Source: Chitinophaga pinensis | GTDB lineage: Bacteria; Bacteroidota; Bacteroidia; NS11-12g; UBA955 | Length of the DNA stretch: 64,000 nt | Assembly: GCA_945888525.1 (NCBI GenBank) | Contig: CAMDAF010000001.1 | Span: 1-64,000, forward strand | Reading direction: 5' to 3' | Shown: in pieces, positions 1 through 64,000 of the stretch | Position numbering within the stretch: position 1 is the stretch's first letter | How the letters are laid out: every line of letters starts with the position of its first letter | Made by a program: the position numbers and the translations under genes | Notes under the pieces: model-generated | Seen by the model: only the letters and a program-made list of their open reading frames with translations | Database searches by the model: none | What the model was told of the DNA's origin: nothing

Positions 1-12
1 GTGTCTTGCATT

Positions 13-147
13 TTAATTTGTTTCTGAATAACTATCGTTTTGAGGATCCTTTGGTGGGGTTCTTAATACTTTGATGAAGTAATATAAGGTCATAAAGGTA
101 ATCACAGCAAAGGATGCCACCATGGTTATAAGTGCGCTGGTATTCAT
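13..147 (-). CDS. MetS-like small subunit of NSS transporter (44 aa)
   Basis: This 44-codon gene starts with ATG at 147 and ends at TAA 13-15. Its start overlaps the TGA stop of the large NSS transporter gene (ATGA), so the two are very probably translationally coupled. The peptide begins MNTSALITMV and has one hydrophobic segment (about residues 5-28), followed by a short polar tail containing Pro-Pro-Lys-Asp-Pro. Small single-span proteins directly behind NSS transporters belong to the MetS/MaAIMP small-subunit family, described for the MetPS methionine/alanine importer of Corynebacterium. The assignment rests on position, size and the Met-x-Thr-Ser-Ala-Ile/Leu type start, not on an alignment. 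It would be an inner-membrane accessory needed for transport. Confidence 0.65.
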   Translation of the reverse strand: MNTSALITMVASFAVITFMTLYYFIKVLRTPPKDPQNDSYSETN

Positions 148-1925
148 ATGTTTTTAAGGGTATTTCTGCGTTTAGAAGCTAGGTGAACCATATAGGCGAT
201 TAGACCAAAGACGATTAAGAGGAAAGGTCTCGAAATATTCTTAAACCACATCATTCTTTCTTTCTCTCTTTTGAATGCATTCAAACTAAAGGAGGCAGCT
301 GTATAGTTTTTGTAGAGTTTGTCTTTTTCTCTAACTGCAAATATACCTGTTTTTTCAGCCTTACTAAGGTTGTTTTCATTCATGATGTTTTGTCCAAAAT
401 ATATTTGCGAATCACTAAGGTTTTTTAAATCACTGTTTCTTATCTCGAAAATTTGATCTTTTAATGTTTGGGGATTGCTTGCTTCGGATATTTCTGTTTT
501 AGTGGCTGTGTGGTTTATCGTCTTCCAAATGTCTGGCAAACTTGCAAAGAATACAAAGGCCAAAATCAGGGGCGTTACGTATTTAATTACAAATTTATAG
601 AAGTTAGGTACCTTAATGTCGGCGCCTTCAATGATTTCTCTCCAACCTTTATCTATACCAAATACCCAGGCAAATAGAATGATTTCTATTAGAGCAAATA
701 CCACCAAAGAAACAGTGCCTGCCCAATAATCGTATTCATCAAAAACACCTTGATTGAAAAACAAAACCGTTGGAAGTCCTAATATTAAAACCACCAAACC
801 GAATGACCATGCGCCCTTTTGTCGCGACCACCCAAATTCATCTTCTAAAAATCCCATCCATGGTGTGCCCATGGCCAAAGAAGATGTTATACCTGCAAAG
901 AAGAGTAAGCCAAACCACATCACTCCAGCAATCAAAGCCATAGTATCTCCCCACTGTTGAAATAAATAGGGAAGTGTTTTAAACCCTAAGCCTAAGCCAC
1001 CTGTTTTTGTCATTTCCACTACTTGGTCGATACCCAAATACCCAACTGCAATTGGTATTAAAATCGAACTACCCAATACAACTTCTACAAACTCGTTCAT
1101 CCAGCCAGCAGATTGAGAATTAAGAGCGATATCGTCTTTTGACTTAACGTATGAGGCATAACAATGTATTGAACCCATACCCAAAGACAAGGTAAAAAAT
1201 ATTTGTCCGGCAGCCGCCAACCACACTTTCGCGTTCCAAATAGAACTGAAATCTGGCGTCCAAAGATAGTTCATTCCCAAGGTGCCATCGTTGATGGCAT
1301 CGTGATGTCCTGCTTTTAAGGTGATCCCTTTATACGCCAAAAATATTCCGAATACAATCAACAAAGGCATACCGATTTTTGCTGTTTTTTCAACACCAGC
1401 GCTAAGACCTTTGCTTAAAATCCAAGTGTTCAATAACAATGTAATTATCCAAAAAACAATTGCTTCAATGCCCGCACCAGATTTTAAATTGGATACATCA
1501 ATATAGGTGTTAAAGAAATTAGCAACTGAACCTTGGTCCATGCCCTTAAATGTACCTGTAACTGAATGGAACATGTACGATAAGGTCCAACTTTCCAAAT
1601 AGCAATAATATGCAGCCACGGCTACATTGGTAAATATGCCAAACACCCCTATGTATTTCCAAAGGCGTTTTTTGTCCATGCTATCCAATATGAAGGGTGT
1701 AGAATGGTTATTCGATTTGCCGCCAAAGCGACCCATTGCCCACTCGACATACAGCAAAGGCACGCCCATTAAAATAAAACATGTGATGTATGGAATAATA
1801 AAGGCTCCACCACCATTTTGTATCGCTTGTACTGGAAACCTTAAGAAGTTTCCCAATCCAACCGCATTTCCGGCCATTGCCAGTATCAGACCTACACGAG
1901 ATCCCCAAGATTCTTTATTTGCCAT
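144..1925 (-). CDS. Sodium:neurotransmitter symporter (NSS/SNF) family amino-acid transporter
   Basis: A polytopic inner-membrane protein of 593 residues. Residues 19-31 carry the NSS signature GNAVGLGNFLRFP of the unwound first helix, where sodium and substrate bind. Family members use the sodium gradient to import amino acids or related amines; methionine or alanine is a reasonable guess because a MetS-like gene overlaps its 3' end. Bacterial NSS proteins are usually 440-520 residues. Here a hydrophilic, charged stretch of roughly 90 residues (about 465-557) separates the penultimate and last membrane segments, and the protein ends in a lysine/arginine-rich tail. The ATG at 1925 fits the start of the family. 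The family call is firm; the substrate is inferred. Confidence 0.93.
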   Translation of the reverse strand: MANKESWGSRVGLILAMAGNAVGLGNFLRFPVQAIQNGGGAFIIPYITCFILMGVPLLYVEWAMGRFGGKSNNHSTPFILDSMDKKRLWKYIGVFGIFTNVAVAAYYCYLESWTLSYMFHSVTGTFKGMDQGSVANFFNTYIDVSNLKSGAGIEAIVFWIITLLLNTWILSKGLSAGVEKTAKIGMPLLIVFGIFLAYKGITLKAGHHDAINDGTLGMNYLWTPDFSSIWNAKVWLAAAGQIFFTLSLGMGSIHCYASYVKSKDDIALNSQSAGWMNEFVEVVLGSSILIPIAVGYLGIDQVVEMTKTGGLGLGFKTLPYLFQQWGDTMALIAGVMWFGLLFFAGITSSLAMGTPWMGFLEDEFGWSRQKGAWSFGLVVLILGLPTVLFFNQGVFDEYDYWAGTVSLVVFALIEIILFAWVFGIDKGWREIIEGADIKVPNFYKFVIKYVTPLILAFVFFASLPDIWKTINHTATKTEISEASNPQTLKDQIFEIRNSDLKNLSDSQIYFGQNIMNENNLSKAEKTGIFAVREKDKLYKNYTAASFSLNAFKREKERMMWFKNISRPFLLIVFGLIAYMVHLASKRRNTLKNI

Positions 1926-2017
1926 AAGGGTGCAAAATGCTATTTTTCAACATGAAAACAAAGTCCAAGCCAAAATAATATGACATAAATCTTTTTGTTA
2001 TTTAATAAGGAAAATAC

Positions 2018-2905
2018 TTAGCTGAATTTAGGTGCAACAACTAGGTCTTTTCCGCCTGCGCTGTAATCGTAAAATCCACGACCAGATTTAACCCCTAAAT
2101 CGCCAGCTGTAACCATATTAATTAACAATGGAGAGGCAGCGTATTTTGGATTGCCTAGGCCATCGTTTAATACATTCATAATGGCCAAACATACATCAAG
2201 TCCAATAAAGTCTGCTAATTGTAGAGGTCCCATTGGATGGGCCATGCCTAATTTCATAACGGTATCAATTTCTTCAACACCTGCAACACCTTCATTTAAA
2301 GTGATGATTGCTTCATTGATCATTGGCATTAAAATTCTGTTCGCAACAAAACCAGGATAGTCGTTCACCAAAGTTGGAACTTTTCCAATGGTCTTGCTCA
2401 AATTCATAATGGTTTCAGTAACTTCTTTTGAAGTTTTATAACCATTGATAATTTCAACCAATTTCATCACCGGTACTGGATTCATAAAGTGCATACCAAT
2501 AACCTTATCTGGTCTACTGGTAACAGCTGCTATTTTTGTAATACTAATTGATGAAGTATTTGAAGACAATATGCAATGCGCTGGCGCTGCTGCATCAATG
2601 TCTTTGAAGATTTGTAATTTAATGCCAACATTCTCAGTTGCTGCTTCAATAACCAAATCGGCATTTGATACACCTTTTGACAATTCTGTGCTGCTGTTTA
2701 TATTTCCAATTGCTTGATTTTTTTGTTCCTCTGTGATTAATTGCTTGCTCACTTGACGGTCTAAATTAGAAGCGATTTTTAGCAATGCTTTTTGCAATGC
2801 TGCTTCATTGATATCGATTAATTGTACATTGAATCCCGCTAGGGCAAATACGTGGGCAATACCGTTTCCCATAGTGCCACAACCAATTACAGAAATATTT
2901 TTCAT
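2018..2905 (-). CDS. 3-hydroxybutyryl-CoA / 3-hydroxyacyl-CoA dehydrogenase
   Basis: An NAD(P)-dependent dehydrogenase that interconverts 3-hydroxyacyl-CoA and 3-oxoacyl-CoA, in fatty-acid or hydroxybutyrate metabolism. I chose the ATG at 2905 (295 residues, starting MKNISVIGCGTMGNG) over an in-frame TTG 30 bases upstream, because the Rossmann motif GxGxxG (residues 8-13) then falls at the usual distance from the N terminus. The catalytic elements are visible: the SSNTSS loop, His in MHFMNPVP, the following Glu, and Asn in ANRILMP. The C-terminal helical dimerisation domain contains the family segment MGPLQLADFIGLDV. Length matches single-domain enzymes such as PaaH/HbdA. It is monocistronic as far as can be seen, with 61 bases separating it from the photolyase gene. 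Confidence 0.93.
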   Translation of the reverse strand: MKNISVIGCGTMGNGIAHVFALAGFNVQLIDINEAALQKALLKIASNLDRQVSKQLITEEQKNQAIGNINSSTELSKGVSNADLVIEAATENVGIKLQIFKDIDAAAPAHCILSSNTSSISITKIAAVTSRPDKVIGMHFMNPVPVMKLVEIINGYKTSKEVTETIMNLSKTIGKVPTLVNDYPGFVANRILMPMINEAIITLNEGVAGVEEIDTVMKLGMAHPMGPLQLADFIGLDVCLAIMNVLNDGLGNPKYAASPLLINMVTAGDLGVKSGRGFYDYSAGGKDLVVAPKFS

Positions 2906-2996
2906 GCTTATTTGACTTGAATTATTAATTGACAATATTACTATTTTAAATTAGGAAATTGAAATCAAACTTCAACTTAAATGGGTTTAAATTTCT

Positions 2997-4304
2997 TTAT
3001 TTTGACTCATTTAAAGTCTTTTTATAAACCTCTAAACAACGCTTCCTAGCAATGTCGTGGTCTACAATTGGCCTTGGATATTCAAGTGAATTGAGTTCTG
3101 GTATCCATTTTTTGATATAGGCCAATTTCGGGTCAAATCTTTCCGTTTGCAACTTCGGACTGAATATTCTAAAATAGGGTGCTGCATCTACCCCTGAGCC
3201 AGCGGCCCATTGCCATCCGCCATTGTTGCTTGCCAATTCGAAGTCTAATAATTTCTCTGCAAAATAGGCTTCCCCCCAACGCCAATCGATAAGCAAGTGC
3301 TTGCATAAAAAACTAGCCACCACCATGCGCACCCTATTGTGCATAAAACCAGTTGCATTTAATTCGCGCATGCCTGCGTCTACTATGGGATAACCAGTTT
3401 TGCCAGTGCACCAAGCCTCGAATTCTTCTGAGTCGTTGCGCCATTCAATGCGGTCGTATACAGGCTTAAATGCGCCCGTCATGGCATGCGGGAATTGGGC
3501 CATGATTTGTATGTAGAAATCTCTCCATATTAGTTCGTTTAACCAAGTTTCACTCAATGCCAAAGCTTTTTTTGCCTTGTCTCTTATCGAGATGGTACCA
3601 AATCGAAAGTGTAAACTCAATTTACTGGTTGCATCCAATGCCGGAAAGTTTCTAGTGTCGGCATAGTTTTTTATTAGGCTTGAATTAACCGTATGGCTTG
3701 GGAAAGAAATATTGCTGCTTTCAAATCCCAGTGAAGCCAAACTAGGCATTTCGAATTTTACATTTTGTATGAAATTGTTGTAATGCTCAGCGCAAGGGTG
3801 GGCTTTGAATGTATCCTCTTTGATTAGGCTTTTCCACTTGCGTGAATATGGGGTAAATACCGTGTAAGGTTTTCCATCCTCTTTTAATACTTCTGTAGAA
3901 TCAAAAATACAATGGTCTTTAAAAGACTTAAATTCTATGCCTTTACTCAAAAGTATGGACTCAATTTCTTTGTCACGCAACTTGGCATATGGCTCGTAAT
4001 CTGTATTCGTAAATACAGTCTCAATAAGATATTCGGAAATCAGATTTGCCCAAATGTCTTTTGGTTTTCCATGTAAGACCAGTAAATCTGAATTGTGTGC
4101 AATTAATTCAGACTTCAATTTCAATAAACTCTCGTAAATGAATTCAACCCGTCGGTCTTTCTTGTCGTTAAGTTTTTCGAGAATTTCGCTGTCAAAAATA
4201 AAAATTGGCAACACGGTGTTCTTGCTTTTAAGGGCATTCGATAAGGCTGCATTGTCCTCTAAACGCAAATCGCGGCGCAACCAAATAATGTTAATCTTTT
4301 CCAT
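2997..4304 (-). CDS. phrB: Deoxyribodipyrimidine photolyase (class I cryptochrome/photolyase family)
   Basis: A light-dependent flavoenzyme that splits UV-induced cyclobutane pyrimidine dimers. The N terminus (IIWLRRDLRLEDN) begins the Rossmann antenna domain. The C-terminal FAD-binding domain shows WRDFYIQIM, the NNGGWQWAAGSGVDAAPYFR block typical of class I CPD photolyases, and FSPKLQTERFDP. At 435 residues it is slightly shorter than E. coli PhrB (about 470). The start ATG lies inside the 3' end of the epimerase gene (14-base overlap), so the two form an operon. The operon reads away from a B12-type MerR regulator, which suggests light-induced expression. A related cryptochrome function cannot be excluded, but the motifs favour CPD repair. 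Confidence 0.95.
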   Translation of the reverse strand: MEKINIIWLRRDLRLEDNAALSNALKSKNTVLPIFIFDSEILEKLNDKKDRRVEFIYESLLKLKSELIAHNSDLLVLHGKPKDIWANLISEYLIETVFTNTDYEPYAKLRDKEIESILLSKGIEFKSFKDHCIFDSTEVLKEDGKPYTVFTPYSRKWKSLIKEDTFKAHPCAEHYNNFIQNVKFEMPSLASLGFESSNISFPSHTVNSSLIKNYADTRNFPALDATSKLSLHFRFGTISIRDKAKKALALSETWLNELIWRDFYIQIMAQFPHAMTGAFKPVYDRIEWRNDSEEFEAWCTGKTGYPIVDAGMRELNATGFMHNRVRMVVASFLCKHLLIDWRWGEAYFAEKLLDFELASNNGGWQWAAGSGVDAAPYFRIFSPKLQTERFDPKLAYIKKWIPELNSLEYPRPIVDHDIARKRCLEVYKKTLNESK

Positions 4305-5205
4305 TCGTTAGTAAGTTTTTTAGAGCGTCTCCACTGGTCTTGAATGTAAATTTAAATCCAAGTTTTTGAATTTTATCGGAAGATATATTTTGATCACACA
4401 ACAAAAGTTCATGCCTTTCTTTTCCGAAAATAAGCCTTAAAATAAAACTTGGAATATTGGGCAATAGGATAGGCCTGTGTATCAATTTTGCCGCCTGTTG
4501 GCTAATTTTTTCGATGCTTTCGGCTTTGGGTGCCACGCCATTGAAGGTGCCCGATAGTTTGTTTTCGAAAAGATAAATAAACAAATCACACAAGTCGTCT
4601 ATGTGCACCCAACTGCACATTTGTTTGCCAGAGCCAGGCACAGCGCCGGCGTAAAATCTCATTGGCGCTGTGAGTTTCTTTAGAAAACCACCCTGCGCAG
4701 AAAGTACTATGCCAATGCGCACAATTGCCAAATTTTGTGCCTGTGGTTTAAAGGCATGTGCTGCTTGCTCCCATTTTTCAACAAGCTCTGAAATATACCC
4801 CTGGCCTAATGTGGAATCTTCATTTAATTCATTTAAACAAACATTTGGGTAATAGCCACTTGCCGATGCTGAAATGAATGAAGGGACTAAGACATTTTGT
4901 AGTTTGAAGTTTTTTAGCAAAAATTCAATCGGTTTAACACGGCTTTCTTTTAGTATTAGCTTGCGTTCATTGGTAAAATTTTCGTCAAAAATCCCTGCTC
5001 CGCAAAAGTTGTAACAAGCTGAAAATCTATTCAAGTCTATGTCTGGAAAAATTCCGTTTTGAGGGTCCCAAAACAGTGTCTCCTCATTAATGCATTTATT
5101 TTTTTGTGTGGAGAGAAGAACAATTCTGTAATTTTTTTGTTTAATCTTTTCAATTAGTTTTGAACCAATTAAACCACTAGCACCTGCGAGTAATATTTCA
5201 GACAT
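4291..5205 (-). CDS. TIGR01777-family NAD(P)-dependent epimerase (YfcH/SulA-like SDR)
   Basis: An extended short-chain dehydrogenase-like protein of 304 residues. It opens with ILLAGASGLIGSKL, the nucleotide-binding GxxGxxG turn, and contains SASASGYYPN and the cofactor/substrate-loop segment GIVLSAQGGFLKKL, followed by WVHIDDLCDLF, all characteristic of TIGR01777 (E. coli YfcH, plant SULA). The exact substrate of this family is not settled. In many bacteria the gene accompanies photolyase genes; here it is the first gene of that operon and overlaps the photolyase start by 14 bases. A -7-like box TAGGTTTG lies 11 bases upstream of the ATG, so the transcript would have a leader of about six bases. 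Confidence 0.9.
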   Translation of the reverse strand: MSEILLAGASGLIGSKLIEKIKQKNYRIVLLSTQKNKCINEETLFWDPQNGIFPDIDLNRFSACYNFCGAGIFDENFTNERKLILKESRVKPIEFLLKNFKLQNVLVPSFISASASGYYPNVCLNELNEDSTLGQGYISELVEKWEQAAHAFKPQAQNLAIVRIGIVLSAQGGFLKKLTAPMRFYAGAVPGSGKQMCSWVHIDDLCDLFIYLFENKLSGTFNGVAPKAESIEKISQQAAKLIHRPILLPNIPSFILRLIFGKERHELLLCDQNISSDKIQKLGFKFTFKTSGDALKNLLTNGKD

Positions 5206-5215
5206 AATTTTAGAA

Positions 5216-5242
5216 CAAACCTACAACTTATAAGTTTTGCAA
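5216..5242 (-). promoter_or_regulatory. Promoter of epimerase-photolyase operon with embedded palindrome
   Basis: The 39-base gap between two divergent genes holds, reading on the minus strand, TTG (5242-5240), a 16-base spacer and TAGGTTTG (5223-5216), an exact TAnnTTTG -7 element. A perfect 12-bp palindrome, AACTTATAAGTT (5225-5236), sits in the middle of the spacer. MerR-family regulators typically bind palindromes lying between the two promoter elements, and the neighbouring gene encodes one, so this is the expected operator. The promoter motif is seen directly; the operator role is inferred. Confidence 0.6.
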
Positions 5243-5244
5243 AA

Positions 5245-6225
5245 ATGAAAAAGGGAAAAAAAGACTTTAGAAATAAATTGTTTATCAAAGATCTTGAAAA
5301 CATAAGCGGAATCAAAGCCCATACGATTCGTATTTGGGAGCAGCGCTATAAAATATTCGAACCACATAGAACCGATACAGGAATTCGTTATTACGACGAA
5401 GACCAATTGCGTTTGATTCTGAATATTTCAATATTGAACAACAATGGGTACAAAATTTCCAAAATAGCGGAAATGGGCCTTGATGAAATTCTCGAGAAAT
5501 GTCAACAATTGTCTGAAAACAAGTCAAAGTATGATGGGCAAATTCAAGCACTCATAAGCACCATGATGATGTTTGATGAAAAGGAGTTTAACAAAATTTT
5601 GTCCATTAATATTTTGAAATTGGGCCTAGAGGATACTATGACCCAGATTGTTTTTCCTTTTATAGCACAAATTGGTTTGTTATGGCTTTCTGGTTCCATT
5701 CACCCAGCGCACGAGCATTTTATCTCAAATCTTATTAGACAACGTTTGTTTGTTGCCATAGATAATTTGTCGATACGCCCAAGCAGTGATTCAAAGAAGT
5801 TTTTAGTCTTTGTGCCTTCGGGTGAGTCTCATGATTTGAGTATTTTGTTTGCTAATTATGTGCTGCGTTCTCGCGGACATGAGGTCATTTATCTCGGTTC
5901 TCAAACACCATTCGAAGACCTTTACAAAATTTTCGACCTGCGTAAACCCGATTTCATTTTCAGTATTATTACGTCTTTGAACAGCAATGTGAGTGTTCAA
6001 ACTTTTATCAATAACCTCGGCAAATATTGGAAAGAGACACAAATATTGCTTTCTGGTTCTCAGGTATCGAACAAAAAGGATTTGAAATTAGCCGAAAACA
6101 TTCGAATATTTAGTAACCCTGGCGATTTGCTTGAATTTTTGGTGGAAATTAAAGAAAATCTTAAATACAAAAATTCAATCAAAAGTTTTTCTCAACAAAA
6201 CAATACAAACAATACGGGCTTCTAA
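5245..6225 (+). CDS. MerR-family regulator with cobalamin-binding domain (CarH/LitR-like photoreceptor)
   Basis: A 326-residue transcription factor. Residues about 12-80 form a MerR winged helix-turn-helix (FIKDLENISGIKAHTIRIWE, then RYYDEDQL). Residues about 100-175 resemble the helical B12-cap domain, with the CarH-type W-x9-E-H signature: Trp147, Glu157, His158. Residues about 185-300 form a Rossmann-like B12-binding domain with GESH (His196 at the lower-ligand position) and GHEVIYLGS. In CarH/LitR, adenosylcobalamin keeps the repressor tetrameric in the dark, and light breaks it up. Those residues are all kept here, so a light-responsive repressor of the divergent epimerase-photolyase operon is the natural reading. 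Its TAA overlaps the next ATG by one base (TAATG). No carotenoid genes are adjacent, unlike many LitR loci. Confidence 0.9.
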   Translation: MKKGKKDFRNKLFIKDLENISGIKAHTIRIWEQRYKIFEPHRTDTGIRYYDEDQLRLILNISILNNNGYKISKIAEMGLDEILEKCQQLSENKSKYDGQIQALISTMMMFDEKEFNKILSINILKLGLEDTMTQIVFPFIAQIGLLWLSGSIHPAHEHFISNLIRQRLFVAIDNLSIRPSSDSKKFLVFVPSGESHDLSILFANYVLRSRGHEVIYLGSQTPFEDLYKIFDLRKPDFIFSIITSLNSNVSVQTFINNLGKYWKETQILLSGSQVSNKKDLKLAENIRIFSNPGDLLEFLVEIKENLKYKNSIKSFSQQNNTNNTGF

Positions 6226-7823
6226 TGCTGCACGTTGAAGGGTTACATATTTCGTCTAAGGATAATGTTTTGGTAAAAAACGTTTCTTTCTCAATTAAAA
6301 GAGGTGAAATCTTTTCTTTGGTTGGTGAATCGGGTTCAGGTAAGTCTCTAACTTGCTTATCGATTTTGTCAATTTTAGCTGAACAGCTATTGGTCAAAGG
6401 TTCGATAACATTTACCAATAGTTCTGGGATTTCTGAGCGAATTGAAAACATGGACAGCAAAACAAGGAAGGAGTATGCCTTAAAAAAAATTGCTTATGTT
6501 TTTCAAGAGCCACTGACGGCGCTGAATCCAGTACAAACTTGCGGCCAGCAATTAAAAGAAAACATTGAGCTTTGTGGTTTAAAAGGCAAGAAGGAAATAA
6601 ATTTGAGGGCTTGCGAACTGCTCGCAGCTGTCGAACTTGTCGATTATCAGAGGGTCTTAAATGCTTTTCCTTTTCAGCTTTCCGGTGGGCAAAGACAAAG
6701 AGTAATGATTGCTATGGCAATGGCTGGAGATCCTGATTTGATTATAGCCGATGAGCCAACCACCGCTCTTGACGTGGTTTTGCAAGATGAGATTTTGGGT
6801 CTATTGAAAAAATTGTGTGTCGAAAACAATCGCAGCATGCTTTTGGTGTCTCACGATATTGATGCCGTTGCCCGGTTTTCAGACCGTATTGCGGTGATGT
6901 ATAAGGGTGAAATTGTAGAATTGGGACAAACCAGAGACATTATTCAGGCGCCTCAGCATCTTTACACCAAAGCCTTGTTGGCTTGTAAACCTAAGCCGCA
7001 AAACAAAGGCTATTACCTCCAAACATTAAATGACAGTATCGCTGGAGCAGATTTTATTCCTTCAGCTATTCCGATTGAAACATCTTCTGATGAAGTCTTA
7101 GGGAAATTGGCTCATTTGGTAAAAGATTATAGGGATGGAACAAAAGTCTACCGCGCTTTAAACGACCTAAGTTTTGAAATTAAAAAAGGGGCAAGTGTAG
7201 GTTTAATTGGAGAGTCGGGTTCGGGCAAAAGTACCATTTCCAGATTGATGGTTAAATTGGAAAAACTGGACAAGGGTAGCATTGAATTTGATTTTAAAAA
7301 CAACAAGCCACTAACTTCCAATATACAAATGATTTTTCAAGACCCATTTGCAGCATTAAATCCTGCACTAAAAGTGGGTAATATGTTGGATGAGGTATTG
7401 CAAAAACACCAATCTGAACTTAATAAAGGTGAAAGAAAAGCAGCCTTAGAAACCTTACTTGCTAAGGTTGGATTATGTGCCGATGATGCCCAGAAGTATC
7501 CAAACGAATTTAGTGGTGGTCAAAGACAACGTCTATGCATTGCAAGGGCTCTGGCAGCAAAACCTGTATTGTTGATTTGCGATGAGTCGACGTCTGCTTT
7601 AGATTTGTCGGTTCAAGCACAAATATTAAACTTATTGAAAGATTTGCAGGTTACCGAAAATTTGAGTGTCTTAATGATTACCCACTCAATGGCAGTAGCA
7701 GCTTGGTTTTGCCAATATTTGGTGGTCTTAAAAAACGGCGAAATCATTGAACAAGGTGAAAGTAAAAATTTAATAGAACATCCTATTAATGAATACACCA
7801 AGGCCATGGTTTCGCATACATGA
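6225..7823 (+). CDS. Fused dual-NBD oligopeptide-type ABC transporter ATPase (DppD-DppF/GsiA-like)
   Basis: A 532-residue cytoplasmic ATPase with two complete nucleotide-binding domains. Each has Walker A GESGSGKS (the first near residue 40, the second near 335), signature SGGQRQR and Walker B (LIIADEP; LLICDES), followed by an H-loop (SHDID; THSMA). The arrangement matches fused peptide or nickel importers such as YejF/GsiA, in which one polypeptide replaces DppD and DppF. No permease or binding-protein gene lies nearby, so its membrane partners must be encoded elsewhere. The ATG overlaps the stop of the MerR regulator (TAATG), implying co-transcription with that regulator. The family is certain; the substrate is unknown. 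Confidence 0.93.
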   Translation: MLHVEGLHISSKDNVLVKNVSFSIKRGEIFSLVGESGSGKSLTCLSILSILAEQLLVKGSITFTNSSGISERIENMDSKTRKEYALKKIAYVFQEPLTALNPVQTCGQQLKENIELCGLKGKKEINLRACELLAAVELVDYQRVLNAFPFQLSGGQRQRVMIAMAMAGDPDLIIADEPTTALDVVLQDEILGLLKKLCVENNRSMLLVSHDIDAVARFSDRIAVMYKGEIVELGQTRDIIQAPQHLYTKALLACKPKPQNKGYYLQTLNDSIAGADFIPSAIPIETSSDEVLGKLAHLVKDYRDGTKVYRALNDLSFEIKKGASVGLIGESGSGKSTISRLMVKLEKLDKGSIEFDFKNNKPLTSNIQMIFQDPFAALNPALKVGNMLDEVLQKHQSELNKGERKAALETLLAKVGLCADDAQKYPNEFSGGQRQRLCIARALAAKPVLLICDESTSALDLSVQAQILNLLKDLQVTENLSVLMITHSMAVAAWFCQYLVVLKNGEIIEQGESKNLIEHPINEYTKAMVSHT

Positions 7824-7904
7824 GTTAGGCTGTTATCTCCAAACCTTCTGCTTTGTCAATATGTTTTGCTAACATGAAAAGTTTAAAGACTTTTATTTCA
7901 TCAT

Positions 7905-7920
7905 TTTAACTTAAGTTAAA
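7905..7920. promoter_or_regulatory. Perfect 16-bp palindrome upstream of rnr
   Basis: TTTAACTTAAGTTAAA reads identically on both strands. It lies 16 bases upstream of the -7-like TATCTTTG of the RNase R gene, covering the place where a -33 element would sit; no TTG is seen at the usual distance. It could be an operator. Its AACTT...AAGTT core resembles the palindrome in front of the photolyase operon, but AT-rich palindromes of this kind can also arise by chance. Confidence 0.4.
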
Positions 7921-7936
7921 GCTATTGAAATTAAGT

Positions 7937-7944
7937 TATCTTTG
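7937..7944 (+). promoter_or_regulatory. -7 promoter element of rnr
   Basis: TATCTTTG is an exact TAnnTTTG match nine bases before the ATG at 7953. Transcription would start about four bases before the coding sequence, giving a nearly leaderless mRNA. This also argues against the in-frame GTG at 7947 as the start. Confidence 0.55.
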
Positions 7945-7952
7945 CAGTGATA

Positions 7953-10118
7953 ATGGCTAAAAAGAAACTAAAAACCCATAGGTTGGAGAGCGAAATACTA
8001 AAAGTACTTACCGAAAATCAAGGGAAAATCTTGAACCATAAGCAAATTTTTGCAAGGTTGGAATCCAGCGATTTGCCGAAAAGCGCAGAAGATATTTTGC
8101 CGGTTTTATTGGAACTAACCGCCAGCAACAAAATTGGCCGCAAAGACACTTATAAATTTTACAAGCACAGCCCACGCAAAACCGTTCAAGGGCAAATTGA
8201 TATCACCCGCAATGGCCGTGTTTTTTTGAAAGTTGAAGGGGTTGAAGACGACTATGTTGTAAACAATTCTCTGATCAATCTTTTGCCTTTTGATGTTGTC
8301 GAGGCTGAAGCTTCGCAAGCCAATAAAAAGAAATTAACAGCAGATGTGTTAAGTTTGGTTTCTCACAGCGACAGAATGTTTGCAGGGGTTCTACTTTTAA
8401 AGCAAAATACATGGCTGATCCAGCCAGATAATTCCCGTTTTCAAACCCCGTTTTCTGTTGATGCATCTCCGTTGTTTAAAGTTGGGAATAAAGTTTTATT
8501 TAAAATAAAAGAATTTAGCCGCAACAAACATTATCCAACAGCTCAAATAGCAGAGGTACTAGGAAAGCCGGGAGAGCACAAAACCGAAATGCATGCCATA
8601 CTCGCTGAGTTTGGTTTGCCTGAGGCATTTAACGCTGAGGTGCAAGAAGCCTCTGATTCTGTAGCGGAAGAAATTACAGCAAAGGATTTAAAAGGTAGAG
8701 AAGATTTTAGAAAGGTTTTAACCTTTACGATTGATCCAGATACAGCCAAAGATTTTGATGACGCCATTTCTTACCGAAAATTGGAAAATGGAAATTATGA
8801 AATCGGCGTGCATATTGCCGATGTCAGCCATTATGTTTTGCCCGATAGTGTATTAGACAAGGAAGCACTTAACCGTGCGACCTCTGTTTATTTGGTCGAT
8901 AGGGTTGTGCCTATGCTTCCGTTTTCTTTGTCTGACATAGTCTGTTCTTTGGTTCCTCATAAAGACCGCTTAACTTGCTCTGCTGTTTTTGAAATTAATG
9001 AAAGCTTTGAAGTGCTCAAAACGCATTTTGCAAAGACAGTAATTCATTCTGATAAGCGTTTCAGCTACGAAGAAGCACAAGACATATTAAATGCGGGCTC
9101 AGGAATTCATTTTGAAGAATTGGAGCACCTCAACCGTTTTGCAAAACATTTGTCTAAGAAGCGCTTTGCCGATGGCGCAATGAATTTTGAGTCCACTGAA
9201 TATAAATTCATGTTGGATGAGGATTTTAAACCGATTTCTTTGCAATTAAAAATTAGACAAGACACCAACAAACTTATAGAGGAATTGATGCTCTTGGCCA
9301 ACCGCTCGGTGGCTGAATTTGTTTATGAGCAAAAGCCAAGAAAGCCATTTGTGTATCGAACGCACGACGAACCGTCTGATTTGCGCTTGCAAGAATTGAA
9401 ACGATTTGTTGCCCGCTTTGGTTATAATATTGATATAGAAAATGAAAAGACCATTCGCCGTTCATTGAATAAGTTATCCGAGGATGTGGAAGGTAAGCCC
9501 GAACAGGATGTGATAAGAACAATGAGCATAAGAAGCATGGCCAAAGCAACTTATACCAGCAACCGACCAAGCCATTTCGGTTTGGCCTTTAACCACTATA
9601 CCCATTTCACCTCTCCAATTAGACGTTATCCAGATGTGGTTGTTCACCGTTTATTGTTTGCTTATTTGGATGGCAAAACCATGGAACAGGCCTGCAATTG
9701 GAATATGGAAAAATTGGATTTTGCATGCAAGCAGAGTTCTAAAATGGAAATTCAAGCCTCTGAGGCTGAGCGCGCATCGATTAAATACAAGCAAGCTGAG
9801 TGGATGGAACAACAAGTTGGAAAACAATTTAAAGGCGTTGTTAGTGGTATGGCTGATTTTGGTATATTTGTCGAAATAAAAGAATATAAATGTGAAGGAA
9901 TGATTCGCTTAAGCAACATACCAGGAGACCATTATGAATTTGACAGTTATTTAATGGCGGTTGTTGGCAACAGGTCTCACCGCCAATTCAAAATGGGGGA
10001 TGAAATTGATGTCATCGTCAGCGCAGCAAGTAAAATTAAAAGAACCATAGATTTAGAAATAATCTTAGACTCACAAAACCATAGTCAAAATGTCAGAAAA
10101 CATCGTCGCTTCAGATAG
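7953..10118 (+). CDS. rnr: Ribonuclease R (RNB-family 3'-5' exoribonuclease)
   Basis: A processive exoribonuclease that degrades structured RNA and participates in RNA quality control. Visible parts are an N-terminal helical/winged region, cold-shock-like OB domains, and the RNB catalytic domain with the metal-binding aspartate cluster IDPDTAKDFDDAI (about residues 258-270). The RNB segment FTSPIRRYPDVVVHR follows, then a C-terminal S1 domain (FKGVVSGMADFGIFVEI) ending in a basic tail (RKHRRFR). The size (about 721 residues) is usual for Bacteroidota RNase R. I chose the ATG at 7953 because the -7 box ends at 7944. The last 29 bases overlap the polyprenyl synthase gene in another frame, so the two are probably one operon. 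Confidence 0.95.
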   Translation: MAKKKLKTHRLESEILKVLTENQGKILNHKQIFARLESSDLPKSAEDILPVLLELTASNKIGRKDTYKFYKHSPRKTVQGQIDITRNGRVFLKVEGVEDDYVVNNSLINLLPFDVVEAEASQANKKKLTADVLSLVSHSDRMFAGVLLLKQNTWLIQPDNSRFQTPFSVDASPLFKVGNKVLFKIKEFSRNKHYPTAQIAEVLGKPGEHKTEMHAILAEFGLPEAFNAEVQEASDSVAEEITAKDLKGREDFRKVLTFTIDPDTAKDFDDAISYRKLENGNYEIGVHIADVSHYVLPDSVLDKEALNRATSVYLVDRVVPMLPFSLSDIVCSLVPHKDRLTCSAVFEINESFEVLKTHFAKTVIHSDKRFSYEEAQDILNAGSGIHFEELEHLNRFAKHLSKKRFADGAMNFESTEYKFMLDEDFKPISLQLKIRQDTNKLIEELMLLANRSVAEFVYEQKPRKPFVYRTHDEPSDLRLQELKRFVARFGYNIDIENEKTIRRSLNKLSEDVEGKPEQDVIRTMSIRSMAKATYTSNRPSHFGLAFNHYTHFTSPIRRYPDVVVHRLLFAYLDGKTMEQACNWNMEKLDFACKQSSKMEIQASEAERASIKYKQAEWMEQQVGKQFKGVVSGMADFGIFVEIKEYKCEGMIRLSNIPGDHYEFDSYLMAVVGNRSHRQFKMGDEIDVIVSAASKIKRTIDLEIILDSQNHSQNVRKHRRFR

Positions 10119-11067
10119 TTTTGAAGCGTATTTAATCTCTCATCCGTTTTTAGGGAAACCCGAAAACCTATACAATCCCATGAACTATATCATGCAATTG
10201 GGAGGTAAAAGAATGCGTCCAAAATTGCTTTTGTTGGCTTATCAAAGTGTGAATGGCCATCCTGGTAAAGACGTTTATCAATTGGCACTTTCAATTGAAG
10301 CTTTTCATAATTTCAGTCTTTTACACGATGATATAATGGACAATGCCCCTATCCGCAGAGGCAAAAAAACTGTTCATGAAGAATGGAACACTGCCACTGC
10401 AATTTTGGCCGGAGATAATTTATTAATCCAATGCTATGATCTAATTCTTAAAACCAGTTTGCCGAATAAACCAGAACTTTTGAATGAGTTTAGCATTATG
10501 GCAACGCAAGTTTGTGAAGGTCAACAAATGGATATGAATCTTCCAACACAAGAGCATATTACAGATGAAGAATATTTGCAAATGATTCGTTTAAAAACTG
10601 CGGTATTACCGGCTTGCGCGCTCAAAATGGGTGCACTTGCCGCCAACGCAAGCATGGATAGAGCAGATGTTTTTTACGATTTCGGTTTGAATTTGGGTAT
10701 GGCTTTTCAATTGCAAGATGATTTTTTAGATACCTTTGGCAGCAGCGAAGAAACCGGTAAGCAGGAGGGTGGTGATATCATTGAAAACAAAAGAACATTG
10801 CTTTTCTTACACGCAATGCGCACATTGACTGGAAGCGATAAAGAGGAGTTGTTGCATTGGTTCAACGAGAAACCTGACAATCCTAGCAATAAAATTGATA
10901 GGGTTAGGACTTTGTTTAAACAAGCCCAAAGCGATCAGTTTTTAATGAACTTAAAAGCGGATTTCGAAATGCATGCACTTGCAAATATTGATATTGCTTG
11001 CGAAAACTCGAGCAATAAAGCCCATGTATTGGCCTTGTTTGATTTGTTGAAAACCAGAAAAGCATAG
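10090..11067 (+). CDS. Polyprenyl diphosphate synthase (isoprenoid chain elongation)
   Basis: A trans-prenyltransferase of 325 residues that condenses isopentenyl diphosphate with allylic diphosphates. Both aspartate-rich motifs are present: LLHDDIMDNAPIRRG (first, DDxxD) and LQDDFLDTFG (second, DDxxD), together with GGKRMRPKLLLL near residue 40 and the Lys-Thr segment RLKTAVLPACAL. Chain length (farnesyl, geranylgeranyl or longer) cannot be fixed from the sequence by eye. The start overlaps the RNase R 3' end by 29 bases; the next ATG in frame would cut into the conserved N-terminal helices, so the overlap is probably genuine. Confidence 0.93.
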   Translation: MSENIVASDSFEAYLISHPFLGKPENLYNPMNYIMQLGGKRMRPKLLLLAYQSVNGHPGKDVYQLALSIEAFHNFSLLHDDIMDNAPIRRGKKTVHEEWNTATAILAGDNLLIQCYDLILKTSLPNKPELLNEFSIMATQVCEGQQMDMNLPTQEHITDEEYLQMIRLKTAVLPACALKMGALAANASMDRADVFYDFGLNLGMAFQLQDDFLDTFGSSEETGKQEGGDIIENKRTLLFLHAMRTLTGSDKEELLHWFNEKPDNPSNKIDRVRTLFKQAQSDQFLMNLKADFEMHALANIDIACENSSNKAHVLALFDLLKTRKA

Positions 11068-11123
11068 TTTTTTCATGTCTTCACATCGTTAACAAACGCT
11101 TTTAGTCCTCCCCAATTATTGTG

Positions 11124-11131
11124 TATATTTG
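11124..11131 (+). promoter_or_regulatory. -7 promoter element before DUF3817 gene
   Basis: TATATTTG matches TAnnTTTG exactly and lies 22 bases before the ATG at 11154. It covers an in-frame upstream GTG (11121), which is why that longer reading was discarded. Confidence 0.5.
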
Positions 11132-11153
11132 TACCATTAAGTTGATGCAAATT

Positions 11154-11435
11154 ATGGACAAACAAATTAGGAATTTTCTTTTAACAGGTAAAATTGAAGG
11201 GTATAGTTATTTAATTCTATTATTGGTTGCAATGCCATTAAAATACCAATTTGACCTACCACAAGCAGTGAAGATTTTTGGAATGGTGCATGGTGTTTTG
11301 TTTGTTTTGTTTATGCTAAGCATTGCAGCTTTAATTGGCGTTAAAAAATTGAGTTTTAAAAAGGCATTCTTTGCTTTTTTGCTTTCCTTAGTTCCTTTCG
11401 GAACGTTTTATTTGGAAAGGCTTATCAAAAAGTAG
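11154..11435 (+). CDS. DUF3817 family small integral membrane protein
   Basis: A protein of 93 residues with three hydrophobic segments. It begins MDKQIRNFLLTGKIEGYSYL and continues through the KIFGMVHGVLFVLFM segment that typifies DUF3817 (YdzA-like) proteins, ending in a basic ERLIKK tail. The function of the family is unknown. An ATG at 11145 in the same frame is an alternative start three codons earlier. The gene has its own -7-like element and so may be transcribed separately from the preceding prenyl synthase gene. Confidence 0.8.
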   Translation: MDKQIRNFLLTGKIEGYSYLILLLVAMPLKYQFDLPQAVKIFGMVHGVLFVLFMLSIAALIGVKKLSFKKAFFAFLLSLVPFGTFYLERLIKK

Positions 11436-11564
11436 TTTTAAAAACCAAAAATCCAAACAAGTCCACGGTTTTTTTGTGCGAATTGCTCGTTTAGATTAAA
11501 TATTAACCGTCACATATGATCGAACCATTCGCGCACAAGGTTTATGTTGTTCGGGACATTGAGA

Positions 11565-11596
11565 CAAAAAAAAGTCTCGGTTAATAAACCAAGACT
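11565..11596 (-). terminator. Intrinsic terminator after slyD
   Basis: On the minus strand a ten-pair stem (AGTCTTGGTT with AACCGAGACT, one G-U pair, four-base loop) is followed immediately by eight T residues. It lies 30 bases past the slyD stop. Confidence 0.85.
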
Positions 11597-11625
11597 ATTT
11601 AAGTGTTTTGTTTTTGGCTGATTCA

Positions 11626-12123
11626 TTAGTGGTCGTGTCCACCTGCACCATGCACATGTCCGTGCGATAATTCTTCTGCTAAAGCCTCGCGAACAGATAC
11701 AATATTGCCTTTGAAGTTCAATGCTTCATCTGCCAATGGGTGGTTAAAATCAATTTCAACTGATTCGTCAGTAAAACTTAATATAACGCCGTTCATAGGG
11801 TTTCCGTTTTGGTCTTGCATTGGAACCATATTGCCAACTTGAACAATGTCTTGAGGCACATTTGGTCCAGAAAATACATCTCTAGGGATTGTTACAATAA
11901 ACTCATCGTTAGAAACACCATATGCATTTTCTGCTGTAATATCGAATTCAAAGCTATCGCCAGCTTTTAAGTTGTCTAAACCTTTGTCAAAATGTGGCAA
12001 CGTTTGACCAATCCCATGTATGAAGACAAATGGAGTTTCTTCTGTTGCGGTATCAACCACATCTCCGTTTTGAAGGGTTAAGGTATACGTTAACGAAACC
12101 ACCCTGTTTTTTTCTATTTGCAT
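11626..12123 (-). CDS. slyD: FKBP-type peptidyl-prolyl isomerase, SlyD family
   Basis: A cytoplasmic prolyl isomerase/chaperone of 165 residues from the ATG at 12123 (MQIEKNRVVSLTYTL). The FKBP half-domains surround the insert-in-flap chaperone domain (AENAYGVSNDEFIVTIPRD onwards). The protein ends in a histidine-rich tail (HGHVHGAGGHDH), as in SlyD proteins that bind nickel or other metals. A nine-codon N-terminal extension is possible from an upstream ATG at 12150, but it does not match the family. A strong terminator follows the gene. Confidence 0.92.
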   Translation of the reverse strand: MQIEKNRVVSLTYTLTLQNGDVVDTATEETPFVFIHGIGQTLPHFDKGLDNLKAGDSFEFDITAENAYGVSNDEFIVTIPRDVFSGPNVPQDIVQVGNMVPMQDQNGNPMNGVILSFTDESVEIDFNHPLADEALNFKGNIVSVREALAEELSHGHVHGAGGHDH

Positions 12124-12275
12124 ATAAAATATTTTGGGGCGCAATTTCATGCCAATTATTGTAAAAATGAAATTTATTTAACAATATTGCCCGCGTTTTC
12201 GACTAGTGTACCATTGTGTGTAGGCTTATGTACTATTTTTAATGTAATTTCGCCGCACCAAGTAATTTATCAATA

Positions 12276-13523
12276 TTGACTTTTAAAGATTTTAATTTCG
12301 ACATCAAACTACAGGATAGCCTCGATTCTATTGGTTTTGAGAACCCAACTCCTATTCAAGAACAAGCCATCCCACTTATTCAAGAGGGCAGTGATTTGAT
12401 TGCATGTGCCCAAACAGGAACGGGTAAAACAGCGGCTTTTGTTTTGCCAATTATAGATGCGCTTTCTAAAAATGAAGTCGAAACCACATTTGCGCTAATC
12501 ATTGTGCCAACTAGAGAATTGGCTCTTCAAATTGACCAAGCCCTCGAAGGTTTTGCTTATTTCACAGGCGTTAGCCATTTGGCTATTTATGGTGGAAGTG
12601 ATGGACAAGTATTCGCCCGCGAAAAGAAAGCTTTGGTTGAAGGCGCTAATATTATTGTAGCCACTCCAGGACGTTTAATGGCCCACCTAAATATGGGATA
12701 TGTCAAATTTAACGACATAAAATTTTTAGTTCTCGATGAGGCTGACCGCATGTTGGATATGGGTTTTGTTGATGATATTGTTAAAATTACAACCTATATA
12801 CCAAGCCAACGTCAAACATTAATGTTCTCTGCAACCATGCCGGAAAAGATTCGCTCTTTGGCTAAGAAATTGCTTCAGAATCCTAAGGAAATCAGCCTAG
12901 CTGTTTCAAAACCAGCTGCAGGTGTAACCCAATTGGCCTACTTGGCTTACGATACCCAAAAGAACAAACTCATTACCTATTTGCTGAAAAACAAATCACA
13001 CAGCAGTGTTATTGTTTTTGCCTCTACCAAACAAAAAGTTAAAGATTTAGAGCGCGATTTGCTTCGTGCACATTTTAAAATTGCAGCCATTCACAGCGAT
13101 CTTGACCAATCCGAGCGCGAAGGTGCTTTGCGCCAGTTCAGAAACAAACAGCTTCAAGTTTTGGTTGCAACCGATATTCTGTCTCGTGGAATTGATATTG
13201 AAGACATCAGTTTGGTTATTAATTACGATGTGCCACACGATCCGGAGGATTACATACACCGTATTGGCAGAACTGCAAGAGCAGAGGCAAAGGGAATGGC
13301 CATCACCTTTATAAACGACTTTAACCAATACAAATTTGGAAATATTGAACAAATGATTGGTTATGAAATCGAAAAGGTTCCTATGCCAGATTTTTTAGGA
13401 AAAGGTCCTGATTACAATCCATCTTCAAAGAATAAGCCTTTCAAGCATCCGAGTAAATTTCCAAACAAAAGGGTTTTTAAACCAAATGGCCCGAGAGACA
13501 ATGGACCAAACAATCCCAGTTGA
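12276..13523 (+). CDS. DEAD-box ATP-dependent RNA helicase (RhlE-like)
   Basis: An RNA helicase of 415 residues. Motifs appear in order: Q motif (FENPTPIQEQAIP), Walker A AQTGTGKT (45-52), PTRELALQ (78-85), TPGR (130-133), DEAD (154-157), SAT in MFSATMP, and HRIGRTAR near residue 345. The C-terminal tail is rich in Lys, Pro and Asn. The reading begins with TTG at 12276; the following residues (TFKDFNFDIKLQDSL) match the conserved start of RhlE-type proteins, and no ATG is available, so a TTG start is likely. A TAATTTCG near-match to the -7 box lies 23 bases upstream. The role (rRNA maturation, cold growth or mRNA decay) is inferred from the family. Confidence 0.94.
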   Translation: MTFKDFNFDIKLQDSLDSIGFENPTPIQEQAIPLIQEGSDLIACAQTGTGKTAAFVLPIIDALSKNEVETTFALIIVPTRELALQIDQALEGFAYFTGVSHLAIYGGSDGQVFAREKKALVEGANIIVATPGRLMAHLNMGYVKFNDIKFLVLDEADRMLDMGFVDDIVKITTYIPSQRQTLMFSATMPEKIRSLAKKLLQNPKEISLAVSKPAAGVTQLAYLAYDTQKNKLITYLLKNKSHSSVIVFASTKQKVKDLERDLLRAHFKIAAIHSDLDQSEREGALRQFRNKQLQVLVATDILSRGIDIEDISLVINYDVPHDPEDYIHRIGRTARAEAKGMAITFINDFNQYKFGNIEQMIGYEIEKVPMPDFLGKGPDYNPSSKNKPFKHPSKFPNKRVFKPNGPRDNGPNNPS

Positions 13524-13538
13524 GAATCGAAATAGATT

Positions 13539-14015
13539 TTATTGGCTGATTTTTGAAAACAGCCAGTGGTTTTTTAGTGGGCATAAAAACCCATTTCGGT
13601 ATTCACCCAGGTTTTGAACACTGTTGTTGTAAAACAATGTTTGATCGTTTATAATACCTTTCTCGAATGCCTCTTGAACATCATTGTAGTGTATGCTATT
13701 TATTTCACCTTTGTCGAGATAGACCATCTGCATACGTTCAAATAAACTGATTCCAAGCATTTCTGAAATCGATTTTAATAAAGCCACACTTTTGTCGATG
13801 CTGCATCCGCTGGCGGTGTTCATTGATTCATCAACGGCCAAAATGATAAAACGATTATGGACAAACTCAAACGAGGCTTTTAATTGCGAGTTGTGTGCGG
13901 TCCAATTCGAGCAAAAACTTTCGAACATAGGACTGATGCTCTTAATCTCTCCATCGCTTAAAGGTCTTTCAGCCTGGTATATCCAAATTTTACTTTCGTC
14001 ACTGAGATGGTCCAT
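13539..14015 (-). CDS. Conserved Bacteroidota protein, often mislabelled 'ABC transporter ATPase'
   Basis: A soluble protein of 158 residues with no signal or membrane segment. The motifs WIYQAERPLS, FCSNWTAHNSQLKASFE and FIILAVDESMNTASGCSIDKS match, from memory, a family restricted to Bacteroidota that databases often call ABC transporter ATPase. There is no Walker A or B motif here, so that name is not supported. It starts one base after the stop of the coiled-coil gene and is the last gene of the pheT operon. Its function is unknown; the invariant DES...SGCSIDKS segment is the likely functional site. Confidence 0.8.
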   Translation of the reverse strand: MDHLSDESKIWIYQAERPLSDGEIKSISPMFESFCSNWTAHNSQLKASFEFVHNRFIILAVDESMNTASGCSIDKSVALLKSISEMLGISLFERMQMVYLDKGEINSIHYNDVQEAFEKGIINDQTLFYNNSVQNLGEYRNGFLCPLKNHWLFSKISQ

Positions 14016-14016
14016 A

Positions 14017-14307
14017 TTACTGATGCATTAATGAAATGATTTTATCTACCTCGCCAATCATGTCATTGATCTTGAATTTTAAATCGCGGTTATTGCCCTG
14101 CTCGTCATTTACACTGTCTGCAATGCGCTTAATTTTAAGCTTTGACTCCAATTCTTTGATGCTGCTGTTTTGGATTTCAATTATTCTTTTTAAACGCTCA
14201 AGTTCCTTGCTTTTTTTAGATTGAGCCAACACAATTTCCTCATTTGCTTTTTTTAAGCGGATGATTTCTGATTTAATTTCTTGAAGTCTTTGCGCTAAGT
14301 GTTCCAT
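14017..14307 (-). CDS. Small coiled-coil protein downstream of pheT
   Basis: A protein of 96 residues, almost entirely a heptad-patterned helix (residues about 1-65: EIIRLKKANEEIVLAQSK, then KELERLKRIIEIQN), followed by a short helical tail. Its ATG overlaps the pheT stop (TAATG). In Bacteroidota a short coiled-coil gene commonly follows pheT and precedes zapA, so a role in cell division similar to ZapB is possible. Here the next gene is not zapA. The coiled coil is seen directly; the division role is conjecture. Confidence 0.78.
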   Translation of the reverse strand: MEHLAQRLQEIKSEIIRLKKANEEIVLAQSKKSKELERLKRIIEIQNSSIKELESKLKIKRIADSVNDEQGNNRDLKFKINDMIGEVDKIISLMHQ

Positions 14308-16628
14308 TATTTTCTAATTATTGCGTTCAATTCAGTTTCAAAGGCACTTATCAATGTTGACATTATTGGATCAATATCGGAGTCACTCATTGTTTTTTCA
14401 TTGTCGTACAATTCAATACTAATGCTCATTGCTTTTTGATTGGACTCCAAAGGTTTGCCTTCATATATGTCGAAGACATTGCATTTGACAATTTTAGGAC
14501 CACCTTTTTTATTGACAATGTTTTGAACTTTTTCAAAATAAATGTCTTTTGAAAGCACCAAGCTTAAGTCGCGACGAACAATAGGAAATTGTGGTATTGG
14601 CTGTAGTATGAATTCTTTCTTTTGTTTCAGTAGTTTTGCCCAATCTAAAACCGCAAAAAACACTTTGTCTTTAATGCCAAATTTTTGCAATAAGTTTGCT
14701 TCTACTTCTTCAATATTGTATTCAAACGATTTTACACCAAACAAATCGACCGTTTTTTCACATATCGATTTAATGAAGTAATAATCAACTGTTGCTGATT
14801 TGTTCTCCCAACTTTCATTGGTTTTATTTCCAGAAGCAATAATAATTAACTGGTCTTGCTCCTTAAATCCTTTTTCTTTGTTGCTGTATATTTTACCGAA
14901 CTCGAAAAAATGGGTGTTGCTTTGTTTCCTGTTTTTGTTGTAAGCAATCGATTCTAAAGCACCGTAAAGCATGGATGAACGCATAACATTCATTTCTGCA
15001 CTAAGTGGGTTGGAAAGGTATACTAGGCCAGTTTTGTCCTCGTACAACTTGTCTGAACTTAAAGAATTGTTCATGATCTCCATAAATCCATTTGCTTTCA
15101 AAAGCTCAGCAATTTTTACTTCGCCCTTTCTTTGTCTGTTGTCTGATTTGTAGTTTAATGATACTTGTAAATTTCTTTGAAGTGGAATATGCTCAAAACC
15201 GTAAATACGAATGAGTTCTTCCACAACATCAATCTCGCGCGTTACATCGCCTTTAAATCGAGGAACTTCTAATTGGTAAGCCTTGTTGTCTTTGCTTATA
15301 ATTTTAATGCCCAAGCCAGATAAAATACTTTCGATTTTGGTTTCTGGAATGTCAATTCCTGTGATCTGCTTAATTTTTTCAATTCTCAACTCAATTTTAA
15401 AAGGTTCTAAAACTGAAGGGTATAAATCGTAAACTTGACTTGCAACATTTGCTCCAGCGAGCTCAATAAGCAAATTACTGGCCCTTATAATTGCAGGAAT
15501 GCACATTTCTGGATCGGTGCCTCTTTCAAACCTGAAACTAGAATCTGTATTCAAAGCATGTTGCTTGGCCGCTTTTCTAACTACATCTGGAGAAAAATAA
15601 GCACTTTCTATGAAAATTGTTTTGGTCTCATTTGTTACCCCTGAATAAGCACCACCATAAACACCTGCCATGCACATTGCTTCTTCGGCATTGTAAATCA
15701 TAAGCTCATGTCCATGAAGACTTCTTTCAACGCCGTCAAGTGTCGTGAATTTTTCTTTGTTGTTGCGTTTAACCGTTATTTTTTGTCCTTTTATTTTGTC
15801 GAAATCAAACGCATGCAAAGGTTGTCCCAATTCATGAAGTACAAAGTTTGTAACATCAACAATGTTGTTTATTGGTCTAAGTCCTATGCTGTTTAAGCGG
15901 GTCTTTAACCAATCAGGGCTGTCTTTAACACTTATGTTTTCCAGTATTATTCCACTGTAACGCGGGCATGTTTTGTTGTCTTCAATTTCAATTTGTATGG
16001 CTTTGCTGTTGCTGCTAGGTGCCGATTCATTTGTTTTGATTTGCAACGGGATGTTTAGAACTGTCGATAATTCGCGCGCAACGCCTAAATGGGAGGCCGC
16101 ATCGCCGCGGTTGGCAGTCAGTCCAATTTCGAACACCACATCGCTTTCAACTTTAAAATAATCACTAAGTTTTGACCCTAGTTCTAAATTTTCAGGCAGT
16201 ATTAACAATCCGGCATGGCTAGCACCTAGGCCGATTTCATCTTCTGCACAAAGCATGCCTTCACTTTGTTCACCTCTTATTTTTGCTTTTTGAATCGTAA
16301 AAGGCTCACCCGCGCTTGGCGTAATCAAAGTGCCAACTGGAGCAACAATAACTTTTATGCCAGCACTAACATTGGGTGCTCCACATACAATATTTAACAA
16401 GCTGCCTTGTCCGATATCGACAGTCGTTAAGTTTAACTTGTCTGCATTTGGATGCTTGGAACAGGTTTTTACTTCGCCCACCACTAGGCCTCTAAGCCCA
16501 CCTTTAATGGAATCAACATATTCGTAATGCTCAACTTCTAATCCGGTAGCGGTTAAAATTGCTTCAATCTCTTCAGGAGTCTGGGTAAGCGGTATCAGGG
16601 TTTTAAGCCAGTTTAATGATATCTTCAT
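14307..16628 (-). CDS. pheT: Phenylalanyl-tRNA synthetase beta subunit
   Basis: The large subunit of the alpha2-beta2 enzyme that charges tRNA-Phe; the alpha subunit is not in this window. The 773 residues show the N-terminal start MKISLNWLKTLIPL, an EMAP/tRNA-binding OB domain (about 40-150, GLVVGEVKTCSKHPNADKL), the B3/B4 editing domain, the B5 DNA-like fold (RIEKIKQITGIDIP), the catalytic-like core and the C-terminal anticodon-binding FDX-ACB domain (PQFPIVRRDLSLVL). Length is typical for Bacteroidota. The promoter-like TATCTTCG lies eight bases upstream, leaving almost no leader. Confidence 0.97.
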   Translation of the reverse strand: MKISLNWLKTLIPLTQTPEEIEAILTATGLEVEHYEYVDSIKGGLRGLVVGEVKTCSKHPNADKLNLTTVDIGQGSLLNIVCGAPNVSAGIKVIVAPVGTLITPSAGEPFTIQKAKIRGEQSEGMLCAEDEIGLGASHAGLLILPENLELGSKLSDYFKVESDVVFEIGLTANRGDAASHLGVARELSTVLNIPLQIKTNESAPSSNSKAIQIEIEDNKTCPRYSGIILENISVKDSPDWLKTRLNSIGLRPINNIVDVTNFVLHELGQPLHAFDFDKIKGQKITVKRNNKEKFTTLDGVERSLHGHELMIYNAEEAMCMAGVYGGAYSGVTNETKTIFIESAYFSPDVVRKAAKQHALNTDSSFRFERGTDPEMCIPAIIRASNLLIELAGANVASQVYDLYPSVLEPFKIELRIEKIKQITGIDIPETKIESILSGLGIKIISKDNKAYQLEVPRFKGDVTREIDVVEELIRIYGFEHIPLQRNLQVSLNYKSDNRQRKGEVKIAELLKANGFMEIMNNSLSSDKLYEDKTGLVYLSNPLSAEMNVMRSSMLYGALESIAYNKNRKQSNTHFFEFGKIYSNKEKGFKEQDQLIIIASGNKTNESWENKSATVDYYFIKSICEKTVDLFGVKSFEYNIEEVEANLLQKFGIKDKVFFAVLDWAKLLKQKKEFILQPIPQFPIVRRDLSLVLSKDIYFEKVQNIVNKKGGPKIVKCNVFDIYEGKPLESNQKAMSISIELYDNEKTMSDSDIDPIMSTLISAFETELNAIIRK

Positions 16629-16636
16629 CAGGCCTG

Positions 16637-16665
16637 CGAAGATAATAAATAAAAAAACAACTCAA
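16637..16665 (-). promoter_or_regulatory. Promoter of pheT operon
   Basis: On the minus strand, TTG (16665-16663), an 18-base spacer and TATCTTCG (16644-16637) match the Bacteroidota TTG-N17-23-TAnnTTTG promoter with one mismatch. The start codon follows eight bases later, so the transcript would be nearly leaderless. Confidence 0.6.
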
Positions 16666-16743
16666 GCAAGGGTTTAATGCACATCTTCTAACACACAACT
16701 GTTCAATTAAGTAATAACTGACCAAGCGCATTTGCCATTTCAC

Positions 16744-16751
16744 TAATTTTG
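16744..16751 (+). promoter_or_regulatory. -7 promoter element of the cytochrome peroxidase gene
   Basis: TAATTTTG is an exact TAnnTTTG match 24 bases before the ATG at 16776. It overlaps an in-frame TTG at 16749, which therefore is not the start. Confidence 0.5.
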
Positions 16752-16775
16752 TTGAAATTTGCTGCAAATAATTTC

Positions 16776-17738
16776 ATGAAATTCAAGTTTTCTTTATTGT
16801 TTCTTTTGCTTGCCTTAATGGTGGTTCTTGCGCTTAGAAATCCTAAGCAAGAAGTACCTAAGTCTGCGGTTTTAAGCAAAGAAGAATTGGGTAAATTGTT
16901 GTTTTTTGAAAAGGCTTTGTCGCTCGATTCTACTGTGTCTTGTGCATCATGTCACATTCCTGAATTTGCGTTTTCTGATACCACTGCACTAAGTGATGGT
17001 GTGAGAGGGAAACTGGGTTTGAGAAATGCTCCCGGGATCATGAATTTGCATGCCAATGTGCCAATGTTTTACGATGGCCGAGCAAAAGATTTGGCCGATC
17101 AAGTTCACTTCCCAATTCAAGACCCAAATGAAATGAATTTGGCCATGCAAGAAGTGGTGAAACGATTAAATGGAGATCCAAAATATGTCAGTATTTTTAG
17201 TTTTTTGTACCATACAGAGGCAAATGCAAGCAATATAGCAGAGGCAATTGCGGCTTACGAACTTACCCTGCAAACTTCCAATACGCCATTTGATGCGTAT
17301 ATGTCTGGAGATGAATCGGCTGTTTCTGAATCTGTGAAGCGCGGTCGCGAACTGTTTTTAAGCGATAGAGCCAAATGTTTTGATTGCCATTTTGGCCCCG
17401 ATTTTACTGGAGATGAATTCAAAAACATAGGACTTTATGATGGATTGGCTTGGGCCGATATGGGACGTTACAACACAAGCAAAGACAGCAATGATATTGG
17501 GAAGTTCAAAGTCCCTGGCCTTAGAAATGTTGGGGTAACAGGGCCTTATATGCACAATGGGAAGTTTAAGACTTTGGAACAAGTTATTGAATATTATTCA
17601 AACCCATATCAAACGGTTAAAAGGACAATCAACATGGATTCAAGTTTGGTAAAGGCAATCAACTTTAGCCCAGAGGAAAAATTAGACCTCTTAAATTTTT
17701 TGAAATCACTTACCGATAAGCAGTTTTTAAATCGCTAA
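16776..17738 (+). CDS. Di-haem cytochrome c peroxidase (CcpA/MauG family)
   Basis: A periplasmic protein that uses two c-type haems to reduce hydrogen peroxide or oxidise a partner. From the ATG at 16776 it has 320 residues. An N-terminal signal or anchor (MKFKFSLLFLLLALMVVLAL) is followed by haem site CASCH (56-60), the segment RNAPGIMN, a second haem site CFDCH (201-205) and the C-terminal PGLRNVGVTGPYMHNGKF block carrying the distal methionine. These are the standard features of bacterial di-haem peroxidases. It stands alone, with an exact -7 box upstream. Whether it is a true peroxidase or a MauG-like oxidase cannot be decided by eye. Confidence 0.93.
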   Translation: MKFKFSLLFLLLALMVVLALRNPKQEVPKSAVLSKEELGKLLFFEKALSLDSTVSCASCHIPEFAFSDTTALSDGVRGKLGLRNAPGIMNLHANVPMFYDGRAKDLADQVHFPIQDPNEMNLAMQEVVKRLNGDPKYVSIFSFLYHTEANASNIAEAIAAYELTLQTSNTPFDAYMSGDESAVSESVKRGRELFLSDRAKCFDCHFGPDFTGDEFKNIGLYDGLAWADMGRYNTSKDSNDIGKFKVPGLRNVGVTGPYMHNGKFKTLEQVIEYYSNPYQTVKRTINMDSSLVKAINFSPEEKLDLLNFLKSLTDKQFLNR

Positions 17739-17746
17739 GTATAGTT

Positions 17747-17754
17747 TACTTTTG
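17747..17754 (+). promoter_or_regulatory. -7 promoter element of the nif3 operon
   Basis: TACTTTTG matches TAnnTTTG exactly, 38 bases before the Nif3 ATG. It is the only such match between the peroxidase stop and the Nif3 gene. Confidence 0.5.
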
Positions 17755-17792
17755 CGTCTGTACTTGAATTGATTTTCGGGTTTTAATCTCTT

Positions 17793-18890
17793 ATGAAAGT
17801 TAAAGACATTTGTAATGCCATCGAATCTATAGCACCAGTATCTTATCAAGAGGATTATGATAACGCGGGTTTAATCATTGGCAATCCACAGCAAGAGGTA
17901 ACACAAATACTTTTATGCTTGGACAGCACCGAAGCTGTTGTTGATGAGGCAATTGCCAAAGGTTGTAATTTAATTGTTGCCCACCATCCTCTGATATTCA
18001 AAGGCTTAAAAAAAATCAATGGAAAAAATGACGTTGAAAGAACCGTCATTAAAGCCATAGAAAATAAAATTGCCATCTACGCTGCCCATACCAATTTGGA
18101 CAATGTCTTGCATATGGGCGTTAACCAAAGGTTTGCTCAAAAATTAGGATTAAAGAACATTCAAATACTCGAGGAGAAATCCGACGTGTTGGTGAAAATC
18201 GTCTTTTACACCCCCTTGGATTCTTTAGAAAAGTTAAAAACCATTTTGTTCGATGCCGGCGCTGGACATATTGGTCAGTATTCAGAATGCAGTTTTGCAA
18301 ATGAGGGAACCGGTACATTTAAACCAGAGCAGGGTTCAAATCCGCAAGTCGGGAAAGTTGGGGTTCGCCAAGAACATAATGAAATAAAAGTGGAGGCTAT
18401 TGCACCAAGTTTTATCGCCAATCAGGTGGTGTCAGCATTAAAACAAGGGCATCCTTACGAGGAAATGGCCTATGAAATTATACCCATTTCCAATTTTAAT
18501 CAAGGAATAGGGGCAGGGGTGATTGGTGAATTGGAAAACAGTTTAAAACCGTCCGATTTTTTAAATTTGCTCAAAAACAGTTTAAAATTAGAGGTAATCA
18601 AGTACACTGTTTCCGAAAAAGAGATTAAAAAAGTAGCACTTTGCGGCGGGTCTGGAAGTTTTTTGCGGAATAGTGCAATGCGCTCTAAAGCAGATGCTTA
18701 TGTTACTTCGGATGTGAAGTATCACGAATTTTTTGATGCGATTGGGACTTTAATGTTTTGCGATATTGGGCACTATGAGTCTGAAATTTCAACTTTGGAA
18801 CTATTTTATGAGGTAATTCAAGATAAATTTCCTAATTTTGCGGTCCATTTTTGCGAAACATCCACAAACCCAATCCATTATCATAAGTAA
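17793..18890 (+). CDS. Nif3-like dinuclear metal centre protein (YqfO/YbgI family)
   Basis: A conserved protein of 365 residues. The N terminus (YQEDYDNAGLIIGNP), CLDSTEAVVDEA, the metal-binding VAHHPLIFKGLKKI (about 61-74) and YAAHTNLDN, and the C-terminal SDVKYHEFFDA and DIGHYESE, carry the His/Asp/Glu ligands of the dinuclear site. The middle section (about 130-240) is the PII-like insertion found in the long form (B. subtilis YqfO). Members form hexameric rings; a hydrolase role is suggested but not settled. The next gene begins three bases after its stop, giving the Nif3/zinc-ribbon pair that recurs in many bacteria. Confidence 0.93.
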   Translation: MKVKDICNAIESIAPVSYQEDYDNAGLIIGNPQQEVTQILLCLDSTEAVVDEAIAKGCNLIVAHHPLIFKGLKKINGKNDVERTVIKAIENKIAIYAAHTNLDNVLHMGVNQRFAQKLGLKNIQILEEKSDVLVKIVFYTPLDSLEKLKTILFDAGAGHIGQYSECSFANEGTGTFKPEQGSNPQVGKVGVRQEHNEIKVEAIAPSFIANQVVSALKQGHPYEEMAYEIIPISNFNQGIGAGVIGELENSLKPSDFLNLLKNSLKLEVIKYTVSEKEIKKVALCGGSGSFLRNSAMRSKADAYVTSDVKYHEFFDAIGTLMFCDIGHYESEISTLELFYEVIQDKFPNFAVHFCETSTNPIHYHK

Positions 18891-18893
18891 ACC

Positions 18894-19697
18894 ATGGTAG
18901 ATTTATCAATAGAAAAAAAACTAAAAGCCATTTGGGAACTCCAACAAATCGATTCTAAAATCGATCAGTTAAACCTTTTAAAAGGTGAGTTGCCAATGGA
19001 AGTAAGCGATCTTGAAGACGAGATTGTAGGCCTGCAAACTAGGCAGGACAACATCAAAACTGAGGTAAAAGCATACGAAATTGATATTACCGGTCACAAA
19101 GCCAATATCAAAGCTTCTGAAGAATTACAGAAGAAATACAAAAAACAACTTGAGTCTGTAAAAAACAACAGAGAGTTTGAAGCCTTGAACAAAGAACTTG
19201 AAATTTCAGGTTTGGAAGTCCTAGCTGCTCAAAAAAGGATTAAAGAGGCCCAGTTTTATATGGAAGCAAAAGAGCAATCTTTGGCCAATCTGCAAGAACA
19301 AATTGAAAGCAGAAGAAAAGATCTTGAATTCAAACAAAAAGAACTTAACACCATCGTAAATGATACGGAAGAGGAAGAAAAAGAACTTTCAGGTCACCGT
19401 TCTACATTGGACATACACGTGGATGAAAGATTAGCTAAAGCCTACAAAAGAATCCGCAAAAACGTTAAAAACGGAATTGCAGTTGCTCCGATTATGAGAG
19501 GTAGCTGTGGCGGTTGTTTTGCTAAAATTCCACCACAAAGACAAAGCGATATCAAGCAGCACTTTAAAATTATTGATTGTGAGCATTGCGGTAGAATCTT
19601 GGTTGACAATGAAGTAACCGGTATTTATACTGAAAAGCCAGTTGAAGAAGAAAAGCCTAAACGCAGAGTTAGAGCGCTTAAAACTGCAAGCAAATAA
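18894..19697 (+). CDS. C4-type zinc-ribbon coiled-coil protein (COG1579)
   Basis: A protein of 267 residues. Residues about 10-185 form a long charged coiled-coil hairpin. The C-terminal zinc ribbon has two Cys pairs (CGGCF and CEHCGR), followed by a basic Pro/Lys/Arg tail. COG1579 proteins are nearly always encoded beside Nif3-like genes, as here, and have been proposed to bind nucleic acid; no firm biochemical role is known to me. It begins three bases after the nif3 stop, so the two are co-transcribed. A terminator-like hairpin follows 33 bases downstream. Confidence 0.9.
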   Translation: MVDLSIEKKLKAIWELQQIDSKIDQLNLLKGELPMEVSDLEDEIVGLQTRQDNIKTEVKAYEIDITGHKANIKASEELQKKYKKQLESVKNNREFEALNKELEISGLEVLAAQKRIKEAQFYMEAKEQSLANLQEQIESRRKDLEFKQKELNTIVNDTEEEEKELSGHRSTLDIHVDERLAKAYKRIRKNVKNGIAVAPIMRGSCGGCFAKIPPQRQSDIKQHFKIIDCEHCGRILVDNEVTGIYTEKPVEEEKPKRRVRALKTASK

Positions 19698-19730
19698 CAA
19701 ATTAAGCGTATGCTCAAAGCATCGATATTT

Positions 19731-19764
19731 AAAAAGAACATGTACAAACGTGTTCTTTTTTTTT
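19731..19764 (+). terminator. Intrinsic-terminator-like hairpin overlapping the next gene's start
   Basis: A 12-pair stem (19731-19742 with 19749-19760, one G-U pair, loop TACAAA) runs directly into a row of nine T residues ending at 19764. It is well placed to end the nif3/zinc-ribbon operon, but it contains the best start codon (19740) of the next gene in its 5' arm. It may be a leaky terminator or attenuator. Confidence 0.6.
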
Positions 19765-21239
19765 ATGCTATAATTTTTGTTTTTACAAACTCCGCTTTCC
19801 CTGCCACGGTCTTTAATGTCAACGAGCAATGCCTTAAAGCTCAAAAATTGATTTTTGAACTTAAATTTGACGAGGCCGAAAAGATTTTACAATCTGAAGG
19901 TCAATTAAACAAGGAAAACATTGCCGTTCCGTGGCTTTCTGAATCCATCCTGTTTTTAAAGCTGTTTATTTCTGAGGATGCTGAACTTTATGAAAAATCA
20001 AATAAGAATTGGTCAAATCTAATCTCTCAAACTGAAGAATATTCTTTTAACAATGCGTGGTACCGGCATATTTTATCTGATATGTTTATCCACAGGGCAC
20101 TTATCAGATTCAAATTCAATGAAAATTTTTCTGCTGCTAATGATATTCAAACTGCATTTAAATATTTAAAGGAAAACAAGAAAATGTTTCCGTCTTTTTT
20201 AGCCGATAACAAAAATTACGGGCTGTTATGCTGTGTCTTTAGTTCAGTGCCATCAAAATACCAATGGCTGGCCAAAATGATAGGCTTTGAGGGCGATATG
20301 CAAACGGGCTTAAAAGAAATTGAACTGTATTTAAAAAGTGATCAAACCTACAAAGAGCATGCTTGTATGAGGTTGGAAGCGACGTTTATATATGGAATGA
20401 TACAACACCATTTAAATAAAAACTCCAGTATTGCATGGTCAACGATTGAACCTTTAACACGCAACTTTAAAAGCCATTTGCTGCAAAATTACATGCGTGC
20501 CGTAATTGCGGGCTATAACGGCATGAATGATGACATGATTGATGTTTTAAAAAGTAAGCCACCATATCAAAACGCTTATCCATTCTACTACATGGACTTT
20601 ATGTTGGGGCTGGCAAAAATGCGAAGACTCGATGCAGATGCAGATTTGTATTTCAAGATATTTACAGTGAAATACAAAGGGAAGAATTACCTTAAGTGTG
20701 CCTACAGAAATTTGTCATGGTTGTGTCAACTCAAAAATGATGATAATGGCGCTAAAACCTACTATTCGTTGGCTTCCAAAAAAGGGATAGCAGCAATTGA
20801 AGAAGATAAGCATGCCCAAAGTGAAGCTGAAGAAAATATTTTTTGGCCGGCCGATGTGCTCAAATCTAGGTTGCTTTTTGATGGCAAATACTACGTTTTG
20901 GCAATGAAAACAATTAAGTCTATCGATGAAAACAAATTAAACCATATCCGCTTTAAATTAGAAGTGATTTATAGAAAGGCCCGAATCCAACACGAAATCG
21001 GAAATCTAGATGAAGCGATTGTCTTATATCAAAATGTAATTGAAGAAGGTGCAAAAAAGAAGTATTATTATGCTGCTTATTCTGCACTTCAAATTGGATT
21101 TATATATGAGAAAAAAAATAAGTTTGAACTTGCTAAAATTTATTTCGAAAAAGCAAAGAAAGATTTCACAGACAATAAGGAATATACAAATAGTATAGAG
21201 CAGAAGGCGAAAGCAGGGCTTAAAAGAATTGGGAAATAA
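19740..21239 (+). CDS. Secreted TPR-like repeat protein, unknown function
   Basis: A protein of 499 residues from the ATG at 19740. A signal peptide (MYKRVLFFYAIIFVFTNSAF) is followed by helical repeats. The last 130 residues are clear tetratricopeptide units (RKARIQHEIGNLDEAIVLYQ; YAAYSALQIGFIYEKKNKFE). It belongs to a class of Bacteroidota periplasmic TPR proteins with no assigned role. An ATG at 19710 would add ten residues and place the signal peptide further inside, so the later start is preferred. The start lies within a terminator-like hairpin. The bulk of the protein is Lys/Asn-rich and AT-rich like its neighbours. Confidence 0.82.
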   Translation: MYKRVLFFYAIIFVFTNSAFPATVFNVNEQCLKAQKLIFELKFDEAEKILQSEGQLNKENIAVPWLSESILFLKLFISEDAELYEKSNKNWSNLISQTEEYSFNNAWYRHILSDMFIHRALIRFKFNENFSAANDIQTAFKYLKENKKMFPSFLADNKNYGLLCCVFSSVPSKYQWLAKMIGFEGDMQTGLKEIELYLKSDQTYKEHACMRLEATFIYGMIQHHLNKNSSIAWSTIEPLTRNFKSHLLQNYMRAVIAGYNGMNDDMIDVLKSKPPYQNAYPFYYMDFMLGLAKMRRLDADADLYFKIFTVKYKGKNYLKCAYRNLSWLCQLKNDDNGAKTYYSLASKKGIAAIEEDKHAQSEAEENIFWPADVLKSRLLFDGKYYVLAMKTIKSIDENKLNHIRFKLEVIYRKARIQHEIGNLDEAIVLYQNVIEEGAKKKYYYAAYSALQIGFIYEKKNKFELAKIYFEKAKKDFTDNKEYTNSIEQKAKAGLKRIGK

Positions 21240-21718
21240 AAAAACGGATATTTCAATTCAGAAATACCCGCTTAATTGTTATTGTGTGTTTTCGTGTTAC
21301 TCTGTTTTGACCAGTAAATTTTCTTCTTCATGATTTGTGTAATTTGTGTGTAAATAAAGCCCTACATGCCTGTTATTTAGGGGCATATATAAGGTTTCTT
21401 CTCCCATTGAGTATAAAAACTTATGTATTGTAACAAGCATATATTCAATTTCATACTTGTTCTTAATAAAACAAATGTTTTTTGCTATTAATAGCTTAAA
21501 GTTCTGTAAATCAAAATGAAAAAAAATATTTACAGCAGTTATTTTCTGCCGATTTTTCCATAGTTCCTAAATATTCTAGATTTTATATATTTGCTCAATC
21601 CATATTTTAATGATAATATTTAAACTATTTTAAATTATGCAAAATAATTGTATCTCACCCGTTGAAACAACATAAAAAAAGCACCCTTTTGAGGTGCTTT
21701 TAATTTAAAAGATTTTTT
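21240..21718. other. 479-base intergenic region, AT-rich
   Basis: There is no gene of ordinary length on either strand. It holds an 8-bp inverted repeat (CTGTAAAT at 21504-21511 and ATTTACAG at 21528-21535), an exact -7 box TATATTTG at 21586-21593 on the plus strand, a 12-codon reading frame (21637-21675), and a hairpin terminator for the gene on the right. The promoter-to-terminator stretch of about 100 bases could encode a small RNA. Confidence 0.5.
21672..21704 (-). terminator. Bidirectional terminator after the lipoprotein gene
   Basis: The stem AAAGCACC/GGTGCTTT (21678-21685 with 21693-21700) has a seven-base loop. On the minus strand it is followed by seven T residues and lies just past the lipoprotein stop; on the plus strand TTTTAATTT follows, so it may also end a short rightward transcript. 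Confidence 0.8.
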
Positions 21719-22273
21719 TTATTGGATTCGACAATTGAATTCTATTTCAATGTCGGTCTCACCCAATGCTGGATCTCCATTTTTAATTCCAGGTTGGTGT
21801 TTTAGAACTACTTTTAATTTACCATTACTGCTTGTTCCAGTACTCCAAATACTTTTTAAACCAATTGGCAGTCCATTTTTGTCAAGGTCGTTCAATTTTA
21901 TGGCCATATTTAAGTTGCTTACAGTTAAGTTGAATAAATGGTCTTCGCCTTCATTTAAAACCTCATTGCTTATGGTATCCACTGCAGCTTTGCTTTCATC
22001 AAGTAATAGAAGGTTTACCGAATAGGTTCTGTTTGGGCTCAATTCTATGCTGTCGAATTGGCTTGGCGCGTTACCACCTTCTCCATCGGTATCCTTGAAT
22101 TTAAATATACTCTTTTGACCGCTTGCGCTATCCGTGGCTTCGATAATTAAGGTTGTAATTAACTCACTTTCATTTACTGGGGCCGTATTCGGTTTAGGGT
22201 CTTTTTCGCAGGCTTGCAAGCCCGTTAGGATGATGGCAAGTACTAAGGCAATTTGTTTCATTTGTTTGTTCAT
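21719..22273 (-). CDS. Outer-membrane lipoprotein partner of TonB receptor ('type 1 periplasmic binding fold' family)
   Basis: A lipoprotein of 184 residues with a signal and lipobox ending at Cys22 (TGLQAC). The mature part carries ELITTLIIEATD, FKDTDGEGGNAP and LNEGEDHLFNL, a pattern I know from Bacteroidota lipoproteins named type 1 periplasmic binding fold superfamily protein. These are regularly encoded next to a TonB receptor of the type found here. The protein is only about 180 residues, far too short for a real type 1 periplasmic binding protein, so that name is doubtful. It sits 13 bases after the receptor gene and is the last gene of the cassette. It probably helps the receptor bind its ligand, likely a metal. 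Confidence 0.82.
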   Translation of the reverse strand: MNKQMKQIALVLAIILTGLQACEKDPKPNTAPVNESELITTLIIEATDSASGQKSIFKFKDTDGEGGNAPSQFDSIELSPNRTYSVNLLLLDESKAAVDTISNEVLNEGEDHLFNLTVSNLNMAIKLNDLDKNGLPIGLKSIWSTGTSSNGKLKVVLKHQPGIKNGDPALGETDIEIEFNCRIQ

Positions 22274-22286
22274 TTGTTTGTTTATT

Positions 22287-24578
22287 TTAATTTTGTTTTT
22301 GGTTTATGTTCATTGTTAGTCTGGCGCTTATGTTTATGCCAGGTTCATCGGTAAAATATCTAAATCTGTTCAGATAGTCCCTGTAGCTGCTGTTTCCAAT
22401 ATTGCTGCCGGTTAATCCGCATTTAAAATTTTGTCCCACAGCTTTGAATTCATAATTCACCTCAAATCCAATTAAAGCATAGGCTTCTGGTGGTGGCATA
22501 AAGTCGCTTCCTACAACATAACGGCTTTGTTTGGATTGGTAATTTACCCAAACTTCAGCATTTAAAGTTCTGTGTTTGTATCCAAGGCTCAGTTTGCCAT
22601 TCATGGACGGCATTAGATTTAAAGCATCTTTTGTATCTATATTCTGTCCATATGGCAATTGTGCACCTATAATGGTATACATAGATTTGTGCACTTGGTA
22701 TTTCCATCTTGCATTTAAACCGTAAAGTGCCGCCTTGTTCTGCTGGTACTGAAAAACAGGGTAGGCCCCCCTAATGGTTAAAATGACTTTATTACTTGGT
22801 ATTAAATTGATGTATCCATTTACAATTTGGTAATAGCCTTCAATATCAAATTTGTGCTTTTTTAGATCTAAACTATAGTTCAATGACTGGCTATAGGAAC
22901 GTTCTGTCCGCAAAGTGCTATCGCCAATTTCAATGCTCGCCAATCCTTGATGCAGTCCGTTCGAGTATAATTCATTTGGTGCAGGTGCTCGCCATGTAGA
23001 GGATTGTATAAAACTGATTTTCTCTTTACCGCTTAATTGGTATTCCGCCTTCAATACATACGCAAATCCTGAATAGTTCACTTGTGTTTTGTTCGATACA
23101 GCTCCAATCCATCTGTAGATATCAAAATGCTTTTGGTCGTACCGCAATGATCCCTCAATGTCAAATTTCTTAAATTGTTTGTTACCTATTACAAAACCCG
23201 CAAAGCTGTTTTGGTAAAAACCAGGAATAAAAAATCGCCCAGTGTATGCATTCGATTGTCTTAATCCAATAAGTCCAGCTTTCCAATTGATTTTATGAAA
23301 TGGACTCTTAGTCCATACCAATTCGGCAAAACTGCTACTTATGTAATAATCAAATGAAGGACCGGTAAATGAATTGGCAGAGCGCAAGACATCGTATTCT
23401 TCTCTATGGTTTTTCTGATAGGACAGGGTCAGTTCAATTTTGTTTTTTGCATTAACTTGTAATGCATTCTTGAATTTCAACATCTTGTGTTGAACCAATT
23501 GATAGGGTCTGTCAATTTGATTGGTGAAATTGGCTTTTATCAATGGTGTTCCGCTGTTCATTGCTTTTTCTAGGTCAGATAAATTGCCAACCTGAGAACC
23601 CGTATAAATTCCAATTTTGTTCTGAAATTCACTGTAAAACACTTCGCTTAGAAATCCTTTTCTTTGAAATCCTAAATTAATTGAATAATTAAACTCAGAC
23701 ATGCCTGTATTGGCTAAGTAGTCTTTAGAGGTTTTAATGTTGCCAAACTGTTTGATGCTGCTTTGAACCCTGATGTATATCGGCAGATTTTTACTGAGCA
23801 CTCCACCCAATATGAGGTTGCCAGTTTTACCTCTGCCATTGCTATTTCCTGTTAAATTGATTTCGCCATTTAGCGACTTTGGTTTTTCAGTGAATATGCT
23901 TTTGGGACTGATTCTAATAACCCCTCCAATTCCGTCTGCCCCATAGCGCAATGATTCGGCGCCTTTAATAAGCTCGATTTCTGAGGCTAAAAATGCATCA
24001 ATTTCAGGTGCATGTTCCATCCCCCAGTTTTGCCCCTCCAAGCGTATGCCGTTGTTCACTATAATTACTCTATTGCCAAACAATCCATTGACCATGGGTT
24101 TACTTACGGCAGAACCCGTTTTTAATAAACTAATTCCAGCAATATCTTGCATTAAAGAGGAAATGCTTTGGCCTTTCCTATAGTCCATGTTTTTAGCATT
24201 TAAATGGTTCAAATCTTCCAATTTTTCTAGTTTAGCGCTGAGTTTAAAACCTATTAGCTCTTTCTCTATATGTCTAAGAAATATTTTAATTAAAGTATCT
24301 GAGCGCAATTCTAATACAATATGGATGTGCTCACAGTTCAGGTGACTGATATGCACTTCATATCTTCCAGGACATAAGCCACTCAATGTGAATTGACCTT
24401 TGCTGTCTGTTTTAGTTTCTTTTTCTATAGAATCTATAGATACAATGGTGTTGCTCAAGGCAACCTGTTCGAAGCTGTCTTGTACAATACCGCTTATTTT
24501 GATTTTGCAGTTTATGTTTTGAGCATTCACAAATACGAATGCAAACAGGCCTAAGGCCAATAATATTGTTTTTTTCAA
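22287..24578 (-). CDS. TonB-dependent outer-membrane receptor, probable metal uptake
   Basis: A receptor of about 763 residues. I start it at TTG 24578 (then KKTILLALGLFAFVFVNAQ, a signal peptide); a TTG at 24608 is an alternative, and no ATG is available. After the signal come a carboxypeptidase-regulatory-like domain, a plug domain (GSAVSKPMVNGLFGNRVIIV, then NNGIRLEGQNWGMEHAPEID and IKGAESLRYGADGIGGVI) and a 22-strand-type barrel ending SARLTMNINQKQN. The plug sequence resembles receptors that sit with a small lipoprotein and a His/Cys-rich secreted protein, which points to zinc or copper. Ligand identity is inferred from neighbours only. Energy would come from the exb/tonB operon at 55-58 kb. 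Confidence 0.92.
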   Translation of the reverse strand: MKKTILLALGLFAFVFVNAQNINCKIKISGIVQDSFEQVALSNTIVSIDSIEKETKTDSKGQFTLSGLCPGRYEVHISHLNCEHIHIVLELRSDTLIKIFLRHIEKELIGFKLSAKLEKLEDLNHLNAKNMDYRKGQSISSLMQDIAGISLLKTGSAVSKPMVNGLFGNRVIIVNNGIRLEGQNWGMEHAPEIDAFLASEIELIKGAESLRYGADGIGGVIRISPKSIFTEKPKSLNGEINLTGNSNGRGKTGNLILGGVLSKNLPIYIRVQSSIKQFGNIKTSKDYLANTGMSEFNYSINLGFQRKGFLSEVFYSEFQNKIGIYTGSQVGNLSDLEKAMNSGTPLIKANFTNQIDRPYQLVQHKMLKFKNALQVNAKNKIELTLSYQKNHREEYDVLRSANSFTGPSFDYYISSSFAELVWTKSPFHKINWKAGLIGLRQSNAYTGRFFIPGFYQNSFAGFVIGNKQFKKFDIEGSLRYDQKHFDIYRWIGAVSNKTQVNYSGFAYVLKAEYQLSGKEKISFIQSSTWRAPAPNELYSNGLHQGLASIEIGDSTLRTERSYSQSLNYSLDLKKHKFDIEGYYQIVNGYINLIPSNKVILTIRGAYPVFQYQQNKAALYGLNARWKYQVHKSMYTIIGAQLPYGQNIDTKDALNLMPSMNGKLSLGYKHRTLNAEVWVNYQSKQSRYVVGSDFMPPPEAYALIGFEVNYEFKAVGQNFKCGLTGSNIGNSSYRDYLNRFRYFTDEPGINISARLTMNINQKQN

Positions 24579-24657
24579 TTGATATAAATTGATTCCTTCT
24601 AGATACAATCATAAAAGGAAGGTGAAAATAAAGGTCAAACGTTTAGAGTATATTCTA

Positions 24658-24966
24658 CTATGCGTTTCTAGGGGGGCCTTTATTTGCAAGACTCCAATGG
24701 TACTTTATTGGACTTGCATCAATTTTTATTTGAAGATAATTGTTTTCTTGCTTATTGAGACAAGTAAGATTATTGCTGTTGTTAGAAAAGAAACTGTGAA
24801 ACTGTAAATCACATAAATAACAATGTGCATGCGGGTTTTCTATAGTTGCACTTTCGTGGCTATGGTTTAAGTTGCTGCAATTGTGAAGTGATTGTATAGG
24901 TGTGCTGTATGCTAGAACCAAGCCTAGCATCATAAAGGTTAGGATATATTTTTGTATCCTTTTCAA
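24658..24966 (-). CDS. Small secreted His/Cys-rich protein, probable metal handling
   Basis: A protein of 102 residues with a signal peptide (MKRIQKYILTFMMLGLVLAY). The mature part contains HNCSNLNHSHES, HAHCYLCDLQFHSF and a later Cys, giving several His residues and four Cys. Short secreted proteins with His runs and a Cys-x-x-Cys are common beside TonB metal receptors in Bacteroidota and probably bind or buffer the metal in the periplasm. It lies seven bases after the preceding gene and about 80 bases before the receptor start, consistent with one operon. The metal-binding role is inferred from composition and context. Confidence 0.75.
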   Translation of the reverse strand: MKRIQKYILTFMMLGLVLAYSTPIQSLHNCSNLNHSHESATIENPHAHCYLCDLQFHSFFSNNSNNLTCLNKQENNYLQIKIDASPIKYHWSLANKGPPRNA

Positions 24967-24973
24967 TTGTAAA

Positions 24974-25297
24974 TTAAGCGGCTGTCATGTTGTTGGCAAT
25001 CTCTCTGATCTCGTCTCTATTGTACTTGTTGTCGCTTTTGGCGTACAATGAAACCAAGTAACTTAGATTTTCTTCAACCTCTTCGCTGTCTTCTAGGGTT
25101 TGGAATTCCCAACCACTATTAGACTCTAAATGTTCATTCACCAATCGGATTGAGCGGGTAATTAATGGGTCTTGTTCAAGTTTAGCCATCTCTCTTAGCT
25201 CTGTGAACATAGGGACCAAATTTGCTACCTTTACGCTATTGGTTTCTATTTCTTTGATGATCTTTTCGATCAATTCATTTGCTTTTGAACTTTTCAT
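24974..25297 (-). CDS. Unrecognised small helical protein, first gene of the metal cassette
   Basis: A soluble protein of 107 residues that is acidic and rich in helices (KSSKANELIEKIIKEIETNS; SEEVEENLSYLVSLYAKSD). It has no signal peptide, membrane segment or known motif that I can see. Seven bases separate it from the His/Cys-rich protein gene, and an exact -7 box (TAAATTTG, 25326-25319) lies about 20 bases upstream, so it leads the cassette 107-aa protein, His/Cys-rich protein, TonB receptor, lipoprotein. Coding use matches its neighbours. I do not recognise the family. Confidence 0.7.
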   Translation of the reverse strand: MKSSKANELIEKIIKEIETNSVKVANLVPMFTELREMAKLEQDPLITRSIRLVNEHLESNSGWEFQTLEDSEEVEENLSYLVSLYAKSDNKYNRDEIREIANNMTAA

Positions 25298-25318
25298 ATC
25301 TCAGATTGCAAAGTAAGG

Positions 25319-25326
25319 CAAATTTA
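25319..25326 (-). promoter_or_regulatory. -7 promoter element of the metal cassette
   Basis: On the minus strand TAAATTTG is an exact TAnnTTTG match 21 bases upstream of the ATG at 25297. It follows directly after the terminator of the preceding minus-strand gene, so the cassette begins a new transcript here. Confidence 0.5.
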
Positions 25327-25352
25327 ATGAATGATAAAAGTGGAAAATAGCC

Positions 25353-25389
25353 AAAAAAAAACCATCAACTTTCGGTTGATGGTTTTTTA
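25353..25389 (-). terminator. Bidirectional intrinsic terminator
   Basis: The stem ACCATCAAC/GTTGATGGT (25361-25369 with 25375-25383) has a five-base loop and T runs on both strands. It lies 20-50 bases past the stop of the T9SS cargo gene and separates it from the metal cassette. Confidence 0.88.
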
Positions 25390-25406
25390 TAATATTTGGG
25401 GGATTA

Positions 25407-26162
25407 TTATTGAACGCTAACTTTGTTGGTGCTGATAATGTCGCCATTAACAACTCTTACCATGTAAATTCCTTTGGCATAGCTAGAAGAGTTAATTTCA
25501 AATTCGTTTGCACTTGCTTTAGTTTCGGTGTAAACCACACGGCCATTCATGTCGGTGATGGTAACTTGAACATCAGCTTTAGAGTCAACAGCGTTTAACG
25601 CAATTACAAAGCTGCCAAGAGCTGGGTTTGGATAAACTGACATGTTGTTGGTGTAAACAGTGTTTACAGATACGCCCCAGCCTTGTGGGCAGAAATAAAT
25701 GATTGGCCTAACTTTTATATTGTTTGCGTTGGTACCTGTGCCTTCTGGAGTGATAGGGTCTGAACCAGAAAATTTTCTAACTTCAGAGTACGCTTGGAAA
25801 CTGCAGTTGAAAGACAATGTAGCTCTAAGTGCGGTGTTTAATGAACCTTTCCAGTGAATGGTATCACCAGGTGCCATTGTTTTTCCTACCGCTTTTAATA
25901 CGATTTGTGTTGAACTTGGGTAAGCAAAAAGCAAAGTGCTTCCAGAGAAACAAACCAATTGCAATGCCATAGTATCAGTTGCGTTTACAGTACCTGTGCC
26001 ATTGTTTTTCAAAACAATATCGTAATTAAATGCTGTTCCTGTAGAAGTACTTCTTAATTCAGTTGGGGCGTCAATTGAAACAACTGACCAGTCAATTGTT
26101 CTAGCAGAAAATCCTAAGGTTGCAACCATTGCAAAACTTAAAGTTAGTAAAATTTTTTTCAT
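25407..26162 (-). CDS. Secreted protein with type IX secretion C-terminal sorting domain
   Basis: A protein of 251 residues. A signal peptide (MKKILLTLSFAMVATLGFSA) is followed by a beta-rich domain of about 150 residues resembling an immunoglobulin-like or CARDB fold (FNYDIVLKNNGTGTVNATDT). A T9SS type A sorting domain of about 75 residues comes last: MSVYPNPALGSFVIAL, DVQVTITDMNGRVVY, GIYMVRVVNGDIISTNKVSV. Such proteins pass through the Sec system, cross the outer membrane by T9SS, and become attached or released. The binding target is unknown. The gene has its own promoter and terminator and is monocistronic. Confidence 0.9.
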   Translation of the reverse strand: MKKILLTLSFAMVATLGFSARTIDWSVVSIDAPTELRSTSTGTAFNYDIVLKNNGTGTVNATDTMALQLVCFSGSTLLFAYPSSTQIVLKAVGKTMAPGDTIHWKGSLNTALRATLSFNCSFQAYSEVRKFSGSDPITPEGTGTNANNIKVRPIIYFCPQGWGVSVNTVYTNNMSVYPNPALGSFVIALNAVDSKADVQVTITDMNGRVVYTETKASANEFEINSSSYAKGIYMVRVVNGDIISTNKVSVQ

Positions 26163-26187
26163 TGTATTTTTATTTAATATCTTACTA

Positions 26188-26218
26188 CAAATGTATCATT
26201 TTCAATTTAATCGAGCAA
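26188..26218 (-). promoter_or_regulatory. Promoter of the T9SS cargo gene
   Basis: On the minus strand TTG (26218-26216), a 20-base spacer and TACATTTG (26195-26188) fully match the Bacteroidota promoter consensus. The upstream half lies inside the last codons of the SNF2 helicase gene. Confidence 0.75.
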
Positions 26219-29176
26219 GACATTAAGTGTATCTTCCTCTAAATTGTTTACAAAATGAACTTCTGTGTCTAAAATATCATCCGAAACTTTCTGCTTTTTC
26301 TCTTGCAAATTGACAATTTTCTCCTCAATAGTGTCTTTGGTGATGAATTTGTATACAAATACGGGTTTGTCTTGGCCAATCCTATGTGTTCTATCCATAG
26401 CCTGCCTTTCAACCGCTGGATTCCACCATGGGTCCAATAAAAACACGTAGTCTGCAGCTGTTAAATTTAATCCCGTTCCTCCGGCCTTTAAAGAAATTAA
26501 AAAGATAGCTGCTTCATTGCCTGTCTGAAATCTGTCTACCAGTCTCTTCCGCTCCAAAGCTGGGATATTTCCTGCTATATAGTAGTAGGGAATTTCTTGC
26601 CCATCTAAATGGGTTTTGATTAAGGCCAGATGTTGCACAAATTGCGAAAACACCAACACCTTATGGCCTGATGATACAACATTGTTTAGACTGTTGATGA
26701 TCTCGTCAAATTTGCCAGAAACTCCCGAGTAATCAGATTCAGCCAAAATTGGGTGGTTTGCAATTTGTCTTAATTTAATCAATCCATTCAAGATCAATAA
26801 ATTTGATTTTTTAAACCCATTCTCTTGAATTGAATCTAACAATTCATTCCTAAACAAGGATTTGATGCGCTCATATTTTTGCTTCTGTTCTTCTGACATC
26901 TCACACAAAACAATCTTTTCAGTTTTGCTTGGCAAATCAGAGGCAACCTGTTCTTTGGTTCTTCTTAATATAAATGGTCGAACGATGTCTTTTAAACGCT
27001 TAGTGTCTTCTTCATTGCCTTCTTTTTCAATCGAACTGACAAACTTTTTGCTGAAGTAATTAAAATTACCCAAAATTCCAGGGTTTAAAAAGTTGATCTG
27101 ACTCCATAAATCGGTGATACTGTTTTCTACAGGGGTTCCAGTCATCACAATCTTGTGCCTTGCTCTGAGCTGGTTAACCGAAGCAGCGGTTTGTGAACTC
27201 GGATTTTTTATGGCCTGCGACTCATCCAAAACAATGGAATTGAATTCGATTTTTGAAAATAAGTCAATGTCATTCCGAACTGTTCCATAACTGCTTACAA
27301 TTATGTCGTACAACTTACAAGCTTCTTTTATATGGCGTGTTCGATTAAAGCCTGTATGGACATATACTTTTAAATTGCTGTATTTCTTGGCCTCACTTAA
27401 CCAATTGTATATCAGAGAGGTAGGCACAACCACCAAACTGCAGGAATGGGTTTCTTGTGCGCCGCTATTTTCCAGCGTACCCGAAGCCCCTTGCTTAAAA
27501 AGATTTAGCTGATTCCGTAGCACCGATTCTTGATCCGCTGTATGCCCGGATATTGGGATTGGCTCACAAGTTTCTTTTCTGTACTGTAAATAGGTTAAGA
27601 CTTGTATGGTTTTACCCAAGCCCATGTCGTCGGCCAAGCATGCACCGAAATGCTGTTCATTCATATAGCGAAGCCAGTTGTATCCTTCTATTTGGTAGGG
27701 CCTTAAAGTGGCTTTTATCCCTTTTGGTAAAGGATAATTATTGCTCTTGTCAAATGGCACAATGTTTTCAGAACTGGACATTTCGTCTTCTTCAAATATC
27801 CCTTCAAGCAATCCGAAATGGTATTTTTTTATTTGCAAATGGTTTGCCCGCTGATCTGCAAAATCGAACAAACTCGAAAAGCGCGTAAACCACTCTTCTG
27901 GAATAATCGCAATACTGCCATCAGGTAATTCAAACTCTCTGTTTCCACTTAAAATGTATTGCTTCAGTTTTATAAAGGGAATTTCAAATTGACCAAACTT
28001 TACAACCGCTTCCAAATCAAACCAATCTTTGTTTTTAGAAATCTTAAACGACACATTGCTGTCTCCAATATGGTAACTGCGGCTCAAAGTGCTTTGGTCT
28101 ATAACCATACCTTGTTCCTTTATCTCAGTTCTGTTTCTATTCAATAGTGAAATCAGACTCTCTCGACTGTTTTCTGGAATAAACAGAGAACCTTCATGCA
28201 CTTTTAAGCCCATTTTGCTCAAAACATTGACAATAATATTTTCCCATTGCTTCGAACGCTTTACCCTGTGAAATATATAATTGTCGCCTTTTTTTTCTAA
28301 AGAAACCGAAACCATTTTTTGCGAATGGTAGGGAAACTGATAGGGGCCGTAATTGAAATACAAGCCGGCACATAATCCTTTTTCGCCAAAACTGGTGAGT
28401 TTTAAAATAGGGTAGGCCCGGTATTGTTCCGACTTTATCTCAAATCCTTCAGCGTATACATCGTAGTTTTCGACCAAGGGTTTTACGAATTTCTCAAAAT
28501 ACACCCCTTCGCTTTGTCTGGGAATGCTGATGAATTTTTTCAATAAAAATGGCTTTATCTTATTGCCATCGGTGTCTTTTTTAAAGGTAATTAATTGTTT
28601 GTTGCACAGCAACCAAGCTGGTTCGTGGATAATCAACTCGCTATCGTTCTGGCTAAAGCTAATTTTTTGATCACCCAATTTGATGGTCGCGAAATAATTG
28701 GTGCCCACTTCCGAACGCCTGAAATGAAACAATATACCTGCTTTCTCTTCGGCGATGTGTATTCGGGTGTGTGTAAAGTTTTTGTCTTTGCCCAAAAATA
28801 ATTTCTGCGAATCCAAGCGCTCCAATACCTTTAATATACGCTTTTCTATATAGGGGCGGATTTTCGCATGTATTTCTGGTGTGTAATGTTTGCTGAAAAA
28901 ATCAACCGAGCGTATGGGTTTTTTGCTCTGATGGAATTTTTTTATCAATGCATCTGGCTCCGTTTCGTCCAGTATTTTAACTAAGTCTGAGGTCTCTTTA
29001 TCGGCCCCAAAATCTTTAGCCGTGTTGTGGTGGACTTTCTGGCTCAGCAAACTGTAATACCCATTCGGCATCAACTGCACAGCAATCGACTCAAGCAAAT
29101 ACCCCAATTGCGGGTGCTTGTACAAGCTGAAAACCATTTCAAATGGTTCTTTGGTATTTACACGAATGTTTCCCAT
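26207..29176 (-). CDS. SNF2-family DEAD/DEAH-box helicase
   Basis: A protein of 989 residues. The N-terminal half (about 1-480) is the bacterial SNF2-associated region. The C-terminal ATPase has LRPYQIEGYNWLRYM, the Walker A segment ACLADDMGLGKTIQVLTYL, DESQAIKN (the DEAH-type Walker B), MTGTPVENS, the second RecA lobe with SLKAGGTGLNLTAADYVFL, and DRTHRIGQDKPVFVYK. Bacterial SNF2 enzymes of this form move along double-stranded nucleic acid or remodel protein-DNA complexes; RapA and HepA are relatives. The specific role is unknown. It has a fully matching promoter and no operon partner. Its 3' end carries the promoter of the following gene. Confidence 0.94.
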   Translation of the reverse strand: MGNIRVNTKEPFEMVFSLYKHPQLGYLLESIAVQLMPNGYYSLLSQKVHHNTAKDFGADKETSDLVKILDETEPDALIKKFHQSKKPIRSVDFFSKHYTPEIHAKIRPYIEKRILKVLERLDSQKLFLGKDKNFTHTRIHIAEEKAGILFHFRRSEVGTNYFATIKLGDQKISFSQNDSELIIHEPAWLLCNKQLITFKKDTDGNKIKPFLLKKFISIPRQSEGVYFEKFVKPLVENYDVYAEGFEIKSEQYRAYPILKLTSFGEKGLCAGLYFNYGPYQFPYHSQKMVSVSLEKKGDNYIFHRVKRSKQWENIIVNVLSKMGLKVHEGSLFIPENSRESLISLLNRNRTEIKEQGMVIDQSTLSRSYHIGDSNVSFKISKNKDWFDLEAVVKFGQFEIPFIKLKQYILSGNREFELPDGSIAIIPEEWFTRFSSLFDFADQRANHLQIKKYHFGLLEGIFEEDEMSSSENIVPFDKSNNYPLPKGIKATLRPYQIEGYNWLRYMNEQHFGACLADDMGLGKTIQVLTYLQYRKETCEPIPISGHTADQESVLRNQLNLFKQGASGTLENSGAQETHSCSLVVVPTSLIYNWLSEAKKYSNLKVYVHTGFNRTRHIKEACKLYDIIVSSYGTVRNDIDLFSKIEFNSIVLDESQAIKNPSSQTAASVNQLRARHKIVMTGTPVENSITDLWSQINFLNPGILGNFNYFSKKFVSSIEKEGNEEDTKRLKDIVRPFILRRTKEQVASDLPSKTEKIVLCEMSEEQKQKYERIKSLFRNELLDSIQENGFKKSNLLILNGLIKLRQIANHPILAESDYSGVSGKFDEIINSLNNVVSSGHKVLVFSQFVQHLALIKTHLDGQEIPYYYIAGNIPALERKRLVDRFQTGNEAAIFLISLKAGGTGLNLTAADYVFLLDPWWNPAVERQAMDRTHRIGQDKPVFVYKFITKDTIEEKIVNLQEKKQKVSDDILDTEVHFVNNLEEDTLNVLLD

Positions 29177-29196
29177 ATTCTAAACAGAATATCTAG

Positions 29197-29224
29197 CAAA
29201 GGTAGGGTAAATATTGATGGGCAA
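29197..29224 (-). promoter_or_regulatory. Promoter of the SNF2 helicase gene
   Basis: On the minus strand TTG (29224-29222), a 17-base spacer and TACCTTTG (29204-29197) match the Bacteroidota consensus exactly, leaving a leader of about 16 bases before the ATG at 29176. Confidence 0.72.
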
Positions 29225-29280
29225 AACGGAGGGGAAGGATTTTTTTCAAGGGGCTAGGGGTTAGGGTCCCCACCTCCGTT
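29225..29280. repeat. Inverted repeat AACGGAGG...CCTCCGTT
   Basis: Perfect 8-bp arms (29225-29232 and 29273-29280) enclose a 40-base interior that is G-rich on the plus strand (GGGGCTAGGGGTTAGGG) and has a CCCC partner near the right arm. It could fold into a hairpin. No T run follows, so it is not an obvious terminator. Confidence 0.5.
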
Positions 29281-29432
29281 TCACTTCTGTGGGCAAGTAG
29301 GGTTTAGTTTTTTGGGAATACGCAATATTGTCGACTTTAAGCAGAACCGCAATACCTTTCAACTTTATTTTATGCATAATGATTCATAAATAAAATTCTT
29401 TAAAATCAAATCCTCGTTTAACGAATGGCCTC

Positions 29433-29574
29433 GCCCCGATGGGAGTGGCAGCCCTGTGTAAGTTTGTGACAATGCATAAGCGCGTATTGCTGGGCGCGCG
29501 GCAGTAAGCCAAGTAAACGCCTGCTCATGCTGGCACAAAGTCACAGGCTAGAGCAAACAGCGGGAAAAAGCGAC
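29433..29574. repeat. GC-rich palindromic intergenic element (Bacteroidota REP-like type)
   Basis: The element opens with GCCCCGATGGGAGTGGCAGC and closes with CTAGAGCAAACAGCGGGA. Between these, CCTGTG (29453-29458) pairs with CACAGG (29542-29547) and TTTGTG (29463-29468) with CACAAA (29534-29539), forming a long hairpin with a small internal bulge; a smaller hairpin (TTGCTG/CAGTAA) lies inside. From memory, many Bacteroidota genomes carry dispersed intergenic elements with a CCCGATnGnAGnGGCA left end, an inner hairpin and an AGCGnAAAGC-type right end. This looks like a diverged copy. It was not compared with any database. Confidence 0.6.
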
Positions 29575-29591
29575 CACTGAAAAACAATTTC

Positions 29592-29634
29592 TCAATTTCT
29601 CAATTCATCAATTGATCAATTTCTCAATTCATCA
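29592..29634. repeat. 19-bp perfect direct repeat, 24-bp period
   Basis: TCAATTTCTCAATTCATCA occurs at 29592-29610 and again at 29616-29634, separated by ATTGA, with shorter related copies of the TTTCTCAAT unit on both sides. It is a short low-complexity tandem repeat lying 69 bases upstream of the aldehyde dehydrogenase start. Confidence 0.75.
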
Positions 29635-29702
29635 TTTTCTCAATAACCAAACTCCCCTTGCCTTTCTTTCCTTTTAATCCGATATTTGCATCTTTATTTT
29701 AA

Positions 29703-31139
29703 ATGCAAAGAATTTCAAACTACATCAATGGCGCCTTGCAAAGTCCTATCAAGTCTTTGTATTTGGACAATTACAACCCTGCAACAGGTGCCGTGTATTC
29801 ATTGATTCCAGATAGTGATGAAGCCGATGTTGATTTGGCCTATACCCATGCCAGTGAAGCCTATAAAACCTGGCGTTTAACCTCTTTGGAGGAGCGCTTT
29901 ATGGTGCTTAACCGCATTGCAGAACTGATTGATAAAAACAACGACGAATTGGCCCTTGCCGAGAGCATAGACCAAGGAAAACCACTGTGGTTGGCTAAAA
30001 ATGAAATGACCCGTTCGGCGCAAAACTTCCGCTTTTTCGCTACTGCCGCTATGCAGTTTGCCTCTGAAAGCCACAACATGGAAGGTCAAGCCATCAACTA
30101 TACACTGCGTCAACCCATTGGTGTGGTTGGCTGTATCAGTCCTTGGAACTTGCCCCTGTATTTGTTTACCTGGAAAATTGCGCCAGCCTTAGCGGCTGGA
30201 AATTGTGTGGTGGCTAAGCCTTCTGAAATAACGCCGATGACGGCCTTTCTTTTGTCTAGAATTTGCATGGAAGCTGGTCTTCCCGCCGGTGTTCTCAACA
30301 TTGTACACGGTCTAGGGCCTAAAGTGGGATCAGCTTTGGTGTCGCATCCAAAAATCAAAGCCATTTCTTTTACTGGTGGCACCTCTACAGGCAAACACAT
30401 TGCTTCCGTTGCTGCGCCTATGTTTAAGAAACTAAGTCTTGAACTTGGGGGTAAAAACCCCAACATCATTTTTGCCGATTGCGATTTTGAAAAAGCACTT
30501 AAAACAACCGTGCAAACGTCTTTTCTCAACCAAGGTGAGATTTGCCTTTGTGGTTCACGCATATTTATAGAACGCCCTATTTACGAAAAATTTAAAGCGG
30601 CATTGTTGCTCGAAGTTAGCAAACTACAAGTAGGGAATCCATTGCTCAAAGAATCACGCATTGGCGCTATTGTTAGCAAAATGCATTTTGAAAAAGTGCT
30701 TTCGTACATCGAATTGGCAAAACAAGAGGGCGGCAGCATATTAACAGGTGGAACATCTTTAAAAATAGAAGACCATGAAAATGGTTGGTTTATTGCCCCA
30801 ACAATTATCGAAAACCTGGCCTACGACTGCCGCTGTAATACCGAAGAAATATTTGGACCAGTGGTGAGCATTATGCCTTTCGACTCGGCCGATGAAGTGC
30901 TCGAAATGGCCAATTCTACCGACTACGGTTTGGCTTGCACCATATGGACCCAAGACATCAGCAAAGCCCACAACATGGCAGCCAATATTCAAAGTGGAAT
31001 TGTGTGGATTAACTGCTGGTTGTTGCGCGACTTGCGCACCCCTTTTGGTGGCGTTAAACAGAGTGGTGTAGGCCGCGAAGGCGGTTGGGAAGCCATGCGC
31101 TTTTTTACCGAACCTAAGAATGTATGTATTAAACTGTAA
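29703..31139 (+). CDS. Aldehyde dehydrogenase, 2-aminomuconate-6-semialdehyde/hydroxymuconic-semialdehyde type
   Basis: An NAD-dependent aldehyde dehydrogenase of 478 residues. The fold motifs are GCISPWNLP, VAKPSEITPMTA, FTGGTSTGK, the catalytic Glu247 in LELGGKNP, and Cys281 in NQGEICLCGSRIF. The NQGEICLCGSRIF block is characteristic of the ALDH8A1/AMSDH/hydroxymuconic-semialdehyde branch, which oxidises semialdehydes from tryptophan (kynurenine) or catechol breakdown. No other kynurenine gene is in the window. It precedes meaB by nine bases. Base composition is visibly richer in GC than most of the window. The enzyme class is firm and the substrate likely. Confidence 0.9.
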   Translation: MQRISNYINGALQSPIKSLYLDNYNPATGAVYSLIPDSDEADVDLAYTHASEAYKTWRLTSLEERFMVLNRIAELIDKNNDELALAESIDQGKPLWLAKNEMTRSAQNFRFFATAAMQFASESHNMEGQAINYTLRQPIGVVGCISPWNLPLYLFTWKIAPALAAGNCVVAKPSEITPMTAFLLSRICMEAGLPAGVLNIVHGLGPKVGSALVSHPKIKAISFTGGTSTGKHIASVAAPMFKKLSLELGGKNPNIIFADCDFEKALKTTVQTSFLNQGEICLCGSRIFIERPIYEKFKAALLLEVSKLQVGNPLLKESRIGAIVSKMHFEKVLSYIELAKQEGGSILTGGTSLKIEDHENGWFIAPTIIENLAYDCRCNTEEIFGPVVSIMPFDSADEVLEMANSTDYGLACTIWTQDISKAHNMAANIQSGIVWINCWLLRDLRTPFGGVKQSGVGREGGWEAMRFFTEPKNVCIKL

Positions 31140-31148
31140 TCTCAAGCC

Positions 31149-32057
31149 TTGAATAAAACCATCGATTTAAAAACCTTACAGACTGGCGATTTTATCACCC
31201 TTGCCCGCGCCATTTCTTTGGTGGAGAACAATCTGCCGGCTGGTAAAGACTTGCTTAACGCTTTGCCCTTCGATGTGCACGTGCCGGTTGTTGGACTCAC
31301 AGGCCCTCCAGGTGCTGGCAAAAGCAGTTTGGTGAATGCCTTGGTCGACCACCTTTTAAAACAAAATAAAAAAATTGGCATACTGGCTGTTGACCCGACC
31401 TCGCCATTTAATTTTGGTTCTTTGTTGGGCGACCGTATTAGACTTGCTTCGCATTTTAACAACCCAGATGTTTACATCCGCTCTCTGGCTACCCGCGGCA
31501 GTTTGGGCGGATTGTCAGCCAGGATTTTCGAAATTTGCGATGTGATGAAACACGCAGGGTTTGACCTTATACTCATCGAAACCGTTGGCGTTGGGCAGAG
31601 CGAAGTCGAAATTGCCGGATTGGCCGACACCACCGCGGTGGTATTGGTTCCCGAGGCAGGCGACGAAGTTCAAACCCTTAAAAGTGGCCTCATGGAAATA
31701 GCCGATGTGTTTGTGGTAAACAAGTCAGACCGAGATGGCGCCGATCTTTTTGTACGCAACCTTTCGGCTTTGGTGCATCAAAAAGAGGCAGGCAATTGGT
31801 CGATCCCTGTACTGAAAACCGTTGCCACCACATTTGCGGGGATATCCGAATTCTGGGATGCTTTGCAAGCCCACAACCAATTGAACATCGATCCAATACG
31901 ACAAAACCATTTGAAAACTGAAAAAGCCTTTCAGTTGATCCTTCAAAACAAAATGGCCAAAATCGACAAACAAGAACTTTTTAATAAAATCAGTGCTGAG
32001 TCAAACAAAAACGGATTTAATCTGTATCAATTTCTTAGCAAAGAATATTTAACATGA
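31149..32057 (+). CDS. meaB: Methylmalonyl-CoA mutase-associated GTPase MeaB (ArgK family)
   Basis: A G3E-family GTPase chaperone of 302 residues that loads and protects the B12 cofactor of methylmalonyl-CoA mutase. It shows Walker A GPPGAGKS (52-59), the DPTSPFNFGSLLGDRIR switch region, IETVGVGQSEVEIA and VNKSD, the base-recognition NKxD. The start appears to be TTG at 31149, nine bases after the ALDH stop; no ATG precedes the conserved N terminus. The mutase genes are not in this window. The next gene starts inside its last codon (ATGA). Cobalamin use fits with the B12-type regulator at 5.2 kb. Confidence 0.92.
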   Translation: MNKTIDLKTLQTGDFITLARAISLVENNLPAGKDLLNALPFDVHVPVVGLTGPPGAGKSSLVNALVDHLLKQNKKIGILAVDPTSPFNFGSLLGDRIRLASHFNNPDVYIRSLATRGSLGGLSARIFEICDVMKHAGFDLILIETVGVGQSEVEIAGLADTTAVVLVPEAGDEVQTLKSGLMEIADVFVVNKSDRDGADLFVRNLSALVHQKEAGNWSIPVLKTVATTFAGISEFWDALQAHNQLNIDPIRQNHLKTEKAFQLILQNKMAKIDKQELFNKISAESNKNGFNLYQFLSKEYLT

Positions 32058-32635
32058 TTACCATACTAAGCGGCTCGCCGCGAAAAAACAGCAATACCCT
32101 TCGTGTGGCAAAGGCCATACAGCAACACATACAAAGTTTAAACAACGAGGAGACTGCACACGTCATAGATTTCAACCAATTTGATATTCCATCTATGAAC
32201 GCTGGGCGCGTGGATCCCAATAATTTAACCGAGTTTCAAGCCAATTTGTTTAATTCTTGTAAAGAATCTGATCTTATTTTTGTTTTAACACCCGAGTACA
32301 ATTGGTTTCCAAGCGCCGAAATCATCCAAATGGTGCACACCATGGCGGCCCCTGCGTTTAAAGACATGTGGAACAACAAAGTATTTGCAACCTGCGGCAC
32401 TTCAAACGGTCGTGGTGGACGTATGCCAGCGGTTCAACTAAGTTATACAATTAACAAAATTCTCAATGTTTTCAATTGTGAAAGCATGGTAAGTCCTAAG
32501 ATATTCGAATCGCAGTTTACCGATAAAGCTATTGATGAGAATGGATTTTCTTTGGGCAATAGCGAGTACATGGCCGGACTCGAGGCCTTCGTGGCATTCA
32601 ATTTAAAATTGAAATCCCGTTGGCTAAATACTTAG
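32054..32635 (+). CDS. NADPH-dependent FMN reductase family flavoprotein
   Basis: A flavodoxin-fold protein of 193 residues. The N terminus ITILSGSPRKNSNTLRVA is the phosphate-binding loop for FMN, and VLTPEYNWFPSAEI is the YNxxxP-type flavin loop of NADPH-dependent FMN or quinone reductases. A GTSNGRGGR loop follows, close to the isoalloxazine site. The ATG overlaps the MeaB stop by four bases (ATGA). The physiological acceptor (FMN, quinone, azo or chromate compounds) is not evident. It ends the ALDH-meaB-reductase operon; a GC-rich repeat region follows. Confidence 0.88.
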   Translation: MITILSGSPRKNSNTLRVAKAIQQHIQSLNNEETAHVIDFNQFDIPSMNAGRVDPNNLTEFQANLFNSCKESDLIFVLTPEYNWFPSAEIIQMVHTMAAPAFKDMWNNKVFATCGTSNGRGGRMPAVQLSYTINKILNVFNCESMVSPKIFESQFTDKAIDENGFSLGNSEYMAGLEAFVAFNLKLKSRWLNT

Positions 32636-32993
32636 AAGTAAACTTAGGGCCCATTTCCTGACTTCTGTTTTAGTTGCCAATTGGCTTGCTGTTTTTGTAT
32701 GCAATGCCTGGGGCTTATTGCCAGTCGCCCTGCCTGTGCAACAAAAAATACGCAAGCCCAGCGGCAAGCTGCCACGACAGTCAGGGGCAGGCATTGCGGT
32801 GGGTGAGGGATCAATTTGCCTATCTCATTTTTTTGTCCTAATCTTGCTGCGAGTTTTGGGGTGCAATGCCAATTGCTGAGATAATACCCACAGAACCCGG
32901 ATAAGCGTAATTGCTGCGACGGGGAAAACAGATTTTTTAACATGCCTGGCTTTAGGCTTGCTATTCCAAAACCAATTTTATTTAAAAATTTGT
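32636..32993. other. 358-base GC-rich intergenic region with inverted repeats
   Basis: I see no supportable gene here; a long open frame on the minus strand is Cys/Pro/Arg-rich and runs into a TonB receptor gene antisense, so it looks accidental. The region holds a perfect 10-bp inverted repeat 97 bases across (32701-32797) and two AATTGCTG copies (32871-32878, 32909-32916). The composition is much more GC-rich than neighbouring intergenic DNA, as at 29.4 kb. Confidence 0.6.
32701..32797. repeat. GC-rich inverted-repeat element
   Basis: GCAATGCCTG (32701-32710) and CAGGCATTGC (32788-32797) are perfect 10-bp inverted arms around a 77-base interior rich in GC (GCCAGTCGCCCTGCC; GCGGCAAGCTGCC). 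The shape, composition and intergenic position parallel the element at 29433-29574, but the end sequences differ, so it may be another family. Confidence 0.55.
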
Positions 32994-35459
32994 ATGAAAA
33001 AACAAGCTGTTTTATTGGGCATTTTATTTTGCCTTTTCTCAAATGTTGTCTTTGCACAGCAAAAGCCAATGTACAAACTTTCTTGTACGGTTAAAGTTCC
33101 TGAAAATTTAGAACTCGAATCCTACACCATTCAAGTGCTCGATACGGCAATGAAACTAAAAAAAGAGTCGATTGGTGCTTCTGAATTTTTACTTCCTTAT
33201 GGTGTTTACCACATTGAAGTGCTTGCTCCAGGCTTCAGACATGACAGGACACGCGTGTTTTTGAAAAGCGATGATTCTGTAGCAATTATATTGCTGGAAA
33301 ATGTTATTGATCAACAAAACCATACCGTTAAAGCCATTCAAGTACGCGAAAAAAATGGATATGCCTTCACGCCCGTTACCGCCAAGCAACTTTCTAGAAT
33401 CAATCTAGGGCAAGACTTCACCTACCTTATTGGCAATACGCCTTCTGCACTTACAACCAGCGATGCCGGTGCTGGGGTAGGTTATACCGGTATTAGAATT
33501 CGTGGCAGCGATGCAACCCGGATAAACGTTACCATCAATGGTATTCCCATTAATGATGCCGAAAGCCACGGGGTGTTTTGGGTCAATATGCCCGACCTAG
33601 CATCGTCTACCTCGTCGGTTCAAATCCAAAGGGGTGCCGGTAGTAGTACCATAGGCAGCGGGGCTTTTGGTGCCAATATTAACATCCAAAACATGAGTCA
33701 ATCGGCCAAACCGTTTTTACAACTACAACAATCTGTAGGTTCGTTTAATACCTTCAAATCAACGATGCAATTTGGAACCGGTATGCTGGGTAAGTTCAAT
33801 TTTACCGGCCGCCTGTCTAAAGTAAACAGCGATGGGTATTTAGACCGCGCAGCCAGCGACCTTAAAGCTTTTCAATTTAATTTGAGCTACACACAAAAAA
33901 CATGGAGCATCACCGCCCTTAGTTTTGGTGGTAAAGAGAAAACCTACCAATCGTGGTATGGAACCCCCGAGTCGCGCATTAAAAACGATGTGCAAGGGAT
34001 GAACGATTATGCCGACCGCAATTATTTGAGCGCTGCCGACCGCAACAATTTGTTAAACAGTGATAGAACCTACAACTATTATACCTACAAAAACCAAACA
34101 GACAACTATTGGCAAAACCATTACCAATTGCACCTATTTAAAAAGCTGAACAACAAATTAAACCTAAAATCATCTTTCTTCACCAGCACGGGTAAAGGGT
34201 TTTACGAAGAATACAAAACAGATGCACCCTTTGCGAAATATGGGGTGGCCAATTATATAAACAATGTTGATACAGTTCTTAGCAGCGACTTGGTAAGACA
34301 GCGCTGGCTAGACAATATTTACTATGGCAACTTCAGCAGCTTAAACTACAAAAACAGGAACATTGACTTTATTGCCGGCATCAGCATCAGCCAATACGAT
34401 GGCAAACACCATGGCGATGTTATTTGGGCCGCCATCGCTCAACCTTTTGGCAAAGACTACAGATACTACCAAAGCAAAAGCAAAAAAACAGAACTTAATA
34501 CCTTTGCCAAATTAAACTGCCGCTTTTCTCCAAAGCTGCAAGCAGATGCAGAATTTCAAGTGCGCAATATTCAATATTCAGGTTCTGGCAGCGACAACGA
34601 TTTAAAAGCCATTCAATTCGATGTTAACTATCTATTTATGAATCCTAAATTGTCTGTGGTGTACGAATTGAATTCTAAATCGTGGATCTATTCTAGTTTC
34701 AGTGTGGCCAATAGAGAACCTGTCCGCAGCGATATTATTGACAACACTAAGACCGAGCAACCGAAAGCTGAAAATTTAAAAGATTTAGAATTGGGATACA
34801 CCTTTAAGGAGAAGTTAAAGATGTTCCAGTTTAATTTATACAACATGCAATACATTAACCAATTGGTCTTAACAGGCGAACTCAACGATGTTGGAAGCTC
34901 TTTGCGCAGAAATGTAAAAAATAGCTATAGGAGAGGCATAGAATTAATCTTTCAATACCCTTTGATTCAAAAAACGAAATTCAATTTAAATCTTGACGCC
35001 AATTTGAATTTAAGTGCCAATAAAATAAAATCCTTTGAAGATTTCTATTACAATTACGACAGCAACACGCTTGTTAAAGACCTTTATAAGAATACAGATA
35101 TCGCTTATTCACCAAATACTATTGCTTTCTTAGGACTGAATTTTCACCACCAAAGCAATTTAGACCTTCAAGCCAATGTTAAATATGTGGGTCCGCAATA
35201 CCTCGATAATACTTCTAATGCCTCAAGGAAATTGGATGCTTACTACTCCATAAATATGGGTCTACAGAAAACAATTACTTTGAAAAGCCAGTCGCAGCTT
35301 GTGTTTAAAGCCTTATTAAATAACATAAATGGTGTTTTTTACTCAAACAACGGCTACACTTTCAAATATGTGTATGGAGGCAAATTGATCACCGAGAATT
35401 TTTATTACCCTCAAAGTCGAATTAATTTCATGCTTGGGCTCGATTTTAAATTTTTATAG
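32994..35459 (+). CDS. TonB-dependent outer-membrane receptor
   Basis: A receptor of 821 residues from the ATG at 32994, with signal peptide MKKQAVLLGILFCLFSNVVFA. A regulatory-like N-terminal domain of about 90 residues comes first. The plug domain follows (GYTGIRIRGSDATRINVTIN, then GIPINDAESHGVFWVNMPD and VQIQRGAGSSTIGSGAFGAN), then a long barrel ending YYPQSRINFMLGLDFKF, with a terminal aromatic as expected. The plug class resembles iron-siderophore or haem receptors of Bacteroidota. Substrate is unknown. The gene lies between a GC-rich repeat region and the MATE gene, and its barrel is rich in Asn and Tyr. Confidence 0.92.
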   Translation: MKKQAVLLGILFCLFSNVVFAQQKPMYKLSCTVKVPENLELESYTIQVLDTAMKLKKESIGASEFLLPYGVYHIEVLAPGFRHDRTRVFLKSDDSVAIILLENVIDQQNHTVKAIQVREKNGYAFTPVTAKQLSRINLGQDFTYLIGNTPSALTTSDAGAGVGYTGIRIRGSDATRINVTINGIPINDAESHGVFWVNMPDLASSTSSVQIQRGAGSSTIGSGAFGANINIQNMSQSAKPFLQLQQSVGSFNTFKSTMQFGTGMLGKFNFTGRLSKVNSDGYLDRAASDLKAFQFNLSYTQKTWSITALSFGGKEKTYQSWYGTPESRIKNDVQGMNDYADRNYLSAADRNNLLNSDRTYNYYTYKNQTDNYWQNHYQLHLFKKLNNKLNLKSSFFTSTGKGFYEEYKTDAPFAKYGVANYINNVDTVLSSDLVRQRWLDNIYYGNFSSLNYKNRNIDFIAGISISQYDGKHHGDVIWAAIAQPFGKDYRYYQSKSKKTELNTFAKLNCRFSPKLQADAEFQVRNIQYSGSGSDNDLKAIQFDVNYLFMNPKLSVVYELNSKSWIYSSFSVANREPVRSDIIDNTKTEQPKAENLKDLELGYTFKEKLKMFQFNLYNMQYINQLVLTGELNDVGSSLRRNVKNSYRRGIELIFQYPLIQKTKFNLNLDANLNLSANKIKSFEDFYYNYDSNTLVKDLYKNTDIAYSPNTIAFLGLNFHHQSNLDLQANVKYVGPQYLDNTSNASRKLDAYYSINMGLQKTITLKSQSQLVFKALLNNINGVFYSNNGYTFKYVYGGKLITENFYYPQSRINFMLGLDFKFL

Positions 35460-35590
35460 TGTTTAACTAAAATTAAGTTTATTTAAACAAAAAATATGAC
35501 CAAGTATTGCTAGTGTATTTCAGCAAATTTTTAACAGAATGGTAATTCTAGTCGGTTAGGTTTTGGCTAAACAAGCCCGAAAAAATGCAG

Positions 35591-35598
35591 TATCTTCG
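35591..35598 (+). promoter_or_regulatory. -7 promoter element of the MATE gene
   Basis: TATCTTCG matches TAnnTTTG with one change. It lies inside the longest possible reading frame of the MATE transporter, which implies that translation begins downstream, at TTG 35605. Confidence 0.45.
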
Positions 35599-35604
35599 CA
35601 CCTC

Positions 35605-36960
35605 TTGTTTTTTAAATTAAAAGGATATCGAAACACTGTAAAAAGTATTGCCAAATTGGCCATTCCTATTACCATTGGACAATTGGGATTGGTTTTAATG
35701 GGATTTGCTGATGTTGTTATGTTGGGCCGTTACAACACAGTTTCTATGAGCTCAGCCGGTGTCGGAAATGCAGTGTTTTTTCTGTTGTCATTAATTGGTG
35801 TTGGAACTTTATATGGAGTGAGCACAATTATCTCAATTGCAGAAGGTGAGGGCAAGCCTCAACAAGCAATTCCGGTTTTCTTTTCTTCAATATGGGTAAG
35901 CTTTATCTTGAGCGCTTGTCTAATGGGGCTTAATCTTATATTGTACTATAATTTTGCTTGGTTTGGACAAAGCCCTGCCATTACTGATTTGGCCAAAGAA
36001 TATTTATGGATAGTGAATTTCTCATTGCCTGCTTTGCTTTTTTTTAACAATGGCAAACAGGTTATGGATGGCCTTGGCAAAACCCAAATTTCAATGTATG
36101 TCACCTTCTTTGGGCTTTTGTTAAATGTTTTACTAAATAATGCCTTGATATTTGGTAAATATGGGGCGCCTGAAATGGGTATGGCCGGAGCCGCATGGGC
36201 AACAGTTATTGCCCGCTATGCCATGGCTATATTAATGCTGATCTGGGTTTGGTATCATCCGCGGTTTATTGAACTCAAAAAAATTAAAAGTGAAGTAAAA
36301 TCTTATGTTTTGTCTATTTTTAGAATTGGATTTCCAGTAGGGTTTACCTATTTCTTCGAAATTGCTGCCTTTTCGTTTGCCTTAATCTTAGCTGGTCGAA
36401 TCTCTGAATTGCATTCAGGAGCGCATCAAATAGCGATTAATTTAGCTTCCATTACCTATATGTTTGTGCTGGGAATTTCAGCAGCATCAAGTATCGTCGT
36501 TGGAAATCATTATGGAGCTAAAGACGCGCTTGGAGTTCGCAAGGCAGGCTTTGCTGCTATTGGCTTAACCATTTTCATTGAGCTTGTTTTTGCCATACTG
36601 TTTATGGTGTTTAACCGAGAAATCCCTTTGATATATACCGACGATGTCAAACTCTTAGCAATGACTCCTTCTTTGATAATACTTGCGGCCTTTTTTCAAA
36701 TTAGCGATGGTCTCCAAGCTGTTGGTGCTGGTGCTTTGCGTGGAATTAAAGACACCAAAATAACTGGCATCATTGCCCTGATTTCCTATTGGTTGTTTAT
36801 GATGCCGGGTGCTTATTATTTGTGTTTTGAACTTAAAATGGGCATAGAAGGTATCTGGATTGCTTTTGTAATAGGGCTTAGTTTTGCTGCCACTTTGCTT
36901 TTATATCGTTTTAATTATAAAACCAAAGCCAAGCGCTTGGTGTTTGAAGATGAATCTTAA
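35605..36960 (+). CDS. MATE-family multidrug/cation efflux transporter
   Basis: An inner-membrane antiporter of about 451 residues with twelve hydrophobic segments. IAKLAIPITIGQLGLVLMGF opens the first half and VLSIFRIGFPVGFTYFFEIA the second, both characteristic of the NorM branch, with GALRGIKDTKI in the second half. It probably exports cationic compounds in exchange for sodium or protons. The frame is open from a TTG at 35563, but a promoter -7 box lies at 35591-35598 and the 14 extra residues do not look conserved, so the TTG at 35605 is preferred. No ATG is available before the first helix. It ends just before a promoter for the next gene. Confidence 0.9.
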   Translation: MFFKLKGYRNTVKSIAKLAIPITIGQLGLVLMGFADVVMLGRYNTVSMSSAGVGNAVFFLLSLIGVGTLYGVSTIISIAEGEGKPQQAIPVFFSSIWVSFILSACLMGLNLILYYNFAWFGQSPAITDLAKEYLWIVNFSLPALLFFNNGKQVMDGLGKTQISMYVTFFGLLLNVLLNNALIFGKYGAPEMGMAGAAWATVIARYAMAILMLIWVWYHPRFIELKKIKSEVKSYVLSIFRIGFPVGFTYFFEIAAFSFALILAGRISELHSGAHQIAINLASITYMFVLGISAASSIVVGNHYGAKDALGVRKAGFAAIGLTIFIELVFAILFMVFNREIPLIYTDDVKLLAMTPSLIILAAFFQISDGLQAVGAGALRGIKDTKITGIIALISYWLFMMPGAYYLCFELKMGIEGIWIAFVIGLSFAATLLLYRFNYKTKAKRLVFEDES

Positions 36961-36974
36961 TTTCTTTATATTTG
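36944..36974 (+). promoter_or_regulatory. Promoter of the outer-membrane protein gene at 36985
   Basis: TTG (36944-36946), a 20-base spacer and TATATTTG (36967-36974) match the Bacteroidota consensus exactly. The start codon follows ten bases later. The upstream half lies inside the last codons of the MATE gene. Confidence 0.75.
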
Positions 36975-36984
36975 TTTTAATTTT

Positions 36985-37773
36985 ATGCGCAAACTGTTTT
37001 ATTCTTTTATTGCTTTAACAGCCCTGGTTTTAATCACTCCATCAACAGATGCTCAATCGTCTCTGCTGCTCAATTATTCTTTGTCGATTGAACCAACTGT
37101 GGGGAACAGATTGATAAGTTATAAGGGCAATTATCCGCAATCTTTTAAGGATTCAATTCAGAAGGTAGATCGAAGCCGCGACGCTATTTCAATGGCATTT
37201 ATGGTGTCTACAAAATTCAAATCTAGAAACCGATTTTATATTGGTTTGCAATTTCAGAATTTTGGATTTACCCGTAAAAAAGATAATTTACGTTTTTTGG
37301 ATACCATTCATCCTGAAATAGGAATAATGAACGACCTGTCTCAAACCGGTGGCGCTTATGTTGACTTTAATTACAGATATGCCTATTTGGCTATCCCAAT
37401 TTTGTTCTCTCAACAGATTTCTTCCAAAAAGAAACCCAATACAACCGTTCACTTGATTTATGGAGGTTCAATATCGGCCTTAATGAAGCATGATATTAGA
37501 GCAGTTCTGCATGGTTTTTCTACCAGAGGAAATCAAAAAGTTTACACGTTTAAAAATCCATCTGAAAATGTTGACCGCATTAATGTGAATCTCCATGCTG
37601 GTTTGCGCATTGAAAATATGCTTTACAACAAAAGCACTTGGGTATTTGTTCAGCCAGAAATATTTGTTCCAACTTTGAATGCAAACTCTAGCAATGAGAG
37701 GCATCACCTTTGGGCAATAGGGCTGCAAGTTGGTGTGTATTATATGCCCCAGTTTAAAGACGATAAAAAATAG
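36985..37773 (+). CDS. Probable outer-membrane beta-barrel protein, unknown function
   Basis: A protein of 262 residues with a signal peptide (MRKLFYSFIALTALVLITPS; cleavage probably near TDAQ). The rest alternates aromatic and polar residues as in small outer-membrane beta-barrels (FYIGLQFQNFGFTRKK; YAYLAIPILFSQQ; WAIGLQVGVYYMPQF). It resembles the broad PorT/outer-membrane-beta-barrel class of Bacteroidota without a specific match. It is co-transcribed with dtd, which begins one base after its TAG stop. The function is unknown. Confidence 0.78.
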   Translation: MRKLFYSFIALTALVLITPSTDAQSSLLLNYSLSIEPTVGNRLISYKGNYPQSFKDSIQKVDRSRDAISMAFMVSTKFKSRNRFYIGLQFQNFGFTRKKDNLRFLDTIHPEIGIMNDLSQTGGAYVDFNYRYAYLAIPILFSQQISSKKKPNTTVHLIYGGSISALMKHDIRAVLHGFSTRGNQKVYTFKNPSENVDRINVNLHAGLRIENMLYNKSTWVFVQPEIFVPTLNANSSNERHHLWAIGLQVGVYYMPQFKDDKK

Positions 37774-37774
37774 C

Positions 37775-38227
37775 ATGAGAGCGATTATTCAAAGGGTAAG
37801 GCATTCGTCGGTGAGTATTAATGGTGCAACCCATGCCCAGATCGGCAAAGGTTTTTTAGTTTTGCTCGGGATTGAAGAAGCCGATACCCAAGAAGATCTT
37901 ATTTGGTTAAGCAATAAAATTATTGGTTTGCGTATATTCAATGACGCAAATGAAAAAATGAATTTATCAATAAGCGACATACAAGGCGAAATATTACTGG
38001 TGAGTCAATTTACACTTTTTGCTTCTACGCTTAAAGGCAATCGCCCTTCATTTATTAGAGCGGCTCGCCCTGAGCATGCCATTCCTCTTTACGAACAATT
38101 TATTTCACAATTGAAAAACACGCTTCCGCAAAAAGTTCAAACAGGTGTTTTTGGCGCCGATATGCAAATTGAATTGGTAAACGATGGGCCAGTAAGCATT
38201 GTAATCGATTCAAAAGTTAAAGAATAG
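37775..38227 (+). CDS. dtd: D-aminoacyl-tRNA deacylase
   Basis: A homodimeric proofreading enzyme of 150 residues that hydrolyses D-amino acids (and mischarged glycine) from tRNA. The start MRAIIQRVRHSSVSI is canonical. SQFTLFAS carries the active-site Thr segment, and NDGPVSIVID is the Gly-cis-Pro motif of the DTD fold. The start at 37775 gives the normal family length; an upstream in-frame start at 37730 would overlap the preceding gene and is rejected. It begins one base after the stop of the outer-membrane protein gene. Confidence 0.96.
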   Translation: MRAIIQRVRHSSVSINGATHAQIGKGFLVLLGIEEADTQEDLIWLSNKIIGLRIFNDANEKMNLSISDIQGEILLVSQFTLFASTLKGNRPSFIRAARPEHAIPLYEQFISQLKNTLPQKVQTGVFGADMQIELVNDGPVSIVIDSKVKE

Positions 38228-38321
38228 CAATCCTTTCTTGTATGCTAAAGCAGGCGGTCTTATTTTTTGACAGTCAATACTTATCTTAATTTATCTCTAA
38301 GATTTTCCCAATTCAAATACC

Positions 38322-38329
38322 TATATTTG
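38322..38329 (+). promoter_or_regulatory. -7 promoter element of panD
   Basis: TATATTTG is an exact TAnnTTTG match nine bases before the panD ATG. It lies within an open frame extending upstream of panD, which is therefore not the coding start. Confidence 0.55.
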
Positions 38330-38338
38330 TCCCGTTTT

Positions 38339-38683
38339 ATGGTGATTCAAGTTTTAAAATCAAAGATACACAACGTAAAAATTACTTTTACAGAACTCAA
38401 CTACATTGGCAGCATAACCATTGATGAAGATTTGTTGGATGCAGCAAATATGATAGAAAATGAAAAGGTTCTAATTGTAAACAACAACAATGGCGAACGC
38501 TTTGAAACCTATATTATTAAAGGTGAAAGAGGTTCTGGTGTTGTTGGTTTAAATGGCGCCGCTGCTAGGAGAGGAATGCTTGGCGATGAACTAATAATCA
38601 TTAGTTTTGCAAGCATGGATTTTGAAGAAGCCAAAACGCACAAACCTTGGCTGGTGTTCCCCAATAAATTCAACAAACTGTAA
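38339..38683 (+). CDS. panD: Aspartate 1-decarboxylase
   Basis: A pyruvoyl enzyme that makes beta-alanine from aspartate for pantothenate and coenzyme A. The protein has 114 residues from the ATG at 38339 ([16 protein letters not shown]), the normal proenzyme length. Gly24-Ser25 in NYIGSITID is the self-cleavage site that generates the pyruvoyl group, and [18 protein letters not shown] carries the further active-site segment. It starts a plus-strand cluster with the YbhN-like gene two bases downstream and rfaE2 after that. panC is not seen in the window. Confidence 0.96.
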
Positions 38684-38685
38684 CG

Positions 38686-39645
38686 ATGAATAAAAAGGAA
38701 ATAATCAAATACCTCATTTTTGCATCCTTAGGTGTATTGATTGTTTATTTTATTCAAAAGAACTTTACATTCAGCGAGTTTTTGCGCAACATAAAAATGG
38801 CCAAGATACAATATGTGATTCTCTCTGTATTCATGGGTGTTGTTGCTGTTTATATTCGTGCTTTGCGTTGGCAGTTGCTACTAGAACCTATGGGTTATAA
38901 AACCAATCTTGGCAATGCCTACCATTCCACTATGAGCGGTTATTTGGTCAATCTTGGCATTCCCCGTTCTGGTGAAGTTTTACGCTGTGCCATGTTGGCT
39001 AAAACAGATAAGGTGCCGTTAAATGTTTTGGTTGGTACGGTATTAAGCGAACGAATACTTGACTTACTTATGCTGGTGTTGGTTGTTTTTGGTGCAGTTT
39101 TACTTCAGTTTGATTTGCTTTATGGCTACATATACGAAAATGTTATAGTTAAGTTAAAGGACAATAGTTTAGTGCTCATAATCGTCTCAATAATTGGTGT
39201 CTTAGGTTTGGTCTTTGTCTTAAATGCCAAGCGTTTCTTTAGAGCAGATTCAGGACTTGGGAAAATGTTCTTAGGGTTTTTTGATGGTATAAAAAGTATA
39301 TTCACGCTTAAAAAACCAATTTTATTTATTGCTTACACCTTCGGTATTTGGGTTTGCTATTTGTTAACGACCTACTCTATTTTAATGGCCTTTGATTTCA
39401 CCGAACACTTAGGTGTTGATGGTGCTTTGTCTACCCTTGTATTTTCTACTATTGGTGTTATTATTCCTGCCCCAGCTGGTGGTGCTGCCATTTACAGTAT
39501 TTACTTTGGGCTCAACCAAATTTATAGTATTCCAATTGACCAAGCAAAAGCGATTGCAATTGTGATGTTCTCGAGCAGCATTATCATGATCATAATCGCT
39601 GGAACTATTTCTTATATAATTATGGCTAAAAGGACCAAAGCTTAA
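38686..39645 (+). CDS. Lysylphosphatidylglycerol synthase-type transmembrane protein (YbhN/UPF0104 family)
   Basis: An inner-membrane protein of 319 residues with about eight hydrophobic segments. The segments AVYIRALRWQLLLEPMGY and GYLVNLGIPRSGEVLRCAML are typical of the flippase-like domain of the LPG-synthase/YbhN family (PF03706). Proteins of this group act on membrane lipids or polyprenyl-linked molecules; this one lacks the catalytic GNAT-like domain of MprF, so it is not itself an aminoacyl transferase. Two bases separate it from panD, and rfaE2 follows after four, which suggests an envelope role. Confidence 0.9.
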   Translation: MNKKEIIKYLIFASLGVLIVYFIQKNFTFSEFLRNIKMAKIQYVILSVFMGVVAVYIRALRWQLLLEPMGYKTNLGNAYHSTMSGYLVNLGIPRSGEVLRCAMLAKTDKVPLNVLVGTVLSERILDLLMLVLVVFGAVLLQFDLLYGYIYENVIVKLKDNSLVLIIVSIIGVLGLVFVLNAKRFFRADSGLGKMFLGFFDGIKSIFTLKKPILFIAYTFGIWVCYLLTTYSILMAFDFTEHLGVDGALSTLVFSTIGVIIPAPAGGAAIYSIYFGLNQIYSIPIDQAKAIAIVMFSSSIIMIIIAGTISYIIMAKRTKA

Positions 39646-39649
39646 TTTA

Positions 39650-40147
39650 ATGAGTCACCATCAAAATATTGCCAATAAAATAAAGTCTTTGCCAGAATTG
39701 CTTCACGCGTTGAAAATTGAACGCGAAAATGGTAAATCAATTGTTTTTACCAACGGATGTTTTGACATCTTACACAAAGGCCATGTCGATTACCTTGCAA
39801 AAGCTGCTGACAAAGGGGATATCTTAGTGGTAGCCGTAAATGCCGATGAATCAGTGAAACGTTTGGGAAAATCGCCCTCACGTCCAATTCAAGACCAAGA
39901 TGCCAGGGCTTACCTTATTGCAGCTTTACAAAGTGTTGCATACGTATTCTTGTTTTTTGAGGATACCCCAAAAGAAGTGATTGATCAAATTATTCCCAAT
40001 GTGCTCGTGAAGGGCAGTGATTATATAGCAGAGGATATTGTAGGTTATGACACCGTTACTAAAAATGGCGGTAAGGTCGAAACCATAGATTTTATTCCAG
40101 GGTACTCCACCAGTGGAATAGAAAAGAAAATTATTGCAAGTCTTTAA
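39650..40147 (+). CDS. rfaE2: D-glycero-beta-D-manno-heptose 1-phosphate adenylyltransferase (RfaE domain II)
   Basis: A nucleotidyltransferase of 165 residues that activates heptose 1-phosphate for lipopolysaccharide inner core or S-layer glycans. It carries the cytidylyltransferase signature FTNGCFDILHKGHVDYL with the HxGH motif, then KGSDYIAEDIVGYD and a final STSGIEKKI, matching the ISTTxxI-type motif. It is the stand-alone form, without the HldE kinase half. It closes the panD cluster; its TAA is immediately followed by the stop of the convergent gene. Confidence 0.93.
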   Translation: MSHHQNIANKIKSLPELLHALKIERENGKSIVFTNGCFDILHKGHVDYLAKAADKGDILVVAVNADESVKRLGKSPSRPIQDQDARAYLIAALQSVAYVFLFFEDTPKEVIDQIIPNVLVKGSDYIAEDIVGYDTVTKNGGKVETIDFIPGYSTSGIEKKIIASL

Positions 40148-40744
40148 TTAGAATTTCCCGGCAAATCCAAATTGAAAGATTGATTTGGCCAAACCCAACT
40201 CTGCATAAATTCCCAAATTGTCATCGAAGAAATGCCTGTAGCCAAGAGTCATTTCCATGCCAAGACGGCTCAAACTTGGCAAATCCAGCTTAGGCTGATA
40301 GGCTTTGAATTCAGAGTCAATAATCAACTTACCAGTTCTAATTCCTATGCCCAATCCCAAGTACAAATCATTCTTTTTTTCTGGATTGAGGAAATGAATA
40401 TTTGCTCTTGCATTAAATGCGGTATTGTTGCTGCTTATGTTGATTTTATTTGGGTAAACTCTCCCAAGATTGGTGTCTAAAACGTCCTGAGAATAGGATA
40501 TCGAATAGGTCATGTGGTTAATGCTCAATCCTACGCCTAGCCATGATTTAACACGGTTTTCATATTTCAAATGAAAGGGTCCTGTACCCGTTGCCGAATA
40601 GTTTTTCTCTGTGTTTAAGTAAGTAAAGAAGAATTTGGGCAAATTGGGGAATCCAGCACCTATACTCACGGTGTTCTGTCCAATTTGAGCAAATGATAAG
40701 GTAATTTGGGTAAAAAACAGAAAACCTAAAGTCTTTAATTTCAT
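40148..40744 (-). CDS. Putative outer-membrane beta-barrel protein, unknown function
   Basis: A protein of 198 residues with a signal peptide (MKLKTLGFLFFTQITLSFAQ) and alternating strands (WLGVGLSINHMTYSISY; LYLGLGIGIRTGKL; LGIYAELGLAKSIFQFGF). It ends in FAGKF with a terminal aromatic, as outer-membrane barrels do. No specific family was recognised. It follows pyrC after three bases on the minus strand, so the two are probably co-transcribed, though no functional tie is obvious. Its stop abuts that of rfaE2 with no base between. Confidence 0.8.
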   Translation of the reverse strand: MKLKTLGFLFFTQITLSFAQIGQNTVSIGAGFPNLPKFFFTYLNTEKNYSATGTGPFHLKYENRVKSWLGVGLSINHMTYSISYSQDVLDTNLGRVYPNKINISSNNTAFNARANIHFLNPEKKNDLYLGLGIGIRTGKLIIDSEFKAYQPKLDLPSLSRLGMEMTLGYRHFFDDNLGIYAELGLAKSIFQFGFAGKF

Positions 40745-40747
40745 GCC

Positions 40748-42082
40748 TCAAAAATAGGGGTTAAAATCAATTCTTTTTCCGTTGCCAAATTCTTGAATTT
40801 TGCCACCACTCCAAGCCAAGTTTCCATTGATAAATGTTTTGTCTATACTGTATTGAAAGGTATGTCCCTCAAATGGACTCCATCCACAATGGTAAAGTAG
40901 ATTCTTACGCTCTATTAATTCTGGTCTTTTTTTCACCAAAACCAAATCGGCAAAATAGCCTTCTCTTAAATAACCTCTGTCTTTTACTTTAAACAAGATG
41001 GCTGGGTTGTGACTCGTTTTTTGAACCAACATCTCCAAACTTATTTTACCTTGGGCATAAAAATCAAACATGGCTTGAATGCTTTGTTGGACCAAAGGGC
41101 CTCCAGATGGGGCATTGATGTAGGCTTGTTCTTTTTCTGCAATGGTGTGGGGGGCATGGTCGGTGGCTATAACATCTATTCTTCCATCCAATAAGGCTTT
41201 CCATATGCCAGCTCTGTCTTCTGCCGATTTAATTGCAGGATTCCATTTAATCCAATTGCCTTTTTGGCTGTAGTCTTGGTCTGAAAACCACAAGTGGTGT
41301 ATACAAGCTTCTGCTGTAATGCGTTTGCTTGCTAATGGTTCATTGGTGAATAGTTCTGTTTCTTTTGCTGTTGAAATATGTAAAATATGCAAACGGGTGC
41401 CGTGTTTCTTGGCCAATTCTACAGCCATACTGCTGCTTAAGTAGCATGCGTCCACATTTCGTATTTGTGGATGGTGGTTTGCGTTTAGCTTGTCGCCAAA
41501 TTGCGACTTGAATTGGGCCAAATTACTGAGCACCGTATGCTCGTCCTCACAATGGGTGGCAATAATTGTTGGTGCATTAGCAAAAATATGGTCTAGAGTA
41601 CTCGGACTATCAACCAACATATTTCCAGTGCTGCTGCCCATAAATATTTTTATACCACAAGTTGTTAATGGATTGGTGCGCATTACCTCCTCATAATTGT
41701 CATTGGTGGTTCCCATGAAAAAGGAATAATTGGCCAAAGCATTTTTTGCGGCGATTTGATATTTATCTTCCAGTAAAGCTTGGGTAACCGCTTGAGGATT
41801 GGTGTTCGGCATTTCAAAAAACGAAGTAACACCTCCAGCAACTGCGGCTCTACTTTCAGAGTATATATTGCCTTTGTGGGTCAAGCCAGGTTCGCGAAAA
41901 TGCACTTGATCGTCAATAGCACCAGGAATCAGATACATACCTTCAGCTTCAATGACTTCAGCATTCGGATGGGATATGTTTGGATCAATACGCTCGATAC
42001 GTTCACCTTTAATGAGTAAATCGCTTACTATGATTTTGCCCTCATTCACCAATTGTGCTTGCTTGATAATTACCGATTTCAT
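40748..42082 (-). CDS. pyrC: Dihydroorotase (PyrC, type I-like)
   Basis: A zinc amidohydrolase of 444 residues that cyclises carbamoyl aspartate to dihydroorotate in pyrimidine synthesis. It shows the metal motif DDQVHFREPGLTHKG (HxR-type with Asp and His), the further metal ligands in ATHCEDEH and LHILHISTAKE, and ATDHAPH. This is the long dihydroorotase form of Bacteroidota. An exact -7 box (TACCTTTG) ends five bases before the ATG, so the message is essentially leaderless. The small outer-membrane protein gene follows three bases downstream. Confidence 0.94.
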   Translation of the reverse strand: MKSVIIKQAQLVNEGKIIVSDLLIKGERIERIDPNISHPNAEVIEAEGMYLIPGAIDDQVHFREPGLTHKGNIYSESRAAVAGGVTSFFEMPNTNPQAVTQALLEDKYQIAAKNALANYSFFMGTTNDNYEEVMRTNPLTTCGIKIFMGSSTGNMLVDSPSTLDHIFANAPTIIATHCEDEHTVLSNLAQFKSQFGDKLNANHHPQIRNVDACYLSSSMAVELAKKHGTRLHILHISTAKETELFTNEPLASKRITAEACIHHLWFSDQDYSQKGNWIKWNPAIKSAEDRAGIWKALLDGRIDVIATDHAPHTIAEKEQAYINAPSGGPLVQQSIQAMFDFYAQGKISLEMLVQKTSHNPAILFKVKDRGYLREGYFADLVLVKKRPELIERKNLLYHCGWSPFEGHTFQYSIDKTFINGNLAWSGGKIQEFGNGKRIDFNPYF

Positions 42083-42087
42083 AGCTA

Positions 42088-42095
42088 CAAAGGTA
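42088..42095 (-). promoter_or_regulatory. -7 promoter element of pyrC
   Basis: TACCTTTG on the minus strand is an exact TAnnTTTG match whose last base is only six bases from the start codon, which predicts a leaderless transcript. No TTG lies at the usual upstream distance. Confidence 0.5.
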
Positions 42096-42339
42096 ATAAA
42101 CTTGCGTTTTAGAATTTAGTTTTCAATTTCATTTTTCAATTAAATTATTTTATGATGGGGATCAATTTTATAAATACAAAAGACCAAGACAGTTGAATTC
42201 ATATCGTCCCAGGGGGATTCAAATCGAATTTTGAGGCATGGTACTTTTAGTCTTTAATTTTACGCAATCAGATTTTTTCTGTGGCTATTTGAAATTTGTA
42301 ATTCATGCTCTCAAAACAATTCTTTAATTTCGCAGCTTT

Positions 42340-43896
42340 ATGATGAACCAAGAAGACCTGTTTAAAAATATTATTTCCCACTGCAAGGAGTATGGATTTG
42401 TTTTTCAATCGAGTGAAATTTACGATGGGCTTTCGGCCGTATACGACTACGGACAAATGGGGGCAGAATTGAAAAAAAACTTACGCGATTTTTGGTGGAA
42501 AAGTATGGTTCAAATGCACCAAAATATTGTTGGCATTGATACTGCAATTTTCATGCATCCTACAACCTGGAAGGCTAGTGGGCACGTTGATGCTTTCAAC
42601 GATCCTCTAATTGACAACAAAGACAGTAAAAAAAGATACAGAGCAGATGTGCTAATTGAAGAACACATTTCTAAAATTAGAGCAAAAGCAGATAAGGAAG
42701 TGGAAAAAGCTGCCAAACGTTTTGGCGAAACTTTTGATGAAGCCATGTACCTTCAAACCAATCCCCGTGTGCTTGAATACAATACTAAGGCTGATGAGAT
42801 TGAATCTCGATTTAAATCTGCTTTAGAAGAAAACAACTTGGATGAAGTTAGACAGATCATTATTGATTGCGAAATTGTTTGCCCAATATCTGGAACCAAG
42901 GAATGGACCGAAGTTAGACAGTTTAACCTCATGTTCTCAACCCAAATGGGTTCTTTGTCTGATGATGCGAATACCATTTATCTGAGACCAGAAACCGCTC
43001 AAGGGATTTTTGTTAATTTCTTAAATGTTCAAAAGACTGGCCGTATGAAAATTCCTTTTGGAATTGCCCAAACTGGTAAAGCATTTAGAAATGAAATCGT
43101 TGCACGACAATTTATTTTCAGAATGCGTGAATTCGAACAAATGGAAATGCAGTTCTTTGTTCGTCCAGGTACTGAAATAACATGGTACAACTATTGGAAA
43201 GAAACCCGAATGAAATGGCACAAAGCCTTAGGTTTTGGCGACAAAAAACACAAGTTTCACGACCATTTAAAATTGGCCCACTATGCCAATGCAGCAGCAG
43301 ATATTGAGTTTGATTTTCCATTTGGATTTAAAGAATTAGAGGGCATTCATAGCCGAACAGATTTTGATTTGAAAAAACATGAAGAATTCAGTGGCAAAAA
43401 ATTGCAATATTTCGATCCTGAACTCAATGAAAGCTATGTGCCTTATGTGGTTGAAACCTCCATTGGGCTAGATCGTTTGTTTTTGGCCATTATGTCTGAG
43501 GCATACAAAGAAGAAACTCTAGCCGATGGCAGCAGCCGCGTGGTGATGAAATTTCCATTTGCATTGGCTCCAATTAAAGCCGCTATTCTTCCTTTGGTAA
43601 ACAAAGATGGTTTGCCTGAAAAAGCAGAGGAAATCGTTAAGCTCCTAAAATACGACCACAATGTTGCTACTGAGGCTAAAGATGCGATTGGAAAAAGATA
43701 CAGACGACACGATGCAATAGGCACGCCTTATTGCATTACTGTAGATTACGAAACCATGGAAACCAATACTGTTACCTTGCGCAACCGCGATACCATGGAA
43801 CAAGAACGGGTTAACATCGAAGACCTTAGAAATATCCTTAACAATACCGTAAGTCTCTCTTCTTTGTTGGAGAAGAGTGCTGGATTATCTGAATAG
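42340..43896 (+). CDS. glyS: Glycyl-tRNA synthetase (single-chain, class II)
   Basis: A dimeric class II synthetase of 518 residues that charges tRNA-Gly. The N terminus has the conserved FVFQSSEIYDGLSAVYDYG and GHVDAFNDPL. Class II motif 2 appears as RPETAQGIFVNF with FRNEI and FRMREFEQMEMQFF, and motif 3 in SIGLDRLFLAIMSEAY. The C-terminal anticodon-binding domain contains FALAPIKAAILPL. This is the eukaryote/Bacteroidota alpha2 type rather than the two-subunit GlyQS form. Two consecutive ATG codons (42340, 42343) make the exact start uncertain by one residue. rnhB follows five bases downstream. Confidence 0.96.
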   Translation: MMNQEDLFKNIISHCKEYGFVFQSSEIYDGLSAVYDYGQMGAELKKNLRDFWWKSMVQMHQNIVGIDTAIFMHPTTWKASGHVDAFNDPLIDNKDSKKRYRADVLIEEHISKIRAKADKEVEKAAKRFGETFDEAMYLQTNPRVLEYNTKADEIESRFKSALEENNLDEVRQIIIDCEIVCPISGTKEWTEVRQFNLMFSTQMGSLSDDANTIYLRPETAQGIFVNFLNVQKTGRMKIPFGIAQTGKAFRNEIVARQFIFRMREFEQMEMQFFVRPGTEITWYNYWKETRMKWHKALGFGDKKHKFHDHLKLAHYANAAADIEFDFPFGFKELEGIHSRTDFDLKKHEEFSGKKLQYFDPELNESYVPYVVETSIGLDRLFLAIMSEAYKEETLADGSSRVVMKFPFALAPIKAAILPLVNKDGLPEKAEEIVKLLKYDHNVATEAKDAIGKRYRRHDAIGTPYCITVDYETMETNTVTLRNRDTMEQERVNIEDLRNILNNTVSLSSLLEKSAGLSE

Positions 43897-43901
43897 TTTT
43901 T

Positions 43902-44513
43902 GTGTTAAAAGGCATTTCAACATTGGCTGATTTTATGCACTTTGAAGGCATGGAAGCGGGCTGTGATGAAGCGGGAAGGGGCTGCCTTGCTGGTCCGGTA
44001 TCTGCTGCGGCTGTTATTATACCTAAGGGCGTAAATATTATTGGTTTAAACGATTCAAAGCAATTAAGCGAAAAAAAACGCAAAGAACTGCGTTTGGAAA
44101 TTGAAGAGAAATGTTATTGGAAGGTCATCATGTTAGGACCTGAGGTCATTGATAAAATCAATATCCTAAATGCATCCATTCAAGCTATGCAATTAGCCCT
44201 TGATGGTTTGTCAAATCCTTTTAAACATATACTGGTTGACGGCAACCGATTTAAACCCTATAAAAACATTCCATATACCACGGTCGTAAAAGGGGATGGG
44301 AAATTCAAAAGCATTGCAGCTGCTTCAATTTTAGCCAAAACCCACAGGGATGATCTAATGGAAAACTTGAATCTTGAGTATCCTGATTATGGCTGGGCTC
44401 AAAATAAGGGATATCCTACTGCTTTTCATAGAAAAGCGATTGCCCAATTTGGCAGCAACGTGCACCACCGTAAAAGCTTTACGCTTTTAGCAAAACAAAT
44501 ACCGTTGTTTTAG
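43902..44513 (+). CDS. rnhB: Ribonuclease HII
   Basis: An endonuclease of about 200 residues that removes RNA from RNA-DNA hybrids, including single ribonucleotides. The catalytic acidic residues are in GCDEAGRGCLAGPVSAAAVI (Asp, Glu), in LVDGNRF, and in SIAAASILAKTHRDDLM. The start may be GTG at 43902 or ATG at 43935; the second gives 192 residues and still contains every conserved motif. It sits five bases after glyS and was probably transcribed with it. Its stop is nine bases from that of the convergent gene on the minus strand. Confidence 0.94.
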   Translation: MLKGISTLADFMHFEGMEAGCDEAGRGCLAGPVSAAAVIIPKGVNIIGLNDSKQLSEKKRKELRLEIEEKCYWKVIMLGPEVIDKINILNASIQAMQLALDGLSNPFKHILVDGNRFKPYKNIPYTTVVKGDGKFKSIAAASILAKTHRDDLMENLNLEYPDYGWAQNKGYPTAFHRKAIAQFGSNVHHRKSFTLLAKQIPLF

Positions 44514-44522
44514 ACCCCAGTG

Positions 44523-46199
44523 TTAAAATATCATGGTAATACCACCAATGATGTTGAATCCATAAACTGGATAATTATACCATCTTTGATAGCGGTTGTT
44601 TAGCAAATTGTTGGCTTGTACAAATGCTGACAATTTGTTTTTGAAGCGGTAATCAAGGCCCACAGAAATATCGTAAAATGCATCGATGCTGTTGCTGGTA
44701 TTGATTTTGGTATTGATGTCCATTGTTTTTTGCTTTTGTGCACCAAAAGCCATGATGTCAATGTGCGGATACAATTTATTTTTGATGTTAAAACGCATAT
44801 TCATTTTTGCATCAACGTTTGGCAATTGCCAAGGATAAGCTTGCTCGGAAATCTCGTAATTGTAGAAATTACCTAGAACACCAATTCTTACTTTTTCACT
44901 AAAGCTGTAGTTAAATGCGGCAGAAAACTTCAACAAGCTAACTTGGGTATATAAAATAGAGAATGAATTTACTGCAAAATTCGAGTCTTTACGGGTAACA
45001 AACAATGGCATTTTCGAAACATCTGAATAGGCAATTTCGAACATTGCATCGGCGCTTGCACCCATTTTTGCATTGATCCCCAAATACGATTTTAGGTTTT
45101 CATACATATTTGTTAGTTCGTATTGAGATGTAAATGGATTGCTGTTGATTATGTTTCTTAGACTTTGTTTTTGGTAACGGCCATCAATACCAGCATAGAA
45201 ATTAGCAAGACCTGGAATCAAAGCATAATTCACTTTTATTACAGGATTGAAATAGGGAACCGCTGAATCTTTTCCATTTATAAATACGGAGGTATTAAAG
45301 CCTGCAGTGATTTGCAAACCTTCGTATTCAAATTCAAAACGAGGATCTATTTGAATAAACAAACGTTTGATGCTACTTAATGTATCCAATTTAAATGTAT
45401 TGTAATCGACGCCCAATGCAGCAGAAAGTCGACAGTTTTTAAGTTCGTTGAAATTTGGAATATTGCCATATAACTTGGTGTTAAAAGCATATTGATTTTC
45501 CAAGGCCTTATCGATTCCGAAATTGTAATAATTAAATTGACTGCGGTGCTTTAGTTTTTTCTTACTACTTGCAGTGCTGTTGAAATAAGCTCTAGCATCA
45601 AAAGTATTAATGGTACGTGAAAGGTTGTCAGTTGTTTTTTCTAGTTTTTTACTGCTTGTGTCATACCCGTAATAATAGAACTTGTTTTGGCGGTAGTTTA
45701 CATCAATTCCCAACTCGCTGTTTTCAGTATAGGTACTCGCATAGCCCTTGAAGTTGTGGTTGCTGAAATCAGCAAAGGAATTGTTTAAGTTAGAATTGGT
45801 TTGAATAAACCGGTAATGGGCGCCGTAACTGTATTTTTTGTTTTGTTTGTTGTTTAAGTAGATCTCAGCCAGGGGGGTTCTGATATTTCCATAACCCAGT
45901 TTGATAAAACTGCTGGGGTAAACGCTTTCGTCATTAACAATCAAATCGACCACTGGCATTGGGTTCACAATTTTTTCAGTGCTCACCTGATGGGCTTTGA
46001 TTTGATAGGCAAAAACACTAGGCTTTACTTGTGGTTTGTCAATTACAGGAACCGATTCAATTTTTTGAACGTCCATGAATTTAGGTTTGTAGATGGCTTC
46101 AATTACAACCTGTCTATTGGTGGTGCTGTCTTTGTCTCTTTGTGCAGATGACACAAAAGGAATCGATGCAAGCAGAAGAATCAATGCGTTTTTCAACAT
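44523..46199 (-). CDS. Large outer-membrane beta-barrel protein (TonB-receptor-like barrel without plug)
   Basis: A protein of 558 residues with a signal peptide (MLKNALILLLASIPFVSSAQ). A short Pro-rich N-terminal section of about 60 residues (VPVIDKPQVKPSVFAYQIKA) precedes a long beta-barrel of repeated aromatic strands (YSYGAHYRFIQTNSN; FAFGAQK-type turns). It ends NIIGGITMIF. The C-terminal part (FKNKLSAFVQANNLLNNRY) resembles the end of TonB receptors, but no plug domain is seen, so it is probably an outer-membrane porin-like or assembly-related protein. A -7-like TACCTTTG lies about 42 bases upstream. Confidence 0.85.
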   Translation of the reverse strand: MLKNALILLLASIPFVSSAQRDKDSTTNRQVVIEAIYKPKFMDVQKIESVPVIDKPQVKPSVFAYQIKAHQVSTEKIVNPMPVVDLIVNDESVYPSSFIKLGYGNIRTPLAEIYLNNKQNKKYSYGAHYRFIQTNSNLNNSFADFSNHNFKGYASTYTENSELGIDVNYRQNKFYYYGYDTSSKKLEKTTDNLSRTINTFDARAYFNSTASSKKKLKHRSQFNYYNFGIDKALENQYAFNTKLYGNIPNFNELKNCRLSAALGVDYNTFKLDTLSSIKRLFIQIDPRFEFEYEGLQITAGFNTSVFINGKDSAVPYFNPVIKVNYALIPGLANFYAGIDGRYQKQSLRNIINSNPFTSQYELTNMYENLKSYLGINAKMGASADAMFEIAYSDVSKMPLFVTRKDSNFAVNSFSILYTQVSLLKFSAAFNYSFSEKVRIGVLGNFYNYEISEQAYPWQLPNVDAKMNMRFNIKNKLYPHIDIMAFGAQKQKTMDINTKINTSNSIDAFYDISVGLDYRFKNKLSAFVQANNLLNNRYQRWYNYPVYGFNIIGGITMIF

Positions 46200-46247
46200 A
46201 ATACTTTACAAAGAACGTACAATTCGATAGAGTATTGCTTCAAAGGT

Positions 46248-46844
46248 ATGCACAGAATGTTTACTTTTGTGGATATGCCTTTGACGAAAGATATTAAACG
46301 CTGCTCATGGTGTGAACGCGATGATTTATACCGCAAATACCATGATGAAGAATGGGGCGTGCCCTCGCATAACGACCATTATTTGTTTGAGTTATTGGTT
46401 TTGGAGTTTTTTCAAGCTGGCTTGAGTTGGTATACCATATTAACCAAGCGGGAAGCTTTCAAATTGGCCTTTGATGGCTTTGATGTTCATAAAGTATCAG
46501 CCTTTGATACTGAAAAGATTGAGCGCTTAATGAACAATAGCGGAATTGTAAGACACCGATTGAAAATTCAAGCCGCAATTGAAAATGCCAAATGTTTTAT
46601 TGATATTCAAAATGAATTTGGAAGTTTCTCAAAGTACATTTGGTCTTTTACAAATGAAAAAACAATAATAAGTAGGCCAGAAGGCTTTTCTAATTTGCCT
46701 TCAAAAACGGAATTAAGCGATACCCTTTCTAAAGATTTAAAGAAAAGAGGATTTAAGTTTATGGGCAGCACGGTTTGCTACGCCTATTTGCAAGCTATAG
46801 GCGTGGTAAATGACCACTTTAGCGCTTGCTTTAAGTCTATATAA
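46248..46844 (+). CDS. tag: DNA-3-methyladenine glycosylase I
   Basis: A base-excision repair enzyme of 198 residues that removes 3-methyladenine. The zinc site is visible: Cys and His in RCSWCERDDLYRKYHDEEWG and the C-terminal HFSAC. FQAGLSWYTILTKREAF carries the active-site helix-hairpin-helix part, and FKFMGSTVCYAYLQAIGVVN matches the conserved C terminus. The start may instead be the ATG at 46275 (MPLTKDIKRCSW), which fits the family better by length (189 residues). It is divergent from the large barrel gene, with 48 bases between them. Confidence 0.94.
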   Translation: MHRMFTFVDMPLTKDIKRCSWCERDDLYRKYHDEEWGVPSHNDHYLFELLVLEFFQAGLSWYTILTKREAFKLAFDGFDVHKVSAFDTEKIERLMNNSGIVRHRLKIQAAIENAKCFIDIQNEFGSFSKYIWSFTNEKTIISRPEGFSNLPSKTELSDTLSKDLKKRGFKFMGSTVCYAYLQAIGVVNDHFSACFKSI

Positions 46845-47063
46845 ATAGGCCTAAGGATAGGCCTGAACCAGCTAAACTGAGGGGATTTTTGCAATAATTC
46901 TTTGATTTTGTCCTATTTGCTTGATCCAAGTATGCTATTTTTAGAAAAAAAATAAAAACTAAATTCTGAATGCACCATTGAATGATAGGCCTCTTTTTTT
47001 CTTATATGAGCCTTAAATTTGAATTAATTTCTTCTTTTTCTTTTTTTTAGAAAATTAATAACC

Positions 47064-47071
47064 TACCTTTG
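47064..47071 (+). promoter_or_regulatory. -7 promoter element of the RRM gene
   Basis: TACCTTTG is an exact TAnnTTTG match 49 bases before the ATG at 47121, giving the longest leader among the promoters noted in this window (about 45 bases). Confidence 0.5.
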
Positions 47072-47120
47072 TCCCATACTGCAAGGGTTGTTCCTCAGTA
47101 CGATTAATTTTAAAAGACAA

Positions 47121-47438
47121 ATGAACATTTACGTAGGTAATCTTAGCTTCCGTGCGAGCGAGCAAGATGTACAAAACCTTTTCGCCCAGTATGGTGAAGT
47201 TAGCTCAGCAAGAATCATTAAAGACAAATTCACAGGCCGTTCACGCGGATTTGCTATCGTTGAAATGAACGATGACTCATCTGCAAACGCTGCGATTGCT
47301 GCTCTTCACGAGAAAGAATTTATGGAAAGAAACCTAGTTGTTAACGAAGCTAGACCAAGAGAAAATTCTGGTAACGGTGGTGGTGGCAATTTCAACCGCG
47401 GTGGCGGTGGTAATGGTGGAAACAACAGAAGATATTAA
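47121..47438 (+). CDS. RNA-binding protein with one RRM domain and Gly-rich tail
   Basis: A protein of 105 residues. One RNA recognition motif spans residues 1-80, with RNP2 IYVGNL (3-8) and RNP1 RGFAIVEM (about 42-49). A tail of Gly, Asn and Arg repeats follows (GGGGNFNRGGGGNGGNNRRY). Such small RRM proteins are common in Bacteroidota and cyanobacteria and are often abundant or cold-induced; RbpB-type regulators of Bacteroides are relatives. The start at 47121 is preferred over an upstream TTG-type codon because RNP2 lies at the usual distance. A strong terminator follows. Confidence 0.92.
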   Translation: MNIYVGNLSFRASEQDVQNLFAQYGEVSSARIIKDKFTGRSRGFAIVEMNDDSSANAAIAALHEKEFMERNLVVNEARPRENSGNGGGGNFNRGGGGNGGNNRRY

Positions 47439-47462
47439 TTTTCGAAAACCTCTTATAAAATG

Positions 47463-47494
47463 GCCCTGTAACTTTATTGTTACAGGGCTTTTTT
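47463..47494 (+). terminator. Intrinsic terminator after the RRM gene
   Basis: A perfect 10-pair stem GCCCTGTAAC/GTTACAGGGC with a six-base loop is followed by six T residues, 25 bases past the stop. Confidence 0.93.
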
Positions 47495-47554
47495 GCTTTA
47501 AAGGCTAATGGTTTTAAGTCTTTTAAGACAGACTAAAAAAAAATGTTGATAGTT

Positions 47555-47588
47555 TTGATTTTTTATTGAATATTAATCCATACTTTTG
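47555..47588 (+). promoter_or_regulatory. Promoter of atpD-atpC
   Basis: TTG (47555-47557), a 23-base spacer and TACTTTTG (47581-47588) match the Bacteroidota consensus, with a leader of about 25 bases before atpD. Confidence 0.65.
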
Positions 47589-47601
47589 CAGCAAATTTTA
47601 A

Positions 47602-49125
<1,524 letters not shown>

Positions 49126-49131
49126 TAACTT

Positions 49132-49362
49132 ATGCAAGTTGATATTTTAAGTCCAGATTCTACCCTGTTTTCAGGTGAAGCCAAAGTAGTTACTCTACCT
49201 GGTGTCAATGGCAGTTTCCAAATCATGAACATGCACGCACCAATGATTTCAGCTCTTGCTAAGGGCAATGTTATCGTTGACAATGGAAGTGAAAAACAAG
49301 AATTTCCCGTAAATGGCGGAATTATTGAAGTGGTAGACAACAAAATTGTGATACTCGCTTAA
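49132..49362 (+). CDS. atpC: F-type ATP synthase epsilon subunit, short form
   Basis: A subunit of 76 residues. It matches only the N-terminal beta-sandwich of epsilon (MQVDILSPDSTLFSGEAKVV, then LPGVNGSFQIMNMHAPMISA and GGIIEVVDNKIVILA). The regulatory C-terminal helical hairpin present in E. coli is missing; short epsilon subunits of this kind are usual in Bacteroidota. It connects gamma to the c-ring. It follows atpD after six bases and is followed by a strong terminator. Confidence 0.95.
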   Translation: MQVDILSPDSTLFSGEAKVVTLPGVNGSFQIMNMHAPMISALAKGNVIVDNGSEKQEFPVNGGIIEVVDNKIVILA

Positions 49363-49382
49363 GCAAGCAACTAAATAATTTA

Positions 49383-49412
49383 AAAGCCCGATGTTGTCAT
49401 CGGGCTTTTTTT
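49383..49412 (+). terminator. Intrinsic terminator after atpC
   Basis: The stem AAAGCCCGATG/CATCGGGCTTT with loop TTGT runs into a T tract. It lies 21 bases past the atpC stop and may also serve the convergent L,D-transpeptidase gene, whose stop codon lies in its 3' edge. Confidence 0.9.
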
Positions 49413-51204
49413 ATGGCTTATTCAAAGCCTCTATAATCAAACTGTTTTTGTCGTAGACATCAAAAACATATCTTGGCTTTTGAAATTCATCAAAAACAAT
49501 GGTTCGATAATCAAAAAACACAATGAAGGGATTCTCGACTTTTATGTACTTGGTGGTTTTCACAATCTTACGGTAACTGCTGGTATCTGTTTTCCACAAG
49601 CGAGCCCTTGCTGTATCCTTTGGTTCCATGCCCATCATCTCTAGAACATCATCATAAGATTTTTTTACATTGGCCTGCAAAACAAATCCAGTCAAATCAA
49701 CAGGACTTTGCACCCTTACACATCCATGGCTTACTGCTCTATTGTTTTGTTTAAATTTGTTTTTTAATGGGGTGTCATGCAAATACACGTCAAACGGATT
49801 CTTAAATGTGAATTTTATTTTACCCAATGAATTGTCATCGCCAGCGTTTTGTCTAATTGTGTAAGGAATATTTTCAGGACTGAGTTTACGCCAATTAATA
49901 GAATACGGATCTACAGGCACGCCATCTTTTAAGACTTGGTAATTGTTTCTGTTTAAATATTCTGGGTCTTTCAAAATATGGGCATAAATTTCACGTCCAA
50001 CGATGCTCGAGGGTACGGTCCATGTGGGATTTAATACCACCCAATCAACATTGCTGTAAATTTGCGGTGTCTCATGGTTCATAGGTTTGTCTGCATAGTT
50101 TTGACTTACTACATATTTTTTAAGTTTGTTGTCGTAATACCTTTCTTTTCCTTTTCCTACGCAAACCAATAAGGTATTTACACTGTCAGGATAATGCATG
50201 TACAAAGTGAATTCCGGAATATTTACACGTATGTAAGGTTTGGGTGGTTCAAGTCCAAACCATTTTATCCGTTCTATATTCACTCTTATTTCGTCTATTT
50301 TATCATTTCTTGATGCATTTAGAATTTTTAATGTAGATTTTCCAATAATGCCATCGTCTGTTAAATTGCTGGTTTTTTGAAACGATTTAACATAGTTTGC
50401 CAGTTCTTTTTTATAGACGATTTCATTTCTGTATTTTTCCACCAAACTGTCTGGAGCAAGACCAAGTTCTACTAAACGAATGGCTATGCGACTTGCTATG
50501 GAGGTAGTGTCTCCTGGTTTTATTTTACGAATGCCAAGTGTATCGATAAAAGTTTCGCTGCCATTGGTCTGCGAATAGGCCAAGCGCAGCATGTTTCGCA
50601 AAAGCGGATAGTCTTTGTGCTGCGGTCTGTATTGAATGAGTTTTAAAATTCCAGAATCTTTTTCCAAGACCTCAAGTAAATTAAAATTGGGATGGTTGGG
50701 ATAGGGCAGGGTATACTTCATTCCCAACACCAATTTCGGATTAGTTCTACCCATTACCTTGTCGTGCCAAACCGAAACCAAATAATTGTTGAAGTATAAG
50801 TCAGCTATGGCTAAGCTTTTATAGATTGCTGGCACTTTCTGGTTTTTAGCTAGACTTAGGTATTTTAGTACAGTGTCCAATTTGTAGTGGCTTGGCTTTA
50901 ACCCTTCGTAAACCAAACTGTCATTAATGCTCTTCACTTCCTCAATGCTGAGTGGGTCTTGAATTTCGAACAAACTCAATGGCTCAAAATCCTTGGCTTT
51001 GTAAATACCATACAAGGTGTCAAAGTAATGGGTAAAATTGCTGTCATTTTTTAAGGTATTTAATTGGCTTTCTATAATTGGAGCCATTTCCTCAAGTTCA
51101 AAATCAGCGAGTTTTTCCTCTATTTTGGTTTTCTTTTTACAAGCGTTGAAAATGAGTAAAACAAAAAGTCCTAAAATTAAAAAGGTTTTTAAATGGATTT
51201 TCAT
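49411..51204 (-). CDS. L,D-transpeptidase (YcbB/LdtD-like lipoprotein)
   Basis: A lipoprotein of 597 residues with a signal and lipobox ending at Cys22 (LLIFNAC). After a helical region comes a peptidoglycan-binding type 1 domain (NYVKSFQKTSNLTDDGIIGK) near residue 280. The YkuD catalytic domain follows, with VNIPEFTLYMHY, YLHDTPLKNKF (catalytic His) and SHGCVR (492-497, catalytic Cys). The enzyme forms 3-3 crosslinks in peptidoglycan or attaches proteins. It matches the large YcbB-type transpeptidases in length and order. A -7 box lies 12 bases upstream of the ATG. Confidence 0.93.
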   Translation of the reverse strand: MKIHLKTFLILGLFVLLIFNACKKKTKIEEKLADFELEEMAPIIESQLNTLKNDSNFTHYFDTLYGIYKAKDFEPLSLFEIQDPLSIEEVKSINDSLVYEGLKPSHYKLDTVLKYLSLAKNQKVPAIYKSLAIADLYFNNYLVSVWHDKVMGRTNPKLVLGMKYTLPYPNHPNFNLLEVLEKDSGILKLIQYRPQHKDYPLLRNMLRLAYSQTNGSETFIDTLGIRKIKPGDTTSIASRIAIRLVELGLAPDSLVEKYRNEIVYKKELANYVKSFQKTSNLTDDGIIGKSTLKILNASRNDKIDEIRVNIERIKWFGLEPPKPYIRVNIPEFTLYMHYPDSVNTLLVCVGKGKERYYDNKLKKYVVSQNYADKPMNHETPQIYSNVDWVVLNPTWTVPSSIVGREIYAHILKDPEYLNRNNYQVLKDGVPVDPYSINWRKLSPENIPYTIRQNAGDDNSLGKIKFTFKNPFDVYLHDTPLKNKFKQNNRAVSHGCVRVQSPVDLTGFVLQANVKKSYDDVLEMMGMEPKDTARARLWKTDTSSYRKIVKTTKYIKVENPFIVFFDYRTIVFDEFQKPRYVFDVYDKNSLIIEALNKP

Positions 51205-51215
51205 ACTTGGTAAAA

Positions 51216-51223
51216 CAAATATA
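51216..51223 (-). promoter_or_regulatory. -7 promoter element of the L,D-transpeptidase gene
   Basis: TATATTTG on the minus strand is an exact TAnnTTTG match 11 bases upstream of the ATG at 51204. No TTG is seen at the usual distance. Confidence 0.5.
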
Positions 51224-51337
51224 AGGGGAATAAATCGGGTAATGGGAAATATTAGATTTACTTTTTTTTAAAAAAAATATTAGTCGATGTTTTATTCTTT
51301 TTGGTCTTATACACAAACAATTAGCATATAAGATTGT

Positions 51338-51345
51338 TAAATTTG
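51338..51345 (+). promoter_or_regulatory. -7 promoter element of the TonB receptor/DUF4249 operon
   Basis: TAAATTTG is an exact TAnnTTTG match ten bases before the receptor ATG at 51356. Confidence 0.5.
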
Positions 51346-51355
51346 CATTGATTTT

Positions 51356-53734
51356 ATGAAATATTTTTTCTCGCTGTTAATTGTTCTACTGGCCTCTGTC
51401 GGTCTATCAAATTTAAATGCACAAAACAAGGTAACCTTAAGTGGTTATGTTAAAGATTCTGCAAATGGTGAAGCCCTAACATCTGCCACTATTTCTGTTG
51501 AAGGTAGTGCCTTTCCTAGCGCCACCAACATGTATGGCTTTTATTCTTTATCTCTATTGCCAGGAAGCTATACCGTTTCGATTTCAAATTTTGGATACAA
51601 GACAGAAAAAATTCAAATCGAAATTTTGAATAACATCACCAAAAACATTGATCTTTCAAGAAGCGAATCAAATTTAAAAAATGCGGTAGTTAAGGGAAAA
51701 AAGAAAGAGAATCAAGTTGAAAAGGTTGAAATGAGTACCAACAATTTGAACATCATTCAAATTAAAAAAGTACCAGCTCTGCTGGGTGAAGTGGATATAG
51801 TAAAAAGTGTGCAATTGTTGCCAGGTGTTAGCACGGTAGGAGAAGGCGCAACTGGTTTTAATGTGCGTGGGGGCAGTATTGATCAAAATCTTATTTTATT
51901 AGATGAAGCGCCGGTATTCAATTCCTCACACTTATTTGGGTTTTTCTCCGTTTTTAATCCAGACGCGGTAAAAGATGTTAAGTTAATTAAGGGTGGTATG
52001 CCAGCCCAATATGGCGGTCGTCTGTCTTCAACACTTGATGTTCGGATGAAAGAGGGCAACAATAAAAAGTTTGAAGTAAATGGTGGCGTTGGTATCATCT
52101 TCAGCCGTTTTTCTATCGAAGGACCTATTGCCCGCAAAAATCCAAAAATGAAAAATAAGTCATCTTTCATCGTGGCTTTGCGGAGAAGTTATGCCGACGC
52201 TTTGGCCAAACCGTTTCTAGTAAACAATGAAAATTTGAAAAATGCAATATTTTATTTTTACGATTTCACAGCTAAAGTAAATTATACCTTTAACTCAAAC
52301 AATAGATTGTTCTTGTCTGCCTATGTAGGACGGGATGCTTTCGGTGCTCCAGGCGCTAAGTTTGATTGGGGAAATCAAACAACAACCATACGATGGAACC
52401 ATTTGTTCTCTAAAAAAATATTCTCAAATTTCACCGCTTATTACAGCAAATACGATTACCAACTTGGTTTTGGTACTGGGAACAATACCTTCGAATGGAA
52501 GTCTAATATTGTTAACTTTAGTGTTAAACCAGATTTTACTTTTTATATAAACCCAAGAAACACGCTTCAATTTGGTGTGGTATCTACCTATTATATCTTT
52601 AGTCCAGGACAAGCAATTTCGCAAGACGAAGGCACAAGAGTTGATTTCGGTTTGCCTAAAAAGTATGCCTTAGAGAATGCCATTTACATTGAGAACGAAC
52701 AAAAAGTGAACGATAACTTTACCATGCGTTATGGCATACGTTTTTCTAGTTTCAATTACATTGGCAAGGGCTCTGCTTTGATTTTAGAAAAGAACAATTT
52801 CGCTCAAAGAGCCGATGTTGTAGCTGAGCAAACCTATAAAGCAAGGGAAGTTATTCAATCATACAATACACCTGAACCGCGTTTTTCAGCCAATTATAAA
52901 TTAAACAAGCTTTCATCTGTAAAGGCAAGTTATAACCGCATGGCTCAATACCTGCATTTGATTTCTAACACGGCAGCATCAGTTCCTCTAGATGTTTGGA
53001 CACCTTCAACCAATAACATCAAACCTCAAATTGCCGATCAAGTTGCTATTGGTTACTTTAGGAATATTGGCAAAAATTTAGATTATGAATTGTCTGCAGA
53101 AGCTTTTTATAAAACACTTCAAAATCAAATTGACTATATCGATGGGGCCAACCTGCTGTTGAACACCCAACTTGAAGCAGAATTGTTAAGTGGGAAAGGA
53201 AGAGCTTATGGATTGGAATTGTATGCAAAAAAGAACGCTGGCAAATTAACTGGATGGCTTTCATACACTTTGTCAAAATCAGAAAGACAAGTTGATGGGA
53301 TAAGCAACAACTTATGGTACAATAACCGTTTTGACCGAAGACATAATGGAAACATTACAGCCAGTTACGAGATTTCAAACAAATGGTCGGCATCAGGCAG
53401 TTTTGTAGTCGGTTCAGGAACACCAACCAATTTGCCGAATACCAAATACAGTTTCCAAGGTTACCAAGGCATTCCTCAAAATGCATCAGGTTTGAGAAAC
53501 AACGTAACCATCAAAGCTTTTCATAGATTGGATTTGTCGGCCACCTATACCCATAAAAAAACAGCCAAATGGGAAAGCAATTGGGTGTTTGGTGTTTACA
53601 ATGTATACAAAAGAAGAAACCCTTTTTCTTATTATACCCAAAACAATCCTGACAACAATATGCAAACCCAATTGATTCGTTACTCTATAGTTGGAAGCAT
53701 TATTCCTTCTGTATCTTGGAACTTTAAATTTTAA
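51356..53734 (+). CDS. TonB-dependent receptor with carboxypeptidase-regulatory-like domain
   Basis: An outer-membrane receptor of 792 residues with signal peptide MKYFFSLLIVLLASVGLSNL. A CarboxypepD_reg-like domain (VTLSGYVKDSANGEALTSAT) is followed by the plug domain (GATGFNVRGGSIDQNLILLD, EAPVFNSSHLFGFFSVFNPD, IKGGMPAQYGGRLSSTLDVR) and a barrel ending SIIPSVSWNFKF. The plug class is the one frequently paired with DUF4249 lipoproteins, and such a gene follows after 11 bases. This receptor-lipoprotein pair probably imports one ligand, unknown here. An exact -7 element lies just upstream. Confidence 0.93.
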   Translation: MKYFFSLLIVLLASVGLSNLNAQNKVTLSGYVKDSANGEALTSATISVEGSAFPSATNMYGFYSLSLLPGSYTVSISNFGYKTEKIQIEILNNITKNIDLSRSESNLKNAVVKGKKKENQVEKVEMSTNNLNIIQIKKVPALLGEVDIVKSVQLLPGVSTVGEGATGFNVRGGSIDQNLILLDEAPVFNSSHLFGFFSVFNPDAVKDVKLIKGGMPAQYGGRLSSTLDVRMKEGNNKKFEVNGGVGIIFSRFSIEGPIARKNPKMKNKSSFIVALRRSYADALAKPFLVNNENLKNAIFYFYDFTAKVNYTFNSNNRLFLSAYVGRDAFGAPGAKFDWGNQTTTIRWNHLFSKKIFSNFTAYYSKYDYQLGFGTGNNTFEWKSNIVNFSVKPDFTFYINPRNTLQFGVVSTYYIFSPGQAISQDEGTRVDFGLPKKYALENAIYIENEQKVNDNFTMRYGIRFSSFNYIGKGSALILEKNNFAQRADVVAEQTYKAREVIQSYNTPEPRFSANYKLNKLSSVKASYNRMAQYLHLISNTAASVPLDVWTPSTNNIKPQIADQVAIGYFRNIGKNLDYELSAEAFYKTLQNQIDYIDGANLLLNTQLEAELLSGKGRAYGLELYAKKNAGKLTGWLSYTLSKSERQVDGISNNLWYNNRFDRRHNGNITASYEISNKWSASGSFVVGSGTPTNLPNTKYSFQGYQGIPQNASGLRNNVTIKAFHRLDLSATYTHKKTAKWESNWVFGVYNVYKRRNPFSYYTQNNPDNNMQTQLIRYSIVGSIIPSVSWNFKF

Positions 53735-53745
53735 TCTGAAACAAC

Positions 53746-54618
53746 ATGAGAAAATATATATTTAGACTAACTTTCGCTCTAAGCTCAGCCTTTTTTTTGA
53801 GCGCTTGTGAAGATTCAATAGATTTAGATTTGGGGGTACCGGTGGATCAAATTGTTATCGATGCGGTAATCAATCAAACATCAGATACACAATTCATTAA
53901 AATCACAAAGTCAATTGCTTACCTAGACAATGGTACTTATAAAGGATATGAAATGGATACCGTTGGAGTTTTAGATACATCAAATTTTGTGTTTCATCAA
54001 TTCACTTATAAAGGAAATGGGGTGTATTATTTTGTACCTAGTTCTCCCGATGTCTTTAAATTTGGAAGCACTTACCAATTAATTGCCAAAGATGGCGCAG
54101 ATACTTATTTTTCTCAAAGCACATTAAATTCACCAACAAGTATCGATTCATTTACCTATTCGTACAAAGAAAGAGGATCATTTGGCGGACCTAAGGGCAA
54201 TTACATCACCCTTTGGGCAAAAGACAAGATAGGGAAGGGCGATTTTTATTGGTTTAAATTGTTTAGAAATGACAGTTTACAAGCAAAAGCGGGAGATATA
54301 TTAATTGCCCAAGACAATTCAACAACTGCGGATGGAAGGGGTGATGGCGATTTGTTTATTGTGCCTATAAGAGATAATTTTACTTCACGACCATTTAAAC
54401 CTGGTGAAACAGCAAGAGTTGAAATTCTCAGCATCACCCCAGAAATGTATTACTATTTAAATTTGATCAGTACACAATTAAACAATAGTGGTTTGTTTGC
54501 CGTTCCTCCGAGTAATATTCCTAGCAATATAGTTTGTCTCAATGATCAGAAGAAAAAAGTACTTGGCTTTTTCTGCATGACAGGGAAGGTGAGTACCCAA
54601 AAATTATTGATCAATTAA
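53746..54618 (+). CDS. DUF4249 family lipoprotein, partner of the TonB receptor
   Basis: A lipoprotein of 290 residues (lipobox ending at Cys21, FFLSAC). The start of the mature protein (EDSIDLDLGVPVDQIVIDAV) and the pattern of beta strands (VFHQFTYKGNGVYYF; TYQLIAKDGADTYFSQSTL) are typical of DUF4249, which is restricted to Bacteroidota. These proteins are nearly always encoded directly after a TonB receptor of the type found here and probably cap it, like SusD on SusC. The true ligand is unknown. A long AT-rich gap follows. Confidence 0.9.
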   Translation: MRKYIFRLTFALSSAFFLSACEDSIDLDLGVPVDQIVIDAVINQTSDTQFIKITKSIAYLDNGTYKGYEMDTVGVLDTSNFVFHQFTYKGNGVYYFVPSSPDVFKFGSTYQLIAKDGADTYFSQSTLNSPTSIDSFTYSYKERGSFGGPKGNYITLWAKDKIGKGDFYWFKLFRNDSLQAKAGDILIAQDNSTTADGRGDGDLFIVPIRDNFTSRPFKPGETARVEILSITPEMYYYLNLISTQLNNSGLFAVPPSNIPSNIVCLNDQKKKVLGFFCMTGKVSTQKLLIN

Positions 54619-54978
54619 GGTCAACTTTGTTTTTTGGGTTTATTCTTTTGTTTTGAATATTAAGTTGCGTAAAATTATTTAACAATAATTTAACATGGGG
54701 CAATTGTTTTTTAAATTTATCCTTTGAAATAGCAATCAAATTAATTTTAATGTAACAGTAAATTGTTTATTTTTTCAATTATTTAAGATTTTTTTATGTT
54801 TTAAATGATTGTTTTTCAATTGTTTGTTAATTTATTTTGCAATTCAACCCCAATATGGTTTGCAAGACTTAACCCGAGAAAATAGCCGTTCAACGGATAA
54901 GCTAATTTTAACAATAAAAATGCAGAAAATTTGAAATTTCTCTATTATTATTGCAGCAACAACTAATTTTTTCATTAA
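54619..54978. other. 360-base AT-rich intergenic region
   Basis: I see no gene, RNA or strong hairpin. It is very AT-rich with T and A runs, and ends with a promoter-like TATTATTG (54946-54953, one mismatch to TAnnTTTG) ahead of exbB. It probably carries the transcription start and control of the exb/tonB operon. Confidence 0.5.
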
Positions 54979-55773
54979 ATGAGTCAAGCGCAAGTTAAAA
55001 AATCTACAAATTGGGTTAGTATTCTTACAATTCCCGCAGCATTAATCGTATCAATCTTATTATACATGTTTGTATTCGGAGATCCTGATAACTTCAATGC
55101 CGATCATTCACCAAAAGAAGGCAATTTCTTTGCAATCATTCACGAAGGTGGTGTTATCGTTCCAATTCTAATGACCTTATTCTTAACAGTATTTACGGTT
55201 GTTATTGAACGTTTAATTACTGTTTATTCAGCTAAAGGAACTGGTTCATTAGAAACATTCTTACAAAAAGTTAAAACCAACCTTAACAGCGGACAAGTTG
55301 CTGCTGCTTTAGTTGATTGTGACAAACAAAAAGGTTCTGTTGCAAACGTGGTTAGATCAGGTTTGAACAAATATGCTGAAATGGAAAAAGATACTGCACT
55401 TGAAAAAGAGCAAAAAGTGTTGGCTATCCAAAAGGAAATGGAAGAAGCTACTTCATTGGAATTGCCAATGTTAGAGAAAAACTTATCTATTCTAGCGACC
55501 ATCGCATCCGTTGCGACATTGGTGGGTCTATTAGGTACTGTAATCGGTATGATCAAGGCGTTCTCTGCTTTGGCTACTGCAGGTACGCCTGATCCGGCTG
55601 CATTGTCTGCTGGTATTTCTGAAGCCTTAATCAACACAGCCATCGGTATCGGTACTTCTGCTGTTGCGATTATTTTCTACAACGTATTTACTGGAATGAT
55701 TGACAAATTGACCTATGGTATTGATGAAATAGGTTTCAGTATTTCTCAAACATTTGCTTCAAAGAACAAATAA
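54979..55773 (+). CDS. exbB: MotA/TolQ/ExbB proton-channel protein
   Basis: An inner-membrane protein of 264 residues. After an N-terminal membrane span (VSILTIPAALIVSILLYMFV), a second span (VIVPILMTLFLTVFTVVIER) is followed by a cytoplasmic helical region and the conserved pair of spans LSILATIASVATLVGLLGTV and GISEALINTAIGIGTSAVAI, with the TLVGLLGTV...INTA motifs of the channel. With ExbD it uses the proton gradient to power TonB. It begins the operon exbB, exbD, exbD, tonB, small protein, PstS-like, TPR. Confidence 0.95.
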   Translation: MSQAQVKKSTNWVSILTIPAALIVSILLYMFVFGDPDNFNADHSPKEGNFFAIIHEGGVIVPILMTLFLTVFTVVIERLITVYSAKGTGSLETFLQKVKTNLNSGQVAAALVDCDKQKGSVANVVRSGLNKYAEMEKDTALEKEQKVLAIQKEMEEATSLELPMLEKNLSILATIASVATLVGLLGTVIGMIKAFSALATAGTPDPAALSAGISEALINTAIGIGTSAVAIIFYNVFTGMIDKLTYGIDEIGFSISQTFASKNK

Positions 55774-55802
55774 GACCTGCATACTGGTAATTATTCCAAA
55801 AC

Positions 55803-56432
55803 ATGCCAAAAGTAAAAATTCCACGTAAAAGTACCTCTATTGATATGACCGCCATGTGCGACGTATCATTCTTGTTGCTTACGTTTTTCATGTTGACTTC
55901 AAAGTTTAGACCACCAGAAGTGGTTCCGATTGATTTGCCGAACGCCCGTTCTCAAACCAAATTGGACCATGTGATGACCATCACGGTGGACAAAGACGGT
56001 GCTGCATATTTCAGCTTAACTGAAACATCAGACAGAGCAAGTCTATTGGAAAATATGCTGACTATCCACAAAGAAATTCAACTAAGCAACAACCAAAAGA
56101 AAGCTTTCAAAGGCTTGGATATGTTTGGTTTTTCATTGGCCGAAATGCCAGGTATCTTGGCGCTGAATCCTACTCAATTCAAAAACTACAAGCAAAACGG
56201 TATCCCTATGGATTCTGCTAAGTGTGAATTGGCTGAGTGGGTGTTGCAAGCAAGATATGTTGATCCTTCAATGAAAATTGCAATCAAAGGGGATAGGAAC
56301 AGCAATATAAAAGCAATAAAGCAAGTCATGACCGCGTTAACAGATAAAGTAAACGTTCAAAAGTTTAATCTGATAACCACTTTGGCTGGTAACGCACAAA
56401 AACAAGTCACTAAAGTAGAAGATCAAAAATAA
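55803..56432 (+). CDS. exbD: ExbD/TolR family biopolymer transport protein (first copy)
   Basis: A protein of 209 residues. A short basic N terminus leads into one membrane span, SIDMTAMCDVSFLLLTFFML, whose Asp is the proton-carrying residue of ExbD. A periplasmic domain follows (VVPIDLPNARS, with MKIAIKGDRNSNIKAIKQVM at its end). An insert of about 60 residues in the periplasmic part makes it longer than the usual 130-150. It lies 29 bases after exbB and 10 bases before a second exbD, which differs in sequence, so the two copies may form mixed dimers. Confidence 0.92.
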   Translation: MPKVKIPRKSTSIDMTAMCDVSFLLLTFFMLTSKFRPPEVVPIDLPNARSQTKLDHVMTITVDKDGAAYFSLTETSDRASLLENMLTIHKEIQLSNNQKKAFKGLDMFGFSLAEMPGILALNPTQFKNYKQNGIPMDSAKCELAEWVLQARYVDPSMKIAIKGDRNSNIKAIKQVMTALTDKVNVQKFNLITTLAGNAQKQVTKVEDQK

Positions 56433-56442
56433 GTCATAAAAC

Positions 56443-57000
56443 ATGGCAGAAATAAATACCGCGGAAGGCGGCAGTAAAAAGAAACACGGCGGAAAGTCGC
56501 GGTCAAAGAAAATGTCAACCAAGGTGGATTTAACCCCCATGGTAGACTTAGCATTTTTATTGATTACTTTCTTTATGTTAACCACCACATTGAATAAACC
56601 CAATGCAATGGAACTTAACATGCCCAAGAAGGCTCTTGATGAAACTGAAATGGTTAAAGTCAACGAGGAATTACTTCTTAATGTAATATTAGACAAAGAC
56701 AATGCTGTTTGGTTTTATGAAGGTACAACAGTAGCTGACTTAAAGAAAACTGTTTTTGCCAATGAGAAAGGTATCCGCGATATCATTTATTGGAAACAAA
56801 ATAAACTTGAGAAGTCTTATGGAAGCAAAGACACTTTGATTTGCCTAATTAAGACTACTGAAGATGCAAAATTCAAAAACATGGTGGATGCATTAGATGA
56901 AATGGATATAACAGGAGTAAAGCGCTATGCCTTGCAAGATATTCAAGCCATCGAAATTGAAGCCATAAAGAATGGAGGAAACGTTAGAGTAATTCAGTAA
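56443..57000 (+). CDS. exbD: ExbD/TolR family biopolymer transport protein (second copy)
   Basis: A protein of 185 residues. A basic, Ser/Lys-rich N terminus (SKKKHGGKSRSKKMSTK) precedes the membrane span VDLTPMVDLAFLLITFFMLT, with the Asp needed for proton flow. The periplasmic domain begins NAMELNMPKKA and carries TLICLIKTTEDAKFKNMVDA. It shares the family pattern with the first copy but is clearly diverged. Tandem exbD genes in front of tonB are common in Bacteroidota. Sixty-one bases separate it from tonB. Confidence 0.92.
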   Translation: MAEINTAEGGSKKKHGGKSRSKKMSTKVDLTPMVDLAFLLITFFMLTTTLNKPNAMELNMPKKALDETEMVKVNEELLLNVILDKDNAVWFYEGTTVADLKKTVFANEKGIRDIIYWKQNKLEKSYGSKDTLICLIKTTEDAKFKNMVDALDEMDITGVKRYALQDIQAIEIEAIKNGGNVRVIQ

Positions 57001-57061
57001 TTTCCTATTTTATATTTACCTATTATAACTATTGTGTATTAACCATTAAAAAAGAACCATT

Positions 57062-57871
57062 ATGGAAAACAGAGAAACCTACTTAGGACAATCCATGGAT
57101 GACATTGTTTTTGAAACAAGAAACAAAGCTTATGGTGCATTCATTCTTCGCGGTGCTTATGCAAAGAACATGTTAAAAGCCTTAGCTCTCAGCTGCAGTT
57201 TATTTGTGTTTAGTCTTTATACCCCTAAAATGGCCAAATCTATTGGACTATTTTCTGATGAACCTGAAGAACAATTAGATACAACCACAATCATTTTGGC
57301 TCCTCCTCCATCTATCAAAAAGGATGATGTACCCCCGCCCCCGCCGCCCCCTGAGCCTATAGTTGAAAGACCAACAGCAAAATTCATGGAGATGAAAGCG
57401 GTTGAAAAAGAAAAAGCTGAAGATCCACCACCAACCATCGAAGAACTTGAAGATAAAGATATTGGAAAGAAAGATGTTGAAGGTAAAAAAAGCGATGAGC
57501 CACCACCAGTAGATCCTAATCCTGGAGATGGTGGTGTTGACAATAAAGTTTACACCAACGTTGACCAAGAGGCTGAATTTATTGGAGGAGATGCTGCATT
57601 CTATGCTTTCTTAGATGACAACTTAGTTTATCCAGCAGGACCAAAAGCCAACGAAATCGAAGGTGTTTCTACCATCGTGTTCGTTGTAACCCAGTCTGGT
57701 GCAATTGAGGATGTTCGTGTTGAACGCACCTCTGGAAATGATGAGATGGATGCTGAAGCTGTCAGAGTAATTAGAAAATGTAGCAAACGCTACAAGCCAG
57801 CTAAAAACAATGGCAAACCAGTTAAGTCTATTTTCAGAATCGGAATCACTTTCCAACTGGAAGAAGAATAA
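57062..57871 (+). CDS. tonB: TonB energy-transducer protein
   Basis: A protein of 269 residues that links the ExbBD motor to outer-membrane receptors. The N-terminal cytoplasmic part (SMDDIVFETRNKAYGAFILR) and membrane span (LALSCSLFVFSLYTP) are of the Bacteroidota type. A Pro/Glu-rich periplasmic linker follows (VPPPPPPPEPIVERP and EEPPPVDPNPGDG-like repeats). The C-terminal TonB domain begins at about residue 165: AEFIGGDAAFYAFLDDNLVY, GVSTIVFVVTQSGAIEDVRV, RVIRKCSKRYKPAKNNGKPV. It is the likely power source for the three TonB receptors in this window. Confidence 0.95.
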   Translation: MENRETYLGQSMDDIVFETRNKAYGAFILRGAYAKNMLKALALSCSLFVFSLYTPKMAKSIGLFSDEPEEQLDTTTIILAPPPSIKKDDVPPPPPPPEPIVERPTAKFMEMKAVEKEKAEDPPPTIEELEDKDIGKKDVEGKKSDEPPPVDPNPGDGGVDNKVYTNVDQEAEFIGGDAAFYAFLDDNLVYPAGPKANEIEGVSTIVFVVTQSGAIEDVRVERTSGNDEMDAEAVRVIRKCSKRYKPAKNNGKPVKSIFRIGITFQLEEE

Positions 57872-57887
57872 ACATTAACTTATTCAG

Positions 57888-58112
57888 ATGTTCAAACAAC
57901 TGGTAAAATATCCAGCTTACATTTTTAAGTTCGCTATTTACATCTTGTTCTTATGTTTTGCTGTTTTGTTTTATTTCACAAAAATCAATGCTGAACTAAC
58001 TCAAAACATGAGAATCTTATATTCTTCTATGCTCTTTTTATACGGAGCTTATAGAACTGTAAGAACTTACCAAGACTTTCAAAAAGAGATAGCCTCGGAC
58101 AATGAACAATAA
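57888..58112 (+). CDS. Small two-span membrane protein in the exb/tonB operon
   Basis: A protein of 74 residues with two hydrophobic segments (YIFKFAIYILFLCFAVLFYF and MRILYSSMLFLYGAYRTVR) joined by a short polar loop, and a charged C terminus (QDFQKEIASDNEQ). It starts 16 bases after tonB and overlaps the next gene by 11 bases, so it is certainly part of the operon. No function is known to me. An accessory role in ExbBD/TonB assembly is conceivable but unsupported. Confidence 0.85.
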   Translation: MFKQLVKYPAYIFKFAIYILFLCFAVLFYFTKINAELTQNMRILYSSMLFLYGAYRTVRTYQDFQKEIASDNEQ

Positions 58113-59016
58113 ATTTTTTACAAGAATTGGATTGGTACTTTTACTAATCCATTTTTTTTCTTGTACCAATTCCAATACACCAAGTGCCAAACAAAGTAAA
58201 GCCGATACTATAACTGTATGGGCAGATACGAGCTTGGCTGTATTTGCCAACGAGCACAAAAAGGCTTTTGAAAATGCAGGAAAACCGCCTGTCATTTCTT
58301 TGGTGTATAAGAACGAAGCTGAAATTATATCTGCGTTGCTCAGCAATAAAATACACGCTGCGTTTTTACAAAGGTTGTTGAGTCCTGCTGAAGCTGCTGC
58401 AATCGAAAAACTGGCAGATTTTAATCCCAAACAATACGCAATCGCTTACGATGCTTTTGTATTTGTGTGCAGCAATAAGAATAGTTTTGAAGGTATTGAC
58501 CTTGCTGAGGTTCAGTCTGTTTTGAAAGGTCAAAAAAAATCGACTTTAAATTTCGTTGTCGAAAACAAGAACGCTTTAAGCGTGCAGTTTTTGAAATTAA
58601 AATTTAATTTAAGCAATCAGCAGCTATCCAATTTATATTCTAAAAATAACTCGGGAGAATTGTTTCAGTTTTTGAAATCAAATCCAAAATCTATTGGCCT
58701 TATACCATTTTCCTATATCAGTGATGTTGAATCAGAACCTATAGCAGAAATGCTGGAGGGATTAAAAGTTTTGTCTATTATTTGCCTTGACTCAAACAAA
58801 AAAAGCATAAGTGTAATACCTTCACAATCTAGTATTGCAAGCAAGGAATATCCTTTAATTAACCCTATCGTTTTTGTAAATTCTAATATGCCTTTTAAAT
58901 CAGGCATTAATTTTGTAAACTACTTATATAAACCAAGAGCCCAAAGGTTAACATTGAAGTTAGGACTTTGTCCTGCAATTTTCCCAGGGAGAGAAATCAA
59001 AATAAACACGAAATGA
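58102..59016 (+). CDS. PstS-like substrate-binding lipoprotein in the exb/tonB operon
   Basis: A lipoprotein of 304 residues (lipobox ending at Cys21, IHFFSC). It opens with ADTITVWADTSLAVFANEHK and contains NKIHAAFLQRLLSPAEAAAI, YDAFVFVCSNKNSF and NPKSIGLIPFSYISD, patterns of PstS/phosphate-binding-like type 2 periplasmic proteins. No ABC permease or ATPase lies nearby, so it does not act in a normal phosphate importer. Its place between tonB and a TPR gene recurs in Bacteroidota from memory and suggests a role in TonB function or signalling. Phosphate binding is unproven. Confidence 0.85.
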   Translation: MNNKFFTRIGLVLLLIHFFSCTNSNTPSAKQSKADTITVWADTSLAVFANEHKKAFENAGKPPVISLVYKNEAEIISALLSNKIHAAFLQRLLSPAEAAAIEKLADFNPKQYAIAYDAFVFVCSNKNSFEGIDLAEVQSVLKGQKKSTLNFVVENKNALSVQFLKLKFNLSNQQLSNLYSKNNSGELFQFLKSNPKSIGLIPFSYISDVESEPIAEMLEGLKVLSIICLDSNKKSISVIPSQSSIASKEYPLINPIVFVNSNMPFKSGINFVNYLYKPRAQRLTLKLGLCPAIFPGREIKINTK

Positions 59017-60581
59017 AAATGAAACAGATTTTTGCCTTACTAATCAGCTGCGCATTTATTCAAATGTCAAATGCACAAACCATGAAAGATGCAATCAACG
59101 AATTGCAAAATGAAAATTACATCAAAGCCAAGCAAGCTTTTCTGAACTTGAAAGCTGAAGAGCAAACTTTAGAATCCTTCGTGTATTTAGGTAATGTTTA
59201 CCTTAATTTAGGTTCTACCGATTCGGCTCAATATTATTACCAAAAAGCTGAAATGGCTACAGATGCCTATGGAAGTATCGCCAAAGCGAGATTGGCAATT
59301 ATGGCCAATAAAGATTCAAATGAAGTGAAAGTATATATTGAAAAAGCGTTAAGTCAGTCCAGGCGCAGAAGTGCTGATGTGTTTTTTCAAGCGGCCTACC
59401 TTTCTTTCCAACCCAAAGCAACAAATGCTAAGCAATTTATTGGCTATGCTGCTGAGGCGCACAGATTAGCCCCAGGCAACCATTATTACACCTTGGTTTT
59501 GGGCGATTTACACCTAGCCTTGGGCGAAGGTGGTAAAGCTATGGGCAGGTATGAAGATGTTGTTGCGATTGATCCAAACAACGTTTTAGCTAACATTAGA
59601 ATTGGTAGCTTATATTATGCTTCAATGAATTATCCAACAGCAATCGAATACCTTGAAAAAGCGAATGCATTAAATCCTAACTTTAGCATTGCGCATAAAG
59701 AATTGGGTGAATTGTACTACCACACCAAGCAAAATGATAAAGCGGCAGCCGAATTCAAGAAATACATTTTATTGAATGACAACGATTCGAGAATTAAAGC
59801 CACTTACAGTGGGTTTTTGTACCAATTAAAAGAATACCAAAAGGCAATTGATGAGATCAACGTTTTCAAAGCCACCGACAGCATCAATTATGCTTACCAT
59901 AGAATTTTAGCCTATTCTAATTTTGAATTAAAGAAATACAAAGAGGCTCAAACATCTATTGATAATTTTTGGAAATACAGCAAAGGAAATAAAATTACGG
60001 CTCTTGATTATGGCTATGCAGGCAAAATCGCAGGGGCTAACAACGATACAAGCTCTGCCATTAAATATTTGAAATCTGCAGCAAACCTCGATACCAACAA
60101 CGCCGATTTTCAAACAGAATACGCTAAGGCACTTTATACTGCAAAACGCTACAAAGAAAGCATCAGCGAATACAAAAGGAGACTCGGTATGAGAAAGTCT
60201 GCAGGATCATTGGATTACTATTACCTAGGACGCGCTTATTATTCTAATGGTGAATATGGTTTTGCCGACACCACATTTTCAGATCTTACAAGAATGCAAC
60301 CTAAATATGCGGATGGATACTTGTGGCGTGCTAAAAGTTTAGAAGAATTAGATAAAGATTTAACGGGATTAAGCTCATCACACTATTTAAAATATATTGA
60401 GTTGGCTTCTTCTGATCTTGTTAAAAATAAATCAAACCTTGTTTCTGCATATACCTATTTAGCTTTCGTGGCCCTAACTCAAAAGGACAATGCAAAAGCG
60501 AAAGATTATTTTAATAAAATTCTTGAAATTGATCCTGGCAATAAAAATGCCCAGGATTTAGCAAAAAAACTAAGTAAGTAG
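59013..60581 (+). CDS. Secreted tetratricopeptide-repeat protein ending the exb/tonB operon
   Basis: A protein of 522 residues from the ATG at 59013, which overlaps the previous TGA (ATGA); a second ATG at 59019 is possible. A signal peptide (MKMKQIFALLISCAFIQMSN) is followed by at least a dozen helical TPR units over the whole length (ESFVYLGNVYLNLGSTDSA; VLANIRIGSLYYASMNYPTA; IAHKELGELYYHTKQNDKA). It is probably periplasmic, where it could serve as a docking or assembly scaffold. A strong terminator follows, closing the seven-gene operon. Confidence 0.92.
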   Translation: MKMKQIFALLISCAFIQMSNAQTMKDAINELQNENYIKAKQAFLNLKAEEQTLESFVYLGNVYLNLGSTDSAQYYYQKAEMATDAYGSIAKARLAIMANKDSNEVKVYIEKALSQSRRRSADVFFQAAYLSFQPKATNAKQFIGYAAEAHRLAPGNHYYTLVLGDLHLALGEGGKAMGRYEDVVAIDPNNVLANIRIGSLYYASMNYPTAIEYLEKANALNPNFSIAHKELGELYYHTKQNDKAAAEFKKYILLNDNDSRIKATYSGFLYQLKEYQKAIDEINVFKATDSINYAYHRILAYSNFELKKYKEAQTSIDNFWKYSKGNKITALDYGYAGKIAGANNDTSSAIKYLKSAANLDTNNADFQTEYAKALYTAKRYKESISEYKRRLGMRKSAGSLDYYYLGRAYYSNGEYGFADTTFSDLTRMQPKYADGYLWRAKSLEELDKDLTGLSSSHYLKYIELASSDLVKNKSNLVSAYTYLAFVALTQKDNAKAKDYFNKILEIDPGNKNAQDLAKKLSK

Positions 60582-60602
60582 TTTAACTTTTAATTCATAG
60601 AG

Positions 60603-60630
60603 AAATCCCGATTTTATCGGGATTTTTTTT
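60603..60630 (+). terminator. Intrinsic terminator of the exb/tonB operon
   Basis: The ten-pair stem AAATCCCGAT/ATCGGGATTT with a three-base loop is followed by a T tract, 22 bases past the TPR stop. Confidence 0.93.
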
Positions 60631-60733
60631 GCCAGCTATTGTTTTGAAATTTTGTTTTTTGTATATTTAATTTAGGCAAATAAAAATTTAACAGTTCGCG
60701 TTAAATTGTTTTTTTTCTTCAGAAAATGGTTCT

Positions 60734-60741
60734 TAACTTTG
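60734..60741 (+). promoter_or_regulatory. -7 promoter element of the lamin-tail protein gene
   Basis: TAACTTTG is an exact TAnnTTTG match nine bases before the ATG at 60751. It lies inside the longer open frame from TTG 60706, which is thereby disfavoured as the start. Confidence 0.55.
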
Positions 60742-60750
60742 GTTAAAACT

Positions 60751-63270
60751 ATGAAGAAAATATTTATTTTGTTTGCTGTCCTAATTGTATTTCCGTGCTT
60801 AAATGCACAAATTGTAGAAGATTTTAACGACAACGATTTGAACTCGGCTCCCCAATGGTTGGAGGTTAATTCCAATTTCATAAATACCAATGCTGTATTA
60901 AAAAGCAATTCCAATACAGCCAACAGTCAATTTGCCCTCTCTACTGCTTTTAATCTCTCAGGGGAACTGGAATGGCGCTTAAATGTTAAATTAGCTTTCA
61001 ATACGTCTTCCTTAAACTACATAGATTTTTTCATGTTCGCTGATTCAGTTGGTTTAGTTAAAGCAAAGAATGGGCTTTTTGTGCGCATGGGTGGAAGTGC
61101 CGACGAGATTTCATTGTTTAAATTGGCAAATGGTATAGAAACAAAATTAATTGATGGAAAAGATGGCTTGCTGAATGTTTCATCTTCTCAATACACACTT
61201 GCTGTTATTTATAAAAATGATTCAATGGCATTGCTCCACCAAAAACAAGGACAAGCCAATCTCGTTTCAGAAGGATGTGTTTATCTTCCTAATCTAAAAT
61301 TTGCTGAATATTCTGGAATAAGGGTAAGGCAAAGTACAAGCTCTTTCTTTTTAAAACATACTTTCGACGATTTATACATCGGCCCACGCATAAAAGACAG
61401 CATCGCGCCTTTGTGTGATAGCTTGAAAATTCTGAATTCAAAAACTTTAGAAGTGTACTTTACTGAAGATTGCGATTCTTTTAGTTTGACTAAAGCCAGC
61501 ACATTTCAAATCAATGGTTTTATTTCTGCAGACACAATAAAATTGATGGGTTCTAATCATGTAATTTTAAAGTTTAAAGACTCATTTCCAGTTAACAAGT
61601 CCCTTATCCTTTATGTTAATGGGGTGAAGGATTATTTCGGAAATACCCTTAACCATACACGCAATTTTATTTTATATCAAACTGAAATGCCAGTCCTGTG
61701 GGATGTGTTGATTTCAGAACTGATGGTCGATCCAGATCCTTCCGTTGGCTTGCCAAACAAAGAATATATTGAGGTTTACAATGCTTCAACTAAATTCATT
61801 TATTTAGACAATTTGAACATCAGCGACCAAAGCACAACAATTGTTTTACCCCATAAAGTTATTTATCCTGATTCATTCTTTGTGCTCACGACCCTGCCAT
61901 CGCTTAACAATTCCGCTGATGATCTCACGCTTAAAAATAATTGGGGCAACATTATTGATGAAGTAAATTACAATGATACCTGGTACCGTGATGATTTTAA
62001 AAAACAAGGGGGGTATAGCCTAGAACGCATCGATTTAAATAGACCTTGTTTGGCTGCAAATAATTGGTCTGCCAGCAAGGCAAGTATTGGAGGTACGCCG
62101 AATGCGAAAAACTCCATATCAGAAAAGCTGCCGCTCGATACCATTGCGCCAAAACTTTTAACCTTTTACACCAGCAATGAGCAGTTAATTAGTTTTGTGT
62201 TTAGCGAAAAAATTGACACCAATAATACCCTGCAAACAAAGATCAAAAACAACAATTTAAGTTTGTTGCTTTCGGCAACCCAAGTCCCTGTGTACACATT
62301 TAAATGGCCCTATATCCCAAGCAAAGATTCTATTTACAATATTGAAATTTTAGGCGTCAAAGACTGCGAACAGAATATCAATCCTTTAATTAAAATGGCA
62401 TTTCAATGGCCCTCTGTACCAGAAAAAAAAGAAATTGTAGTGAATGAAATATTGTTTAATCCCAAGTCAAATGGAGCGGATTTTATAGAGTTGTATAACA
62501 ACAGCAATAAAACATATGATTTGTCAAATCTGTATTTTGTAGAATTGGATGCCAATGGTTCTCCCAGTAAATTTTATCCCATCTCAAAAACCTATAAACT
62601 CTTTGAGCCGCAAAGTTATGCCTTGATTTCGGAGGATACTTTTGCTGTGTGCCAAAATTATTCATGTGGAAGGAGCAAAGCATTGTTTGTAAAGAGCAAT
62701 GATCTAATGGCCATGCCAGACAAAGAAGGGAAGGTTATCTTGTACAACCGATTGAACCTTATGGTGGACAGTGTATGCTACAATTCAAGTTGGCATTTTG
62801 CTTTTTTAGCAGACCAAAATGGGGTGAGTTTGGAACGTTTAAATGCCCATATGGAAAGCAATGATAAGAATACATGGCATAGTGCAGCCTCTTCTGTTGC
62901 TTATGCTAGCCCCGGAGCAGAGAATTCGCAAATCTCGGTCCACACTCATAAAGACTGGTTTTTTACTTTGAATTCAAGAAGCTTATCTCCCGACATGGAT
63001 GGGTTTGAAGATTTATTGATTTTGAGGTACAAATTTCCAGAAGCGGATTATTTGAGTACAATAAAAATTTTTAATATAGAAGGCAAAGAAATGAAAACAT
63101 TAATTAACAACAAAACACTAGGAACAGATGGCGCAATCGTTTGGGATGGAACAGGCCAAAATGACGAAGTATTGCCAATTGGCGTTTACTTGGTATTGAT
63201 CGAATGCCTTTCTCCCTCTGGCGAGCTTAGAAGAGAAAAACTAAGTATCTTATTGGCTGAGAGCTTGTAA
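60751..63270 (+). CDS. Secreted multidomain protein with lamin-tail domains and FlgD-like C-terminal tail
   Basis: A protein of 839 residues from the ATG at 60751. A signal peptide (MKKIFILFAVLIVFPCLNAQ) is followed by a lectin-like N-terminal region (about 20-190), a Big-type Ig domain (LEVYFTEDCDSFSLTKAST), two lamin-tail domains (ISELMVDPDPSVGLPNKEYI; VVNEILFNPKSNGADFIELY) and a C-terminal FlgD-like Ig domain (SPDMDGFEDLLILRYKFPEA; IVWDGTGQNDEVLPIGVYLV). Bacteroidota cell-surface or secreted proteins with lamin-tail domains are common. It may be exported by T9SS through its C-terminal domain, although a typical type A tail is not evident. Function unknown. Confidence 0.9.
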   Translation: MKKIFILFAVLIVFPCLNAQIVEDFNDNDLNSAPQWLEVNSNFINTNAVLKSNSNTANSQFALSTAFNLSGELEWRLNVKLAFNTSSLNYIDFFMFADSVGLVKAKNGLFVRMGGSADEISLFKLANGIETKLIDGKDGLLNVSSSQYTLAVIYKNDSMALLHQKQGQANLVSEGCVYLPNLKFAEYSGIRVRQSTSSFFLKHTFDDLYIGPRIKDSIAPLCDSLKILNSKTLEVYFTEDCDSFSLTKASTFQINGFISADTIKLMGSNHVILKFKDSFPVNKSLILYVNGVKDYFGNTLNHTRNFILYQTEMPVLWDVLISELMVDPDPSVGLPNKEYIEVYNASTKFIYLDNLNISDQSTTIVLPHKVIYPDSFFVLTTLPSLNNSADDLTLKNNWGNIIDEVNYNDTWYRDDFKKQGGYSLERIDLNRPCLAANNWSASKASIGGTPNAKNSISEKLPLDTIAPKLLTFYTSNEQLISFVFSEKIDTNNTLQTKIKNNNLSLLLSATQVPVYTFKWPYIPSKDSIYNIEILGVKDCEQNINPLIKMAFQWPSVPEKKEIVVNEILFNPKSNGADFIELYNNSNKTYDLSNLYFVELDANGSPSKFYPISKTYKLFEPQSYALISEDTFAVCQNYSCGRSKALFVKSNDLMAMPDKEGKVILYNRLNLMVDSVCYNSSWHFAFLADQNGVSLERLNAHMESNDKNTWHSAASSVAYASPGAENSQISVHTHKDWFFTLNSRSLSPDMDGFEDLLILRYKFPEADYLSTIKIFNIEGKEMKTLINNKTLGTDGAIVWDGTGQNDEVLPIGVYLVLIECLSPSGELRREKLSILLAESL

Positions 63271-63278
63271 ATATTTAT

Positions 63279-63572
63279 TTATTCCTCGTCCTTTTGGGTG
63301 ATAATAAATAAATCTTCATTGTCTTTTTTCATGAGATATCTTTCTCGTGCAAATTTTTCCAAATTTCTATTGTTTGAAAACAACTCCTTTTCGGCATTTC
63401 TAACATTTATGATTTCGGATTTAAAATAACCTCGTTTTTCTTTAAGGTCAGACACCTCACTTCGCAACTCGATGAGATCAATAAAGTTATTGCTGTCAAA
63501 GACAAGCATCCATGTCAAAGCAGACAAACTAATTAACCAATATTTGTATTTATTCCAAAGTTTAATCACCAC
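63279..63572 (-). CDS. Septum formation initiator (DivIC/FtsB family)
   Basis: A bitopic division protein of 97 residues. One membrane span (YWLISLSALTWMLVFDSNNF) is followed by a coiled coil (LRSEVSDLKEKRGYFKSEI) and the FtsB/DivIC tail KFARERYLMKKDNEDLFII. It helps FtsL and FtsQ to assemble the septal peptidoglycan machinery. The membrane span and ERYLMKKDNEDLF motif are specific enough to be confident. It follows the PTPS/QueD-family gene by 54 bases on the minus strand. Confidence 0.93.
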   Translation of the reverse strand: MVIKLWNKYKYWLISLSALTWMLVFDSNNFIDLIELRSEVSDLKEKRGYFKSEIINVRNAEKELFSNNRNLEKFARERYLMKKDNEDLFIITQKDEE

Positions 63573-63626
63573 ACAAAGTAAATGATGTTTTAATTATAAT
63601 TATAATTTTGATTTACGCCTTGTCTA

Positions 63627-64000
63627 TTAAAATGGAGTATCTGGGCCGTAATACTCTACTGAATTGTTGACAGTCTCAATTAGATGAATTTTATGCAATT
63701 TGACATCTGAAGGTAAATGAGGAATTAAACGTTCCCATATTGCAATAACAATGTTTTCTACCGACGGCAATACATCTTTTAGAAAAGGAACATCTAGATT
63801 TAAGTTTTTATGGTCAAGATGCTCAACTATTTCGTCTTCAATAATGACTTTAAGACGTTTTAAGTCCATTACAAACCCGGTGTCCTTGGATGGTCTTCCT
63901 TTAATGGTCACATACAAATCAAAATTATGTCCATGCCAATGTTCATTAGCACATTTGCCAAAACATGCTTCATTTTCTTCTTTGGTCCAAAGGGGGTTGT
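63627..64000 (-). CDS. 6-pyruvoyl-tetrahydropterin synthase / QueD family protein (5' end beyond window)
   Basis: A T-fold enzyme cut by the right edge of the window. About 123 residues are visible, and the open frame continues past base 64000; the segment NPLWTKEENEACFGKCANEH is followed by WHGHN, giving the zinc-binding His cluster and a Cys-x5-His-Gly-His catalytic arrangement. Later parts are KDTGFVMDLKRLKVIIEDEI, LDHKNLNLDV and SVENIVIAIWERL, containing the LDHxxLN and PTxEN-type motifs. It makes either 6-carboxytetrahydropterin (for queuosine) or 6-pyruvoyl-tetrahydropterin. The CX5HGH spacing resembles animal PTPS rather than E. coli QueD (CX3HGH). Confidence 0.92.
   Translation of the reverse strand, partial: NPLWTKEENEACFGKCANEHWHGHNFDLYVTIKGRPSKDTGFVMDLKRLKVIIEDEIVEHLDHKNLNLDVPFLKDVLPSVENIVIAIWERLIPHLPSDVKLHKIHLIETVNNSVEYYGPDTPF

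Follow-up and report, generated by a model that had tools for sequence, protein, structure and literature searches.

The locus at 25297-21719 in the 64,000-nucleotide stretch of DNA that we analysed (the window) raises the question of which metal its TonB receptor serves and what the small proteins encoded ahead of it do. The answer developed here, which we hold with a little better than even confidence, is that the His/Cys-rich protein is a CruR-like leader that switches the receptor, zinc being the favoured metal.

Layout of the operon

The original prediction described a four-gene TonB cassette, probably for a metal, with two unassigned small proteins. All four open reading frames lie on the minus strand where it had placed them, the receptor family was confirmed by Pfam, and Pfam yields nothing above cut-off for any of the three small proteins. 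The features are as follows:

25297-21719, minus strand: four-gene cassette
25356..25388, strand unassigned: terminator-like hairpin with a 15-pair stem and a T-run, between the upstream T9SS-cargo gene and the operon
25307..25316, minus strand: TTACTTTGCA, candidate -7 promoter element (TTAnTTTGCA), upstream of the 107-aa gene
24974..25297, minus strand: p107, cytosolic helical protein, 107 aa, single-copy gene of the order, in 56/59 relatives
24658..24966, minus strand: His/Cys-rich CruR-like leader, candidate metal-sensing arrest peptide, 102 aa (alignment A1, motif spacing, DUF2946 relation)
24811..24822, minus strand: CxxC of the leader (Cys49, Cys52), candidate metal site, invariant in the alignments of 22 and 48 leaders
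24670..24681, minus strand: KGPP codons of the leader (residues 96-99, with Asn95 before them), candidate arrest site; P98 and P99 invariant in the same two alignments
24609..24657, minus strand: leader-to-receptor gap, proposed location of a metal-dependent switch
22287..24608, minus strand: TonB-dependent outer-membrane receptor, heme/ZnuD class, 773 aa (Pfam Plug, NCBIfam scores)
21719..22273, minus strand: lipoprotein with a beta-strand-rich domain, 184 aa (alignment A3; AlphaFold2 pLDDT 85)
21677..21701, minus strand: terminator-like hairpin 3' of the lipoprotein gene

The leader ORF begins with TTG, 7 nt after the end of the 107-aa gene, and the receptor more likely starts at the TTG at 24578, which gives a signal-peptide-like start. 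The TTAnTTTGCA element just 5' of the first gene, presumably a promoter, is present in slightly altered form in 13 aligned loci of the same genus, which makes a single promoter for the whole cassette plausible. The gene order 107-aa protein, His/Cys protein, TonB receptor is found again in relatives; the arrangement is thus far from chance. Similar lipoprotein genes come after the receptor in many relatives and in 12/57 leader operons, and a search for the identity of the lipoprotein by fold gave nothing convincing (best Foldseek E 0.0097).

The inclusion of p107 in the cassette stands locally and fails beyond: in family f1 the p107 and leader genes are neighbours in 28/28 genomes that encode the two, and in family f2 in 0/11, where the loci examined have p107 beside prfB or other genes. 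Since the adjacency is limited to f1, p107 is probably outside the metal system, and we rejected a functional partnership as the main reading. In a phylum-wide sample p107 was found in 4/148 genomes, the window's own among them. Its AlphaFold2 model (pLDDT 96.6, five helices) looks like the four-helix bundles of CheA P1/Hpt (best Z 10.5, 2.6 Å, 96 residues), an identity that we did not accept because a Z of this size is uninformative for helical bundles; a Foldseek search returned nothing at E below 0.001, and a 33-sequence alignment has no invariant or nearly invariant His. One observation runs counter to the rejection of p107 as a partner: in five f1 loci (L048, L049, L050, L054, and L057) it lies directly before the TonB gene and no leader was detected.

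The His/Cys-rich protein and its family

The C-terminal [KR][GAS]PP of the His/Cys protein and its constant distance to CxxC were overlooked in the original prediction. In the window the N-terminus of the protein is hydrophobic (judged by eye on the alignment) and 43 residues separate CxxC from KGPP. Twenty-four homologues share CxxC, the C-terminal motif, and the distance between the two (43 residues in 22/24, the remaining two having 44 and 45, respectively), and PP stands 2-7 residues from the stop; identity to the window leader among the 22 aligned in A1 ranges from 12 to 87%. Among 1238 small ORFs of the same loci the C-terminal motif occurs in 24, and 24/24 belong to the leader family.

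Leaders are distributed across Bacteroidota. A motif pattern that permitted a spacing of 40-48 residues, so that counts drawn from it are partly circular, gave 95 distinct leaders with a mean spacing of 43.3 (sd 1.07, range 41-47); the length from the N-terminus to CxxC has an sd of 10.6, and 8/65 profile-detected ORFs fall outside the pattern. At least two His lie within the 30 residues before CxxC in 94/95. The C-terminal motif is RAPP in 36, RGPP in 21, KGPP in 19, RSPP in 9, KAPP in 5, and KSPP in 5, and Asn stands directly before it in 29/29 Lys-type leaders and in only 3/66 Arg-type leaders. Judged from these sequences, NK[GAS]PP is possibly a variant arrest motif. In other peptides RAPP arrest is lost on Arg-to-Ala replacement, according to the accessible part of PMC10951233, and our literature search found no arrest test of Lys in place of Arg. 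A TonB receptor directly follows the leader in 32/57 operons and is at most five genes away in 44/57.

These features recall CruR of Bordetella pertussis, a copper-sensing upstream ORF on which a stalled ribosome governs the next gene, a TonB receptor, and which was introduced as the first characterised uORF responsive to a transition metal (PMC9426467). CruR has CXXC, 45 residues, RAPP, and three residues to the end, and its regulation requires both motifs and their spacing (PMC9426467); arrest in vitro has been demonstrated for it, as stated in the accessible part of PMC12992588. CruR belongs to DUF2946 (PF11162). Against a CruR-type leader, the window protein itself has no DUF2946 match in Pfam and carries KGPP in place of RAPP; matches among the 22 close homologues number 2/22 (best E 0.0022). 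DUF2946 is the Pfam family with matches to the largest number of leaders in the phylum-wide set (13/48 at E<=1, best 3.3e-5), and it is above cut-off in 5/296 phylum genomes. Leader G189 is recognised by the A1 profile (E 4.9e-8) and, above cut-off, by DUF2946 as well, and hhalign of A1 against the Bacteroidota DUF2946 hits gave 96.8% (E 2.7e-10). We consider it likely that the His/Cys protein is a CruR-type leader. The earlier statement that the locus holds no metal regulator gene is therefore probably wrong, since the protein itself resembles a regulator and not a chelator.

We propose that when the metal is scarce, the ribosome on the leader would stall at the C-terminal NKGPP codons, and that the stalled ribosome would maintain expression of the TonB receptor and lipoprotein genes that follow. 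With enough metal present, the emerging CxxC/His segment, which at 43 residues from the stall site would be just outside the ribosome, would bind it; stalling would be relieved and receptor expression would drop. Against this model, the leader-receptor gap is short, 49-79 nt compared with 162 bp in Bordetella. An intrinsic-terminator search of 24609..24657 found no terminator-like site, and Rfam has no match across 21000-26500. An excess of C over G across leader and gap in 17/17 loci would fit a Rho site, and Rho is encoded in the window's genome (619 bits). The case for a Rho site is weak after amino-acid composition is discounted: the third-codon-position C-over-G value of the leader averages 0.61 versus 0.54 and 0.58 in the neighbour genes, and it exceeds both neighbours in only 16/24 loci. 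The same genome encodes one Fur-family protein.

The proposed metal

The receptor matches Plug (PF07715, 49 bits, E 9.5e-13, cut-off 23.9) and CarboxypepD_reg. Its NCBIfam scores are 98.9 bits for TonB-hemin, 94.7 for ZnuD, and 50.1 for TonB-copper, all under cut-off (472 bits for TonB-copper, TIGR01778). Judged by score it is of the same class as ZnuD (NF038289), from which it differs in reaching about a tenth of the curated cut-off of 950 bits.

Zinc-type genes recur near the leaders. Behind one leader lies zigA (608 bits, cut-off 600), COG0523 is present in 3/57 leader operons, ABC-2/DUF3526 genes are present in 5/57 (4 of these with a TonB receptor), and AztD-like (E 6.9e-22) and DUF4625 genes lie near leaders. 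Among 14 control genomes DUF3526 was matched in Caulobacter only, whose znuGHI and znuK are Zur-regulated zinc genes (PMC4176598). Counting against this reading, searches of the window's own genome for ZigA (at the E-value applied), ZnuA, and DUF3526 found none of them. Both the CruR-like leader and the zinc genes around its relatives support the original prediction of a metal cassette for zinc or copper. If the protein is a CruR-type leader, zinc is the rather more probable metal, and the operon would then be a system for zinc uptake at the outer membrane that is controlled by a nascent chain.

An unchanged leader mechanism with copper as the metal, that is, a Bacteroidota CruR governing a copper receptor, is unlikely, although it has the CxxC of the leader in its favour, a known copper motif. 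The characterised member, B. pertussis CruR, responds to copper through CXXC, with a moderate effect of zinc, and its proteobacterial homologues head copper operons (PMC9426467). Against copper, the ZnuD score exceeds the TonB-copper score in the window receptor and in 9/10 other receptors, and no copper family is among those matched by at least two of 80 co-directional neighbours (the other 40/65 families being single matches). Leaders were found at 3/30 ZigA loci versus 0/30 TonB-copper loci, numbers too small for significance. With the lower TonB-copper scores and no leaders at copper-receptor loci, the copper receptor class is not favoured.

The hydrophobic N-terminal segment, the many His residues, and the co-occurrence with the receptor would also suit a periplasmic metal chaperone or buffer feeding the receptor system, the C-terminal PP being incidental. 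We think this improbable: with a mean column identity of 17% in the 48-leader alignment the sequence is barely kept elsewhere, yet the C-terminal motif and its spacing are conserved, and the motif has no obvious use in metal carriage. CruR itself was undetected in proteomes (PMC9426467). Slightly less probable still is sensing of another cue through CxxC/His (redox or disulfide state, or iron, cobalt, or nickel), for which speak an HmuY gene in one leader operon (L140), receptors equally close to heme receptors and to ZnuD, and RAPP/RGPP leaders elsewhere that also precede thioredoxin and DsbA-type genes (accessible part of PMC12992588), whereas the recurrent neighbours of nameable function are zinc-type and the His-richness beyond CxxC suits a transition metal.

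Extended to the phylum, the zinc reading becomes tentative, somewhat short of an even chance: widespread zinc-sensing arrest peptides of CruR build, tuned to zinc by the His residues near CxxC, may run outer-membrane zinc uptake in Bacteroidota in the absence of a DNA-binding regulator, NK[GAS]PP being a distinct arrest motif with Asn-Lys in place of the RAPP Arg. If this zinc-linked branch is real, nascent-chain metal sensing would be a general alternative to Zur-type repressors, short His/Cys-rich ORFs now read as hypothetical secreted proteins would gain a role, and NK[GAS]PP would offer a natural variant for research into ribosome stalling.

Comparison with known systems

The window leader shares with CruR (PF11162, the uORF of BfrG/CrtA) the short ORF, the hydrophobic N-terminus, CXXC, a C-terminal x-small-Pro-Pro, similar spacing (43 and 45 residues), three residues to the end, and a TonB receptor as the next gene. 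It differs in having KGPP preceded by Asn and not RAPP, in its His-richness and lack of a Pfam match, in the shorter gap, and in its position in the operon, second and not first, after a core gene, as in the f1 relatives. The third gene here is a lipoprotein and not PepSY_TM, and the genomic links of the Bacteroidota leaders are to zinc.

Like the RAPP/RGPP arrest peptides (ApdA, ApdP, SecM-like), it is a short, presumably exported ORF with a C-terminal R/K-small-P-P, 5' of the gene that would be regulated. The accessible part of a 2025 EMBO J survey (PMC12992588) counts the motifs RAPP and RGPP, reports TonB-linked uORFs of this kind in Gram-negative bacteria generally, and says that the Cu-related class is missing from some groups, e.g., Bacteroidota; a Lys-type motif and a zinc link do not appear in that part. 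Within our literature search no zinc-responsive bacterial arrest peptide was recognised, and the accessible part of a Riemerella zinc paper has nothing on a leader.

Some leaders head an ABC-2 ATPase, a TonB receptor, and two permeases, a layout like that of Caulobacter znuGHI/znuK, from which they differ in the proposed control by a nascent peptide and not by Zur. From what is accessible of the work on CutF of Rhodobacter capsulatus, this nascent exported protein resembles the window leader in its C-terminal proline motif and in translational sensing of a metal (copper), and differs from it in controlling a multicopper oxidase.

A conserved probable leader between the first cassette gene and the receptor gene

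The original prediction of a four-gene cassette on the minus strand, encoding a 107-residue protein, a 102-residue His/Cys-rich protein, a TonB receptor and a lipoprotein, was confirmed as described. The cassette and its surroundings are as follows:

25297-21719, minus strand: the four-gene cassette
25297-24974, minus strand: gene of the 107-residue protein
24966-24658, minus strand: gene of the His/Cys-rich protein (the leader)
25407-26162: gene of a T9SS sorting-domain protein, immediately upstream of the operon
51356-54618: second TonB-receptor-like gene, then a lipoprotein-like gene
54979-57871: ORFs resembling, by eye, ExbB, two ExbD and TonB, a possible energiser for the cassette receptor

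Terminator-like hairpins lie at both ends of the cassette, and a TTAnTTTGCA element 5' of its first gene shows only small changes across 13 aligned same-genus loci. Same-place counterparts of the T9SS protein in relatives range from ~27% to 84% identity; the neighbouring genes stay conserved. The nearest named matches were Bacteroidota/Bacteroidia metagenome assemblies, with no clearly cultured close relative among them.

Stretches were taken from 40 relatives at matches to the 107-residue protein, which with the window made 41 loci. A homologue of the leader was found in 24 of these (window included), and in the neighbourhoods listed its gene follows that of the 107-residue protein and precedes the TonB gene, some stretches stopping inside or before the latter. 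In an alignment of 22 homologues the sole invariant columns are Met1, the CxxC and a proline pair near the end; His28 is almost invariant, the final segment is N-[KR]-[GAS]-P-P in most, and identity to the window copy over the remainder is as low as 12%. CxxC and the terminal motif lie 43 residues apart in 22 of the 24 homologues; in the other two the spacing is 44 and 45. A C-terminal [KR][AGS]PP occurs in 24 of 1238 small six-frame ORFs of these loci, and all 24 belong to the leader family.

A profile built from 22 leader proteins (E up to 0.01) matched in 46/395 phylum-wide genomes and 41/59 relatives. Sixty loci were fetched around profile matches, and 57 ORFs in them satisfy the pattern CxxC-(40..48)-[KRHQN][AGS]PP-(0..12)-stop; 8 of 65 profile-detected ORFs fall outside it, some with an altered CxxC and one a clear false hit. 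A TonB gene comes directly next in 32 of the 57 leaders and is among the next five co-directional genes in 44; for six leaders no co-directional gene was present within 350 nt. Close and distant loci pooled gave 98 leaders, or 95 once identical sequences were removed. In these 95 the spacing is 41-47 residues (mean 43.3, sd 1.07) and the length before CxxC has an sd of 10.6; 94 carry at least two His in the 30 residues preceding CxxC. The first motif position is only Arg (66) or Lys (29), although the pattern permitted five residues. Asn directly precedes the motif in 29/29 Lys types vs 3/66 Arg types, a contrast whose significance is inflated by kinship. By handle labels, the Lys type is present in loci of five families (f1, that of the window organism; f2, its sister family; f3, f4 and f26).

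Several variants were seen among the fetched loci. Five profile-detected leaders (L177:7166-7534, L178:7374-7769, L168:7670-8065, L158:7411-7731 and L175:7314-7664) keep RGPP/RSPP and have a changed CxxC, for example one Cys beside His, or CPIS/CPIV; such leaders possibly respond to a different ligand or are dead sensors. L147, L154 and L173 have two leaders per operon, each preceding its own TonB receptor (e.g., L147:7574-7909 and 10865-11176), in the order RSPP leader, His-rich lipoprotein, ZnuD-like receptor, NKSPP leader, second receptor. In L151 two RAPP leaders stand in tandem (5192-5506 and 5587-5961, 80 nt between). At L258:1486-1908 and L264:1345-1743, leaders of the type of DUF2946 (a Pfam family) are followed by unassigned exported proteins of 381-451 aa, porin-like by eye.

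Zinc or copper

Copper was assumed at first as the leader metal, and PMC9426467 describes a copper response, with a moderate zinc effect, for the tested sensor of this kind. The window genome showed no ZnuA, no DUF3526 and, at the E-value used, no ZigA match. Both points count against zinc. Judged from family matches, however, the genes downstream of leaders speak more for zinc. The L136 leader heads a gene whose score for the zinc metallochaperone ZigA exceeds the cut-off; COG0523 GTPases occur in 3/57 leader operons, and AztD-like and DUF4625 proteins recur among leader neighbours. ZnuD scored above TonB-copper for the window receptor and 9/10 others, the tenth matching neither at threshold. 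Among the 25 families listed, none of those matched by at least two of 80 leader neighbours is a copper family. In the reverse search leaders lay near 3/30 ZigA loci and 0/30 TonB-copper loci, small numbers from 30 loci sampled per class.

ABC-2 genes were found in 5/57 leader operons, four of which also have a TonB receptor, and the permeases carry DUF3526, which among 14 control genomes matched only in Caulobacter. The ABC-2/TonB operons match in layout the Caulobacter genes znuK and znuGHI, which are repressed by Zur. According to PMC4176598, znuK and znuL receptor mutants did not grow under severe zinc starvation, and the zinc-activated efflux operon czrCBA begins with the gene of a DUF2946 protein.

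The 107-residue protein

This protein was found in 56/59 relatives. Its model has five helices and a confident fold (pLDDT 96.6), and structural comparison gave no informative match. The gene adjoins the leader in 28/28 f1 genomes having both vs 0/11 such f2 genomes; in the f2 loci read it lies near prfB or other genes, and in some f1 loci it stands immediately before the TonB gene with no leader detected. In several of the sister-family loci L062-L070 (e.g., L062:8130-8462 and 9257-10288) it lies near prfB (release factor 2), which was identified by eye on its sequence. We take the 107-residue protein to be encoded by a core gene that lends its promoter to the cassette, though it may have a role specific to f1.

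Proposed mechanism and comparison with CruR

Most likely, the ribosome would stall at NKGPP when metal is absent and the receptor gene would stay on; metal that binds the CxxC/His segment as it emerges would pull the chain free and turn the gene off. Rho, present in the window genome, is a candidate off-switch. C exceeds G over leader and gap in 17/17 loci, but the excess at third codon positions is only small.

CruR of Bordetella pertussis, as presented in PMC9426467, is a short, predicted exported ORF preceding a TonB receptor; its CXXC is separated by 45 residues from RAPP, after which three residues remain. In the same source, mutation of RAPP abolished receptor expression, mutation of CXXC strongly impaired the copper response, and five residues inserted between the two also impaired it. 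CruR arrest was demonstrated later in vitro, with RAPP codons three and four in the P and A sites (PMC12992588). The window leader ends in K-G-P-P-R-N-A, so that three residues follow PP in both proteins. It has no match to DUF2946, the Pfam family of CruR. Among leaders, DUF2946 is nonetheless the family matched most often (13/48 with E no greater than 1, the best being 3.3e-5); one leader was found both by the 22-protein profile (E 4.9e-8) and by DUF2946 over its cut-off, and profile-profile comparison of leaders with Bacteroidota DUF2946 hits gave 96.8% probability. Because of these matches, and despite the lack of one for the window protein, we suggest that the window leader probably works like CruR and is probably its distant relative, a kinship that does not amount to DUF2946 membership.
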